DNA from: Bacteroidota bacterium
GTDB taxonomy: Bacteria > Bacteroidota > Ignavibacteria > UBA10030 > UBA8401
DNA: 49,819 nt
Assembly (NCBI GenBank): GCA_030679145.1
Contig: JAUXTU010000048.1
Location: 1-49,819 of the forward strand
Direction of reading: 5' to 3'
Under the pieces are notes generated by a model. That model was given only the letters and a program-made list of their open reading frames with translations, did no database searches and was not told where the DNA came from. Shown here in pieces: positions 1 to 49,819 of this stretch (position 1 is its first letter; each line of letters opens with the position of its first letter). Both the position numbers and the translations under genes were made by a program.

Positions 1-130
1 ACGTCGGACGATTTACATCGTACACAGTGCTTTTTTAGTCACGATTCTTCACCTTGTCGGAGTTTTATACCAATAACGCTATTTCAAAGAACAACTTACA
101 GTTATTTCAGCAACACTTTTTGACCTTTAA

Positions 131-240
131 ACCCATTCTGAACGAAGTGAAGAATCTCGTTTTTAATTTTGAGTTGAAATGCGAGATTTCTCGTCGCTCC
201 GCTCCTCGAAATGACATTGAGGGGAGATTTTTCAGATGTT
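131..240. repeat. Intergenic palindromic repeat, diverged copy
   Basis: This stretch follows the 3' end of the ExuT gene. AATCTCG at 153-159 pairs with CGAGATT at 182-188. It carries the phrases CATTCTGAACGAAGTG and CGTCGCTCCGCTCCTCG, and its right edge has GATTTTTCAGATGT. The last two resemble the core (reverse-complemented) and right end of the 31612-31734 element. No matching left terminal repeat is visible, so it may be truncated or diverged. Bases 1-130 show nothing else I can support; the small plus-strand open frame over 54-326 is not convincing because it runs through the repeat and into the end of a real gene. Confidence 0.55.
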
Positions 241-248
241 TCTCTATT

Positions 249-1526
249 TTAGATTGCAATTTTTTCTTCAACATCAGCCGGATCGAGATTCGGAACGAGC
301 AAATGAATAATCAAGAGCGCGATTAAATACATTGAACCAGCAATAATAAATATTATAAGATAACTTCCTGTCCACTGCAAAATGTAACCGACAATTTTTG
401 CGATTACCATACCACCAACAGCACCAGCCATGCCGCCGATTCCAACAACAGAACCGACCGCACGCCTTGGAAACATATCCGACGCAAGTGTGAAAATATT
501 TGCCGACCAACCTTGATGTGCCGCGGCAGCCAAACTAACAAGCGCGACAGCTGCCCACACATTGCTGACAACCGAAGCAAACATGATAGGCACAACGGAA
601 ATTGCACAAATCAACATTGCCGTTTTTCGTGCTTTGTTTACTGTCCAGCCTTTTTTGATAAAATGAGAAGAAAGCCATCCGCCCCCTATACTGCCGATAT
701 CGGCAACCAAATAAATAACCACAAGCGGAAGTCCGACTGTAAGCAGCGTGATACCGTGGCTTTTATTTAAAAAATCCGGAACCCAAAATAGATATACCCA
801 CCAGATCGGATCGGTCATAAATTTACCGATTGCAAACGCCCACGTTTGTCGGTGTGGAAATAGTTTTCGCCATTTAATTTTTGTTGTTGCGTCGGGCGGA
901 TCACTTTGGATGTAGGCAAGTTCTTCTTTTGTAACTTTCGGGTGTTCATTCGGATGATTGTAAAGAAACCACCAAAATCCAAGCCAAGTGAAACCTATCG
1001 CACCGGTAACAATGAATGCCTCCTGCCATCCGTACATAATTGTAATCCACGGAACAACTATCGGTGCAACAACAGCGCCAACGTTGCTCCCTGCGTTAAA
1101 GATTCCGGTAGCAAAGGCGCGCTCTTTTTTCGGAAACCATTCCGCAATTGTTTTTATTGCCGCCGGAAAATTACCGGCCTCACCAAGCCCCAATGCAAAA
1201 CGTGCAGCGGCAAACCCCGTAACAGAACGGGCAAGCGCGTGTGCCATTGCTGCAAAACTCCAAAAGATAATTGCAAGAGAAAAACCTTTTTTTGTGCCGA
1301 GCCAATCCATCAATCTTCCCACAAACAATAGTCCGATTGCATACGCAAATTGAAATGAGAGAACTATGTTGCTGTAATCGATCTCGGTCCAGTTCATTTC
1401 ATGCGCAAGCGTCGGTTTCAGTATTCCGATGATCTGCCGATCGATATAATTGATTGTTGTTGCGAAAAAGAGCAGGGCAACGATTGCCCATCGATACTTC
1501 CCGATTTTTTGTTTTACATGATCCAT
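249..1526 (-). CDS. exuT: MFS hexuronate transporter (ExuT-type)
   Basis: 425 residues with about 12 hydrophobic segments. The N-terminus has the NYIDRQIIG motif after TM1, typical of the ExuT/anion-cation symporter group of the major facilitator superfamily. The loop between TM2 and TM3 reads GRLMDWLGTKKG, the standard MFS loop, and [13 protein letters not shown] follows in the family position. The family imports galacturonate/glucuronate by proton symport across the inner membrane. An AAGGAAG ribosome binding site sits about 8 bases before the ATG. It is the last gene of the uronate cassette, 75 bp after uxaE. A second paralogue lies at 24864-26174, so substrate division (galacturonate versus glucuronate or aldonate) is likely but cannot be read from sequence. 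Confidence 0.88.
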   Translation of the reverse strand: MDHVKQKIGKYRWAIVALLFFATTINYIDRQIIGILKPTLAHEMNWTEIDYSNIVLSFQFAYAIGLLFVGRLMDWLGTKKGFSLAIIFWSFAAMAHALARSVTGFAAARFALGLGEAGNFPAAIKTIAEWFPKKERAFATGIFNAGSNVGAVVAPIVVPWITIMYGWQEAFIVTGAIGFTWLGFWWFLYNHPNEHPKVTKEELAYIQSDPPDATTKIKWRKLFPHRQTWAFAIGKFMTDPIWWVYLFWVPDFLNKSHGITLLTVGLPLVVIYLVADIGSIGGGWLSSHFIKKGWTVNKARKTAMLICAISVVPIMFASVVSNVWAAVALVSLAAAAHQGWSANIFTLASDMFPRRAVGSVVGIGGMAGAVGGMVIAKIVGYILQWTGSYLIIFIIAGSMYLIALLIIHLLVPNLDPADVEEKIAI

Positions 1527-1601
1527 ATAGCTTCCTTAGAAATTCTTATGCATGGATTTGGCATTGTTCCATCCGATGAACGAATAGATTGAATCAATAA
1601 T

Positions 1602-2855
1602 TTATTTTTTTCCTATAAACAACGGTTCGATATGTCGTTTTAAAATATTTGCAGTAACATTAGAACCGATAATTTTTTCATTTTTTTCCAATGCAGAGAG
1701 GTATCGATTTCCCATTTCGGCTGCAATTTTAAAAGCAATATGCAGCAACTGACGCATATGAAGATTATAGCTCTTGCTGCTTTGATCATGCCGCAGCGCA
1801 GATGTAAATTGCTCCGATGTCCATGATGCTACCGCGGCAGGCAGCGGAAGTTTCGAACGATCAATCATCACGACCGTTGCATATGGCTGGCTCAGTTCAT
1901 CAATCCGCGCAAATGCCTGTGCATAAATATCTTTTGCAAGCACTAATCCATCACTGCCGGCTTCAGCCAAGCCGATAAGTTCTTCAAGCCACGTGGTACC
2001 TGCAGTTTTTAGGTGAAGACCGGCGTTATGCTTTTGTATTGCGTTGTGCATTACGGGATAGAGAGAAAATTTGTCGCTGCCTGAATGAACGCTCAATTTC
2101 AAGTTTGCCGGCAGGCCGAATATTTTTATTGCATGGGCAATCACCAGCAAATCATTTTCAAATTCAACTGCAAAGTGCTGCACGTTTCCTACGTAATCAA
2201 TCCCTTTAAGAAATTCTCCTGAAAATTTTGGAGCAATTGTCTGAATCGGAATTTTTTCTTGGGTGATTGCAGCAAGAATAAAAAATAATTCTATCGGCGT
2301 CTGCGGTTTGTCCGTCTCATCCATCGAAACTTCAACAATAAACTCGTTCCCCTCTTTATTTTTTTTGATATATTGATAAATTTTTGAAGCTTCTTGTACT
2401 GCAACAAGGTACTTCCTGCCAATGGTATGAAGTAATTCATCGGTCACGACAAATGAAGATGCAATACCGGGGATTGTGTAGCTCCCCTTAAACTTGAACA
2501 ATGAATGTGCAAAAGCTGATAAATCATTTTCCGATGCCGCTGTGCCGATAAAATCGGCAACATCAATCGTATAGAAATTACTATAGGCAAGAAATTTGTC
2601 AACGGTTTTCAGTCCAATGTGGTCTGCATCTACGTAATACGATTTCTTCCATCCGGTTTTCTTCACCGCTTCATCGGCGTTACCTCGGGCATTCTCAGGC
2701 TTTGTGCCAATTAATGAATGTTCACGATTGGATTTATTCCAGATAGGCACAATCTCTATATGTTGTTCTTGTGCGGAAATAAGTGCGCGCAACTGTGCCG
2801 CACCTTGATGACCAAACCGATCACCGACACCGATTGAATATTTTTCTAACTGCAT
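1602..2855 (-). CDS. uxaE: Tagaturonate/fructuronate epimerase
   Basis: 417 residues matching the UxaE family, with the N-terminal phrase SIGVGDRFGHQGAAQL and the later YYVDADHIGL. UxaE epimerizes D-tagaturonate to D-fructuronate, letting galacturonate enter the glucuronate/mannonate route without UxaA and UxaB, neither of which is seen here. It lies between uxaC and exuT, which fits. The start has AAGGAAAA upstream. The gap to uxaC (2856-3070) is occupied by two intergenic repeats. Full length for the family; no key residue appears lost, although I cannot list catalytic residues with confidence. Cytoplasmic; no signal peptide. Confidence 0.85.
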   Translation of the reverse strand: MQLEKYSIGVGDRFGHQGAAQLRALISAQEQHIEIVPIWNKSNREHSLIGTKPENARGNADEAVKKTGWKKSYYVDADHIGLKTVDKFLAYSNFYTIDVADFIGTAASENDLSAFAHSLFKFKGSYTIPGIASSFVVTDELLHTIGRKYLVAVQEASKIYQYIKKNKEGNEFIVEVSMDETDKPQTPIELFFILAAITQEKIPIQTIAPKFSGEFLKGIDYVGNVQHFAVEFENDLLVIAHAIKIFGLPANLKLSVHSGSDKFSLYPVMHNAIQKHNAGLHLKTAGTTWLEELIGLAEAGSDGLVLAKDIYAQAFARIDELSQPYATVVMIDRSKLPLPAAVASWTSEQFTSALRHDQSSKSYNLHMRQLLHIAFKIAAEMGNRYLSALEKNEKIIGSNVTANILKRHIEPLFIGKK

Positions 2856-2909
2856 TGATATTTTTCCTTTTCCTATTTAGTCCAATTTTAAAAAGAAATG
2901 AAAATAAGT

Positions 2910-2956
2910 AACCTTGCGAAGGTTATCTGCAAATTTCGTAAAACCTTCGCAAGGTT
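2910..2956 (+). repeat. 47-bp nested palindromic repeat, copy 1
   Basis: Left arm AACCTTGCGAAGGTT (2910-2924) and right arm AACCTTCGCAAGGTT (2942-2956) are exact reverse complements, separated by 17 bases. Each arm is itself nearly palindromic (AACCTT-GCG-AAGGTT). The same 47-bp layout recurs at 13942-13988 and, inverted, at 33002-33048. Here it lies between uxaE and uxaC. Confidence 0.9.
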
Positions 2957-3009
2957 TTATATTTTTTAAGTGTCCTATATGTTTTGATTACTATTATGTG
3001 GTATATAAG

Positions 3010-3054
3010 CATCTGTGTAAACCCGTGTTTCTTCAGCGTAATCCGCGGTTAATG
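3010..3054. repeat. Degenerate CACAGATT-family repeat
   Basis: The text ATCTGTGTAAACCCGTG followed by GCGTAATCCGCGGTT resembles the reverse complement of one arm of the 5146-5210 repeat (TCTGTG, AATCTG, GTAATCTGTGGC). It is degenerate and was called by eye. It lies in the uxaC-uxaE gap next to the 47-bp repeat. Confidence 0.45.
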
Positions 3055-3070
3055 TTTTTATTTACCATAG

Positions 3071-4483
3071 TCAAGTTGAAAATTCAAAGTATCTCTTCAC
3101 ATTCGTGTACGATATATCGGATACCATTTCGCCGACAAGTTTCATGTCGTTCGGGATCAGTCCTTTTTCCATTTCTTCACCAAGAATAGTGCACAGCACA
3201 CGCCTAAAATAATCGTGCCGTGGATACGAAAGGAAACTGCGCGAGTCGGTCAACATTCCGATAAATCTACTGAGCAATCCCATATTTGAGAGCGCATTAA
3301 GCTGTCGTTCAATGCCATCTTTTTGATCGAGAAACCACCACGCACTGCCGTATTGAATTTTTCCGGCTGCAGTTCCGCTTTGAAATGAACCAATGATCGT
3401 GGCAATCATCTCATTGTCGCGCGGATTAAGATTATATATTATTGTCTTTGCAAGTTTATCTTCCGCATCCAAACGATCGAGAAGTTTTGTTAATGGTCTG
3501 GCAATTTCAAAATCGCCGATAACATCATATCCCGTATCGGGACCAAGAATTTTGTGCATTCTGGTATTGGTATTTCGCAATGCGCCAAGATGATATTGCT
3601 GCACCCAGCCCCGCTCATAATCCATTACACCAAATTCAAACAGCATTGCAGATTTGAATTTTAGAATTTCTTCCTGCGTTAATTGTTTTCCGGAAAGTAC
3701 GCTGCCAAAAATGGCGGCAATCTCTTTTTCTGTATACTGTTCTGCATAGGCTGTCTCAATTCCATGATCTGATACTCGGCAGCCGCGTTCATGAAAAAAT
3801 GTATGGCGTTTTTTAATTGCTTCGATAAAATCATGGTATGTTGTTATTGTCATTCCAGAAACGTTTCCCAATTTTTCAACCCACGCCTTAAAAGCAGCCG
3901 GATGTTCCACCGCCATTCCTTTATCAGGACGAAACGCAGGAAGCACTTTAGTTGTACATGTTTTATCATCGCTGATGATCTTATGATATTCGAGTGAATC
4001 TGTCGGATCGTCTGTTGTAACAACAAGCTGAACATCAAATTGTTTTAATAAGCCGTGCGCAGAATAATTATCTGTTGCAAGAAGAGCATTCGTTTTATCC
4101 CAAATTTCGCAGGCTGTGTTACGGTTAAGAAGTTTATCCGCAATACCAAACGGTTTTTTTAATTCCATATGCGCCCAATGATACAATGGATTGCGAATCG
4201 TTTTCGGAACCGTATCTGCCCACGCATGAAATTTTTCTAAATCACTGGCGCTCCCGGTGATAAATTTTTCGTCAATTCCATTTGCACGCATCGCACGCCA
4301 TTTATAATGATCGCCATACAGCCAAATCTGAGTAATGTTCTTCCAGCGTTTGTTTTCTGCTATTTCCTGCGGTGAAAGGTGGCAATGATAGTCAATAATT
4401 GGTTGTGATTTTGCATATTCATTGTATAGTGTTACAGCACTTTTATTTGTGAGAAGAAAATCTTCTGTTATAAATACGTTCAT
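3071..4483 (-). CDS. uxaC: Uronate (glucuronate/galacturonate) isomerase
   Basis: 470 residues, the usual UxaC length. The amidohydrolase-fold metal motif DYHCHLSPQEI gives His33 and His35. GDHYKWRAMRANGI and DSRSFLSYPRHDYFRR are further family signatures. UxaC converts D-glucuronate to D-fructuronate and D-galacturonate to D-tagaturonate, the first intracellular step for both uronates. AAGGAC lies before the ATG. It sits downstream of the ECF S-component gene (53 bp apart) and upstream of uxaE, which acts on its tagaturonate product. Cytoplasmic. Confidence 0.96.
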   Translation of the reverse strand: MNVFITEDFLLTNKSAVTLYNEYAKSQPIIDYHCHLSPQEIAENKRWKNITQIWLYGDHYKWRAMRANGIDEKFITGSASDLEKFHAWADTVPKTIRNPLYHWAHMELKKPFGIADKLLNRNTACEIWDKTNALLATDNYSAHGLLKQFDVQLVVTTDDPTDSLEYHKIISDDKTCTTKVLPAFRPDKGMAVEHPAAFKAWVEKLGNVSGMTITTYHDFIEAIKKRHTFFHERGCRVSDHGIETAYAEQYTEKEIAAIFGSVLSGKQLTQEEILKFKSAMLFEFGVMDYERGWVQQYHLGALRNTNTRMHKILGPDTGYDVIGDFEIARPLTKLLDRLDAEDKLAKTIIYNLNPRDNEMIATIIGSFQSGTAAGKIQYGSAWWFLDQKDGIERQLNALSNMGLLSRFIGMLTDSRSFLSYPRHDYFRRVLCTILGEEMEKGLIPNDMKLVGEMVSDISYTNVKRYFEFST

Positions 4484-4536
4484 CGTTGTCCTTCAAATAA
4501 AAATTGAAATAATGTCTGCGTGAAATTCCGATCAGT

Positions 4537-5097
4537 TCAATACGTACCATCGTTACGATATTTTTTTACTATATACGTTGAAAGAAACGGTAGTGAAAGA
4601 ATTTGCAAGAGCGCAGCACTAAACCCCGGAACAAGTGCTGCTTTGAAATATTCAAGATCGGAGATCGTGGCTCTATTTGTTAAAATCACAAAAACAATAA
4701 ACACTATTCTTCCGAGTATAATAGACACTCCAATTGAAACGAAAGCATTTGCATTGAACCGTTGGCGCAGTATTCCGGTCACTACGCCATAGACAAACAA
4801 TTCTGCCGTCATTGATGGAAGAATATTGGGTAAAGGATAGCCGGAAATTAGATAACTTAACAGGGGTGCTAATGCACCAGTAATTGCGCCCGCGCGCCAA
4901 CCATACAACATACCGGCAAGTATTACAGTCCAATGCATCGGCAGCAGATACCTCACCGGGGTATTCAAAGCATGTGCAAGAATTGGTAATGCCACTGCTG
5001 AGGAGATTAACATTGCCTGAACATACACAGTCTGCATTCCGGTATATGGTAAAATGCTGCTTCTGTACGAAGGGATCGACGATTCTGAAATAGACAT
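4537..5097 (-). CDS. ECF transporter S component-like membrane protein
   Basis: 186 residues with five or six hydrophobic segments. The text RYLLPMHWTVILAGMLYGWRAGAITG and a downstream GILRQRF loop resemble substrate-binding S components of energy-coupling-factor transporters. AAGGAAAA precedes the ATG. No ECF ATPase (A) or transmembrane (T) subunit is present in the window, so it would have to share a module encoded elsewhere. The substrate is not readable. Its neighbour pdxB belongs to vitamin B6 biosynthesis, which makes a vitamin substrate worth considering, but it is also embedded in a uronate operon. The family call is moderate. Confidence 0.65.
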   Translation of the reverse strand: MSISESSIPSYRSSILPYTGMQTVYVQAMLISSAVALPILAHALNTPVRYLLPMHWTVILAGMLYGWRAGAITGALAPLLSYLISGYPLPNILPSMTAELFVYGVVTGILRQRFNANAFVSIGVSIILGRIVFIVFVILTNRATISDLEYFKAALVPGFSAALLQILSLPFLSTYIVKKYRNDGTY

Positions 5098-5145
5098 TTT
5101 TTTCCTTTTCTATGAAAATAAGTATTTACTCAGCGCAGTTTTTTA

Positions 5146-5210
5146 TGCCACAGATTACTCAGATTTTCACAGAATATTTTTTTACAAATTTAATCTGTGA
5201 ATCTGTGGCA
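5146..5210. repeat. CACAGATT inverted repeat
   Basis: TGCCACAGATT at the left (from 5146) pairs with AATCTGTGGCA at the right (to 5210), with further pairing between internal TTCACAGA and TCTGTGAA. It fills much of the 186-bp gap between pdxB and the ECF S-component gene. Repeats of this wording are common between genes in many environmental genomes. Confidence 0.75.
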
Positions 5211-5283
5211 ACGATTTTTCTCAATGTTTAACAGAATAATTTTGAAATAATAACTTCACTGAGTAATTACGAAAATAATTAAT

Positions 5284-6417
5284 TTACTTGAATCCTATAT
5301 TACATAATGTATCTACTAAAGCATCGGGAGAACCAACAACGGAAGTATTGAAAAACTCCCTGCGCAACCGATACTCACTCCGTAATCGTCTAAAATACGA
5401 TCGATGTTCATCTTCCGGCAGAGAAGCCATTGTTCGTAATTCAACATCATCGGTTTCAATGTCGTAGCAATAACGAACAACATCGTAAATATTTTTTTCA
5501 CTCTCATGTCCAATGCTTTCAACGATGATAGACTTTTGAATAGATCCTGTGCCATTCAATTCAGGCGACCATATAATCGGTTGCTTAAATAACCGACATG
5601 CGTCATCATACAACATCTTCACTGCTGTAACTTTCCCATCGAAAGAATACCCAGCGATGTGCGGAGTCCCAATATCAACTTTTTGTAATAACCCAATGTC
5701 GATCAACGGCTCATTTTCCCACACATCAAGCACAGCTCCGTCAAGATGCTTTGTATCCAGAATGCGCTTTAATGCGTTTCCATCAACAACGGGTCCACGT
5801 GAAGTATTTATTAACACCGTCCCTTTTTTCATTTTGGAAATTCGTTCTTGTGAAAAAAGATGGAGTGTTGTATCTTCGCCTGTTTTTGTAAGAGGAACAT
5901 GAAGTGTTATAAAATCGCATTCCATCAGTGAATCAAGTGGAAGTAAATTTGTGTTCCCTGTTTCCCGCGCCAGAGGCGGATCGTTTTGCAGAACGGTCAT
6001 TCCCAATGCACTTGCATACCGAACTACTATAGATCCAATATTACCTATACCGACAACACCGATTGATTTGCCCTGCAATGAGAACGACTTTTTCTGGGAA
6101 AGATGTAAAAGTGCAGCGACTACATATTCCGCAACAGAATTGGCATTAGATCCCGGCGCGCTTGCAAATTCTATTGACTTTGATTTTAAATATTCAATAT
6201 CCACATGGTCTGTTCCAATAGTTGCGCTGCCAACAAATCGCACTGCGCTGCCTTCAAGCAATTCTTTCGTTACTTTTGTTTCCGAACGAATGATCAATAT
6301 CTCAGCATTGTGAACTGCTTCTGTTGTGATTTCTGCAGTTTCCAACGCACACACTTCACCAAATTGTTGGAATGCTTGTACAACACTTGGAATATATTTA
6401 TCAACAACAATTCGCAT
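5284..6417 (-). CDS. pdxB: 4-phosphoerythronate dehydrogenase (PdxB-like)
   Basis: About 377 residues of the D-2-hydroxyacid dehydrogenase superfamily. The PdxB-type phrases are GSATIGTDHVDIEYL and ASAPGSNANSVAEYV, then GVVGIGNIGS (Rossmann NAD loop) and the catalytic region with PHIAGYS. The C-terminal roughly 100 residues fit the PdxB dimerization domain. PdxB oxidizes 4-phospho-D-erythronate in the DXP-dependent pyridoxal phosphate pathway. I chose the ATG at 6417 (MRIVVDKYIP, aligning with the usual PdxB N-terminus) over the in-frame ATG at 6438. The latter abuts the gnd stop and adds an unlikely MVVKFFL leader. No strong ribosome binding site is seen, so coupling to gnd is likely. Placement in a uronate operon is odd. 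Confidence 0.82.
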   Translation of the reverse strand: MRIVVDKYIPSVVQAFQQFGEVCALETAEITTEAVHNAEILIIRSETKVTKELLEGSAVRFVGSATIGTDHVDIEYLKSKSIEFASAPGSNANSVAEYVVAALLHLSQKKSFSLQGKSIGVVGIGNIGSIVVRYASALGMTVLQNDPPLARETGNTNLLPLDSLMECDFITLHVPLTKTGEDTTLHLFSQERISKMKKGTVLINTSRGPVVDGNALKRILDTKHLDGAVLDVWENEPLIDIGLLQKVDIGTPHIAGYSFDGKVTAVKMLYDDACRLFKQPIIWSPELNGTGSIQKSIIVESIGHESEKNIYDVVRYCYDIETDDVELRTMASLPEDEHRSYFRRLRSEYRLRREFFNTSVVGSPDALVDTLCNIGFK

Positions 6418-6438
6418 TAAAAAAAATTTAACCACCAT

Positions 6439-7893
6439 TTATACATTATAAACTGTTGATGCCGTTTCTCCGCCCCGACCAGTCCAATTGGTATGGAAGA
6501 ATTCACCACGAGGCTTGTCGTTTCGTTCATATTGATGTGCCCCAAAATAATCACGTTGCGCCTGTAATAGATTATGCGGTAATGTTTCTGTACGGTATCC
6601 GTCATAGTACATTAACGCAGAAGATAATGCCGGAATCCATACTCCGCGTTGTGCAGCTTCTGCTACCACAGTGCGAAGCGATTGCTGATATTCATTTGCG
6701 ATCTTGTTGAAGAATGGATCGAGCAACAAATTTTCTAAGTCATGATGAGCAACGAATGCTTCATTTATTTTATTTAAGAAGACAGAACGAATGATACATC
6801 CTCCCCGCCAGATCAATGCAATACCGCCGAAGTTCAAATTCCATTTGAATTCTTTCGCGGCAGCGCGCATAAGATTGAACCCTTGCGCATACGAAATGAT
6901 CTTTGCCAGATACAACGATTTCTTCAATTCATCTATAAATAATTTCTTATCAGTACGAAGTGTTGACGTTGGACCATACAATTTTTTTGATGCAAAGACC
7001 CGTTCATCCTTGAGCGCAGAAAGACATCGCGCAAGGACAGATTCAGTGATTAACGTAAGTGGCGTACCGGTATCTAATGCAGTCACCACGGTCCATTTCC
7101 CTGTTCCCTTTTGACCTGCTTTATCTAAAATTGTATCAACCACTGCATTTCCGTTACTATCTTTAAAGCGTAAAATATCACGTGTGATTTCAATTAAGTA
7201 ACTTTTTAATTCACCGTTATTCCAATCCTTGAACGCCTCATGCATCTCTTCATTGGAAAGTCCGAGAACCGTTTTCATCATTTGATATGTTTCGCAGATA
7301 AGCTGCATGTCACCGTATTCAATTCCATTGTGCACCATTTTTACAAAATGACCTGCACCATCTTCGCCCAACCAATCACAGCACGGAACACCACCCACTT
7401 TTGCAGAAATCGCTTGCAGAGGGGCTTTCACATGTTCCCATGCTTTTACAGATCCTCCGGGCATTATTGCCGGACCTAATAACGCCCCCTCTTCACCGCC
7501 GGAAACTCCGGTTCCAACAAAAAGCAATCCCTTTTGTTCAAGAGCTTTAACCCGTCGGGTTGTGTCCGGAAAATGTGTGTTACCACCGTCAATAAGGATA
7601 TCGCCAGGTTGAAGTGACGGAACAATTGCATCAATCACCGCATCAACTGCTTTGCCCGCCTGCACCATCATCAGAATCTTCCGTGGTTGTTTTAATACTT
7701 CTGCTAATTCTGTATAGGAATATGCTCCAATGATTTTTTTTCCATTTGCTCTTCCTTCAACAAAATGTTTTACCTTATTGGTATCGATATCAAATACTGC
7801 AGTGGTGAATCCTTTGCTTTCAAAATTCAAGGCTAGGTTTTCTCCCATTACACCAATGCCAATTACAGCAATGTCTGCTTTTTTCTGCGTCAT
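6439..7893 (-). CDS. gnd: 6-phosphogluconate dehydrogenase, decarboxylating
   Basis: 484 residues, the size of the long 6PGDH class. The N-terminal NADP loop is GIGVMGENLALN. The substrate signature LLFVGTGVSGGEEGALLGPAIMPGG and the later HFVKMVHNGIEYGDMQ are intact, and the C-terminus carries the conserved NWTGRGG. It converts 6-phosphogluconate to ribulose 5-phosphate and CO2 with NADPH formation. AAGGTGAT lies before the ATG, and the gene is 17 bp downstream of the LarA-family gene. It is normally a pentose phosphate pathway gene. Here, next to a candidate mannonate/gluconate epimerase, it may drain aldonate into pentose phosphate, but no gluconate kinase is seen. Confidence 0.95.
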   Translation of the reverse strand: MTQKKADIAVIGIGVMGENLALNFESKGFTTAVFDIDTNKVKHFVEGRANGKKIIGAYSYTELAEVLKQPRKILMMVQAGKAVDAVIDAIVPSLQPGDILIDGGNTHFPDTTRRVKALEQKGLLFVGTGVSGGEEGALLGPAIMPGGSVKAWEHVKAPLQAISAKVGGVPCCDWLGEDGAGHFVKMVHNGIEYGDMQLICETYQMMKTVLGLSNEEMHEAFKDWNNGELKSYLIEITRDILRFKDSNGNAVVDTILDKAGQKGTGKWTVVTALDTGTPLTLITESVLARCLSALKDERVFASKKLYGPTSTLRTDKKLFIDELKKSLYLAKIISYAQGFNLMRAAAKEFKWNLNFGGIALIWRGGCIIRSVFLNKINEAFVAHHDLENLLLDPFFNKIANEYQQSLRTVVAEAAQRGVWIPALSSALMYYDGYRTETLPHNLLQAQRDYFGAHQYERNDKPRGEFFHTNWTGRGGETASTVYNV

Positions 7894-7910
7894 GGTATAT
7901 CACCTTCTAT

Positions 7911-9182
7911 TTAATTGAATTTTTCTTTGTATGCCCACAAACCCAATGCGGGGTTTGAGATGTAGAATATTTTTTCACCATCGGGCAAAATATTAAAACC
8001 ATCCTTCAGAGTTTCAGGATTATATCGCTGTGTCATTGTTTGAAGATGTGCGTACTTGAAATTCACCGATTCAATTTCCTGCTTCGATAGTTTTCCGGGA
8101 CAATAGGTTATCGTAAAACGTCCTTCGGATGAGCCATGAATTAAATGTGCAGCCGCTGAAAGATTGTTCTGCAAATCCTCGTTCTTTTTGACAAAATCTA
8201 ATACTTCTGGAGTTTTGACATATCCATATTTTCTGATCAATTTATCTATGGTTTTATCTTCACCAAATTCCTGCAGTCCGGGAGCGAGAACAACTAATTC
8301 GCCCTCATCGGCAATAGCCATGCGTGTTCGGTAAATACTTTTATTGCCAAGCCATGTCGATTTAAATTCTTGCGGATCGAGATAGACAACGACTTTATGT
8401 AAAGGCTCATCCAGCATTTCAAAGTTTACCTTAAGAGATAATTTTGATGCCAGAAGAAAACATTCAACATCATCGCCGATATACAAACCACGAACAACTA
8501 ATTTTCCCGAGTCATCTTTTCCGACAACAGTTTGGATATAAATAATTGGTAAATGTTTTGCAAAATTATCCGAGGCGTAATTGAGAACTTTTCGAACCGG
8601 TGTATCAGCCCTTCCCATAATACGCTCCATGCCGTATGCCGCGCCAAGAAAATGACTTTTATTAATCCCTTCCGAACCGCCGGTGCCGACAAAAATATTT
8701 TTGTTATAATTTGCCATGCCAACAACTTCATGCGGAACAACTTGCCCGATTGAATAGATAACATCGTAATTGCCTTCCACCAATTCCTTATCAACTTGTG
8801 CCAGCCATGGGTACCGTACTTTGTGTTCCGATACAGCATCAACAAACTCCGCAGGCACTTCTCCTAATGTTACAAGACCATTTCTCCAATCATGAACTTT
8901 AAATAATTCTTGGGGAATGGTGGAAAACATGTGCCCGATTTGAGAATATGTCATTGGAGAGTGCGTACCAAGCGCAGGAAGAACTGCTTTAAGTCGATCT
9001 TGATAATACTGATATGCAAATACTGTCAATGGACCGGCATACGAATGGAATCGTGTCGCATCCGGCGGAATGGCAAGCACTCGTTTCACGCTTCCGATTT
9101 TATCAAAAACAGAATTGAGTGCACTTCGCAATTCTTCATCCGAAAAGATTGTGCTGCTTGAACCTTTTGAGTAATATAACAT
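7911..9182 (-). CDS. LarA-superfamily racemase/epimerase (candidate mannonate/gluconate 2-epimerase)
   Basis: 423 residues. The LarA layout is recognizable. PPDATRFHS (Asp41, Arg44) fits the pincer-cofactor pocket and GTH at 72-74 the first active-site His. VVPHEVVG (His151), YNKNIF (Lys161, position of the cofactor-bonded lysine) and NKSHFLG (His177) fit the nickel-pincer site. The family uses a nickel-pincer nucleotide cofactor to epimerize 2-hydroxyacids. D-gluconate 2-epimerase activity, which yields D-mannonate, has been reported within this superfamily, and the neighbours here are uxuA, kdgK and gnd. The ATG has a good TAGGAG site. Substrate is inferred from context only. LarB, LarC and LarE cofactor-maturation genes are not in the window. 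Confidence 0.75.
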   Translation of the reverse strand: MLYYSKGSSSTIFSDEELRSALNSVFDKIGSVKRVLAIPPDATRFHSYAGPLTVFAYQYYQDRLKAVLPALGTHSPMTYSQIGHMFSTIPQELFKVHDWRNGLVTLGEVPAEFVDAVSEHKVRYPWLAQVDKELVEGNYDVIYSIGQVVPHEVVGMANYNKNIFVGTGGSEGINKSHFLGAAYGMERIMGRADTPVRKVLNYASDNFAKHLPIIYIQTVVGKDDSGKLVVRGLYIGDDVECFLLASKLSLKVNFEMLDEPLHKVVVYLDPQEFKSTWLGNKSIYRTRMAIADEGELVVLAPGLQEFGEDKTIDKLIRKYGYVKTPEVLDFVKKNEDLQNNLSAAAHLIHGSSEGRFTITYCPGKLSKQEIESVNFKYAHLQTMTQRYNPETLKDGFNILPDGEKIFYISNPALGLWAYKEKFN

Positions 9183-9220
9183 GTGGGCGCACTCCTAATA
9201 CACTTTAAACTGACAAAAAA

Positions 9221-10300
9221 CTAACGTTGAATTCTTGCAGATCCGCCTTGTGCAAATGCACGCACTTGATCCACAGTGACCATGGTGGTATCACCGGGTG
9301 TAGTTGTTAGCATTGCACCGTGAGCCCAGCCAAGCCGGACTGCATTTTCCGGTGTTTCCCCTGATAAAAGTCCATAGAAAAATCCTGCAGCATATCCATC
9401 TCCACCGCCAACACGGTCAACAACATCAAGTTCACATGTTGGCGAAACAAATGTCTTGCCATCAATCCAAGCAACCGCTGCCCAGCTATGTCTATTGGTC
9501 GAGTGCACTTCGCGTAATGTTGTGGCAACTGCTTTTACATTCGGATATTTTTTTACAACTGCTTCAATCATTTTAAAAAATGCCGTCGGATCAAGGTCTG
9601 ATTTTGACTCAACATCCTGACCGGGCATTCCTAAACCTTTTTGCAAATCTTCTTCGTTACCGACCAGTACATCTACATTCTCAACAATCCCGTGAATCAC
9701 TTCTGCCGCTTTTTTTTCCCCGCCCCAAATATTCCAAAGCTTTGCGCGATAATTCAAATCAAAACTCGTAACAGCACCGGCTTTCTTCGCTGCCTTCATT
9801 CCTTCAATAATCAATTGCCCGGTAGTTTCTGAAAGCGCAGCAAATATGCCGCCGCTATGGAACCAGCGAACACCACCTGCAAATATTTCACTCCAATTAA
9901 AATCGCCGGACTTTAATTGTGCACCCGCCTCATTTGAACGATTGTAGAAAACTACAGGAGGACGCACACCATGACCTTGATCGCTAAACACCGTTGCCAT
10001 ATTTGGTCCGTTCACTCCGTTATGTTTAAAGTGTTTGTAAAAAGGTTTTACGCCCATTGCTCGTACACGCTCAGCAATTAATTCGCCTACCGGATAGTTA
10101 ACCATTGCGGATGCAATACCGGTTTTCATTCCAAAGCAATCGGATAAATTTGCTGCAACGTTAAACTCGCCGCCGCTCACATGTATTGAACAAGATGTTG
10201 CTTTTCGAAATGGAATAATACCGGGATCAAGACGATGTACTAATGCACCTAACGATACAAGATCTAAGGCTCCTTCTTTTTTTATGTTCAAACCGCTCAT
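9221..10300 (-). CDS. kdgK: 2-keto-3-deoxygluconate kinase (PfkB family)
   Basis: 359 residues of the ribokinase/PfkB fold. The substrate end has HVSGGEFNVAANLSD. FDLNYRAKLW lies mid-protein. The second PfkB signature DRVGGGDGYAAGF includes the catalytic base Asp301. It phosphorylates KDG to KDPG, the step after UxuA. AAGGAG lies 8 bases before the ATG. It lies 68 bp after uxuA. The next enzyme, KDPG aldolase, is absent from this window and must be encoded elsewhere. Cytoplasmic. Confidence 0.9.
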   Translation of the reverse strand: MSGLNIKKEGALDLVSLGALVHRLDPGIIPFRKATSCSIHVSGGEFNVAANLSDCFGMKTGIASAMVNYPVGELIAERVRAMGVKPFYKHFKHNGVNGPNMATVFSDQGHGVRPPVVFYNRSNEAGAQLKSGDFNWSEIFAGGVRWFHSGGIFAALSETTGQLIIEGMKAAKKAGAVTSFDLNYRAKLWNIWGGEKKAAEVIHGIVENVDVLVGNEEDLQKGLGMPGQDVESKSDLDPTAFFKMIEAVVKKYPNVKAVATTLREVHSTNRHSWAAVAWIDGKTFVSPTCELDVVDRVGGGDGYAAGFFYGLLSGETPENAVRLGWAHGAMLTTTPGDTTMVTVDQVRAFAQGGSARIQR

Positions 10301-10368
10301 TGTTTTGCTCCTTAGTTTTGAGAATATTTATTTAGAGGATATTTTTATATATAGTGTTAGTAGATTCT

Positions 10369-11577
10369 TTATGAAGAGTATATACTGCGCTGAATTCCTA
10401 ATTCAAGCCCTCGCAGTTCAGCCAAACCGCGTAATCTGCCGATTGCCGAATATCCGGGAAATGTCTTCTTATGCAGATCATCCAGCATCTGATGCCCATG
10501 GTCCGGACGCATTGGAATAGATATTTTTCTATGATGCATAATTGTTACAAGTTCTTTGATTGCGGCATACATATCAACGTCGCCGTCAAGATGGTTATCT
10601 TCAAAAAAATCTCCTTCACCGTTTCGTTTTATATTGCGGAGATGAATAAAATTAATCCTGCCGCCAAACTCCCTAATCATCTGAGTAATGTTGTTTTCTT
10701 TTCGAACACCCAATGATCCGGTGCAAAAGCAGAGTCCATTATGAACCGATGGAACGACATCGAATATTTTTTTCAGTTGGTCTGAAGTACTAACAACTCT
10801 TGGCAAACCAAAAACGTGAAACGGCGGATCATCTGGATGAACTACCATATTAACACCACACTCCTCGGCAACCGGAATGATCTGCTTCAAAAAATAGAGA
10901 AGATTATTTTGCAATTGTTCGGCACCAATTTCTGCATATTTTTCTATTTCAAGTTTAAAACTATCAAGTGTAAAACTCTCTTCACTCCCAGGCAATCCCG
11001 CAATAATATTTCGTTCTAAGCGGTATTTTTCTTCGCTTAGCATGCCATCGTATTTCTTTTTGGCTTTTTGCAGTATTTCCTCAGAATAATCCTGTTCAGC
11101 ATTTTTACGTTTTAAGATGAAAACATCAAACGCTACATACGCCGCCATTTCAAATCGCAATGCTGTCGATCCATCTTTAACGGTATATGCTAAATCGGTT
11201 CTTGTCCAATCAAGCAGCGGCATAAAATTATAGGTAACAATCTTAATTCCGTACGCCGCAAGATTGCGGATTGTTTGCTTATACGTTTCGATATATTGTT
11301 GGAAGCCTTCACGCTGGGTTTTAATATCCTCATGAACTGGAACACTTTCTACCACTGACCACGACAAACCGGATTTTTCAATAACAGATTTTCGTTCGTT
11401 AATTGCTTCGATACCCCATTCCACACCGTTGTGAATATGATGCAATGCCGATACAACTCCGGTACAGCCCGCTTGTTTTATATCCAAAAGTGAAACAGGA
11501 TCATTCGGACCGAACCAGCGCATTGTTTGCTGCATTCGATATATAACATTTTGATATGACGGGACCACTTTACTCAT
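10369..11577 (-). CDS. uxuA: D-mannonate dehydratase
   Basis: 402 residues of the UxuA TIM-barrel family. [12 protein letters not shown] opens the protein and [12 protein letters not shown] follows. [25 protein letters not shown] and MRPDHGHQM carry the metal-binding Cys, His and Asp residues. It dehydrates D-mannonate to 2-keto-3-deoxy-D-gluconate. AAGGAT precedes the ATG. It is placed between the SDR oxidoreductase that makes mannonate and the KDG kinase that consumes its product, so the gene order follows the pathway. Confidence 0.95.
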
Positions 11578-11597
11578 TCTTATCCTTATAGATTATT

Positions 11598-12446
11598 TTA
11601 TACACCTGCGTAAACATTAAAGCCGCCATCAACAGGAATAACAACACCCGTAACAAACTTGGAAAGATCAGAAATCAAGTACAATAGAGTTCCGATCAAT
11701 TCATCCGGTTCACCAAATCTCCCCATCGGCGTATTATCAATAATTTTATTCCCACGAGCAGTAAGTTTTCCGGTTTCTTTGTCTGTTAATAAAAAACGAT
11801 TTTGATCGGTCAGAAAGAATCCCGGAGCTATGGCATTCACACGGATATCCAGTTTTGCGAAATGAACTGCAAGCCATTCTGTTAAATTGTTGATGCTTGC
11901 TTTTGCTGCTGAGTACGCCGGAATTTTCGTCAGGGGTCGGAATGAATTCATGGAAGAAATATTGATGATGCTCCCACCTCTTCCTGCCATATCCTCGGCA
12001 AAGACTATTGTGGGAAGAACGGTTCCCAAAAAATTTAAATCGAATACTTTTCTGAACCCTTCTATATCAAGTCCAAAGAATCCTTTGGACAAATCTCCCA
12101 TCGTATCTTTGGTCAGAAACTCAACTTGTGTGGTTGCTGTTGGCGCGTTGCCTCCCGCTCCGTTGATAAGCACATCAATCTTACCCAAATGCTTGTTGAT
12201 TTCGTTTTTTGCTTCAATCAATGTTTTTTTATCGAGAACATTGCCAAAGACACCAATGGTTTTTGTCCCTGTTTTTTCGGCAACAAGTTTTGCGACCTCG
12301 TCTGCTTTTTCTTTAACAAAATCAACAATCGCAATTTTAGCGCCGGCACTTCCCAGTCCCATTGCAAACGACGTTCCAATAACTCCGCCGCCGCCGGTAA
12401 TAACAATTACTTTTCCTTTTATATCGTCCAACGAATATTTTATCAT
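11598..12446 (-). CDS. uxuB: SDR-type D-mannonate oxidoreductase (fructuronate reductase)
   Basis: 282-residue classical short-chain dehydrogenase. The nucleotide loop is TGGGGVIG (about residues 17-24), NGAGG lies at 95-99, and the catalytic Ser164/165, Tyr178 and Lys182 sit in INISS and YSAAK. Length and the long segment between strands 4 and 5 match the YjmF-type mannonate oxidoreductases rather than the shorter KduD. It would reduce D-fructuronate to D-mannonate with NAD(P)H. AAGGGA precedes the ATG, and uxuA follows after 20 bp. KduD-like activity on the unsaturated-uronate branch cannot be ruled out, since no other KduD candidate is present. Confidence 0.82.
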   Translation of the reverse strand: MIKYSLDDIKGKVIVITGGGGVIGTSFAMGLGSAGAKIAIVDFVKEKADEVAKLVAEKTGTKTIGVFGNVLDKKTLIEAKNEINKHLGKIDVLINGAGGNAPTATTQVEFLTKDTMGDLSKGFFGLDIEGFRKVFDLNFLGTVLPTIVFAEDMAGRGGSIINISSMNSFRPLTKIPAYSAAKASINNLTEWLAVHFAKLDIRVNAIAPGFFLTDQNRFLLTDKETGKLTARGNKIIDNTPMGRFGEPDELIGTLLYLISDLSKFVTGVVIPVDGGFNVYAGV

Positions 12447-12455
12447 TATGTCCCT

Positions 12456-13820
12456 TTAATATTGTTTCTGTGAATTGAGTGTAAGATCAGTGAGATCGGC
12501 AATGCTGATTGGTTTTCCGCTTTCGATACTCTTTCGTGCGGCAATGCCTATCAATACAGAAAGTGCTCCATCGCGAATGCCGGCTGCTCTATGTAGAGGA
12601 TCGTTGTTTTGCTGATTGAGAAATATTTCATCTTTCAATCGATCGTCTCCTCCACCATGTCCTCCGCCTTCTTCTGAAACATGAACAAATTCCATTTTGC
12701 CAAAATTATCCGTTATTTGAATTTCATCGTACTTTTCCATAGTCCATGGCTGGCGTTCGTGAATCCACGCTTCTATCCTACCTTCGGTTCCATTGAATGC
12801 GATACGATATCCTTCGTACGGAGAATATGTTGTTAATGAATAACTGACCTGAACATTATTTTTATATTTTATTTGCACTGCCATCTTATCGTAAATATTA
12901 ATGTCTTCTTTCCATACGCAGCCATCGCGCACATATCCGTCGTATTTTTCATTCTCGACATACAATGCCATTAGCCGTGCATCTTTGGTCACATCAAAAA
13001 AGAATTTGCACTTGTCTTTAAAGGCGCAACCACGGCATGTTGTAGACCTGAATGAATTATTCTTTCCGTAAAATTCCAATTCACCATACGCATTTACTAA
13101 TAATGGATCTGAATCAATCCACCAATTTAACAGATCGAAATGATGGGTTGCTTTATGGACTAACAGCGTTCCTCCTTTTTCCCGCAAACGGTGCCAGCGC
13201 CGAAAATAATCTGCACCGTGGTACACATCAAGATACCAGTGAAAATCAACTGACGTTACCCGTCCAATTCTTCCTTGAGACAACAGTTCTTTTATTTTTG
13301 AACGGTGCGGAGAATACCGATAATTAAATGTGACAATTATTTTTTTTCCGTATTTACGTTCAGCGTCAAGAATTTCTTTCAACTTAATTTCATCGGTCGT
13401 TAACGGTTTTTCGGTGATCACATTAATTCCCGCGGCAAGAGCTTTTACAATAAAATAATTATGTGTTGCATCCACCGTTGTTACAATTACAGCTTCCGGA
13501 TTTGTTTTCTTCAGCATCTCATCAAAATCCGTGAAGACCGGGCAGCTGACATTCATATGCGTTTTTGCAAATTCCAACCGTCCTGGATTAATATCGCACA
13601 ATCCTACGAACTCAATACTCTTGCCGTATGTTTTCACAGCATCTCTGCCCCACATTCCTGTCCCACGATGTCCTGTACCAACCATAGCAATGCGAAGAGG
13701 TTTTCCCGGAACAAGTAATTCCGCAATTGCTGAAATAGGATTGGTTAACATCGTTCCTAACACAACGGCAGATGTTCCTGCAACAAATGTTCTTCGAGAA
13801 ATATTTTTTTCGGGATTCAT
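12456..13820 (-). CDS. Tat-exported Gfo/Idh/MocA family protein
   Basis: 454 residues. The N-terminus has a twin-arginine pattern (SRRTFVAG, Arg9-Arg10) and a hydrophobic stretch, so export of a folded, cofactor-loaded protein is likely. A Rossmann domain follows with GTGHRG at 48-53 and the family EKP motif at 137-139, then the C-terminal substrate domain with HKATHHFDLLNWW. Cys262, Cys265 and Cys271 form a C-x2-C-x5-C cluster. The family includes NAD(P)-dependent sugar oxidoreductases and the GH109-type glycosidases that use bound NAD redox chemistry. Substrate is unknown. GAGGAA lies before the ATG. It is placed between GH105 and the mannonate genes, so a pectin-derived sugar is plausible. 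Confidence 0.82.
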   Translation of the reverse strand: MNPEKNISRRTFVAGTSAVVLGTMLTNPISAIAELLVPGKPLRIAMVGTGHRGTGMWGRDAVKTYGKSIEFVGLCDINPGRLEFAKTHMNVSCPVFTDFDEMLKKTNPEAVIVTTVDATHNYFIVKALAAGINVITEKPLTTDEIKLKEILDAERKYGKKIIVTFNYRYSPHRSKIKELLSQGRIGRVTSVDFHWYLDVYHGADYFRRWHRLREKGGTLLVHKATHHFDLLNWWIDSDPLLVNAYGELEFYGKNNSFRSTTCRGCAFKDKCKFFFDVTKDARLMALYVENEKYDGYVRDGCVWKEDINIYDKMAVQIKYKNNVQVSYSLTTYSPYEGYRIAFNGTEGRIEAWIHERQPWTMEKYDEIQITDNFGKMEFVHVSEEGGGHGGGDDRLKDEIFLNQQNNDPLHRAAGIRDGALSVLIGIAARKSIESGKPISIADLTDLTLNSQKQY

Positions 13821-13941
13821 AGTTCATTCCTCAATACAATTAAACAAGAAATTCGAAACATCTGGAAAATCCTCATTCAATGACTGTAATTGTTAACGTC
13901 TATGGCATCCCTAATAACGTCAAAATGTAACCTGTTCAAGC

Positions 13942-13988
13942 AACCTTGCGAAGGTTATTAAGGAATTTTGCTAAACCTTCGCAAGGTT
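13942..13988 (+). repeat. 47-bp nested palindromic repeat, copy 2
   Basis: The arms AACCTTGCGAAGGTT (13942-13956) and AACCTTCGCAAGGTT (13974-13988) are identical to copy 1, with a diverged 17-base centre. The right flank (CTATGATTTTTGTGATGCCCT) is also similar to that of copy 1. It lies in the 200-bp gap between the GH105 and Gfo/Idh/MocA genes. Confidence 0.9.
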
Positions 13989-14020
13989 CTATGATTTTTG
14001 TGATGCCCTATCATAATATT

Positions 14021-15790
14021 TTATTGTGCTTCTAATAACTTCTGCATTTCAACTCCTGCAGTTATCACCGAGCCTAAACCGCGCGGGTCATGCTTTGGAG
14101 TTTTCCGTTCAAAATAAAATTCAAGATCATCTCCAATTCCCGTTCCTTGGCAAATTCCGGACACCGTTCCATCCTCCGCAATTTTTCGTTTCACACCTTC
14201 CCATCCAGCTAATGCATTATTTGTATATTTCTTATCAATCCAACCGTTTCGTACACCGCGTGCCATTGCCAATACAAACATTGCAGTGCACGATGTTTCT
14301 TCATACGATTCCGGATGATCTAAAACCTGATGCCACATTCCATTCGCATTTTGATATTGCGATAATCCTTTTATTTGCTGGCGGAATATTTTCAGAACCT
14401 TATCATAATCTTTGTGCGACGTTGGCAGAAGTGTTAACGCCTCTGAGATCGCCCATATCATCCAGCCATTTGCTCTTCCCCAATGTGCCGCACCTTGTTT
14501 TTGTTGCTGATCGTACCAGCAATGCGCCGATAATCCGGATTTCGAATCAAATAAATACTTATTGAAGTTGATAATCTGCCGAGCTGCATCATCATAATAT
14601 TTTTTATCACCGGTCATCTTTGCATATCGTAATAAAAATGGAACTCCCATAAATAAATCATCCGCCCAAACTGTTAACGCTTCCGGCTCCGGTCTGCACA
14701 ATGTTCCATCGAATAATCGAGATTGCTGATACGTGATATACTGTGCTATGGTGTCAATTATTGATTTGGATTCAGGAAGGATTCCTTTCAAATACAATTC
14801 AACAAACGGAAGCGTTGGCGCGGAAGAATCATCTAACATTGATTTTCGAAACAATCGGTAATTAAACCCCGATGTGTTATGAAGAACAGAGTATTGATGC
14901 CGGAAATAATCGTACGTATCCAATGTTGTTGCGCAATATTTTTTTACAAAATCTGAATAGTGCTTTTCTTTTGTCGCATCCGCCAACAATGAAACCGCAA
15001 GCGTTGTTTGTCCGTTTGCATAGTGCCATTCGAAGTACGAGTGTTGTTTAAATGATGCGTCCGCCGGAATAACATCATTCATTTCAAGTTGGGTTCTGGG
15101 TAATTGCCACCGCAGAATCTGTTTTCCAATTTGATAAAATAATTTAATTTCTTTTTCTGGCGGGAAAACGTTGTCAAACAACGGCTTACTTCCTGTAGAA
15201 TCGCTTGTAAACGGACCAATCAATAACCAGCGATGAACAATGGAATCTTTCTTGAAAAATGATTTTACAGAAAATGATAATCGCTGGTCAAACGATCCAT
15301 TTATATTCAAAAATGCAAAATGTACAGCATTGGTGGATGAAGAATGCACCGATTTTATGAGTATGGCATTCTCACCACTTTTTAATGATAGAGAAACTGT
15401 CTTAGGGAAATGGAACATATCATATGCAATCTCTTTGTATTTCTCCGTTCCATTTTCATTTGAGTATTGCAGTTGACCGTTTACCCAAATTTTTAATGGC
15501 GCATTGTGGCTTATACCAAGAGTTACGTTTGAATCATACGGTGAAGAAATAGATGACACTGCATAACATACTGCATCGCTCACACGAGGAAATTCTTCGC
15601 TAAAATCAATTGACTGAATTGTAGAACTTGGCGTTTGCTGCGAAAAAGAGAATTCAAAACTTGTTTCTCGAATAAGTTTATCGGTAACTTTTTTGGCTGC
15701 TGCAATCGGAGAATCCGTAATCATTTGACTATAAACGACAAACACAGCCGCAATCATTAGAAACAATATTATTAATGATGATTTTCTCAT
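14021..15790 (-). CDS. GH105 unsaturated rhamnogalacturonyl/galacturonyl hydrolase, with N-terminal beta domain
   Basis: 589 residues. A signal peptide or anchor covers 1-22. Residues about 45-270 are beta-rich (LKIWVNGQLQYS, HRWLLIGPF) and resemble a carbohydrate-binding sandwich. Residues about 280-589 form the GH105 (alpha/alpha)6 barrel with TVWADDLFMGVPFL (Asp377/Asp378) and HWGRANGW (436-443). GH105 removes the 4,5-unsaturated uronate left by pectin lyases, giving 4-deoxy-L-threo-5-hexosulose uronate. The start overlaps the GH28 stop by 4 bases, indicating coupled translation. AGAGG precedes it. The added N-terminal domain makes it much longer than the usual roughly 370-residue single-domain enzymes. 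Periplasmic. Confidence 0.9.
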   Translation of the reverse strand: MRKSSLIILFLMIAAVFVVYSQMITDSPIAAAKKVTDKLIRETSFEFSFSQQTPSSTIQSIDFSEEFPRVSDAVCYAVSSISSPYDSNVTLGISHNAPLKIWVNGQLQYSNENGTEKYKEIAYDMFHFPKTVSLSLKSGENAILIKSVHSSSTNAVHFAFLNINGSFDQRLSFSVKSFFKKDSIVHRWLLIGPFTSDSTGSKPLFDNVFPPEKEIKLFYQIGKQILRWQLPRTQLEMNDVIPADASFKQHSYFEWHYANGQTTLAVSLLADATKEKHYSDFVKKYCATTLDTYDYFRHQYSVLHNTSGFNYRLFRKSMLDDSSAPTLPFVELYLKGILPESKSIIDTIAQYITYQQSRLFDGTLCRPEPEALTVWADDLFMGVPFLLRYAKMTGDKKYYDDAARQIINFNKYLFDSKSGLSAHCWYDQQQKQGAAHWGRANGWMIWAISEALTLLPTSHKDYDKVLKIFRQQIKGLSQYQNANGMWHQVLDHPESYEETSCTAMFVLAMARGVRNGWIDKKYTNNALAGWEGVKRKIAEDGTVSGICQGTGIGDDLEFYFERKTPKHDPRGLGSVITAGVEMQKLLEAQ

Positions 15791-17391
15791 CGCGTATTTG
15801 CCTCTGCTCTTACTATTTTGGAATTCAGTGCGTTGACCATTGTAGAAACATTCGATAAATCATTTCCAATTAAATTTATCTTTTCCGATTTCTCTCCCTG
15901 AACAGAAAGAAAACATTTCACAGGTGATGTTGATTTCGAAGAGTAAATGGATCCGTTTTGAGTATTGTTGAACTGGAACAAGTTCTCAGTATTTGGCGAT
16001 GCCTGTGCCTGAAATCCGTTTAATGTTAATCCGTTAACATTGTCTGCAATAAATGCAGAACGGACATCTTCTTCTTGAAATTTCAGAAAAATATTACTGA
16101 AGGATATATTTTTTACGTGACGAACAAAAAAACCGTATGCGGGAAGAATTCCCCAACCCGTGCTTTCAGGATATTGGTCTTCCGATTCAGGAATAATCTT
16201 TTTCGCATCCTCAAGTGTTCCGCCCCCTTTGTAGTTTATCGTAATATTGTTAAGCGAAATATCTTCAGCATAATAATTTGGTATTCCGGAAATTGAGCAG
16301 CCAATGGAACCCACATTAGTAGCAACGACATTGCTGATAGTAATTCCTTTAACAGTACCAATGTTCGGAGTGACTGCTGATGCAGTATGTTTCCTTCCTC
16401 TGTTTCCCAATCTAATATACATAGGAACTTGCGGTCCATCGATTGTAATATTTGATATTGTAATATTTTCGAGTACGCCGCCGTCAACATTTGTTAGCGA
16501 GATGCCACTAATACCATCTGGATAACCAACTTTTGCAATTCTGTTTGCCGAAGGTTTTACAACAATATTTGTTATCGCAATATTTCTGAAACCACCGGTC
16601 GATTCAGTTCCCGTTTTAATGGCATTACAATGGCTGCTAACAACACAATTTGAAATTGAAATATTTTCTGTAATGAATGGCGACGTACTTTTTAATGTGA
16701 TCGCATCATCTTCCGTATCTCCAATACAATCTGCAATGACAACATTCTTGCATCCATCAATATCCATCATATCGTTATTCTGGTTTGCGTGATTATACAC
16801 GGTGATCCCTTTTATAAATAGATTTTCGCACGCCAAATATTGCTGCATCCACATTGCAGAATTTTTTAGTGTGATGTCTTCTATCTTAACAGAATTGCAT
16901 TGCACAAAACGGATCACATACGGTCTGTTCATATACCGATCCGGTTTTACTTTTGTAATTACTTTGAATGCCTCGCCCTGGCCGTCAATAATCCCTTCAC
17001 CGCGAATTGAAATATTTTTTTTCCCTTCAGCGTAGAAGAGGCTGTATTTCAAAAAAAGATCGTTATATGATTTGATGTTTGGAATATATTCTTTGTACTG
17101 TTTAATATCCGTGCTTCCAAGAATCAACGCACCCATTTGAAGATAAAGATCAACATTATTATTCAATTCAATTGATCCGGTAAGATATTTCCCTGGTGGA
17201 AACAGAACGGTGCCTCCATTTTTTGAACACGAATCAACCGCGCGTTGAATTGCGCTGCGATCATTTGTTACTCCATCACCTGCCGCTCCAAATGCCTTAA
17301 CATTGAACACCGTTCCTTCGCCAACTTGGGCAAAGATAAATGGTGCAAGAATCATCAATAACGACACAAATGTGTAATAATATTTTACCAT
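15787..17391 (-). CDS. GH28 polygalacturonase/rhamnogalacturonase-type hydrolase
   Basis: 534 residues. The signal peptide spans about 1-21 (ends IFAQ). A right-handed beta-helix begins with VFNVKAFGAAGDGVTNDRSAIQRAVDSC, the usual GH28 entry. The catalytic region is N205-N206-D207 through D210, then E227-D228-D229-A230, in place of canonical NTD and QDD. The GHG motif is replaced by S253-H254-C255, followed by NAIKTGTES. This variant is frequent in Bacteroidota GH28 enzymes and may point to exo-action or a rhamnogalacturonan substrate rather than plain homogalacturonan. It lies between PL22 and GH105. No clear Shine-Dalgarno before the ATG. Confidence 0.88.
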   Translation of the reverse strand: MVKYYYTFVSLLMILAPFIFAQVGEGTVFNVKAFGAAGDGVTNDRSAIQRAVDSCSKNGGTVLFPPGKYLTGSIELNNNVDLYLQMGALILGSTDIKQYKEYIPNIKSYNDLFLKYSLFYAEGKKNISIRGEGIIDGQGEAFKVITKVKPDRYMNRPYVIRFVQCNSVKIEDITLKNSAMWMQQYLACENLFIKGITVYNHANQNNDMMDIDGCKNVVIADCIGDTEDDAITLKSTSPFITENISISNCVVSSHCNAIKTGTESTGGFRNIAITNIVVKPSANRIAKVGYPDGISGISLTNVDGGVLENITISNITIDGPQVPMYIRLGNRGRKHTASAVTPNIGTVKGITISNVVATNVGSIGCSISGIPNYYAEDISLNNITINYKGGGTLEDAKKIIPESEDQYPESTGWGILPAYGFFVRHVKNISFSNIFLKFQEEDVRSAFIADNVNGLTLNGFQAQASPNTENLFQFNNTQNGSIYSSKSTSPVKCFLSVQGEKSEKINLIGNDLSNVSTMVNALNSKIVRAEANTR

Positions 17392-17427
17392 AAAGAGAAA
17401 TTGTTTTATTGTTACAAAATAACCTGA

Positions 17428-18627
17428 TTACTTTTTCTTTCCAATATCTACACGAACCGTGTACACCTGAGGAGTTCCGGTTTTGTCCGTGCTGAATAAA
17501 ACATACGTTCCATTTGTTGAAAACCGCGGATGCGGATGCGAACCCTGACCTAACATACTCGATCCGTGACGAAATAGAATTTTCTTTTCCACAATGTTTT
17601 TCTCACCACGTGTAAGCAATGCCAAAAGCTGGTCATCATCATTCACCTGGTCTACAATCCAATGCTTGTTATCTTTGAAAATATTCTGATGTCCCGGCGA
17701 TACCTGCTCATAATAATTCTGGTTCACCTTATTATCTATCGATTGAAAACTCAGAAAATGTTTTCCCACATTTGAACCAATTCTGTATTTTGATATCGAA
17801 GAAATATATTTCCCGTCCGCACTCCATGTCTCGTGCGTGCGCTGCGTTCCATACACTTGTGCCACCGGACCTCCGTCTGTTCCATCAATATTCACCCACC
17901 ATACACGCACAGGAGCATGACCCACGAGCAATGGGCGCCCAAATTTTTCCCATTGCCAGCAATACATAATAAGGTTCGGATTAGCAGGATTTGCTTGCAC
18001 ATGACCTATATTAAAACCCATGTCCATAGTAATTTGTTTTAAAGACTTATCCTTAAGATTGAGTTTGTAAAGGGTGTAAGGTCCATACCCACAATCGTCA
18101 GGGTTAAATTCTTTTTTGTTTGTAGAAAAAACAAACCATTGTGCATCGCAAGTAACAGTAAATGATCCAACAGCAAATTTTTGTGGACTAAAATCATAAA
18201 CTTCTTCTGCTGAAAATGTTTCGGTGTTCAACTCACACAACATCGTCCCGTCAAAGTACCACAGTTTTTTGAATTGCGGTAGGTGATCCATATTCCTCAA
18301 TTCTTTTGCAGCAGTCATTTGTATCATCTCACCGGATTGCAGATGCAATTTATATAATTGTTTGCTCCCTGACCGGTCTGAATAAATTATAGCAGTCGTA
18401 TCATTGATGAATGACTCATTCGTAAAATACGGATGGCTGTTTTTGCCCGTTGATGTCCACTGTGTAATTTCACATCCGGTGGTATCATCTATCCAAGTTT
18501 TCTTTTCGGATGGCATTACTTTCCCAATATATCCTTGTTCTTTTTTTGACAAAGATAGTATACCGTCAGACGCATGACAGAAAACAATAATCTGAAAAGA
18601 TAGGGCAATAAATAATGAATACTTCAT
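17428..18627 (-). CDS. ogl: PL22 oligogalacturonate lyase
   Basis: About 399 residues from the ATG at 18627, which gives a clean signal peptide (MKYSLFIALS to HAS). In-frame starts at 18639 and 18693 are possible but add a polar leader. The body is a seven-bladed beta-propeller with repeated segments such as AIIYSDRSGSKQLYKL and YVLFSTDKTGTPQVY. GQGSHPHPRFS carries the His-x-His pair and upstream Gln that bind the metal in PL22, and HETWSADG matches another blade. It cleaves short oligogalacturonides by beta-elimination to unsaturated monomers. PL22 members are usually cytoplasmic, so the signal peptide here suggests periplasmic action. GH28 follows after 36 bp. Confidence 0.87.
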   Translation of the reverse strand: MKYSLFIALSFQIIVFCHASDGILSLSKKEQGYIGKVMPSEKKTWIDDTTGCEITQWTSTGKNSHPYFTNESFINDTTAIIYSDRSGSKQLYKLHLQSGEMIQMTAAKELRNMDHLPQFKKLWYFDGTMLCELNTETFSAEEVYDFSPQKFAVGSFTVTCDAQWFVFSTNKKEFNPDDCGYGPYTLYKLNLKDKSLKQITMDMGFNIGHVQANPANPNLIMYCWQWEKFGRPLLVGHAPVRVWWVNIDGTDGGPVAQVYGTQRTHETWSADGKYISSISKYRIGSNVGKHFLSFQSIDNKVNQNYYEQVSPGHQNIFKDNKHWIVDQVNDDDQLLALLTRGEKNIVEKKILFRHGSSMLGQGSHPHPRFSTNGTYVLFSTDKTGTPQVYTVRVDIGKKK

Positions 18628-18719
18628 TAATCTTGACATTTTAAAAAATCGATAATCAAATTTTATCTGCTTTAGAATACCATACGCAATCAACGGAAGG
18701 TATCTATTTGTTAGTATAG

Positions 18720-19538
18720 CTACAATTCCTTAACGCTTTCTAAACTTTCCGGCTGTTGTTTTTTTACATCCTTCAACAATGAATACGCATCCTGATCAAT
18801 AAAGAGTTTTGCATTTTTGTGCCTTCGCAAAATCGAAGCCGGGCATTGTATTGATATTGCATCGACGATAGATTGTTTTACTGCTTCTGCTTTTGAAGTG
18901 CCGGGCACAACAACGCTTAACGCCTGCGCTGAAAATAATGTCGGAATGGTTAATGTAATAGCAGATTTCGGGACATCTCGAAAGCTTTCAAAACATCCGT
19001 CATTCACTTGCTGCTGTCTGCACATATCATCAAGCAGAACAACTTTTACAACTTTCGGATCATTAAAATCGGCAACCGGAGGATCGTTAAATGCAATATG
19101 ACCATTTTCCCCAATACCCATGCAGACGAGATCAATTTCTTTTTCTTGAAGCAATTCAGCATACCGATCGCACTCTTTTTGAATATCAACAGTTTGCGAA
19201 TTGATGATATGCACATTTTTAAAGTTTACTTTTGAGAATATATTGTTTTGAAGATACTGACTGAATAATTGCGGTGATTTTTGCGGCAAACCAATATATT
19301 CATCCATATGAAATGCCGTAATTCGAGACCAGTCGATTGTCTTTTTTTTCGTTAACGAATCGAGCATTTCGTTTTGTGAAGGTGCTGCTGCAAACACCAC
19401 GCGCAGTTCATCTTTTATTTTTAATTTCGCAATTAAAATTTTCTCTGCATGGTCTGCTGCTTTTTCGCCTAACGCTTTTCTATCCTGTAATATCACCACC
19501 GATAGATTGTCTTTATAAAATTCAATTTTTGTTTCCAT
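18720..19538 (-). CDS. NagB/6-phosphogluconolactonase-fold sugar isomerase-like protein
   Basis: 272 residues of the glucosamine-6-phosphate isomerase fold. FHMDEYIGLP contains Asp79, equivalent to the NagB catalytic base. GIGENGHIAFNDPP contains His147 and Asp152, with Asn145 where E. coli NagB has an Asp. The N-terminal phosphate-binding loop, usually TGxTP, is replaced by AAAPSQNE (50-57). Annotation by homology would say glucosamine-6-phosphate deaminase, but the altered loop and position immediately before ogl, GH28 and GH105 make another sugar substrate possible. No signal peptide, so cytoplasmic. GAGAG lies before the ATG. Confidence 0.7.
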   Translation of the reverse strand: METKIEFYKDNLSVVILQDRKALGEKAADHAEKILIAKLKIKDELRVVFAAAPSQNEMLDSLTKKKTIDWSRITAFHMDEYIGLPQKSPQLFSQYLQNNIFSKVNFKNVHIINSQTVDIQKECDRYAELLQEKEIDLVCMGIGENGHIAFNDPPVADFNDPKVVKVVLLDDMCRQQQVNDGCFESFRDVPKSAITLTIPTLFSAQALSVVVPGTSKAEAVKQSIVDAISIQCPASILRRHKNAKLFIDQDAYSLLKDVKKQQPESLESVKEL

Positions 19539-19879
19539 ATGCTGCTCTCTAATATGTGTAAGTAGTTTCTGTCCTTTAAATAGAATATTGATAGTGGATT
19601 ATTTTTTCCATTCATATTCCGCTTGCCGGGATATGAAATGTTTTGTTTGTTCCTTGATCGGACAAAATTTCCAGTCCGCTTAATAATAACGAAATTCAAT
19701 TTACTCAAAGAGACATCTAAAAATTGTATTCGCACGCTTTATGCGTGCATAAAAAAATTCAAAATTAATCGTTTTTCGCAACCATAAAGGTTGCGGATAC
19801 TATAAATCAGAAGTTTTTAGAATTCTCTCAAAACAAATTTTTTGAAGATAAATGTATTCATGATCTACAATTCTTTTTC
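19539..19879. other. Intergenic region with two hairpins
   Basis: The 341-bp gap holds two short perfect stem-loops, GCACGC-TTTAT-GCGTGC (19732-19748) and CGCAACC-ATAAA-GGTTGCG (19777-19795). They follow the toroid-protein gene and precede the nagB-like gene on the minus strand. They could end the upstream transcript or be dispersed hairpin repeats; neither has a clean T-run after it. I see no convincing promoter for the nagB-ogl-GH28-GH105 unit, although one would be expected here. Confidence 0.5.
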
Positions 19880-21778
19880 TTACTTCATCCTTGTTACCGA
19901 AAATGCAACTTTCTTTTTAAAGCCATTAACCGGCGGCGCTACTGTCATGATTATCGGATATGCCTTAATTGCCGGGTACGGCGACCAATAATACTGTTCT
20001 CCTTCACCCACAATAAGTGTTACATCACCTTCAGAAATTTTAAATTGGAATGCGGCATTCGGATACGAAATTTCAACGGTCGTTGCATCAACCCGCCGCA
20101 TCACCATTCCCTCGTGATGCACAAATGGTTCAATAATGCTTACCGTATCCAGGTCGTCATGAAATACTACTTGAATGGATTTGGAATATGACGAATCCTT
20201 AAATAGATAATTGATTGAATATCCTATCCCGCCGGCAAGAAGACGTTTATCACGCAACTCTCCTTTTGTAAAAACGGAAAAATTACCATGCGATATTTCT
20301 TTTGACTGAAGCATTGCATCAAATTCATACAGATTAGTAAAATATCCCCGTTTGTTACTGTATTCTATGCGGGGTGTCATGCATGCAACCGAATCAACTT
20401 CCGGAAAATGCATTGGCTCAACGCGAATATATTTTGTTTGACTTGCGGCTTGTAGCATTCCAAAATTATCTGCCCATATCAGCGATGCTGCTCCGCCCGT
20501 TGGGCGATGCATATATTTGCTCTTATCCCTTTTCTCGCCATCTTTATAATTATATGCCGTAACGGTTGAGATGAAAGTCTGCGTTCGAACTTGAGCAACA
20601 TTCATGAAGGGGAGAACTTTCAACCATGGTTTCTCTTCCGTGGGAAGAGTTTCAAGCTTCCGCACCCCAGGCTGTTCTATGGAATATGCCATTGCCAAAT
20701 TTTTTGCTTTTGCAAATGTAGTATAGATACACGGCGGTTTCGACATTACACGGGAATAATGCGGTCCATATCCAATTAACCCATCGGTAATATTTTTTCG
20801 AATATTTTGCAGATTGGCAAATGCGGCTGCTGCATACCGCAAATCGGCGTTAGCAAGAAGTGCAAATAACACCTGTACACCATCCGAAGTGGCACTGCCA
20901 AAGGTTGTCCATTTATTGGACCGTGATCCCCACGAATCATCCATGATGCCATCCGGAAGAATGAACGAAAGATGTGTGCTCACCGAATGTCGAATAAGAG
21001 AATCGATAAAAGCATCGTTCGTTAGGCGAGCATAGTACGCCATTCCCCATAATGACATATCCATTTCATAACCCAGATCAGAACCTCGCTTTGTTCCGTT
21101 CTCGTATCCACCTTCACCATCAATAAACCCGTCATCATTCATTTTTGATGCAATCATATGTGCTAACCATCGGGCTTTCGTCAGATATCGTTCGTCCGGG
21201 AATAATGAATTTGCGCGAGCAAGACTTGCGGTTGATGTTGCACAATAATTAATGCTCGCAAATTCATGATTCATGACCGAAGTAATATAATCAGCCGCAC
21301 CGATGATCGCTTTTTTCCAGTTTACCTGTTCTACTTTCGATAGATGTTTTTCCATCAATGGCCATGCTTCCAAAAACATCAGCAGTTGGTCTGTCGTTGT
21401 TCCAGTCCACTCCTCAGGTGTTTCCTTCCAGCTTCCGTTTACCTCTTGCTTTTTAATCAGCCAATTGCCTGTTGCAACAGCCGCTTGTAAAAATCTTTTT
21501 TCGCCGGAAATTTGATACGCAACAACGAACGGATAGACCGATTCTGCCGCTCGTGTGTGCAGTATATTGCAGTGATAACATTGTATAGCTCCATAGTCTG
21601 CCGATTTTTTATCAGTGATCTGGCGTTTCTGCAGTGCATCCATTAAACTGACAATTGTTTGTCCGTATTCTTTTTTAAGATCAACAGTGGTTGCTTTTTG
21701 TTGAGCAACAAGAGTTGAAGCAACTGTTAATGTCAATAAAAGAAAAATCACAGAATGGAATATTTTTAGAATGTTCAT
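19880..21778 (-). CDS. Secreted (alpha/alpha)-toroid plus beta-sandwich protein, lyase-like, paralogue A
   Basis: 632 residues, not assigned to a family I recognise. The signal peptide spans about 1-25 (ends LVAQQ). Residues about 30-380 are helical with repeated hairpin pairs, and about 400-625 are beta-rich. This two-domain plan is used by polysaccharide lyases of the alginate/heparinase type. Blocks shared with the paralogue at 29695-31584 include CxxCNxLHTRAAE, KETPxEWTGTTxDQLL, FASINYC, DLGYEMDMSLWG, SWGSRxxKWTTFGS and SQTKYIRxEP. The invariant Tyr, His, Arg and Asn in these blocks are candidate catalytic residues. It begins 11 bp after the 1015-residue gene ends, so the two are probably co-translated. 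The enzyme role is an inference. Confidence 0.6.
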   Translation of the reverse strand: MNILKIFHSVIFLLLTLTVASTLVAQQKATTVDLKKEYGQTIVSLMDALQKRQITDKKSADYGAIQCYHCNILHTRAAESVYPFVVAYQISGEKRFLQAAVATGNWLIKKQEVNGSWKETPEEWTGTTTDQLLMFLEAWPLMEKHLSKVEQVNWKKAIIGAADYITSVMNHEFASINYCATSTASLARANSLFPDERYLTKARWLAHMIASKMNDDGFIDGEGGYENGTKRGSDLGYEMDMSLWGMAYYARLTNDAFIDSLIRHSVSTHLSFILPDGIMDDSWGSRSNKWTTFGSATSDGVQVLFALLANADLRYAAAAFANLQNIRKNITDGLIGYGPHYSRVMSKPPCIYTTFAKAKNLAMAYSIEQPGVRKLETLPTEEKPWLKVLPFMNVAQVRTQTFISTVTAYNYKDGEKRDKSKYMHRPTGGAASLIWADNFGMLQAASQTKYIRVEPMHFPEVDSVACMTPRIEYSNKRGYFTNLYEFDAMLQSKEISHGNFSVFTKGELRDKRLLAGGIGYSINYLFKDSSYSKSIQVVFHDDLDTVSIIEPFVHHEGMVMRRVDATTVEISYPNAAFQFKISEGDVTLIVGEGEQYYWSPYPAIKAYPIIMTVAPPVNGFKKKVAFSVTRMK

Positions 21779-21789
21779 ATAATTAGTAA

Positions 21790-24700
21790 CTATTGTAATG
21801 TGAATTCTATATTGTTGTTGACAAATGTAATTTCATTCTCGTTCATCTTTGTGCTCACCCGAATACGATATGTTCCTGCCTTAAATGGAAGACTAAATTG
21901 AACCGGTATAATCTTCGGCTCCAAATCAAGAGGCGCATTGAGTTGTTGTATTTGAGTTGTACTTAAGGAAATTGTTTTACTCCCTTCGATACGTTCCAAC
22001 GTTACTGTAATATCTTTTGCTTCTTTCGTTCCAATATTGTGTATCGGACAAGTGACCGTAACGTTTCCAGATTCTTTCCGATCTATTTGAAGATCGTTTG
22101 ACGTAACCGCAAGATCGCACATTACTTCGCTAACGGCAGGCTGGAAACTTACCGATAATTGCTTCACTTCAATCAATTCTTCTTTTCGCGGCAGCAGCGA
22201 AAGAGCAAAAGACGAATTACGGCGTTCAATAATTACTGTGTCGATTACTCTCGGAACATCAACAGTACCATCATTGTTCGCATCTTGTCCCTGCAAAAAT
22301 AAATATTTTCCGGCAGCAAGTTGTCCAAAAATAATCGATCCGCTCAACTTAGATTGTGAGTGATTGTAAACCCGTACTGCCATACCGCTTTGTTCAGTAT
22401 TGATGACGAAGGCAGAGAAATCCGAACTGAATCCTTTCCAAGTAATTGGTGGAAATGGATAGAATGAATCCACGAGGGGCGAACCAAGATACATCGATTC
22501 AAGCAAGGTTGCTCCATTATCTCTTTGCTCGCGCAAATCTCGAATTTCTATTCGGTCAGTATAATATCCCTCGGTAGTCAGCAGTGAAAAATTATTCTCA
22601 ACTTTTTGCAGTGCACTGCGCAAATGTTGTACTATCGATTCATCATTTCCAGAAAGACGAAACCGCATATAGGATGATCCGGATGTCATCAAAAGTTTGT
22701 CGTACGTTGTGTTATGAGTAATGCCTCTCCATAGTTCTGCCGTTCCCCAAAAATTACTTGATCCCTGCAAAATCTTTACTGCCCATGCTTCCGAACCAAC
22801 CGCAGCATCTTTTACATTTTTGCCTGAATATTTATTAATCAACTCAAGAGCATATTCTGTTGGTTCAAAATATTTCTTGTCGGAAAATAATAATCCGGCT
22901 GAAAGCAATTGTGCCTGCATATCGGGTTCACCGTCAAAGTCATAATAACTCCAAAACATACCGGGGTGATGCCAACTGTCTGAAAATCCGCCAATGGCAT
23001 CATCCTGAAAACGGATTCCTGCCGGAACAATTCCTTTCGGCTTCCCTTTATCCGTCCGCATACAATCTTCCAGCCATGAATCGCTCCATTCTTTTACTAG
23101 AGAAAGCGTTGTTGGATGTTGATTGTACCATGCAACCCATCGGACTGCTTTTACTGTTCGCGTATTCATCGAAACATCGCAACTTTTCGGAGCCGTAGTA
23201 TCCATTGCTGTAGAAGAATACCAACTGGAACGGAAATGCCGATGACCTAAGGGTGTAATACCAGTCCACAAATCGTTCATCATCTTTACACTTTGCATGC
23301 ATCGTTCAACATAGATTGGGTTTCCATAATCGAATCCGATCATCATTGGCTGTGTATCGGCAATTGGCTCCGAAGAATGTTCAACATCCCTTACATATTT
23401 TGAAAATCCTTTGTAGACATATTCGCTCGTCCACATTCCATCAACTAACCGTTTCATTCCCTTTAATGCAATTGGGTCATCAATGGCTACGCGGGCAAAT
23501 GGCCACCAGCGAAGCATTTCACAATCATCATCATACTTCCCGCCGAACTCTCCATTTTCCGCCTGCCGCTTTTCTGTCCAATAATAAATAATGTCTAACA
23601 TTCGTGATGTTAGTTTGTGTTGAAGAAATGCCCATTGCGGAACGTCAGCAGGTGTTGTGTCAATTTTTTCTTTTACAGGAAATTTTCCCAGATAGGTTTT
23701 AAGAAGCGGATAATTGCCATAGTACTTCGCTAATTGCAAAAGAAAGTTTTCTGCCTTTATAATTTGAAGTTTGAAATGCTGTTCCACCCAAACCCAGTAC
23801 GCAGTAATTCCTGCCGACCATGTTCCTAATACCCATAAAGGATGGCCGGACACAGAAGCGATCTCTTCAAATGCAGATCCAGCAATCTCCGTATTTTGGA
23901 AAATTCCTGTCTGATTGATTTCTGAACTCCAACCCCAACCTCCCGCTTTACGCAGTTGATCTCCTTGTATGTAGAGATCAGCAAGATGAATACTCAAATC
24001 ATTTCGGAAAGATGGATGTTCCATTTTCTCTTCTAAAAGAAGTGAGCGTCCATATTCAACCAAAGCGCGCGGAGTCTGCGCATTTAGCTGTGATGCCATG
24101 GCAAATAATAAATGTGCTTTCTCTATTCGATAGGCATCGGGAATTGCATCAACAATACGCGATGCTTCAACAATATCACCGGCATTGATTAATTGCAATG
24201 CCAGTCCTCCATTCGGCGCAAGAAGATTTTCTCTTTTTCTGTACACACCTTCCGTAAATTCTATTGGACCAATGTCGTCTGAAAAAAGCATAATAGAAGC
24301 AAGTGTGCTTGGTTGACCAGCAGCGTTAATTTTAAAAACCAGCGCGCCATTTTCTGCCTTTACACGAATAAGAAATTTCCAAATTGCAGGGGGATTGCCA
24401 CCTTCAGTTTCCATGGAATATGAAATACACGAATCCTTAATCACACGTTCATTAACACTAATTGCTCCTTGCCAAACCGCCTTCTCGCCGCCAGCCATCA
24501 CAAGCTCTGCAGCATAAAATCCATTCGGAACATCAACTCGAAATTCAACTGCTCCTTTGTTTGTAATTCCGTTCGCATGTTCATTATTGATTGGATGCTC
24601 TGTCGATTTCGAGATATAACCTGTACAACCTTTTGTTAAAAGTCCATACCCAATTTTTTTTGTGTAGAGAGAAGTTGGCGATACAGAAATCGTATTCTTA

Positions 24701-24837
24701 TTAGAAGCGACCGATGTGTTGTTAAAATCGAGCGTACGTGTGCGGAATATTTCTTCGGATCGGCATTCCGTTCCTATGAAAAAAATAACGGCAGCCACTG
24801 TCAGAATCGCAATATTATTTATTTTTAAATTGATCAT
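21790..24837 (-). CDS. Large secreted multidomain protein of unknown function (malectin-like, helical, CARDB-like)
   Basis: 1015 residues; I do not recognise the central domain. A signal peptide covers about 1-27. Residues about 30-185 resemble malectin/galactose-binding modules of pectin-active enzymes (VSPTSLYTKKIGYGLL, VEFRVDVPNGFYAAELVMAG). Residues about 200-800 are helical and rich in Trp and His (YDDDCEMLRWWPF, FSDSWHHPGMFWSYYDFDGEP), suggesting an (alpha/alpha) barrel. A DANNDGTVD calcium-loop-like stretch lies near 860. The C-terminal 130 residues fit a CARDB/NPCBM-like beta domain with the typical ending AGTYRIRVSTKMNENEITFVNNNIEF. The context (ExuT upstream, lyase-like paralogue A downstream) points to periplasmic polysaccharide processing. 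Confidence 0.6.
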   Translation of the reverse strand: MINLKINNIAILTVAAVIFFIGTECRSEEIFRTRTLDFNNTSVASNKNTISVSPTSLYTKKIGYGLLTKGCTGYISKSTEHPINNEHANGITNKGAVEFRVDVPNGFYAAELVMAGGEKAVWQGAISVNERVIKDSCISYSMETEGGNPPAIWKFLIRVKAENGALVFKINAAGQPSTLASIMLFSDDIGPIEFTEGVYRKRENLLAPNGGLALQLINAGDIVEASRIVDAIPDAYRIEKAHLLFAMASQLNAQTPRALVEYGRSLLLEEKMEHPSFRNDLSIHLADLYIQGDQLRKAGGWGWSSEINQTGIFQNTEIAGSAFEEIASVSGHPLWVLGTWSAGITAYWVWVEQHFKLQIIKAENFLLQLAKYYGNYPLLKTYLGKFPVKEKIDTTPADVPQWAFLQHKLTSRMLDIIYYWTEKRQAENGEFGGKYDDDCEMLRWWPFARVAIDDPIALKGMKRLVDGMWTSEYVYKGFSKYVRDVEHSSEPIADTQPMMIGFDYGNPIYVERCMQSVKMMNDLWTGITPLGHRHFRSSWYSSTAMDTTAPKSCDVSMNTRTVKAVRWVAWYNQHPTTLSLVKEWSDSWLEDCMRTDKGKPKGIVPAGIRFQDDAIGGFSDSWHHPGMFWSYYDFDGEPDMQAQLLSAGLLFSDKKYFEPTEYALELINKYSGKNVKDAAVGSEAWAVKILQGSSNFWGTAELWRGITHNTTYDKLLMTSGSSYMRFRLSGNDESIVQHLRSALQKVENNFSLLTTEGYYTDRIEIRDLREQRDNGATLLESMYLGSPLVDSFYPFPPITWKGFSSDFSAFVINTEQSGMAVRVYNHSQSKLSGSIIFGQLAAGKYLFLQGQDANNDGTVDVPRVIDTVIIERRNSSFALSLLPRKEELIEVKQLSVSFQPAVSEVMCDLAVTSNDLQIDRKESGNVTVTCPIHNIGTKEAKDITVTLERIEGSKTISLSTTQIQQLNAPLDLEPKIIPVQFSLPFKAGTYRIRVSTKMNENEITFVNNNIEFTLQ

Positions 24838-24863
24838 GTAATTTTATATTCTATGCGCAGCTG

Positions 24864-26174
24864 TTAAATTTTCCGTAAAATGCCTTTTCCAGTTTCACCG
24901 GAATTACGAACTAATAGTAATACGAGAATTCCACCAACAAACGGTACTATGCTTGCTGCTATCAAAATCGGTTCAAACGAATATTGATCGGAAAATTTTC
25001 CAATTAAAAATGTGGAAATGATCGTTAGAATACCGGCGGCAGTTCCGCTCAGTCCGCTTACGGTTGCAACCGAATTGCTTCTATAAATATCAGATGGCAG
25101 CACAAGTGCAATAGTTGAAAATGCGGCATACGCAAATGTTGATATTGCCAATAATCCTGCAATTGCAAAAAGGTTTGAAGTGTAGATTGTCGGTATCAAC
25201 ATCAGCATGCCAATTGCGCCAAAAATGACAACTGCCTTTCGCGCACTCCCCACCGACCATCCTTTTCCAATTAACCAGCTCGAAAATCCTCCGCCGGCAA
25301 AATTTCCTAGATCTGCTGCAACAAATGGAATCCAAAATGCTATCAACGTGTCTTCCGGTTTAAATCCTTTTGACACGAGTAAAATCATCAGCCAATCTGC
25401 AATAAAAAACCAAACAGGATCTGTAAATGAACGTGCAATAATTACGCCCCACGTTTGTTTTAACTTTAAAAGTTCAACCAATTTCGGCCGCGGTAAATTT
25501 TTATCTTCGTCTCCCGCACTCTCTACCCTATCTGCTAAGATCATTTGTTTTTCTTCATCAGAAATTCTTGGATGATCTTCCGGCGAGTGATACATCATTC
25601 GCCAAACGATGATCCAGAAAAATCCTAATGTCCCGGTAAGAAGAAACGCCGGCTGCCAGCTTCCAAAATAAGAATAGAGCCAAATAACAAATGCTGGCGC
25701 TATAGCTGCACCAATTGAAGAACCGCTGTCGAACAACGCTACTGCCCATCCTCGTTCTTTTTTAGGAAACCATTCTGAAACGGCTTTTGTTGCAGCGGGC
25801 CAATTTGCCGATTCTCCAAAACCTAACAGCAAACGAAAAAATGCAAAACTTCGCAAACCTGTTGCTAACGATGTGAGCATTGCAATAATTGAATAACTTG
25901 CAACTGTTAGTGTTAATCCAACACGCGTACCAATCCGATCAACTAATCGCCCTAACACCGTTTGACCAATTGCATACGCAACACGAAACGAAATAACAAT
26001 AAACGCATAATCTTCATTCGTCCAGCTATATTGTTTTTTCAGAAATGGTGCTAATGCCGATAGAGTTTGTCGATCGATGTAATTTATTACCGTTGACGCA
26101 AAAAGCATTCCGCCAATCCACCATCGCAGATTTTTGATCGGTTGTTTGTTCATTTGTTTTAAATTAGTGGGCAT
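24864..26174 (-). CDS. exuT: MFS hexuronate transporter (ExuT-type), second copy
   Basis: 436 residues with about 12 transmembrane segments. It shares [44 protein letters not shown] and [12 protein letters not shown] with the ExuT group and is a clear paralogue of the 249-1526 gene, although diverged in the second half. AAGGAAA precedes the ATG. It lies between two genes for secreted carbohydrate-active-looking proteins, so it probably imports a uronate or a related acid released by them. The substrate may differ from that of the first copy. Confidence 0.88.
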
Positions 26175-26200
26175 TCAATATTTCCTTTTCCCGCAATGTG

Positions 26201-27451
26201 TTAATGATCGAATTTATAATGATAGTATTCCGCCAAAAACCGAAGACCAAACGCTGTTCCTACATCCCGCTGTAATATTCGATGTTTTCCGCTTTTAATA
26301 TTCATGCGTAAATTATAGAACCCACCCGCAAGATTTGGATCGGGATGATCTTTCGCATATCGATTGTTGACAACCCACCGAAATGATTTTTCAATATTTT
26401 CTTTAAACTCATCGCCCACTCCGAGTTTCAGCAACTTTATCCATACTATTCCTGCAAAGGATGAAGTGGATCCGGACGGAGAGTTTTCTATCGATGTTCC
26501 ATCGATAAGATTTTCATAATATATCGTACCATCTTTTTTCTGATATTTTGTATAGAATTTCATGGTCTTTTTTGCAGCATCAAGATATTTTTTGTCTCCG
26601 GTCATTTCATATCCTTTAATCAACGATTCGGCATACCAAATATTAAACCGAGGATGAAAACTATTTCTCTCTTTATTATTTGGAGTGTAATCCATCCACA
26701 GTCCTTCAGGTCCTTGTTTCTCAACTAAACTATTGCAAAGATTGATAAATACTTTTTTATATTTTTCATTTTTCGTGTATTCATACATATCATAGTATAA
26801 ATATCCTTCGTTGTTCGGACGTGCAACATCGGTAAGCACCTGTTCATTTTTCTCGGGCCAAAAATCGCTCCACGTTTTCTGTACATCACCCGTTACGGGA
26901 TCTACAAAATCATAAAACATTCCCTCGTTGGGAAGATACATGTGTTGAAGTGCCCATTCTCCGGCTGTTGTAGCAACGGAAGCATATTTTTCGTTCTTTG
27001 TTATTTTCCACAGTTCAAAAATTCCATTCGCACCATCGCATAACGTTGTAAAACAAATTTTTTCAATGCCTGCTCCATGGATTGTTTTCATCATTCCTTT
27101 TAACTTCGGATGATCTTTTATTTCTAAACTGATCCACCAATTTCCGGCGCGGACGGCGTTATCCAAATATTTTTTATTGCCGGTAATTTTGTATGCTTCT
27201 ACCAATCCATAGATGATTTGTCCGGTGTGCCACGCCGGCTCATAGGGAGACCACTTACCATCTATGATATTGTAATCACCACGCGCCATTCCCTTTTCAT
27301 CAAGAATTACAGTGCTTGCATATGTTGCACCGTCTTCAATAACCGTGCGAATCATATTCTTTAATGAATCATTGTCCGATGCTGGTGAGATTGACACAGA
27401 AAGAAACGATAGAAAAACCAATGCAAAATATATTTTAAATAATTTCTTCAT
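26201..27451 (-). CDS. Secreted (alpha/alpha)-barrel protein, glycosidase-like, family not recognised
   Basis: 416 residues. The signal peptide is about 1-24 (ends SPAS). The rest is built of helical hairpins with TGNKKYLDNAVRAGNWW-type repeats at about 90-110, 150-170, 215-235 and 285-305, the texture of (alpha/alpha)6 enzymes such as GH88/GH105 or epimerases. Conserved-looking aromatic and acidic patches include YEPAWHTGQIIYGL, DVARPNNEGYLYYDMYEY and HPRFNIWYAES. I cannot assign catalytic residues or a family. AAGGAAAA precedes the ATG. The esterase gene ends only 1 bp before this start, so they are translated together. Confidence 0.6.
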   Translation of the reverse strand: MKKLFKIYFALVFLSFLSVSISPASDNDSLKNMIRTVIEDGATYASTVILDEKGMARGDYNIIDGKWSPYEPAWHTGQIIYGLVEAYKITGNKKYLDNAVRAGNWWISLEIKDHPKLKGMMKTIHGAGIEKICFTTLCDGANGIFELWKITKNEKYASVATTAGEWALQHMYLPNEGMFYDFVDPVTGDVQKTWSDFWPEKNEQVLTDVARPNNEGYLYYDMYEYTKNEKYKKVFINLCNSLVEKQGPEGLWMDYTPNNKERNSFHPRFNIWYAESLIKGYEMTGDKKYLDAAKKTMKFYTKYQKKDGTIYYENLIDGTSIENSPSGSTSSFAGIVWIKLLKLGVGDEFKENIEKSFRWVVNNRYAKDHPDPNLAGGFYNLRMNIKSGKHRILQRDVGTAFGLRFLAEYYHYKFDH

Positions 27452-27452
27452 A

Positions 27453-28454
27453 TTATTTTTCCTTCAAATATTTATCAAAAAATTCCTTTGTATACTTCAG
27501 TGTTTTAGTAAACCAAGGATTAAACAGCCAAAACGAATGTGGTGAATCAGAAAGTGTGTGGATTGTCGAATAAATTTTATATCTCGTTAATTGAGCAATC
27601 ATCTCATCTCGTCCAACATGATATCGTTCTAACGAGCTATTGATGAATGCGATCGGCACCGATTGCCGGGATACAAAATTTATTGGTGATGCTTCTTTCC
27701 ATACATCAGGCCGCTCTTGATATGAATAACCGAACCAAAGTGTGCAGGCAGATGGCTTTGCTGAATTTGAATCCCGCCCACTTTCCTCTGGATGTGTTAA
27801 ATCTACTGGACCGTCAACATTTACAACTGCTTGAACATCGCTTGAATAATTTTTGTTAGCGTCCGGTCCTTCAAATTGTTGAAGACCATTAGTCACACCA
27901 AGAAAAGATGCCAGATGCCCTCCCGCAGAACAACCATACACGCCAATGTTTGCAGTATCAATTTCATACTCCAACGCGTGCATACGCAGCCATCGAACCG
28001 CCGATTTTAAATCAAAAATTGCAGCAGGATATTTTGATTCGGGAGAAAGCCTGTATTCAACAACAGCAGTAACATAACCATTTGCAGCTAAATGTTTTGC
28101 CATCGGTATTTCCATCGAACGATCACCCGATCGCCATCCCCCGCCATGGATAAGAATAATTGCCGGATTTTTTTTGACAGATTTTGAAGGATGAAAAAGA
28201 TCTAAATGAAGTTCGCGTTTGCCAATTTTTGAATACACTAAATTAAAATTAGATTCTAATCCAGAGAGATTGCTTGTATCTACTCTTGTTATCGAAGGAT
28301 AATGTTTCATCACCTTCTTCTCAGCGCTTTCAATGGTATAATAATTATCTCTTGGAATTGAATGAATGGTAACCGCATTTTGTGCGAAAACAACACTACT
28401 CGCTAATATTCCAAAATAGAAAATATGTTTTATACAGTTATTCAATGAATTCAA
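27453..28454 (-). CDS. Secreted alpha/beta-hydrolase esterase (BD-FAE/acetyl-esterase-like)
   Basis: 333 residues. The signal peptide ends near VVFAQ at 25. HGGGW (103-107) forms the oxyanion hole, GCSAGG carries nucleophile Ser176, and SPHSFW carries His306. The acidic member is probably Glu276 in NSSLER, where Asp is more usual. Such esterases remove acetyl, methyl or feruloyl groups from plant polysaccharides; the bond here is unknown. There is no suitable ATG. The frame opens at a TTG at 28454, with a second TTG at 28445 better spaced from the AGGA upstream, so translation starts at a rare TTG in either case. It sits between glycerate kinase and the alpha-barrel gene. Confidence 0.8.
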   Translation of the reverse strand: MNSLNNCIKHIFYFGILASSVVFAQNAVTIHSIPRDNYYTIESAEKKVMKHYPSITRVDTSNLSGLESNFNLVYSKIGKRELHLDLFHPSKSVKKNPAIILIHGGGWRSGDRSMEIPMAKHLAANGYVTAVVEYRLSPESKYPAAIFDLKSAVRWLRMHALEYEIDTANIGVYGCSAGGHLASFLGVTNGLQQFEGPDANKNYSSDVQAVVNVDGPVDLTHPEESGRDSNSAKPSACTLWFGYSYQERPDVWKEASPINFVSRQSVPIAFINSSLERYHVGRDEMIAQLTRYKIYSTIHTLSDSPHSFWLFNPWFTKTLKYTKEFFDKYLKEK

Positions 28455-28492
28455 TCCTAATAATATTTTCGCTTAACAGCCGGTGTATCACT

Positions 28493-29695
28493 TCACATTA
28501 ACAACATTGATTTGGAAATTCTATTTGCCTGCAAATCGGCTGTACCAAAGCACTGCTCAATGCCAAGGGATATTCCTTTTTCAAAATTTTCCATTGCTTC
28601 CGCAGATGATTTAAATAATGGAATAAATTCAAAAACTTTCGGCACATTATTATCACACACCGGAAATTGAATTTCACTGCTCCCAACTAACATGATTATT
28701 TTTTTGTTGCGCGCCTGTGCTTCTTTTATAACAATTCCGGTTGCCTTGTTCATAAAACTTTGTTCATCAAATTTTCCTTCACCCGTAATAACAACATCAC
28801 AATCATCTAATAATTTGCCCAACTTCAATGTATCCATAAGAAATTGCTGAGATCGGGTTATCCGCACATCTGAAATAAGGGAAAGTCCAAGAGAAACACC
28901 GCCGCCTGCACCAATTAGTTTCATTTTAAATTCAAATCCATGATCCCGCTCTAGAATAGAAAGAATGTTAATGACACCAACCTCAAGCATTGTAATATCA
29001 TTATAGTCTGCCCCTTTTTGTGCCGCAAATATTTTACTCGTGCCGGTGTCGCCGTATAATGGTATTTCAACATCAAGAACAACTTCAACCGCAATCCCAA
29101 TTTTTCGTGGCAGCACAATCTTGGCAGCACAAAAATAATTTAACGGAATTGCATCGAGCGATTTACCATTTTTGTCGAAGAGTTGCAGCCCAAAGACATC
29201 GCACAGCCCCAACCCTAAATCATTAATCCCTGTTCCACCAATGCCAATAATAATTTTTTTAATCTCTGGGTTTCTCTCCTGAAGATGAAGAATAAATTCA
29301 CCAAGATTCCGAGAATTTAACAGTGTCGGTTTTCGTTTTGCTTTCGGAATTTTTTTCAAACCGATAAAATCGGCAACTTCAACGTACGCTGTTTTTGAAA
29401 CCGCATCATATCCAACACATACCTTTGTCCGCGAATTATTGTAGCATTTTCTGTTTTCGATAAATTGCAAATGAAAATGAAAATTTCGTCTGCACACTTC
29501 AAGAAAACCATCTCCACCATCGGAAAGCGGAAATTTAGTTACATCTAAATACCCGATCTGTACAAGTTTTTGTGCAATCAATTCCGATGCAACTGTGGAT
29601 GAAGCACATTCTTTATAACTGTTCGGGGCTACAAGAATCCTTGTATTCCTATTGAACATTTCAGAACCGTCATTATGATGAGGTTGATAGTTCAT
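28493..29695 (-). CDS. Glycerate kinase (GarK/GlxK family)
   Basis: About 400 residues. APNSYKECASS near the N-terminus, PLSDGGDGFLEV, GIGGTGINDLGLGL, GAGGGVSLGL and GEGKFDEQSF are the family signatures. It phosphorylates D-glycerate using ATP, usually to 2-phosphoglycerate. I place the start at the ATG at 29695, which overlaps the upstream stop as TGATG, a sign of coupled translation. The ATG at 29659 (MFNRNTRILVAP) is an alternative and would give a more typical length. In uronate and aldarate breakdown, glycerate arises from tartronate semialdehyde or glyceraldehyde. No aldarate enzymes are present, so its substrate source is unclear. Confidence 0.88.
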   Translation of the reverse strand: MNYQPHHNDGSEMFNRNTRILVAPNSYKECASSTVASELIAQKLVQIGYLDVTKFPLSDGGDGFLEVCRRNFHFHLQFIENRKCYNNSRTKVCVGYDAVSKTAYVEVADFIGLKKIPKAKRKPTLLNSRNLGEFILHLQERNPEIKKIIIGIGGTGINDLGLGLCDVFGLQLFDKNGKSLDAIPLNYFCAAKIVLPRKIGIAVEVVLDVEIPLYGDTGTSKIFAAQKGADYNDITMLEVGVINILSILERDHGFEFKMKLIGAGGGVSLGLSLISDVRITRSQQFLMDTLKLGKLLDDCDVVITGEGKFDEQSFMNKATGIVIKEAQARNKKIIMLVGSSEIQFPVCDNNVPKVFEFIPLFKSSAEAMENFEKGISLGIEQCFGTADLQANRISKSMLLM

Positions 29696-31584
29696 CACTT
29701 AACAACGGAAATACGATAGGTTATTGTTTGTTCATATCCGTCAGCAGGTGCAGTCACTCTTATTTCTAACGGTTCGCATTTCATTGATGGGAAAGGAAAA
29801 AGAAACCGCGACGCTTTTTCTGCTCTTCCAATTGAAAAATCTCCGCGAAGTATTTCAACCGCATACGTTTGTTTCGATCCGCGGATGATAACTTTTTTTG
29901 CATTAACATATTCAAATGTCGTTCCCGGCTCTTCAACAATCGGTTCAATAATTTTTACTACCGGCTGTCTGTCGTGGAAATTTAATATGACAGTTTTTTC
30001 AATCGCATCATCAAACAACAAATGGGTAAGCGTGTATGCAACGCCTCCCTGGTACCATCGTTCATCTTTCATTTCACCAACTGTCGTAACAATTGCAACG
30101 GTATCAGCATTGGAGCGGGCTGTTACTCGTCCTTCAAATTCATATAAATTGGTAAAAAATTTCCCGCTGTCGCTGAATTCGATTCTCGGCGTTAGGCAAA
30201 TTACGGTATCGTTTACCGCCGGCATATGGATCGGTTCGCCGCGAATATATTTTGTTTGGCTCGACGTTTGCAAAAAACCATGATCCATTGCCCAAATATT
30301 ACACACCGAACCACCCGTTGGATGTTGATTGTACTGACCGTTGTTTGTGTTGGCTAAATCTTTATATCCATATCCCGAAATAGTCATCATAAAATTCTTT
30401 GAACGTGCCAGCGCAACATTCACAGTAGGATAAAATTTCATCCAGCCGATTTCTTCGGATGGTAACAACGGCATTGATGTTTCTGTTTGAATTCCAAGCA
30501 TAAATGCGAGAGAAAGATTTTTTGCGCGGGCAAATGTTGGGTAATTACAAAGTTGGCTTGGAAACAAAGTCCAGAATTGCGGACCATTTCCAATCATTCC
30601 ATCCTTTATCATTGTACGAAGGTAACGCAAATTTTTTACCGCGGCGGTAACATATCGCAGATCTTCGTTCGCAAACATACTAAAAAGAATTTGCGGACCA
30701 TCAGCAGTTTTACTTCCAAATGTTGTCCATTTATAACATCGGCTTCCCCACGATGCATCAATTGCACCATTGGGGTAGATGAAAAAAAGATTTTTTTGCA
30801 GAGATTTTTTTACCATCTCTTCAACAAAGATGTCCTTACTTATTCGTGCATACAAACCTAATCCCCACAACGACATATCCATTTCATATCCAAGATCAAC
30901 GCCATATTTTACACCATGAGCGCGAGCCGCTTCACCCTGAATAAAACCTGCACCATCCATCTTCGCCACGGTCCACCGCGCAAGTTTTTTTGCTTTCACC
31001 ATATATGCTGAGTCGGGAATAAGTTGAAATGTTGCCGCCAATACTGCCGCCGATGTTGGGCAGTAATTTATGCTTGCAAAATCCGGACTCATATATTTCA
31101 CTAAATAATCTGCAGCCCCTTTCATTGATTTCATCCATTGCGCTTGGTCATCGCGTGAAAGTGATTTTTTTAGAATCGGATATGCATTAACAATCATAAG
31201 AAGTTGGTCAGCAGTTGTTCCTGTCCATTCCCACGGCGTTTCTTTCCATTGCCCTTCTGGGAACTGTTGTTTGATCAGCCAGTTGGTTACATAAATTGCT
31301 GCATCGCGATATTTTTTATCACCCGTTTGTTGATACACAACCGCGAAGGGAAATACCGCTTCTGCTGCTCGCGTATGAAGCACATTGCATTCGGGGCATG
31401 TTAATGCTCCAAAATTCGGATCTGTTTTTTCTTTTATTTGCAGATCGAGCAGCGATTTTGAAAGAAGTGCAACTGTCTCGTAACATTCTTTTTTTAACGA
31501 TACTTTTTCTAACGGCTGTGCAATCAGAGAAAGAGATGTTGCACAGAAAAGAAGTATTATTTTAAATTTGTTTGAATATTTCAT
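29695..31584 (-). CDS. Secreted (alpha/alpha)-toroid plus beta-sandwich protein, lyase-like, paralogue B
   Basis: 629 residues, colinear with paralogue A (19880-21778) along its whole length. The signal peptide ends about residue 22. The CxxC unit here reads CPECNVLHTRAAE. KETPWEWTGTTADQLL, FASINYC, DLGYEMDMSLWG, SWGSRCYKWTTFGS and SQTKYIRGEP are retained. The C-terminal beta domain (LTPRIEFSDSGKFFTNLYEFEG onward) is also conserved. Retention of charged and aromatic residues in two diverged copies argues for an enzyme rather than a scaffold. It is translationally coupled to glycerate kinase. No family name can be supported from sequence alone. Confidence 0.6.
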   Translation of the reverse strand: MKYSNKFKIILLFCATSLSLIAQPLEKVSLKKECYETVALLSKSLLDLQIKEKTDPNFGALTCPECNVLHTRAAEAVFPFAVVYQQTGDKKYRDAAIYVTNWLIKQQFPEGQWKETPWEWTGTTADQLLMIVNAYPILKKSLSRDDQAQWMKSMKGAADYLVKYMSPDFASINYCPTSAAVLAATFQLIPDSAYMVKAKKLARWTVAKMDGAGFIQGEAARAHGVKYGVDLGYEMDMSLWGLGLYARISKDIFVEEMVKKSLQKNLFFIYPNGAIDASWGSRCYKWTTFGSKTADGPQILFSMFANEDLRYVTAAVKNLRYLRTMIKDGMIGNGPQFWTLFPSQLCNYPTFARAKNLSLAFMLGIQTETSMPLLPSEEIGWMKFYPTVNVALARSKNFMMTISGYGYKDLANTNNGQYNQHPTGGSVCNIWAMDHGFLQTSSQTKYIRGEPIHMPAVNDTVICLTPRIEFSDSGKFFTNLYEFEGRVTARSNADTVAIVTTVGEMKDERWYQGGVAYTLTHLLFDDAIEKTVILNFHDRQPVVKIIEPIVEEPGTTFEYVNAKKVIIRGSKQTYAVEILRGDFSIGRAEKASRFLFPFPSMKCEPLEIRVTAPADGYEQTITYRISVVK

Positions 31585-31611
31585 TATCTTTATTCCAATT
31601 ATTTAAGTTTG

Positions 31612-31734
31612 AGATATCTGAAAAAGTCATTGCGAGGAGCGAAGCGACGAAGCAATCTTCACAAAACAAAAGGCAAGATTGCTTCGACAAAAAACGTCTC
31701 GCAATGACATTGATGTGAAATTTTTCAGATATCT
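31612..31734. repeat. 123-bp MITE-like palindromic element with terminal inverted repeats
   Basis: AGATATCTGAAAAA (31612-31625) is perfectly inverted at 31721-31734. Inside, GTCATTGCGAG (31626-31636) pairs with CTCGCAATGAC (31698-31708), and CGAAGCAATCTT (31648-31659) pairs with AAGATTGCTTCG (31675-31686). The right terminus shares its last base with the stop codon of the metallophosphoesterase gene at 31734-31736. It encodes no protein. A diverged relative lies at 131-240. It could fold into a long hairpin and end transcription or protect mRNA. Confidence 0.85.
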
Positions 31735-33077
31735 TATTTTGCTAATTCAAATGAATCGTACAAAACACCAGTTGCCGTAAAAGAATTGTATTTTAGTTTA
31801 CCGCCATCAATAGAAATTACCTGGAACAGTTGAACATTCCCGCCGACTTTTGCCATCACGTCTGTATATTTTGAATTGACAGTGTACATTTTTGGACCAG
31901 AAACGGAGACAACATATACTGTTCCTTGATCGCTCTCTTTTACTTTTGCACCATTTTTTATTTTATAACTTCTTCCATAGGAATGGTCATGCCCTGTTAA
32001 CACGAGATCAACATTGTATTCATCAAAAATAGATTGGAATGCGGTCCGTGTTTCAAGATCATCTCGATCTCGTCCCATTGAATACAGCGGATGATGAAAT
32101 GCCACAACTGTCCATTTGTTTGGATTATTAAATAACAACTTTTTCATCCATTCTGCCTGTTCAAGCAGCCGGTCATTTGTATTCATCATAATGAATCTCA
32201 CGCCTTGATAATCCACATAGTATGATACTTCCTCATATCCGCTAATGCCGTTTTCGGGAAGCACATATTGCCCACGCCATGTTGGCGGCAGCAGATTTGA
32301 TCGTTCTTTCTTTCCATTTTTTTTACGGACTATTTTCCCACCCTCCATTTTGAAAGCAAGGTCATGATTTCCGGGGACAAGTATGCTTGGTGTCATTCTA
32401 AGAATAAATCCTGCGGCATAATAAAAATCATTAATCTGTTTATCTTCCGGTTCGGATGTAATATCGCCGGTGAATAACCAGAATTTTGCATCGGGAGCTT
32501 TTTTAAACGCTTCGCGGAAAACACGGGAGCAATGTTCTTTGATATTGTCTTGTGGGTCCCCTAAAAACACAAATGTAAATGGAGCAGCAACCTTTTCTGC
32601 TGTTGTAAATTGATTCCATTCGCTCCACACAGAATCACCGCCAACACGATACGCATACAGCGTATTTGGTTTCAATCCGTCAATAACGGCATTGTAAAAA
32701 CCTGCCGTCTCTCCTTTGTCTAACGGTATGCGTTCTGACTTTGCGCTGATGGTTCTCGCTTTTTCTGCAAACGTTATCCACACTTCGGCTTCAGCAACTT
32801 GCACTTGAGGATTTTTTACTTCATCCGTTGTTCGCCATGCAACACCCATACTTTGATATGGTTCAGTTGTAAGATTTAGAATTATTCTTTCCGGTGTTAT
32901 GGTGGTCGTATATTGCTGCCCATAATTATGAGTGAAAAAAATAATTGTACTAAAGATGATTAAACCACCCCGATGCCAGCATTGTGGAATTCTGCCATTT
33001 AAACCTTGCGAAGGTTTTATGACAATTGCAGATAACCTTTGCAAGGTTGTTTCAATGATTAAAAAAAGTTTTTTCAT
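31734..33077 (-). CDS. Purple acid phosphatase-like metallophosphoesterase, copy 1
   Basis: 447 residues. Residues about 60-160 form the Fn3-like N-terminal domain of purple acid phosphatases (PERIILNLTTEPYQSMGVAWRT). The calcineurin-type metal site follows: GDPQD 173-177, TGD 203-205, GNHD 236-239, then AFHHPLYS and TGHDHSYGR. The N-terminus is peculiar. A 47-bp palindromic repeat (33002-33048) encodes residues 10-26, placing a polar stretch between MKKLFLII and the hydrophobic LIIFSTIIFF at 39-48. The export signal may still work with this extended n-region. It is a paralogue of the next gene. Its role in a uronate locus is unclear; it may take phosphate from sugar phosphates or nucleotides. 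Confidence 0.82.
   Translation of the reverse strand: MKKLFLIIETTLQRLSAIVIKPSQGLNGRIPQCWHRGGLIIFSTIIFFTHNYGQQYTTTITPERIILNLTTEPYQSMGVAWRTTDEVKNPQVQVAEAEVWITFAEKARTISAKSERIPLDKGETAGFYNAVIDGLKPNTLYAYRVGGDSVWSEWNQFTTAEKVAAPFTFVFLGDPQDNIKEHCSRVFREAFKKAPDAKFWLFTGDITSEPEDKQINDFYYAAGFILRMTPSILVPGNHDLAFKMEGGKIVRKKNGKKERSNLLPPTWRGQYVLPENGISGYEEVSYYVDYQGVRFIMMNTNDRLLEQAEWMKKLLFNNPNKWTVVAFHHPLYSMGRDRDDLETRTAFQSIFDEYNVDLVLTGHDHSYGRSYKIKNGAKVKESDQGTVYVVSVSGPKMYTVNSKYTDVMAKVGGNVQLFQVISIDGGKLKYNSFTATGVLYDSFELAK
33002..33048 (-). repeat. 47-bp nested palindromic repeat, copy 3, in frame within a gene
   Basis: On the minus strand this reads AACCTTGCAAAGGTT, then a 17-base centre beginning ATCTGCAA, then AACCTTCGCAAGGTT. 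The centre shares most bases with copy 1 (2910-2956), so the two are the same element and not just similar arms. It is translated as residues 10-26 of the phosphoesterase gene, including RLSAIVIKPSQG. Copy 1 read on the plus strand would give the similar RLSANFVKPSQG. Confidence 0.88.
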
Positions 33078-33120
33078 ATGTGTAATGGTCCTGAACGAAA
33101 CGGAAATTGAAATATTTTCT

Positions 33121-34368
33121 TCATTTTATTAATTCAAAAGTATCATAAACTGCACCGGTAGCTGTATATGCAGAGAACGAAAGTTTTCTGCCATTGATGG
33201 AAACCACCTGATATAATTGCACGTCTGTTCCAAATTTATCCATAAGATTGCTGTACAGTGGATTAATGCGATACGAATCTGAACCGCTGTTCGAAGTTAC
33301 ATACACTGTCCCTTTCGCAGTCGCATTCACTTTTGCACCGTTCACCAACGTTGCACTGCGGGCATAAACATGATCGTGTCCCTGCAAAACAAGATCAATC
33401 GAATACTTATCGAAGACTTCTAAAAATGCATCGCGTGTTTTTCGCTGATCTCGAGTTTTGCTCATTGAATAGAGCGGCTGATGAACGGTTGCAATTACCC
33501 ATTGCTCAGATTTTTTCGAAAGAACACTGTCCAACCATTTTGCCTGCTCCTGTAGTTTTTCATTTCCATTAAGCATCACAAACCGAACACCTTGATAGAC
33601 GAAAGAATAGGACGTTTCTTCCAATCCCATTATTCCATTTTCCGGAAGTGTAAAATGCGGCTTCCATGAATCAATCAACATCTCGCTCGATATTTTTTCC
33701 CCGCTGCTGTCTTCCTTCCCGTATTCATGATTTCCCGGTACCATAACAGAAGGCACGTAAGAATGAATAAAATTTGATGCATAGAAAAATTCGTACCACA
33801 AGGAATCGTATTGGGGTCTGTCGATTAAATCTCCCGAGAAAAGCCAAAATTTTGCTTCGGGATGTTTTCTATTTGCTTCCCTCGCAATTCGAGGATAGAA
33901 TGTTTTTAACCCATGCTGAGCGTCGCCAAAGTACAAAAATGCAAATGGTGCTGTTTTGTTTTCGGCAGTACCAAATTGATTCCATTCACTCCAGATTGAA
34001 TCTCCTCCGACTCGATAGCAGTATTTTGTATTTGGCTGAAGTCCGTTAAAAATTACAGAATATTGATACACTGATTTTCCATTATCCAACACCAACCGTT
34101 CTTTGTTTGCTTGAAAATGTTTTGCACTCGAAGTAAATTCAATCCACTCAGAAGTTTCAGAGATTTGTGCGCTCGGATTGATCGTTTCAACAATCGTTCG
34201 CCACGTTACCGCAATACTTGTTGAAGGCTGGGTTGTTAGATTTAGAATAATTCGGTCGGGAATTTTATCGCTGTTAGTTTTTTGCGCGGCTTCTACGCCG
34301 GACAATAAAAGCGACAGAAGGGACACACACACCGGTAATCTTAAATATATTTTTTTTTGAATTTTCAT
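33121..34368 (-). CDS. Purple acid phosphatase-like metallophosphoesterase, copy 2
   Basis: About 415 residues from the ATG at 34368, which gives a standard signal peptide (MKIQKKIYLRLPVCVSLLSLLLSGVEAA). The frame opens earlier at an ATG at 34434 that overlaps the symporter stop as TAATG, but that would bury the signal sequence. The Fn3-like domain (RIILNLTTQPSTSIAVTWRT) is followed by metal motifs FGDAQH, SGDLID, GNHEYG, VHQPLYS and GHDHVYAR. GNHE replaces the GNHD of copy 1. Periplasmic phosphoesterase; substrate unknown. 43 bp separate it from copy 1, so the pair is a tandem duplication. Confidence 0.82.
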   Translation of the reverse strand: MKIQKKIYLRLPVCVSLLSLLLSGVEAAQKTNSDKIPDRIILNLTTQPSTSIAVTWRTIVETINPSAQISETSEWIEFTSSAKHFQANKERLVLDNGKSVYQYSVIFNGLQPNTKYCYRVGGDSIWSEWNQFGTAENKTAPFAFLYFGDAQHGLKTFYPRIAREANRKHPEAKFWLFSGDLIDRPQYDSLWYEFFYASNFIHSYVPSVMVPGNHEYGKEDSSGEKISSEMLIDSWKPHFTLPENGIMGLEETSYSFVYQGVRFVMLNGNEKLQEQAKWLDSVLSKKSEQWVIATVHQPLYSMSKTRDQRKTRDAFLEVFDKYSIDLVLQGHDHVYARSATLVNGAKVNATAKGTVYVTSNSGSDSYRINPLYSNLMDKFGTDVQLYQVVSINGRKLSFSAYTATGAVYDTFELIK

Positions 34369-34433
34369 TTTGAAACTTGTCATATTTTGGATTTTGTATT
34401 GCAGCCATAGCGGTGCGAATAAATCATGCTGCA

Positions 34434-36128
34434 TTATCCAACACTTGCCAATACAAAACCGATTGATAATATTGCTAAAACAAATAGTGCTGCAAAAAGA
34501 AAACCAACAACATCAACTTTATATTTTTTAAAACTGAATTTTTCTTTCAACGATAAAAAATCAACAACTAAAAGACTATGTCCTTCTTCTTCTAACGAAA
34601 GACATTGTGCTTTATGCTCATATGCCCTTACGGATTCTCCTTCCAACATCATATCGATTCCTTGCTCTTTTAATTTGTATTCTTCACCAACGGGTGTATG
34701 TAACAGCGTATAAAATTTGTCTAACTTTTCTTTCGGTTCCTGTTTGGTAAATGCGCTGACAAGAATCATGATCATAAATCCGACAGGCAAATAAAGCGCA
34801 ATCTGATATTGATATTCCCACTGCAACCCAAATGGACCGGTGGTAAATGCAACAATAACTGATGTCATGATGCTTGCAAACACGCCATAGCGATTTGCTC
34901 TTCGCCACATCAAGCCAACCCAAAATGCAATTCCAAAAAATGCGGTGATCTGCCAAAGATATTTTATTCCCTGAAGAACACTCGATAGTGTTAAAGCAAT
35001 CGTCACGCCAACAACAACAATCAAGAGCGATGAAATTCTTCCAATTTTGAGATACTGTTTATCTGATTGTTTTGTTGAAGCAAATTTTTGATATAGATTT
35101 TTTGTGAATAATGCCGATCCGCCAACCATAAAATTATGACACGCTCCAAGAACCATTGCGCTCATTGCCGCAATCATTAACCCAATTAAACCCTGCGGCA
35201 ATAAATTTACAACTGCAAGACCAAATGCTTGCTCTCGGTTTGCGCTGGTCAATCCGGGGTATAGCGCAGCGGCTAAGACACCTATAAACGCCCACCCAAG
35301 TGTGGCAAAACGTTTTACAAAATTTCCATACGTCCATCCTGTGCGGCAATTTATTTCGGACTTTCCCGATCCTCCAATTGCCATATGGTGTGGTTCAACA
35401 ACAACACCAACAAGACCATTTATGACAATCATAATAATGAGAAAGAGAGTTACTTCGTGCGGTGCTATAAAACTGAACATGTGCTCCGGAAGTTTGGCTT
35501 TCATCGCACTAATTCCGCCGCCTGCTTTTAACGCAAAAGGAATGAGAAGAAAAGATAGTACAACAACAAACACGCCTTGAAGTACATTCACAAATAATGC
35601 AGAAACGAATCCACCCAACACGCTGTAACTCAGAAAAAAAATTGTAAGAACTATCACGATCATAGCAGAAGAAAGCTGCCCGCCAGTGATTGCTTCAATA
35701 GCGGTTCCGGTTCCTTTTAAAATCAATCCAACATTTAACGCAAACCAGAGCAACCCCATAATGGTATATGCCGTTGCGGCTTTCGATCCATACCGTTCTT
35801 CAAAAAAATCTCCGAGTGTAACATATCGTAATCGGCGATAGACCGGTGCAATAAGCCAGAAGAATGGTGTTGCAAACAAAAAAAACCATTGATACCAAAT
35901 TCCGGCCAATCCAAGTTGATAGGTTGCTCCGGCAACTAAAATTGCTTGGTTGGTGTGCGTGCCTGCACCAATGGCATTAGCAATCATCATCACTTTACTG
36001 CCGCGCCGGTTCCCCATAAAATAATCGCCCGACGTAGTTACGTGCCTTTTTGCACGCCACCCAAGCCACACAATTACCGTAACATATATTGAAATTACTG
36101 CCAGATCAAAAATTGAAATTCCAAACAT
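34434..36128 (-). CDS. Sodium:solute symporter family transporter
   Basis: About 564 residues from the ATG at 36128 (MFGISIFDLAVISIYV). The open frame continues to 36284, but that part overlaps the end of the GH2 gene and is not expected to be translated. Thirteen or so hydrophobic segments, GNRRGSKVMMIANAIGAGTHTNQAI in the sodium-site region and TLGDFFEERYGSK are typical of the SSS family. A cytosolic linker near 500-540 precedes a last membrane helix. It begins 8 bp after the GH2 beta-glucuronidase gene, so it probably imports the glucuronide or uronate that the cytoplasmic GH2 enzyme handles. Confidence 0.87.
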   Translation of the reverse strand: MFGISIFDLAVISIYVTVIVWLGWRAKRHVTTSGDYFMGNRRGSKVMMIANAIGAGTHTNQAILVAGATYQLGLAGIWYQWFFLFATPFFWLIAPVYRRLRYVTLGDFFEERYGSKAATAYTIMGLLWFALNVGLILKGTGTAIEAITGGQLSSAMIVIVLTIFFLSYSVLGGFVSALFVNVLQGVFVVVLSFLLIPFALKAGGGISAMKAKLPEHMFSFIAPHEVTLFLIIMIVINGLVGVVVEPHHMAIGGSGKSEINCRTGWTYGNFVKRFATLGWAFIGVLAAALYPGLTSANREQAFGLAVVNLLPQGLIGLMIAAMSAMVLGACHNFMVGGSALFTKNLYQKFASTKQSDKQYLKIGRISSLLIVVVGVTIALTLSSVLQGIKYLWQITAFFGIAFWVGLMWRRANRYGVFASIMTSVIVAFTTGPFGLQWEYQYQIALYLPVGFMIMILVSAFTKQEPKEKLDKFYTLLHTPVGEEYKLKEQGIDMMLEGESVRAYEHKAQCLSLEEEGHSLLVVDFLSLKEKFSFKKYKVDVVGFLFAALFVLAILSIGFVLASVG

Positions 36129-36136
36129 TTTTTTTA

Positions 36137-37924
36137 CTACACTTTCCCCATGGTATTGTCCGCCCAAATTTTCTTTAATAAAAACGCTGCCTGTTTTGGA
36201 CTTCGATTTCGTGTAAATACACCTTTCATATTTAAAACAACGCGCCGCATATTTTGCGGAGCACGGAAGTCTGCAAAATTCCACACATGCTCTCCAATCA
36301 TATACGATTTCGACCGGATGAGTTGGATATACATCAAAATCAATTTTTCCTGATATTCTTCGGTGAACATTTGGTCTGAAGTAGAATGAAAACCCGGTAT
36401 CGTGTCCGCACCAAATTCTGTCATCATCATCGGTTTACGATATTTTTTGAAGATCGCATCCATTTCAATCTCAAGTACTTTTATTCCTTTGACGAGCTGC
36501 CCAGGATATTCATACCATCCGTAATATCGATTGATACAAACAATGTCGCTCAATTCCATTACCGGATCATCAATACCTGCACGAAGACAATTGGGAACGA
36601 TCAGTGGTCGTGAGGAATCAAATGATCGCGCAGTATCGAAAACTTCTTTCCAATAATTACGGGATTTACCTGTGGTATATGTTGGCTCACCCACTAAGTT
36701 CGGTTCATTGCCAAGCGCCCATATAATCACCGAAGGATGGTTATGATCTCGTTCAATCAACTTGCGAATGAACTCTTTATGATTGGCGAGTGATTTTTCT
36801 GTTACATGTCGAAAATCTAAACTTACGGCAGGAACTTCATCAATAACAAGAATTCCTTTTTTGTCTGCATAGAACATCATTTCTTCTGCATACGGATAGT
36901 GCGATGTTCGGAAAGAGTTTGCGTTAATCCATTTCATCATCGCAAAATCTTTTACCATTAACGGAAGCGAAAGTCCTTTTCCGATAACATAAAAATCTTC
37001 ATGTTTGCCAAAACCTTTAAGATAAATCTCTTTCCCATTCAGCAATAGTTTGTTGCCGTCAATTTTTATTTCGCGAATACCAACCGACAGCAAATATTCA
37101 TCAACAATCTGGTTGTTCTGTTGTACCTGAATTGTCAGTTCGTATAAAAATGGATCTTCGGGAGACCAACAATGGCAATCCGGCAGTGCAAAATTAATGA
37201 TGCTGGAATTATTCGTAATTGTACTGCTTGCCGTAACCGAAGTACTACCACCTTTTATAATTGCAACCGCTGAGGCAGATTGGATATTTTTTGTTGAGAG
37301 GGAAAGAGAAACGGAACCACTTCCATTGCTATAGGTTGTATCAACTTTTATAGTATCAAGATACTGGAGAGGAATTGTTAAAAATTGTACCGGACGATGA
37401 ATTCCTCCGAATGGCGTAAAATCGAACCGTGCCGGCGGGAATGTTTCTTCACGCAAACGATGTTCAGTTTCATACTGTTCACTGTTAATTCCCTGCGGGA
37501 TGGAGTCATTTGAAAGTCTATTGTCAACACAAATTACTATTTGGGCAATTTCTCCACATTGAACAAATTTGTTTATCTGAAATTCAAATGGAATAAATCC
37601 GAAATGATGTTCGCCGACAAATGTTCCGTTGATCCACACTTTTGCATGATAATCCGCTGAACCAATTCGCAAAAGAATATTTTTGTTTTGTGCATCGCGT
37701 GAAATGAAAACTGATTTTGAAAACCAGGCTGGACCGACATAATGCATGAGCCCAAATTCTTCTAATTGCTCATTCCAACTTCCGGGTACGGCTATGTCAA
37801 TATCAGATTCAAAACCTTGAAACCACTCTTCTTGCTCACCAATATCATTGGGATCCGGTTTAAATTTCCAAAGTCCGGTTACTTCAATACTATTTCGGAA
37901 ATTATTCCGTATAGGAAAAAGCAC
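36137..37924 (-). CDS. uidA: GH2 beta-glucuronidase
   Basis: 595 residues. The sugar-binding domain (1-180), immunoglobulin-like domain (190-285) and TIM barrel (290-595) are all present. Acid/base Glu407 lies in ALGNEP and nucleophile Glu503 in MTEFGAD. The NxK motif that marks beta-glucuronidases and binds the uronate carboxylate is Asn565 and Lys567 in NMKGVFTR. WNFADFRAPQ is also typical. No signal peptide, so cytoplasmic. It starts at GTG, with AAAGGTGA five bases upstream. It releases glucuronate from imported glucuronides, feeding uxaC. It follows the regulator gene by 33 bp. Confidence 0.95.
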   Translation of the reverse strand: MLFPIRNNFRNSIEVTGLWKFKPDPNDIGEQEEWFQGFESDIDIAVPGSWNEQLEEFGLMHYVGPAWFSKSVFISRDAQNKNILLRIGSADYHAKVWINGTFVGEHHFGFIPFEFQINKFVQCGEIAQIVICVDNRLSNDSIPQGINSEQYETEHRLREETFPPARFDFTPFGGIHRPVQFLTIPLQYLDTIKVDTTYSNGSGSVSLSLSTKNIQSASAVAIIKGGSTSVTASSTITNNSSIINFALPDCHCWSPEDPFLYELTIQVQQNNQIVDEYLLSVGIREIKIDGNKLLLNGKEIYLKGFGKHEDFYVIGKGLSLPLMVKDFAMMKWINANSFRTSHYPYAEEMMFYADKKGILVIDEVPAVSLDFRHVTEKSLANHKEFIRKLIERDHNHPSVIIWALGNEPNLVGEPTYTTGKSRNYWKEVFDTARSFDSSRPLIVPNCLRAGIDDPVMELSDIVCINRYYGWYEYPGQLVKGIKVLEIEMDAIFKKYRKPMMMTEFGADTIPGFHSTSDQMFTEEYQEKLILMYIQLIRSKSYMIGEHVWNFADFRAPQNMRRVVLNMKGVFTRNRSPKQAAFLLKKIWADNTMGKV

Positions 37925-37957
37925 AATTCACCTTTCGTTTGTTATCCGCTACCTGTT

Positions 37958-39112
37958 TTACATTGTTATACTTTGAACAGGATTCATCCCTCGTTTATTT
38001 GCTCCGCAAGACTCTCGAATGATCAATGTCGGTTTTAGAATTGTTCTGTTTCCAATATCTACTTTCTCAATCCGTTTCTGGATAATTTCCACAGCCAATC
38101 TTCCGATTGTATCGATTGGCTGGTGAATTGTTGTTAGTGGAACAGACGTATATCGGGAGATATGAACATCATCATATCCGACAATTGCAACGCTTTCGGG
38201 AATAGTGATTTTATTTTCTTTCGATTCTGCAATAAATCCTAATGCAACCATATCTTCAAAGAACAACAATGCTTGTGGTCTGTTGACAAAATGGGCAAAC
38301 TCATTGCAAAAATTTTTCCCAAGCTGAAACCGTTCCGAAGCATTATCGCGCTGATCTGATTCCAAATAAAAGACGTACTCCGATGAATAAGGTTTTTGAT
38401 ATTCCATCAATGCACGATAGTAACCATTTTTACGAACTTCGCTCAACAGATTCCCTCTTCCAACATGAACGTATCCGATTGAATCATACCCTGTTTTTAT
38501 AAGATGCTCCGTTGCAATAAAACCCCCTAATTCATTATCTGAACCCACATACCAATATTCCGGGTCATGAATGTATGAGATCATGATGTAAGGAAAATTC
38601 TCCTTGTGAAGTTTTTGCAAGTATTCCGTAGCCCTATATTCTCCTGAAAGAGATGCAATAATCAATCCATCAACGCCCATATCTCGAAAATGATCGATTT
38701 GATTTTCTTCTTTCTCTATACTGCCGGATGAATTTGAGAGCAAAATATTGAACCCTAATTCATACGCCCGTTCTTCAATACTATGAACGATCATCGAAAA
38801 GTAGGAGTGATTGATATCGCTTAATACAAGGCCAATGGTCTTTTGGTTTATTTTTTTGATTTTTTTAACCGCGGTCTTTTCTGCAACAAATGTTCCTTTA
38901 CCGACCCGACTGTATAAAACTCCCTGGTCGATTAAATTGGTGAGCGCTTTTTTGATAGTGATCAGACTAACTTTGTATTCTTTCGCCAATTCTTGCTGCG
39001 ATCCCAATTGATCACCAACGTTCAATTCACCATTTTCTATTTTATTTTTTAACGCCCGTTCAATTTGCAGGTAGAGCGGATCGGGGTCATTCAATTTAAT
39101 TTCATTGCTCAT
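37958..39112 (-). CDS. GntR-LacI hybrid transcriptional regulator
   Basis: 384 residues from the ATG at 39112 (MSNEIKLNDPDPLYLQIERAL); an earlier ATG at 39157 adds a 15-residue leader without support. Residues 8-76 are a GntR winged helix-turn-helix (LGSQQELAKEYKVSLITIKKALTNLIDQGVLYSRVGKGTFV). Residues about 92-370 form a LacI/periplasmic-binding-protein effector domain starting KTIGLVLSDINHSYFSMIVHSIEERA. This AraR-type architecture usually gives a repressor released by a sugar. It heads the beta-glucuronidase/symporter section and most likely controls this locus in response to a uronate-derived molecule. Candidate binding palindromes lie at 39147-39167 and 43826-43844. Confidence 0.88.
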   Translation of the reverse strand: MSNEIKLNDPDPLYLQIERALKNKIENGELNVGDQLGSQQELAKEYKVSLITIKKALTNLIDQGVLYSRVGKGTFVAEKTAVKKIKKINQKTIGLVLSDINHSYFSMIVHSIEERAYELGFNILLSNSSGSIEKEENQIDHFRDMGVDGLIIASLSGEYRATEYLQKLHKENFPYIMISYIHDPEYWYVGSDNELGGFIATEHLIKTGYDSIGYVHVGRGNLLSEVRKNGYYRALMEYQKPYSSEYVFYLESDQRDNASERFQLGKNFCNEFAHFVNRPQALLFFEDMVALGFIAESKENKITIPESVAIVGYDDVHISRYTSVPLTTIHQPIDTIGRLAVEIIQKRIEKVDIGNRTILKPTLIIRESCGANKRGMNPVQSITM

Positions 39113-39146
39113 TTTTTTGCCTATATTTTTTAGTTGATGCCCAAAA

Positions 39147-39167
39147 AAGTATTTCATTTATACACTT
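39147..39167. promoter_or_regulatory. Candidate operator upstream of the regulator gene
   Basis: AAGTAT (39147-39152) and ATACACTT (39160-39167) form an imperfect palindrome 35-55 bases before the regulator start. It resembles the palindrome over the TonB-receptor promoter (AAGTATACTCAATATACTT). It would suit autoregulation. The similarity is in short AT-rich half-sites, so it is only suggestive. Confidence 0.35.
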
Positions 39168-39170
39168 TTG

Positions 39171-39254
39171 AAAGTCATACGATGAGTTGCTGCTTTCAAT
39201 TACCCATAGTTACAATTTTCAGTCCTAAATCATGCAAACTTATCGTATAACTCT
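39171..39254. promoter_or_regulatory. Distant inverted repeat in the regulator upstream region
   Basis: AAAGTCATACGATGAG (39171-39186) and CTTATCGTATAACTCT (39239-39254) are inverted copies matching at 13 of 16 positions, 52 bases apart. They lie in the gap between the beta-helix gene and the regulator gene. They could be a looped operator pair or arms of a hairpin that ends the beta-helix transcript. I could not place a firm promoter for the regulator here. Confidence 0.4.
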
Positions 39255-39275
39255 GAGTAATTATATTTTTAGAAC

Positions 39276-40823
39276 TTATTTGATTAACATCATTTTTGTA
39301 AGTTTCATCCCAATGTTCGTTTGTAATTTTGCAAAATATACACCGCTGTTCAATTGCGAAGCATCAAATTGCACAGAATAGTTTCCTGGTTCTTTGGCAC
39401 TGTTCACCAATGTTGCAACTTCTCTTCCTAATGCATCTATCACTATAAGCCTAACATTGCTTTTTACGGACATTTGGTAATTGATTGTAGTAACAGGATT
39501 AAACGGGTTGGGATAATTTTGCAGTACTAAATAATTCTCCGGCAAAATATTCTTCCCCTTATCATCGATAACTCCAACTGTTATTTTCCATTCTAATAAT
39601 GAACCAATTGGCAGTCCACCATCAGCTTTAGTATAGAGCAACGATGACGTAGGATATCTAAAATCAAAAACATAATGTGGTTCAAAATCTATTTTGATTC
39701 CTTCTCCCATATCTGAATCCTTTTTATTCGGAGCGAGCACGCAGATACTGTTAAAATCAAGCATACATTCCACGGTAAACTTCGGTGATTTTGTTAATAC
39801 AATTGCAATGCTATCGTTTCCTGTAAAATTTCCGGTGGCCGTTGCAATTCGTACAACCGAGGTATCGAGAAACCGCCATTTTGAATATGGTGCAAGCGGG
39901 AAACAACTCGTGACTGATTTGGGATAAGCGTTGACCACATCGGGGTGGACGTAGTAATTATTATTTCTCACTTCTAAATATTGAGCGGTGGACGAAACTA
40001 AAATCAATGACCCTGATGAAGCTGAATCGTTTCCGGCATAACCACAATTATAGAATAGATTGTTCGTAAGATATCCTTTCACCACAGGACCGAAATCAAT
40101 ATCACCTTCCGTATTATTCACCATAGTGTTATGATCAATTTTAATATATTTCACAACTGCCCCTGCGGTTCGTAGCAACTTTTCTGCATTATTATAAATA
40201 ATGTTGTTATAGAGTACAATGGTGTCTTGATTATTAGATCGAGTATCAACAACTCTGCCATTAAGCCCATTATTATTTCCGAGATTGCTGATAATTGAAT
40301 TTTTGATATACACTTTAGAGTTTGAAGCATCTAATCTTACCAGAGACTGAATATCATAATCCAAATGACATGAATCTATGACAATTCGATTGTTTGCAAC
40401 ATTCATTCGAATACCATTGTTAATGAGGTTGCCCAACTCGTCTTTATTTGCCAAATAGATGTTTTTAAGCGTTATATCACTTCCCGGAAAAAAAACTCTG
40501 CCGCCTGTGCCAACCCCGTCAGGACTTCCCGGACGGATAATCGGTTTTGGTCCTGTACCGTCCTCTGCACGGATATACAGATGATACCCAAGCGTTGTTA
40601 AAGAACTTCTACACACGTAATATCCATTTCTTGGAAGTTCATAAATTGTTTGACCAGGGAGAAAAGCGGTTCGCGCAGTCGCATCATCATTAATAAATTT
40701 TACGAGATCTGTTTCAGCAGGCAATGTTACTATTCGTTCTTGAGCAATCACAATTTGATTTATGGATATCGAAAACACAAATCCAATCAGAACAAGCGTT
40801 ATTACATAATTAGTTTTTCTCAT
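39276..40823 (-). CDS. Secreted parallel beta-helix protein with T9SS sorting domain (pectate-lyase-like fold)
   Basis: 515 residues. The signal peptide spans about 1-27 (ends VIAQ). Residues about 60-320 show the short repeating strands of a right-handed beta-helix (RVFFPGSDITLKNIYLAN, NRIVIDSCHLDYDI, SKVYIKNSIISNLG, NNIIYNN, NNLFYNCGYAG), like DUF4957/DUF5123 and chondroitinase-B/pectate-lyase-like proteins of Bacteroidota. A C-terminal type IX secretion domain begins at VLQNYPNPFNPVTTINYQ. It is probably exposed on the cell surface and either binds or cuts uronate polymers; catalytic Asp/Lys/Arg cannot be assigned. AAGGGAGA precedes the ATG. Only 57 bp from the TonB-receptor gene, so co-transcribed. 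Confidence 0.8.
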   Translation of the reverse strand: MRKTNYVITLVLIGFVFSISINQIVIAQERIVTLPAETDLVKFINDDATARTAFLPGQTIYELPRNGYYVCRSSLTTLGYHLYIRAEDGTGPKPIIRPGSPDGVGTGGRVFFPGSDITLKNIYLANKDELGNLINNGIRMNVANNRIVIDSCHLDYDIQSLVRLDASNSKVYIKNSIISNLGNNNGLNGRVVDTRSNNQDTIVLYNNIIYNNAEKLLRTAGAVVKYIKIDHNTMVNNTEGDIDFGPVVKGYLTNNLFYNCGYAGNDSASSGSLILVSSTAQYLEVRNNNYYVHPDVVNAYPKSVTSCFPLAPYSKWRFLDTSVVRIATATGNFTGNDSIAIVLTKSPKFTVECMLDFNSICVLAPNKKDSDMGEGIKIDFEPHYVFDFRYPTSSLLYTKADGGLPIGSLLEWKITVGVIDDKGKNILPENYLVLQNYPNPFNPVTTINYQMSVKSNVRLIVIDALGREVATLVNSAKEPGNYSVQFDASQLNSGVYFAKLQTNIGMKLTKMMLIK

Positions 40824-40880
40824 ATTTTCTCCCTTACAATAGTGTTAAGCGTTAAAAGTATTTTAAAATTGCAAAAAAAA

Positions 40881-43772
40881 TTAAAACTCATATTTTAATC
40901 CAATATCTGCCAATAAACCGTAGTACTTTTCTTCGGTCTTATATGATTTAAAAGTAATTGATGATGATTCTGGCACATTAGTAATGTTATTGATATTAAA
41001 TACCACAGCCGCATGCCATGGTAATTTATATTGCATTGAAAAATCCCATCGATTGTATGCATCAGTAAACCCATCAGCCCTGTTCGATTCACCTTCTCCA
41101 ATTACCGCCAACGCTTTTGCCTGATAAATGTATGATACTCTGCTCGAAAATGGACCGGTCTCATATCCTAATGTCACATTGGCAACTCTATCCGGTTGAC
41201 CCGGCATTGAAATCCCTCTATATAATCGATGGGCTGTAGGCGTTACACCACGTGGGGCTGGAAATGGCAGATAAATTGTATAAGGAATTTTTGTTTTTGA
41301 AAATATTCTTGAATAATTCACACTAAGAACAATTCCATTAAAGGGGGCATCTAAAAATCTAAAGTTTGTCTGAAGTTCTGTTTCAAAACCATAAACATAG
41401 GTGTTATCGGTAATATTTTCAGGTCTATACAGCTTAACTGTTTTACCAACGCCATAAGGATAACTCGATTCATATCGTATGAAATCTATGTTTTGAATTA
41501 TTTTATAAAACCCACCAATACTTAACAAACCAAAATAAGTGTCGAACATCGACACCGCGACGTCATAGTTATATGCTTTAATGCGATCTAAGTACGGATT
41601 CCCCAGAAACAATTCATTGTTATCTGAATCGAATTTTTCCCTTGGAACAAGGTTTTGAAAATCTGGTCTTGCCAATGTTCGAGTTGCTGCCATTCGAATA
41701 TCCATCCAATCAGTGATTTTACCTTTCAGATGGATCATCGGTAGATAATCTTCGTAATATCTTGTTCCTACAGTATCCTTTGAATAGACGATAATAAGAT
41801 TATTGTCACTGTCTTGACTCAACTTGCCAAACACTGATCTGTACCAGTTCTCAGTCCTCTCATATCTTACTCCTACCATCACCGAGAACCAATTCCCAAG
41901 ATCCGATTCAGTCATAAAATACCCTGCTGATATTTTTTCACCGGCATTATAATCATCAGCTATTACGGATGGATCATCACCGAAATATCGTTGTGTCCCA
42001 TTGGTTGAATTGCTTCTCCTCATATCGCGGAAATCATTTAAGAATGCGTCCAACTTTTCATACGAAAGAACGGGACCAAAATTATATTTTCCATTCATAA
42101 AATTATCGACCGAAGAATTGGGATCATAAAAATTTGAAAGGCGCAGAGTGTTTCTCGGTGCTGCTGAAAAATCAGAGTATCGGCTTGATATTTCTGAGGG
42201 AATCGGATTATTTTGCAAACTGAGATACGAATCTGTTATTAAACCCTTATTGCGTAGATCTCTATCTTTAGCAATATATTTTCCGCCCAATTTAATTTGC
42301 GATGTGAGATCGTCTTCAATCATGAGCGGGATTTTAAGATCGATTTTCCCCGCAAAGTCATTGTCCTTTAATTTCTGCGTTCGAAAATATGCATACCGAA
42401 AATCGCTTGTTGAGAAATTGTTGTTCGCTGAATCAATGACCGCTTGCGCTCCCGCGAGTTCGTCATCAGAAGAACTTTGCCATGCAGCAAGTTCTTCGAA
42501 CCGAAAATCGGAATAGAATGGCATTTCTTGTCGAGTGATACTGTAATTTACATTCAAGTTTACTTTAACAATATCAAAATCATAACTTCCGGAAAGGATG
42601 TTGTTGAATAGATCGGTATTAATAAGACGTTTCCGAGCAGATAATTCTTGAGTGACCGAACCGATACGATAACTTCTTTTCCTTATTAATTCATCCCGTT
42701 CAGTTCGCGCATACATAGAACTAAATTTTATATCACCATATCCTAACTCATAATCACCAACGATAGTTGCACCTAATCTGTCTCTTTTTTCATGTCGATC
42801 AGTCAGTGAAACACTTTTTGTCTTAAATTTTCCAGTATTAACTTCGTCGGCATACGATGCAGCAAATTCATCGGAACCTCTTTGCCCTCGCTGGAAATTC
42901 CCTTCAATAAGAATTCCAAGCAGTTCATCAAAAAACCTATTGCTAATTCCGCCGTTAAAACGAAAATTATTATAACTATCATCCTGCCGATTATAACCAC
43001 CCTGTAATTTTATCGTTGTATTCCATTCGGGTTCTGCTTTTTTAACCTGAAAGTTAATAGTTCCACCGATCGCATCACCATCTTTGTCTGGCGTTATTGC
43101 TTTCGATACTTCTATTCCTGCAAGCATATCAGAAGAGATCATTGTCAGATCAACTGAGCGATCAACAGCATCAGTTGCGGGTACTTTTGCACCATCGATA
43201 GTTATTGGATTGTATTTCGCCGGTAGCCCGCGAACCATCACCTTGGAACCTTCACCGCCATCTCGCTGAATTGACACTCCGGGAAGCCGACCAATCGATT
43301 CCGCAGCATTTGCATCCGGTAATTCTTGAATCTTATCTTTTGAGACAACATTAATAATAGACATAGACGAAACTTGTTGATTGATCGCCGCTTGTTGTCC
43401 TCTCATTTGTGCGGTGATAACAACTTCTTTTCCCTGTAACACAGCCGGCTTTAATGCTACATCAACTTTTTGTGCTTCATTCGATCTCAAAATAATTGTG
43501 ACACTGTCCGGTATATATCCTAAAAACCGAAAAACAATCGTCGTATTACCAGGTTTAAGATTTGCAATACGATACTTGCCATCAATATCAGTCGTAGTAC
43601 CTACTGATGTACCACTGATTATTACCAGCGTCCCAACCAAATCAGAACCATCAGATCCATCAACTGTTTTCCCCGATATCTCTCCACTGTTTTGCGCATA
43701 AACACTTTGATTTATTGAAAAACAAATAAGCATTAAGGCAAAAAAAGACTCTAATAAAGTTATGGATTTCAT
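40881..43772 (-). CDS. TonB-dependent outer-membrane receptor
   Basis: About 963 residues. I place the start at the ATG at 43772, giving signal peptide MKSITLLESFFALMLICF to VYA; an ATG at 43814 is also in frame. A carboxypeptidase-regulatory-like domain (about 31-115, GEISGKTVDGSDGSDLVG) precedes the plug (about 130-245). The plug contains QELPDANAAESIGRLPGVSIQRDGG and VRGLPAKYNPITIDGAKVP. The remainder is a 22-strand barrel ending in GLLADIGLKYEF with a terminal aromatic. It is likely to import oligogalacturonides or related oligomers with TonB energy. No SusD-like lipoprotein gene is adjacent, so this is not a SusCD pair. It heads the minus-strand locus from a well-formed promoter. Confidence 0.93.
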   Translation of the reverse strand: MKSITLLESFFALMLICFSINQSVYAQNSGEISGKTVDGSDGSDLVGTLVIISGTSVGTTTDIDGKYRIANLKPGNTTIVFRFLGYIPDSVTIILRSNEAQKVDVALKPAVLQGKEVVITAQMRGQQAAINQQVSSMSIINVVSKDKIQELPDANAAESIGRLPGVSIQRDGGEGSKVMVRGLPAKYNPITIDGAKVPATDAVDRSVDLTMISSDMLAGIEVSKAITPDKDGDAIGGTINFQVKKAEPEWNTTIKLQGGYNRQDDSYNNFRFNGGISNRFFDELLGILIEGNFQRGQRGSDEFAASYADEVNTGKFKTKSVSLTDRHEKRDRLGATIVGDYELGYGDIKFSSMYARTERDELIRKRSYRIGSVTQELSARKRLINTDLFNNILSGSYDFDIVKVNLNVNYSITRQEMPFYSDFRFEELAAWQSSSDDELAGAQAVIDSANNNFSTSDFRYAYFRTQKLKDNDFAGKIDLKIPLMIEDDLTSQIKLGGKYIAKDRDLRNKGLITDSYLSLQNNPIPSEISSRYSDFSAAPRNTLRLSNFYDPNSSVDNFMNGKYNFGPVLSYEKLDAFLNDFRDMRRSNSTNGTQRYFGDDPSVIADDYNAGEKISAGYFMTESDLGNWFSVMVGVRYERTENWYRSVFGKLSQDSDNNLIIVYSKDTVGTRYYEDYLPMIHLKGKITDWMDIRMAATRTLARPDFQNLVPREKFDSDNNELFLGNPYLDRIKAYNYDVAVSMFDTYFGLLSIGGFYKIIQNIDFIRYESSYPYGVGKTVKLYRPENITDNTYVYGFETELQTNFRFLDAPFNGIVLSVNYSRIFSKTKIPYTIYLPFPAPRGVTPTAHRLYRGISMPGQPDRVANVTLGYETGPFSSRVSYIYQAKALAVIGEGESNRADGFTDAYNRWDFSMQYKLPWHAAVVFNINNITNVPESSSITFKSYKTEEKYYGLLADIGLKYEF

Positions 43773-43825
43773 AAATAGAGCTAAAAATTGTTTAATAAGG
43801 GTTAATTTTATCATTTTTAAATACT

Positions 43826-43844
43826 AAGTATACTCAATATACTT
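43826..43844. promoter_or_regulatory. Candidate operator over the TonB-receptor promoter
   Basis: AAGTATACTCAATATACTT is a perfect 7-bp inverted repeat with a 5-base centre, overlapping the -10 element (43836-43841) of the minus-strand promoter. A repressor bound here would block the promoter. The GntR-LacI regulator of the locus is the obvious candidate. Confidence 0.5.
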
Positions 43845-43864
43845 CATCATAAATGTATTGTCAA
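43836..43864 (-). promoter_or_regulatory. Promoter for the TonB-receptor operon
   Basis: On the minus strand TTGACA (43864-43859), a 17-base spacer and TATATT (43841-43836) form a near-consensus sigma70-type promoter. The start would fall near 43829, leaving a leader of about 57 bases before the ATG at 43772. Confidence 0.65.
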
Positions 43865-43905
43865 TAAGTAATTATTTAAATATTTTCATTTTTAATTATT
43901 ATTTC

Positions 43906-43934
43906 TTGACTTTAAAACTCTTAATAAATACATT
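43906..43934 (+). promoter_or_regulatory. Promoter for the T9SS-protein genes
   Basis: TTGACT (43906-43911), 17 bases and TACATT (43929-43934) make a sigma70-like promoter divergent from the TonB-receptor promoter. AGAGGG at 43997-44002 is the ribosome binding site of the following gene. The 41-bp space between the two -35 boxes could hold a shared activator site. Confidence 0.6.
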
Positions 43935-44006
43935 GGTCATACCAGGTATATCTAATTTGGAACTTTAAAACCAAAAAATTCCTCAAATTAATTTTCAGAG
44001 GGCGAA

Positions 44007-45761
44007 ATGAAACGTATTATTGTTACAGTTCTACTAACATTTTTTGCTTCCGCAAGTGCGAACGCTCAAGCATTTTTCAAAGAAACTTTCAATTATCCAA
44101 ATGATGGAGGACTTGTAGATTGCTCTTTTTTGAGTGTATCATCTCCATATTATCCAGTATTAATTGATAGCGTTGGATATCCAAATTGGATCAACGGTGC
44201 AACCGCTTCTTTTGATGGACCAGTTTTAGTCGAAACAGGTCCTCTGTCATATCCAGGATATTCGTTATCCGGCGTAGGTAAAAAAGTTTATCTACCTACA
44301 ATAACCACCTCCCCTCGTCAAAGCGCAAGAAGAATCTACCCAGCACAATCCGGCAAAGTTTATTTTTCTATGATGGTTAAACTTCAGGAACAATATAAAC
44401 TTGGAACAATGGTAAATGGAATACTTGTTGACAAAACTACACAAGACCTAAATGGAACAACTATTGCCTGCATTAATACCAGTACATCAAGCAGTGGAAT
44501 CAGAGGATTGTTAGTGTTCAATCGCGCTGATACTATTGGCGGCGTGAACTATGGAAAAGTTATTGCTGGTGTCAGCTACAAAAGAGATGACGTAGCAACA
44601 AATTTTGCTTCAGCAAAAAAACTCGATACCCTACAAACCTACCTGTTGGTTGTTTGCACTGATCCGTCCACTGCAAAAACAAGTTTATGGATCAATCCAG
44701 ATTTGACGGGCACAGAGCCTGCGCCTGATGTCAGCTGCACAAACGCAGACGGAGCAGAAGTAATTGCACCGATCTATTTTACAATCTACCAGAGATCGGG
44801 ATATCCGTCCGGCTGGATTGGTGGTATCAGTGTTGCTGCATCATGGAATGCATTATTAGGCCCCGAATTTTCTGTTAACAAATCAACAATTGATTTTGAT
44901 TCGTTGGTTGTCGGTTTACATAAAAAGGATTCGATCATAATTACCAATTCTGGTTCCACTCCATTAACAATATCCTCTATTATATCCACTAATTCAGTAT
45001 TTACAGTTACACCAACTTCGGCATTGATAAATGCCGGTGCCAAAAATACATTTATCATAACCGCAACGCTTGATTCCGCAAAAGATCGTTTTGGGAAAAT
45101 TGTTTTCGCGCATAACGGAGCGACCATTTCAGATACTCTTAGCGTTGCAGTTCATCCTTTACCGACACCGACATTTAGTTTTTCAAAAAAACAAATTGAT
45201 TTTGGAACACTTGCAGTAGGAGCACAAAAGACAGATTCCGTTTTTGTAACAAATAACGGAACGGCAAATCTTGTGATCTCTTCAATTACATCATCAAGCT
45301 CGGTCTTTTCCATAGCTCCGACAACAGCAAGCATCCTTCCTGCTCAACAGCAGAAGTTTGTAGTTACTGCGAAACTTGATTCTGCAAAGAATAGACAGGG
45401 TAAGATTATATTCACTCACAATGGGTTATTAACAAAAGATACATTGACTGTTTCATTGACTTCATTGACCGGTGTGGCTGAAGATATTTTTCTTCCGACC
45501 GAATTTAAATTACATCAGAACTACCCTAATCCTTTCAATCCTACGACAACAATCCGATTTGCAATTGTAAAGCAAGGATTGGTCTTCGCAAATATCTTTG
45601 ATGTTCTCGGCAGGCGCATTGCAACACTTGTGGATAAAGAAATGCCCGCTGGTAATTATTCGGTTCAATGGAATGCTTCCGATTTCGGTTCGGGACTTTA
45701 TTTTTGCCGATTACAAAGTGGCAGCAATATTCAAACAATAAAACTTATGCTGATGAAATAG
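44007..45761 (+). CDS. Secreted protein with two choice-of-anchor D domains and T9SS sorting domain
   Basis: 584 residues. The signal peptide is about 1-21 (ends ANAQ). Residues about 22-290 match the N-terminal domain of the next gene (FKETFNY, PLSYPGYSLSGVGKKVY, GKVYFSMMVKLQ, TYLLVVC, LWINPDLTG), a LamG/jelly-roll-like fold. Two repeats of about 95 residues follow, each beginning FSVNKSTIDFDSLVVGLHKKDS or FSFSKKQIDFGTLAVGAQKTDS, the choice-of-anchor D type. The last 80 residues (KLHQNYPNPFNPTTTIRF to LMLMK) are a type IX secretion domain. It is probably anchored on or released from the cell surface, with a carbohydrate-binding or adhesive role. Plus strand, own promoter. Confidence 0.82.
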   Translation: MKRIIVTVLLTFFASASANAQAFFKETFNYPNDGGLVDCSFLSVSSPYYPVLIDSVGYPNWINGATASFDGPVLVETGPLSYPGYSLSGVGKKVYLPTITTSPRQSARRIYPAQSGKVYFSMMVKLQEQYKLGTMVNGILVDKTTQDLNGTTIACINTSTSSSGIRGLLVFNRADTIGGVNYGKVIAGVSYKRDDVATNFASAKKLDTLQTYLLVVCTDPSTAKTSLWINPDLTGTEPAPDVSCTNADGAEVIAPIYFTIYQRSGYPSGWIGGISVAASWNALLGPEFSVNKSTIDFDSLVVGLHKKDSIIITNSGSTPLTISSIISTNSVFTVTPTSALINAGAKNTFIITATLDSAKDRFGKIVFAHNGATISDTLSVAVHPLPTPTFSFSKKQIDFGTLAVGAQKTDSVFVTNNGTANLVISSITSSSSVFSIAPTTASILPAQQQKFVVTAKLDSAKNRQGKIIFTHNGLLTKDTLTVSLTSLTGVAEDIFLPTEFKLHQNYPNPFNPTTTIRFAIVKQGLVFANIFDVLGRRIATLVDKEMPAGNYSVQWNASDFGSGLYFCRLQSGSNIQTIKLMLMK

Positions 45762-45768
45762 TTTTTCC

Positions 45769-45803
45769 AGAGGTACCGTTTAATGTTAGCAAACGGTACC
45801 TCT
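45769..45803 (+). terminator. Strong hairpin between the two T9SS-protein genes
   Basis: AGAGGTACCGTTT (45769-45781) pairs perfectly with AAACGGTACCTCT (45791-45803) around a 9-base loop. The following TAAAGGTTTTA is only a weak T-run. It may partly end transcription after the first gene or stabilise its mRNA 3' end. Confidence 0.6.
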
Positions 45804-45861
45804 TAAAGGTTTTATACATAATTCACAACCTTATTCACAACACACAAAAAGGAGTTACACT

Positions 45862-47241
45862 ATGAAACGCTTAGTTCCGGTTTTGCTTTTCGTTTTACTC
45901 TTAGGAGTAAGCGCCAATGCGCAAGCATTATTTACAGAAACGTTTGATTATAACGATGGTGCATTAACTATCACTACACCATACTTAAATGCTACTTCTT
46001 CCCATTATCCTGTCGCTGAAGATAATGTTAGTGGCGGATTATGGGTAAATAATTCAACAAGTACATTTGACGATCCTTTGTTGGTTGAATCAGGTGCACT
46101 GACCTATTCTGGCTATTCATTATCTGGCGTGGGGAAAAAACTTTTTTGTACAAATCTAGCTTCAAATAGTAGCAATAATAGGGGATATAGAAATTTTTCA
46201 TCAGCACAAACAGGAAAAGTATATTATTCTATGATGATAAAAATACAAACATTAACGGGAATGGGCGGAGGAAATTATATTATTGCTCTTTGTGCGGCTA
46301 GTAGCACAAGTTCAGGATCTTTAAGAGGCTTTTTATATATTGGGAATGGTACTATTCCAGGAACAAATTTTAAGATTGGCATAGCCGGTCCATCAACTAC
46401 TACAAAGTATTATTCATCTTTAGATCTTGATCCTGCAAATACCTATTTAGTCGTAGTATGTTATGACCGCACTGTTTCACAAGCAACGTTATGGATAAAC
46501 CCCGATCTATCTGGTCCAGAACCGGTAAGTTTCGATGCACAAACTCCAGCAGGTGCGGCTGATGCTCTTTCTGCCATCGGAGATATCATTATTTATCAAA
46601 AAGCTGTTTATCCAAAAATTTACTTAGGTGGCATAAAAGTGGCATCAACTTGGGGTGATGCACCGCTTCCGGTAGAACTTACTTCGTTTACTGCATCAGC
46701 AAAAAATAGTTCAGTTGAATTGAAATGGAATACCGCTACAGAAACAAACAATGCCGGTTTTGCAATTGAAAGAAAAGCAAGTGATAATGGACAATTGACA
46801 ATGAATAATTGGAACAAAGTCGGATTTGTAGAAGGACACGGAACAAGCAACGCACCGCAATCATACAGCTACGTTGATGCAAATGCCACAGGAAAAGTTT
46901 CGTATCGCTTAAAACAAATTGATCGAGATGGTAAGTTTACCTATTCATCAGTTGTTGAAGCGACGGTCACAGTTCCGGACGCATACACGCTTATCCAGAA
47001 TTACCCGAATCCGTTTAACCCGACAACAAATATCAGGTACCAAATTGCCAAAGAAGGATTTGTAAAATTATCGATATTTGATATTCTTGGAAGAGAAGTT
47101 GCAATGCTTGTTAATGGTGTGCAGTCAAAAGGATTGCATACATCGAGTTTTAACGCATCATTGTTAAACAGTGGAGTGTATTTTTATAAACTCGAAACAG
47201 CAGAGTTTACAAAGACAATGAAGATGATGTTGGTGAAATAA
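45862..47241 (+). CDS. Secreted LamG-like protein with Fn3-like and T9SS sorting domains
   Basis: 459 residues. The signal peptide is about 1-21 (ends ANAQ). Residues about 22-270 are a paralogue of the first domain of the preceding protein (LFTETFDYNDGALT, ALTYSGYSLSGVGKKLF, GKVYYSMMIKIQ, TYLVVVCYDR, TLWINPDLSG). A segment starting LPVELTSFTASAKNSSVELKWNTATETNNAGFAIER is the Fn3-like stretch common before sorting domains in this group. The end (TLIQNYPNPFNPTTNIRYQ to MMLVK) is a type IX secretion domain. AAGGAG precedes the ATG. Function is probably surface binding; no catalytic motif is visible. Confidence 0.82.
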   Translation: MKRLVPVLLFVLLLGVSANAQALFTETFDYNDGALTITTPYLNATSSHYPVAEDNVSGGLWVNNSTSTFDDPLLVESGALTYSGYSLSGVGKKLFCTNLASNSSNNRGYRNFSSAQTGKVYYSMMIKIQTLTGMGGGNYIIALCAASSTSSGSLRGFLYIGNGTIPGTNFKIGIAGPSTTTKYYSSLDLDPANTYLVVVCYDRTVSQATLWINPDLSGPEPVSFDAQTPAGAADALSAIGDIIIYQKAVYPKIYLGGIKVASTWGDAPLPVELTSFTASAKNSSVELKWNTATETNNAGFAIERKASDNGQLTMNNWNKVGFVEGHGTSNAPQSYSYVDANATGKVSYRLKQIDRDGKFTYSSVVEATVTVPDAYTLIQNYPNPFNPTTNIRYQIAKEGFVKLSIFDILGREVAMLVNGVQSKGLHTSSFNASLLNSGVYFYKLETAEFTKTMKMMLVK

Positions 47242-47270
47242 ATACAATAAGTAACAATTTATTATAACAG

Positions 47271-47305
47271 AAGGCGATCAAACAATATTGTTTGATCGCC
47301 TTTTC
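47271..47305 (+). terminator. Rho-independent terminator
   Basis: A perfect 32-bp palindrome (47271-47302, AAGGCGATCAAACAAT and its complement), with the T-run TTTT (47301-47304) at its right edge, lies 30 bases after the stop of the T9SS gene. GC pairs are at the base of the stem. It may act in both directions; the minus-strand response regulator gene ends at 47862. Confidence 0.88.
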
Positions 47306-47861
47306 TATTTTTGCACAAGGTGTATGTTCATTTACATTAAGATCCGAAGTCTGAGACAATATCTTTTTGTAACTATACTTCGAAATATATCATAACCGCA
47401 ACATTGTCCGTTAACTCTAGCGAGCGCAAGACTTTGTCGCAGTTACGATTGTGTTACGATTAAGATTTTTTGATCGGTAATTTAAATTCGAGGTGTAAAT
47501 CTAGATCTAAATCAAATTGCGGATTCGTGAGTAGATTCGAACGTTTTTTGTTAGTAGGTGAACCACTGTTTGATACCCCGCTACTAAAAACAGAGTAAAA
47601 ACGGCAACTAAACGGTTGTCGTTTTCTGTTTTAAAGAGGTACCAACTTGAACTTTTCTGATAGGAAAGATTGAATAAAAACAGAGGGTTGATTAAATAGA
47701 ACATTACAAAAACCATGAAAAAAATTACACATATAAAACCTTTTCCAATCGTTCCAAATTAATTCTGTAAAAAAATTGGTAAAGTAACAAATATTTATAA
47801 CCATTCAGTTTAGAATATAGTATTTTCGTTCCCATGATGTAAATTTCAAGCCAAGCGTTTA
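47306..47861. other. Convergent intergenic region without a recognised gene
   Basis: About 556 bp between the terminator and the end of the response regulator gene. A 69-residue open frame on the minus strand (47507-47716) has no recognisable domain, no good ribosome binding site and atypical composition. I do not regard it as a gene. No tRNA, CRISPR or long repeat is visible. Confidence 0.5.
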
Positions 47862-48233
47862 CTATAATTCATTCGGGAACCGCAAAGCAGATTTAATTTT
47901 TTCCATGAGTAAGATTGCGTCAAACGGTTTTAGAAAAAAACCAAATGCGCCGTTTTTCAAAGATTCTTCTTTAATTTGGGAAGATCCATAACCGGTGGCA
48001 ATAATGATTTTTGCATTATGATCATAGGATAAAATTTGCTTCAATACATCCCTTCCATCTAAACTTGGTAATCCCAGGTCGAGAATTACAACATCGGGAT
48101 TTTCTTTTTTATAGATCATGATTCCCTGAGGTCCATCCGCTGTAGTAAGAATCGTAAAACCCTCTTCAGTCAGGAAATTACTCAAGGCTCTCAACATCAT
48201 TTCATCATCGTCAATAATAAGTACTTTGCTCAT
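47862..48233 (-). CDS. Single-domain response regulator (CheY-like receiver)
   Basis: About 123 residues from the ATG at 48233, which has AAGGAA upstream and starts MSKVLIIDDDEMM. An earlier ATG at 48308 would add a leader overlapping the glycosyltransferase gene. Acidic pocket Asp8-Asp10, phospho-acceptor Asp52 in VVILDLGLP, and the conserved Lys in FLKPF are all present. No output domain. It begins 4 bp after the upstream glycosyltransferase stop, so the two are expressed together and it may relay a signal to polysaccharide synthesis. No sensor kinase is in the window. Confidence 0.9.
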   Translation of the reverse strand: MSKVLIIDDDEMMLRALSNFLTEEGFTILTTADGPQGIMIYKKENPDVVILDLGLPSLDGRDVLKQILSYDHNAKIIIATGYGSSQIKEESLKNGAFGFFLKPFDAILLMEKIKSALRFPNEL

Positions 48234-48237
48234 AAAA

Positions 48238-49819
48238 TTATTCCTTAATAGGTCCTTCGACATTTTTTTTGCCTTCTTGATTCTCGCGTGTTGTGCGTAC
48301 CCATTCACCTGAACGTGCCGCAGTAAAAAGCTTACTAAAAAGACTTACCTTCCATAGCACATAAAATGGCAGATATAGAAGTGCTGCATATGTCGAGCGA
48401 TCTGCTCGAGAAACTATCAACCCGATGAACATGTGTGCAAAACCTATAAGTGAAACGATTCCCCACAGAAGTACAAACATTTCCATCTCAACAATACCAA
48501 TTAATGTAATAATAGAACTGATAAATAACATACCAAGACTTACTATCAACAGATTAACAAGAGCTGGTGTAATAAGATCAATCAACCTGTCAAAATACTT
48601 GTATGAACGCCGCTGAACTGCTGCTCGTAATAAAGGAAAGAAATAATGACGGATAACAGGAAAACGGCCTCCTTCCCATCTTGCCCGTTGACTTTTCGCA
48701 TTTGCCGATTGCGTCGGCATGGTTGCTAATACCACTGCCTCCGGTGCAAAATCAGTTTGAAATCCATGCAGAAGCAACTGTAATCCAAACTCAAGATCCT
48801 CAGCAATCGAATAGGCTTTCCAAGGAACTGTTTTAATTATATCGACAGAAAAACACATACCATTTCCGTGTAATCCTGTCGGACAATTAATAACTTTGCG
48901 GCCCAATGCCCGAACATAATTATAGAGGAGAAATCCTATTCTCGTCATTTCAGAACTCCAAACACCGGGTTGAGGTTCCACAACATCAGTAGCTTGAATC
49001 ACCCTTGACCCACGATCTAAATAATAATTCAATACCGTAAGGAAATTTGTTGACGCAACACTGTCGGCATCAATAACAACGAAAGCATCATTTCCAAGAT
49101 TTTCAGACAACAATTTATCAAAACACCATCTGAGCGCAAATCCTTTCCCTCGTAATTCTGTATTGGTCCTTTCAAAAACATTTGCACCAATTCCGGTTGC
49201 AATTTCGGCGGTTTTATCGGTACAATTATCTGCGATAACAACAACATCAAAACGATCGCGAGGGTAATCAATTTTAAAAATGCTCAGTAACGTCCTTTCA
49301 ATGGAAGTTTCTTCATTGTGAGCTGGAATGATAATGCAGAATTTTCTTAACCTTGAACTAAGAAAAGATGTTTGCTGCTTCACAAATAATGCGAGAATGC
49401 TCAACATACACAAATAGACAATGAAGAAGCCAAAAATAATTAATAATGTATATTGAAAGAGACTTATCATAATTGTCGTATTTCGTGAAATGAGTATTGC
49501 TTTGGGATATTTTTGTACAGCAGTATCTAAAATTGTTTGACCGTGTAATATAAAAGGGGCTCCTTGTTGTATTCTAGAATCATAAATATATAGAATAGCA
49601 TCGCCGATAAAAGGAATTTTGAAAGAACGAACATTGCCTCCTTCTACGGTACCAGAAAAAGTGGTTATACCAGTTTCCGGATTAAACCATTCAACATTAA
49701 GATTTCCTGATGTAGCAGACAAGTCAACAACAATGGCACTTGACGAAGAAGGATCATACACCAAATACTCCGCTCCGGTAGCAGAAGAATTTGCTAAACA
49801 ATATGTTGTAGACGAAAGA
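48238..49819 (-). CDS. Partial: glycoside-hydrolase C-terminal domain fused to a membrane GT2 glycosyltransferase
   Basis: The frame is open to the right edge of the window, so the 5' end is missing; the TTG at 49764 is not a real start. The first roughly 80 visible residues (YCLANSSATGAEYLVYDPSS, VEWFNPETGITTFSGTV, RSFKIPFIGDAILYIYD) look like the collagen-binding-like C-terminal domain seen after DUF4038/GH140-type hydrolase barrels. A transmembrane helix follows (TLLIIFGFFIVYLCMLSILALF), then a GT2 domain. The GT2 domain has FCIIIPAHNEE, DNCTDKT, the DAD of VVIDADS, the ED of IAEDLEF and the QRARW form of QxxRW. Three or four more helices end in GEWVRTTR. It probably makes an exopolysaccharide or glycan at the inner membrane. 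Confidence 0.8.
   Translation of the reverse strand, partial: LSSTTYCLANSSATGAEYLVYDPSSSSAIVVDLSATSGNLNVEWFNPETGITTFSGTVEGGNVRSFKIPFIGDAILYIYDSRIQQGAPFILHGQTILDTAVQKYPKAILISRNTTIMISLFQYTLLIIFGFFIVYLCMLSILALFVKQQTSFLSSRLRKFCIIIPAHNEETSIERTLLSIFKIDYPRDRFDVVVIADNCTDKTAEIATGIGANVFERTNTELRGKGFALRWCFDKLLSENLGNDAFVVIDADSVASTNFLTVLNYYLDRGSRVIQATDVVEPQPGVWSSEMTRIGFLLYNYVRALGRKVINCPTGLHGNGMCFSVDIIKTVPWKAYSIAEDLEFGLQLLLHGFQTDFAPEAVVLATMPTQSANAKSQRARWEGGRFPVIRHYFFPLLRAAVQRRSYKYFDRLIDLITPALVNLLIVSLGMLFISSIITLIGIVEMEMFVLLWGIVSLIGFAHMFIGLIVSRADRSTYAALLYLPFYVLWKVSLFSKLFTAARSGEWVRTTRENQEGKKNVEGPIKE

Follow-up and report, generated by a model that had tools for sequence, protein, structure and literature searches.

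The window analysed here is a 49,819-nucleotide stretch of contig JAUXTU010000048.1 (assembly GCA_030679145.1) from a Bacteroidota bacterium, and it carries two related genes, P0001 and P0002, whose protein family divides into two clades (A, which includes both proteins, and B). The relevant genes are as follows, with partner gene frequencies given for clade A and clade B loci.

9221..10300, minus strand: KdgK-like sugar kinase (by eye), which would take KDG from the unsaturated-uronate route
14021..15790, minus strand: GH88/105 unsaturated-uronyl hydrolase (PF07470, 266 bits), the sole match above 200 bits in the genome and predicted consumer of the product
15787..17391, minus strand: GH28, rhamnogalacturonidase/polygalacturonase-like (62.8 bits; below the NCBIfam equivalog cut-offs)
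17428..18693, minus strand: PL22-like protein (36 bits, cut-off 30)
18720..19538, minus strand: NagB-like protein of the glucosamine-6-phosphate deaminase family (passes the Pfam cut-off but none of the NCBIfam equivalog cut-offs)
19880..21778, minus strand: P0001, 632 aa, predicted-exported (by eye) toroid and beta-sandwich protein, a likely uronate dehydratase in clade A of the P29_PDnc/PL37 family
21790..24837, minus strand: 1015-aa protein whose family has no name, lying 11 bases ahead of the P0001 start (family in 9/26 clade A loci, 0/58 clade B)
26201..27451, minus strand: 416-aa alpha/alpha-barrel-type protein (family in 12/26 clade A loci, 0/58 clade B)
29695..31584, minus strand: P0002, 629 aa, the other P29_PDnc/PL37 family protein
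31734..34434, minus strand: tandem pair of purple-acid-phosphatase-like proteins (the first by Pfam, the second by clustering with it; family in 7/26 clade A loci, 0/58 clade B)
36137..37924, minus strand: GH2 beta-glucuronidase (584 bits, over the NCBIfam equivalog cut-off of 544)
40881..43814, minus strand: TonB-dependent receptor (by eye; relatives in 12/26 clade A loci, 4/58 clade B)

P0001 and P0002 are identical at 269 of 621 positions (43%; 554 bits by BLASTP), in agreement with the original prediction of two paralogues sharing conserved blocks, and all five blocks were recovered in the pair: CYHCNILHTRAAE (first variant) and CPECNVLHTRAAE (second variant); KETPEEWTGTTTDQLL and KETPWEWTGTTADQLL; DLGYEMDMSLWG, common to both proteins; SWGSRSNKWTTFGS and SWGSRCYKWTTFGS; and SQTKYIRVEP and SQTKYIRGEP. 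Both N-termini exhibit, by eye, a hydrophobic stretch resembling a signal peptide, so both proteins are apparently exported, as had been proposed. In the tree, P0002 joins Fulvivirga/Flammeovirgaceae (support 99/99), and P0001 joins a Pedobacter/Chitinophagaceae group (support 83/62, weak). Given that the copies sit on different branches, a local duplication was ruled out, and the pair is, on the evidence of this tree, not the product of any recent one.

No domain-wide match to Pfam or NCBIfam was found for either protein. The Pec_lyase profile (PF09492) gave P0002 22.1 bits (gathering cut-off 22) across only 35 residues and did not match P0001, and Pfam provided no domain-scale name for six relatives from alignment A2 or for three more (L037, L069, L045). 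Searching the PDB by sequence returned short matches only, the best (E 0.018) being a mannanase over 26 positions. No relatives were found in viral contigs or in a first genome scan; a second scan used an 8-row alignment as the query and a pattern containing DLGY, with the best 80 of 178 loci used, and among plasmids one record, from Persicobacter, held a relative. An HMM built from clade B only (34 rows, with the P0001/P0002 clade left out) gave 361.0 bits for P0001 and 336.5 bits for P0002, against 21.9 bits for the best non-family protein. At the level of sequence, P0001 and P0002 are thus homologous over their full length to the family of P29_PDnc, which is CDF79930.1 and is assigned to CAZy PL37 (PMC8511951, methods; PMC11395424, table). 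The original statement that no named family could be matched stands for Pfam and NCBIfam at domain scale, while the claim of an unrecognised family gives way to the full-length matches to the clade B profile, and this pair offers no grounds for proposing a new lyase family.

The placement of P29_PDnc in clade B relies on residue numbers and the order of genes instead of on the P29_PDnc sequence. All eight positions mutated in P29_PDnc (D248, E254, E255, D269, D290, R300, K303, and Y306) carry identical native numbering in 9 of 23 full-length relatives from Flavobacteriaceae, as they do in 4 of the 58 rows of alignment A4 (24 clade A, 34 clade B), with a maximum of three of the eight among 898 other proteins used as a control. 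Counting against this placement, the relatives with matching numbers are 637–640 aa in length, somewhat longer than the 2018 P29_PDnc (CDF79930) construct, given as residues 15–622 (PMC6168547), would suggest. The new part is clade A, which is in these alignments a well-separated subfamily with ~26% identity to the known clade (24–26% for P0001 and P0002 against five P29_PDnc-like proteins) and eight near-fixed position differences from clade B, among them E255, a site of the P29_PDnc mutants. In the open-licence literature, searched without accessions, we noticed no clade A protein, assayed or otherwise.

The AF2 model of P0001 (pLDDT 95.4, pTM 0.92) comprises an alpha/alpha toroid and a beta-sandwich, bearing out for this protein the fold that had been predicted. 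The top Foldseek matches to the model were toroid/sandwich lyases of PL35, PL33, PL15, PL17, PL8, and PL12, together with dermatan-sulfate epimerase; the nearest full-length folds are thus polysaccharide lyases, as first suggested, and include the PL8, PL12, PL15, and PL17 folds proposed for comparison. The PL35 lyase GAGase II (8khv) matched with an E of 5.5e-16 (TM 0.57/0.61, rmsd 7.1), and the fourth match was the dermatan-sulfate epimerase (6hzn_A; E 2.2e-13, TM 0.61 on the query). The former-GH154 structures 9O4U, 9NWF, and 8OI4 were absent among the 50 fold matches listed, which has no bearing either way.

Mutations reported to inactivate P29_PDnc fall at D248, R300, and K303 (PMC8511951); for the arginine, that paper has R300E in one place and R230 in two others, and R300 is adopted here. 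The equivalent codons in the window are as follows.

21077..21079, minus strand: P0001 Asp234, equivalent of P29_PDnc Asp248, the proposed catalytic base (PMC8511951)
20921..20923, minus strand: P0001 Arg286, equivalent of P29_PDnc Arg300 (PMC8511951)
20912..20914, minus strand: P0001 Lys289, equivalent of P29_PDnc Lys303, the proposed catalytic acid (PMC8511951)
30895..30897, minus strand: P0002 Asp230, equivalent of P29_PDnc Asp248
30739..30741, minus strand: P0002 Arg282, equivalent of P29_PDnc Arg300
30730..30732, minus strand: P0002 Lys285, equivalent of P29_PDnc Lys303

These three positions are invariant in A4 (58/58 rows, P0001 and P0002 included), the equivalents of E254, E255, D269, D290, and Y306 being variable, and are kept in all 23 full-length profile-selected relatives (the fragment L126 left out). 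The invariance of D248 is partly built in by the DLGY of the scan pattern, and some of the profile-selected relatives, which all keep it, are also in A4; R300 and K303 lie outside every scan pattern. Within the sandwich region (P0001 residues 385–632), His occupies at most 33 of 58 rows in any column that has 50 or more letters (sequence level only).

The neighbourhood agrees with the predicted context of GH28 (62.8 bits), PL22 (a PL22-like protein, 36 bits), GH105 (GH88/105, 266 bits), and uronate catabolism, with a UxaE gene among the window neighbours, and further includes the GH2 beta-glucuronidase; a KduI-family match is present in the genome. No sulfatase match was seen on the window's contig, and a Pfam scan covering 16 of the 33 main genes in the window revealed no lyase beyond the PL22-like protein. 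The model of the 1015-aa protein is of modest quality (pLDDT 74.1) and gave no informative whole-chain match, with the CBM35 modules 2w47 and 2w1w matching at an E of about 0.003. Across 13 genomes, a GH88/105 gene scoring >200 bits occurs within 20 kb in 11 (0.25 expected if placement were uniform) and within 10 kb in 5 (0.12 expected), two of the 13 having no strong copy; 14 of 26 clade A loci have no GH88/105 gene in the neighbourhood DNA examined. The GH88/105 link fits a lyase just as well.

We consider P0001 and P0002 to be exported clade A members that most likely act as uronate C4–C5 dehydratases at the non-reducing ends of oligosaccharides, passing their product to GH88/105, with a probability of about 0.62. 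The homology, the fold, the conservation of the three residues, the GH88/105 link, and the KduI-family gene are observed, and a dehydratase rather than a lyase in clade A, the residue roles, and the substrate are inferred. Weighing against this reading are the low identity to the P29_PDnc-like proteins, the near-fixed differences between the clades, the clade A loci and genomes in which no GH88/105 gene was seen, and the dispute over P29_PDnc itself. By analogy with the P29_PDnc proposal, Asp234 of P0001 would abstract the C5 proton of the terminal uronate, Arg286 would neutralise its carboxylate, and Lys289 would protonate the leaving 4-OH. The loss of water would leave a 4,5-unsaturated chain end for hydrolysis by the co-encoded GH88/105 enzyme, and the 5-keto-4-deoxyuronate so released would enter the KduI/KdgK pathway, which takes in this compound.

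The activity of P29_PDnc is itself disputed between two reports. In Formosa agariphila, it is described as an oligosaccharide dehydratase of ulvan degradation, its re-examined activity being non-reducing-end uronate dehydration and not depolymerisation (PMC8511951), while CDF79930 was first described as an endolytic ulvan lyase also acting on chondroitin and heparan sulphate (PMC6168547). P0001 and P0002 could likewise be true polysaccharide lyases (endo or exo), performing beta-elimination on a uronate-containing polymer, as the original prediction proposed; this is the main rival reading, although we regard it as unlikely. That first report would favour such activity, as would the lyase folds nearest to the P0001 model, the GH88/105 partner, and the PL22-like protein being the only other lyase in the Pfam scan of 16 of the 33 main genes; in addition, lists of ulvan and GAG lyase families include PL37, and a Bacteroides eggerthii PL37 is cited as GAG-active (PMC11395424, PMC12915356, PMC6994673, PMC12088678, and PMC11262172, as a set). 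However, Baumgen et al. did not reproduce the lyase activity of CDF79930 on seven ulvans (PMC8511951), and His401 of the beta-sheet domain, which the PL35 lyase GAGase II uses (same five-paper set), is not matched by any conserved residue in the sequence alignment.

It seems improbable that the pair are uronate epimerases, or enzymes of some other non-eliminating type built on this scaffold, that feed GH88/105 or GH2 indirectly. The dermatan-sulfate epimerase match would suit this, and abstraction of the C5 proton is chemistry common to epimerases and eliminating enzymes; however, homology and residue conservation tie both proteins to P29_PDnc, a reported dehydratase, and an unsaturated product is what the linked GH88/105 genes suggest. 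The hydrolase alternative of the original prediction found no support, and a toroid-fold glycoside hydrolase family (e.g., GH76/GH88-like) is very improbable: 2-epimerases, GH76, and GH88 ranked high in VIA-align with the toroid alone, but many enzymes have the toroid scaffold in common, lyases give the best matches over the full length, and no GH family exceeded its cut-off for either protein in Pfam or NCBIfam.

Clade A and clade B loci differ in their partners. The PL28 ulvan lyase was found in 0/26 clade A and 10/58 clade B loci (directly adjacent in nine of the ten), sulfatases in 2/26 and 31/58, and GH78 in 1/26 and 17/58; in Formosa, the PL37 and PL28 proteins have consecutive accessions (CDF79930.1 and CDF79931.1; PMC11395424). 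An ulvan-type neighbourhood was rejected for clade A on these counts. Given that clade A clusters carry GH28, GH20/GH84, and NagB-like genes and few sulfatases, the substrate of the putative dehydratases is probably an unsulfated polymer that contains hexosamine together with glucuronate and, perhaps, galacturonate. In the case of pectin, GH28 and the PL22-like protein argue in favour, and the clade's GH20/GH84 and NagB-like genes argue against. Chondroitin genes near firmicute homologues have been remarked on (PMC6168547); near the Bacillota relatives L052, L061, and L070, a named chondroitin gene was found in 0 of 10 neighbour proteins scanned (of 29), which neither backs nor refutes that remark.

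More tentatively, clade A may represent a distinct extracytoplasmic uronate dehydratase subfamily opening a new route for an unsulfated hexosamine/uronate polysaccharide, where the dehydratase, GH88/105, GH20/GH84, GH28, and the 1015-aa accessory protein would work one after another at the end of the chain, the two window copies serving different uronates or linkages. Chain-end uronate dehydration is a recently found means of trimming acidic polysaccharides (P29_PDnc in 2021, BcGDH in 2025), and a Bacteroidota/Verrucomicrobiota subfamily that has a conserved set of partner genes to itself would carry it beyond ulvan and chondroitin. Such a subfamily would also give annotators a name where Pfam and NCBIfam offer none and would call the PL37 lyase label into question; PL37-type and former-GH154-type dehydratases would then form one toroid-based reaction class, not two curiosities.

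Among known systems, the toroid/sandwich lyases (PL35 GAGase II (8KHV), PL33, PL15, PL17, PL8, and PL12) share the toroid and antiparallel beta-sheet domain with the P0001 family, along with putatively equivalent Asn and Tyr residues that do not vary within the toroid. The pair yields no sequence match to these lyases (the mannanase being the best PDB hit), identity in the structural alignment is ~10%, and the P0001 family has no conserved beta-domain His. The predicted reaction and the GH88 pairing resemble those of BcGDH and BT_3677 (former GH154, beta-glucuronate dehydratases), a type called unrelated in sequence to P29_PDnc (PMC12269599); compared by numbers only, the order of candidate residues in BcGDH (Arg78, Asn177-Trp178, Tyr229, Arg285, Tyr289; PMC12269599) is similar to that in P0001 (Arg76, Asn177-Tyr178, Tyr237, Arg286, Lys289). 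P29_PDnc is like the pair in full-length homology (via clade B), toroid and sandwich, the three inactivating residues, and a GH88/105 partner, and unlike it in that P0001 and P0002 are only 24–26% identical to the five P29-like proteins. The near-fixed differences between clades A and B include D130/F, M241/E, Y352/H, and P459/Q, and the N-termini of P0001 and P0002 have an ordinary signal-peptide look, in contrast to the RRxF type common in clade B (by eye). Clade A has few of the PL28, sulfatase, and GH78 partners of the P29_PDnc clade (0, 2, and 1 of 26 clade A loci) and instead has GH28, GH20, NagB-like, 1015-aa, and 416-aa partners.

The two paralogues, P0001 and P0002, share 43% identity across 621 residues, and all five motifs quoted in the original prediction are present in both. 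They lie in a single long minus-strand gene run with GH88/105, GH28, a PL22-like protein, a NagB-like deaminase, a GH2 beta-glucuronidase, and uronate catabolism genes, so the uronate-related surroundings first noted are indeed there. The features of interest are:

19880-21778, minus strand: P0001, full-length ORF, 632 aa
21790-24837, minus strand: 1015-aa protein without a domain-wide Pfam/NCBIfam match
26201-27451, minus strand: 416-aa alpha/alpha-barrel-type protein (relatives 49-58% identical)
29695-31584, minus strand: P0002, full-length ORF, 629 aa
31734-33077 and 33121-34434, minus strand: two tandem purple-acid-phosphatase-like proteins
39276-40823 (minus strand) and 44007-45761 (plus strand): type IX secretion C-terminal sorting domain proteins, flanking a TonB receptor on both sides

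No Pfam or NCBIfam model covered P0001 or P0002, and a sequence search of solved structures returned only short matches (best E 0.018). A modest model of the 1015-aa protein has a CBM35-like N-terminal piece and a helical middle, while the 416-aa protein exceeds the Pfam cut-offs of GH88, GH127, C5-epim_C, and GH76 together (31 to 50 bits, partial stretches), which leaves it unassigned. A 423-aa protein amid the uronate genes (7911-9182, minus strand) likewise lacked any Pfam hit at an E-value of 0.001.

Among 58 loci of relatives in clade B, the clade holding P29_PDnc, ten contain a PL28 ulvan lyase gene, which directly adjoins the family gene in nine (e.g., L069 of Algibacter amylolyticus). 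In Formosa agariphila, the PL28 and PL37 proteins carry consecutive accessions (CDF79931.1 and CDF79930.1, respectively; PMC11395424). CDF79930 was initially named an ulvan lyase (PMC6168547) and is equated by Baumgen et al. with their P29_PDnc, described as a dehydratase converting GlcA/IdoA-Rha3S to an unsaturated end for GH105 (PMC8511951). We placed P29_PDnc among the relatives through residue numbering, not through its own sequence, using the eight variants made in that study (D248N, E254Q, E255Q, D269N, D290N, R300E, K303I, and Y306F; PMC8511951). Of 23 full-length Flavobacteriaceae relatives, which were picked by profile alone with start codons set by a length rule rather than by numbering, nine have all eight residues at the exact positions, as do four of the 58 alignment rows (24 clade A and 34 clade B), L069 included; 898 other proteins (871 neighbours and 27 window genes) matched at most three. 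When a profile was built solely from the 34 clade B rows, P0001 scored 361.0 bits and P0002 336.5 bits, the best non-family protein reaching 21.9 bits. Given this profile match and the numbering test, we assign P0001 and P0002, on sequence grounds, as homologues of P29_PDnc. The proposal of an unrecognised family was thus not borne out, the family being already known through P29_PDnc, its one biochemically studied, and disputed, member. P0001 and P0002 belong to a divergent subfamily (clade A), on which we found no study.

In the unrooted family tree (59 rows, with row L024 very long), a long branch with 100/100 support parts clade A (23 rows, including both window proteins) from clade B (36 rows from Flavobacteriaceae, other Bacteroidota, Planctomycetota, Verrucomicrobiota, Bacillota, and others). 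Mean identity is 46% inside clade A, 50% inside clade B, and 26% between them (24 A and 57 B rows). In the tree, P0002 clusters with Fulvivirga and Flammeovirgaceae (support 99/99), and P0001 joins a Pedobacter/Chitinophagaceae group (83/62); these separate placements rule out a recent local duplication as the origin of the pair. In Draconibacterium sediminis, two copies from separate clade B branches lie 3 kb from each other (L064, 9959-11869 and 14953-16866), and paired paralogues are therefore not exclusive to the window. Immediately upstream of a family member from Bacillota lies a DUF2264 protein (L061, 2690-4582; PF10022 and PF20938), an uncharacterised two-domain protein. Among 60 genomes searched by kinship with P0002, the family is confined to the window's own genome; in a sample of 395 genomes from the phylum, 13 gave some match, of which seven were full length or cut by a contig end and six were short. 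Scanning a species-genome collection with an 8-row alignment, we retained the best 80 of 178 confirmed loci.

Neighbouring genes were counted in 26 clade A loci (window excluded) and the 58 clade B loci, not all of them with complete flanks (at least 19.9 kb in 18 of the 27 stretches from clade A and 43 of the 58 from clade B). Clade A loci contain GH88/105, TonB receptors, and relatives of the 416-aa protein (12 each), GH28 and GH20 (11 each), relatives of the 1015-aa protein (9), NagB-like and purple-acid-phosphatase types (7 each), LacI (6), GH2 (5), GH84 and sulfatases (2 each), and no PL28. Relatives of the 39276-40823 sorting-domain protein occur in four clade A loci. In clade B loci, sulfatases (31), GH88/105 (18), GH78 (17), GH2 (16), and GH3 (15) were found, and no GH28, GH20, GH84, or NagB. 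The clade A loci are therefore poor in sulfatases and handle hexosamine and uronate. The sulfatase family is matched by three stretches of the window's genome, one clearly (117.9 bits) and two marginally, all of them on contigs other than the window's. Two Chitinophaga loci (L034 and L047) share the order family gene-GH28-GH88-1015aa-GH20-416aa, and two Pedobacter loci (L025 and L026) share NagB-GH88-1015aa-family gene.

A GH88/105 gene above 200 bits lies within 20 kb of the family gene in 11 of 13 family-bearing genomes (0.25 expected by random placement) and within 10 kb in five (0.12 expected), although this null is naive, as sugar genes cluster; the other two genomes have no strong copy. 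In the window's genome there is a single GH88/105 gene of this strength, roughly 4 kb away from P0001 (15790 to 19880), and a KduI-family gene on a separate contig. This linkage supports an unsaturated uronide product, and does not tell a dehydratase from a lyase. We consider P0001 and P0002 most likely to be exported uronate dehydratases. It is possible that they are lyases, which a GH88/105 neighbour would fit equally well; however, P29_PDnc is reported to have shown no lyase activity on seven ulvans (PMC8511951).

The P29_PDnc variants reported as inactive are D248N, K303I, and an arginine variant, listed as R300E and later printed as R230E, with the mechanism figure numbered six lower (PMC8511951). 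D248/R300/K303 correspond to D234/R286/K289 in P0001 and D230/R282/K285 in P0002, and are without variation in all 58 alignment rows, the invariance of D248 being partly fixed by selection, since the genome scan pattern contained the DLGY motif. The 23 relatives selected by profile, a set that partly repeats alignment members, keep D248 as well. Among the 24 clade A rows, the E254 position is D in eight, E255 is M in all, and Y306 is replaced throughout by T, G, I, V, C, or L; D269 and D290 are variable in clade B as well as in clade A. Further invariant residues are Asn177, Tyr178, Tyr237, Lys359, Tyr450, and Glu454.

An AlphaFold2 model of P0001 from the 58-row alignment (pLDDT 95.4, pTM 0.92) comprises helices from 34 to 367 and mainly beta strands from 385 to 630. 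Its top Foldseek match was the PL35 lyase GAGase II (E 5.5e-16), followed by GAGase VII, PL33, human dermatan-sulfate epimerase, and then alginate, chondroitin, hyaluronate, and heparan lyases, agreeing with the toroid-plus-sandwich architecture guessed initially. By VIA-align (rows mostly over 28-374), 2-epimerases and GH76 rank high (Z about 26), and function could not be read from the modelled fold alone. GAGase II is described as using Asn192, Tyr246, and His401, the last in the beta-sheet domain, with a similar His given for PL17, PL21, and PL39. In contrast, no beta-domain His column in the family alignment exceeds 33 of 58 rows, which would set the family apart from GAGase II. Compared by numbers only, the order of the residues given for BcGDH (Arg78, Asn177-Trp178, Tyr229, Arg285, and Tyr289; PMC12269599) resembles Arg76, Asn177-Tyr178, Tyr237, Arg286, and Lys289 here, a likeness which may offer a lead.
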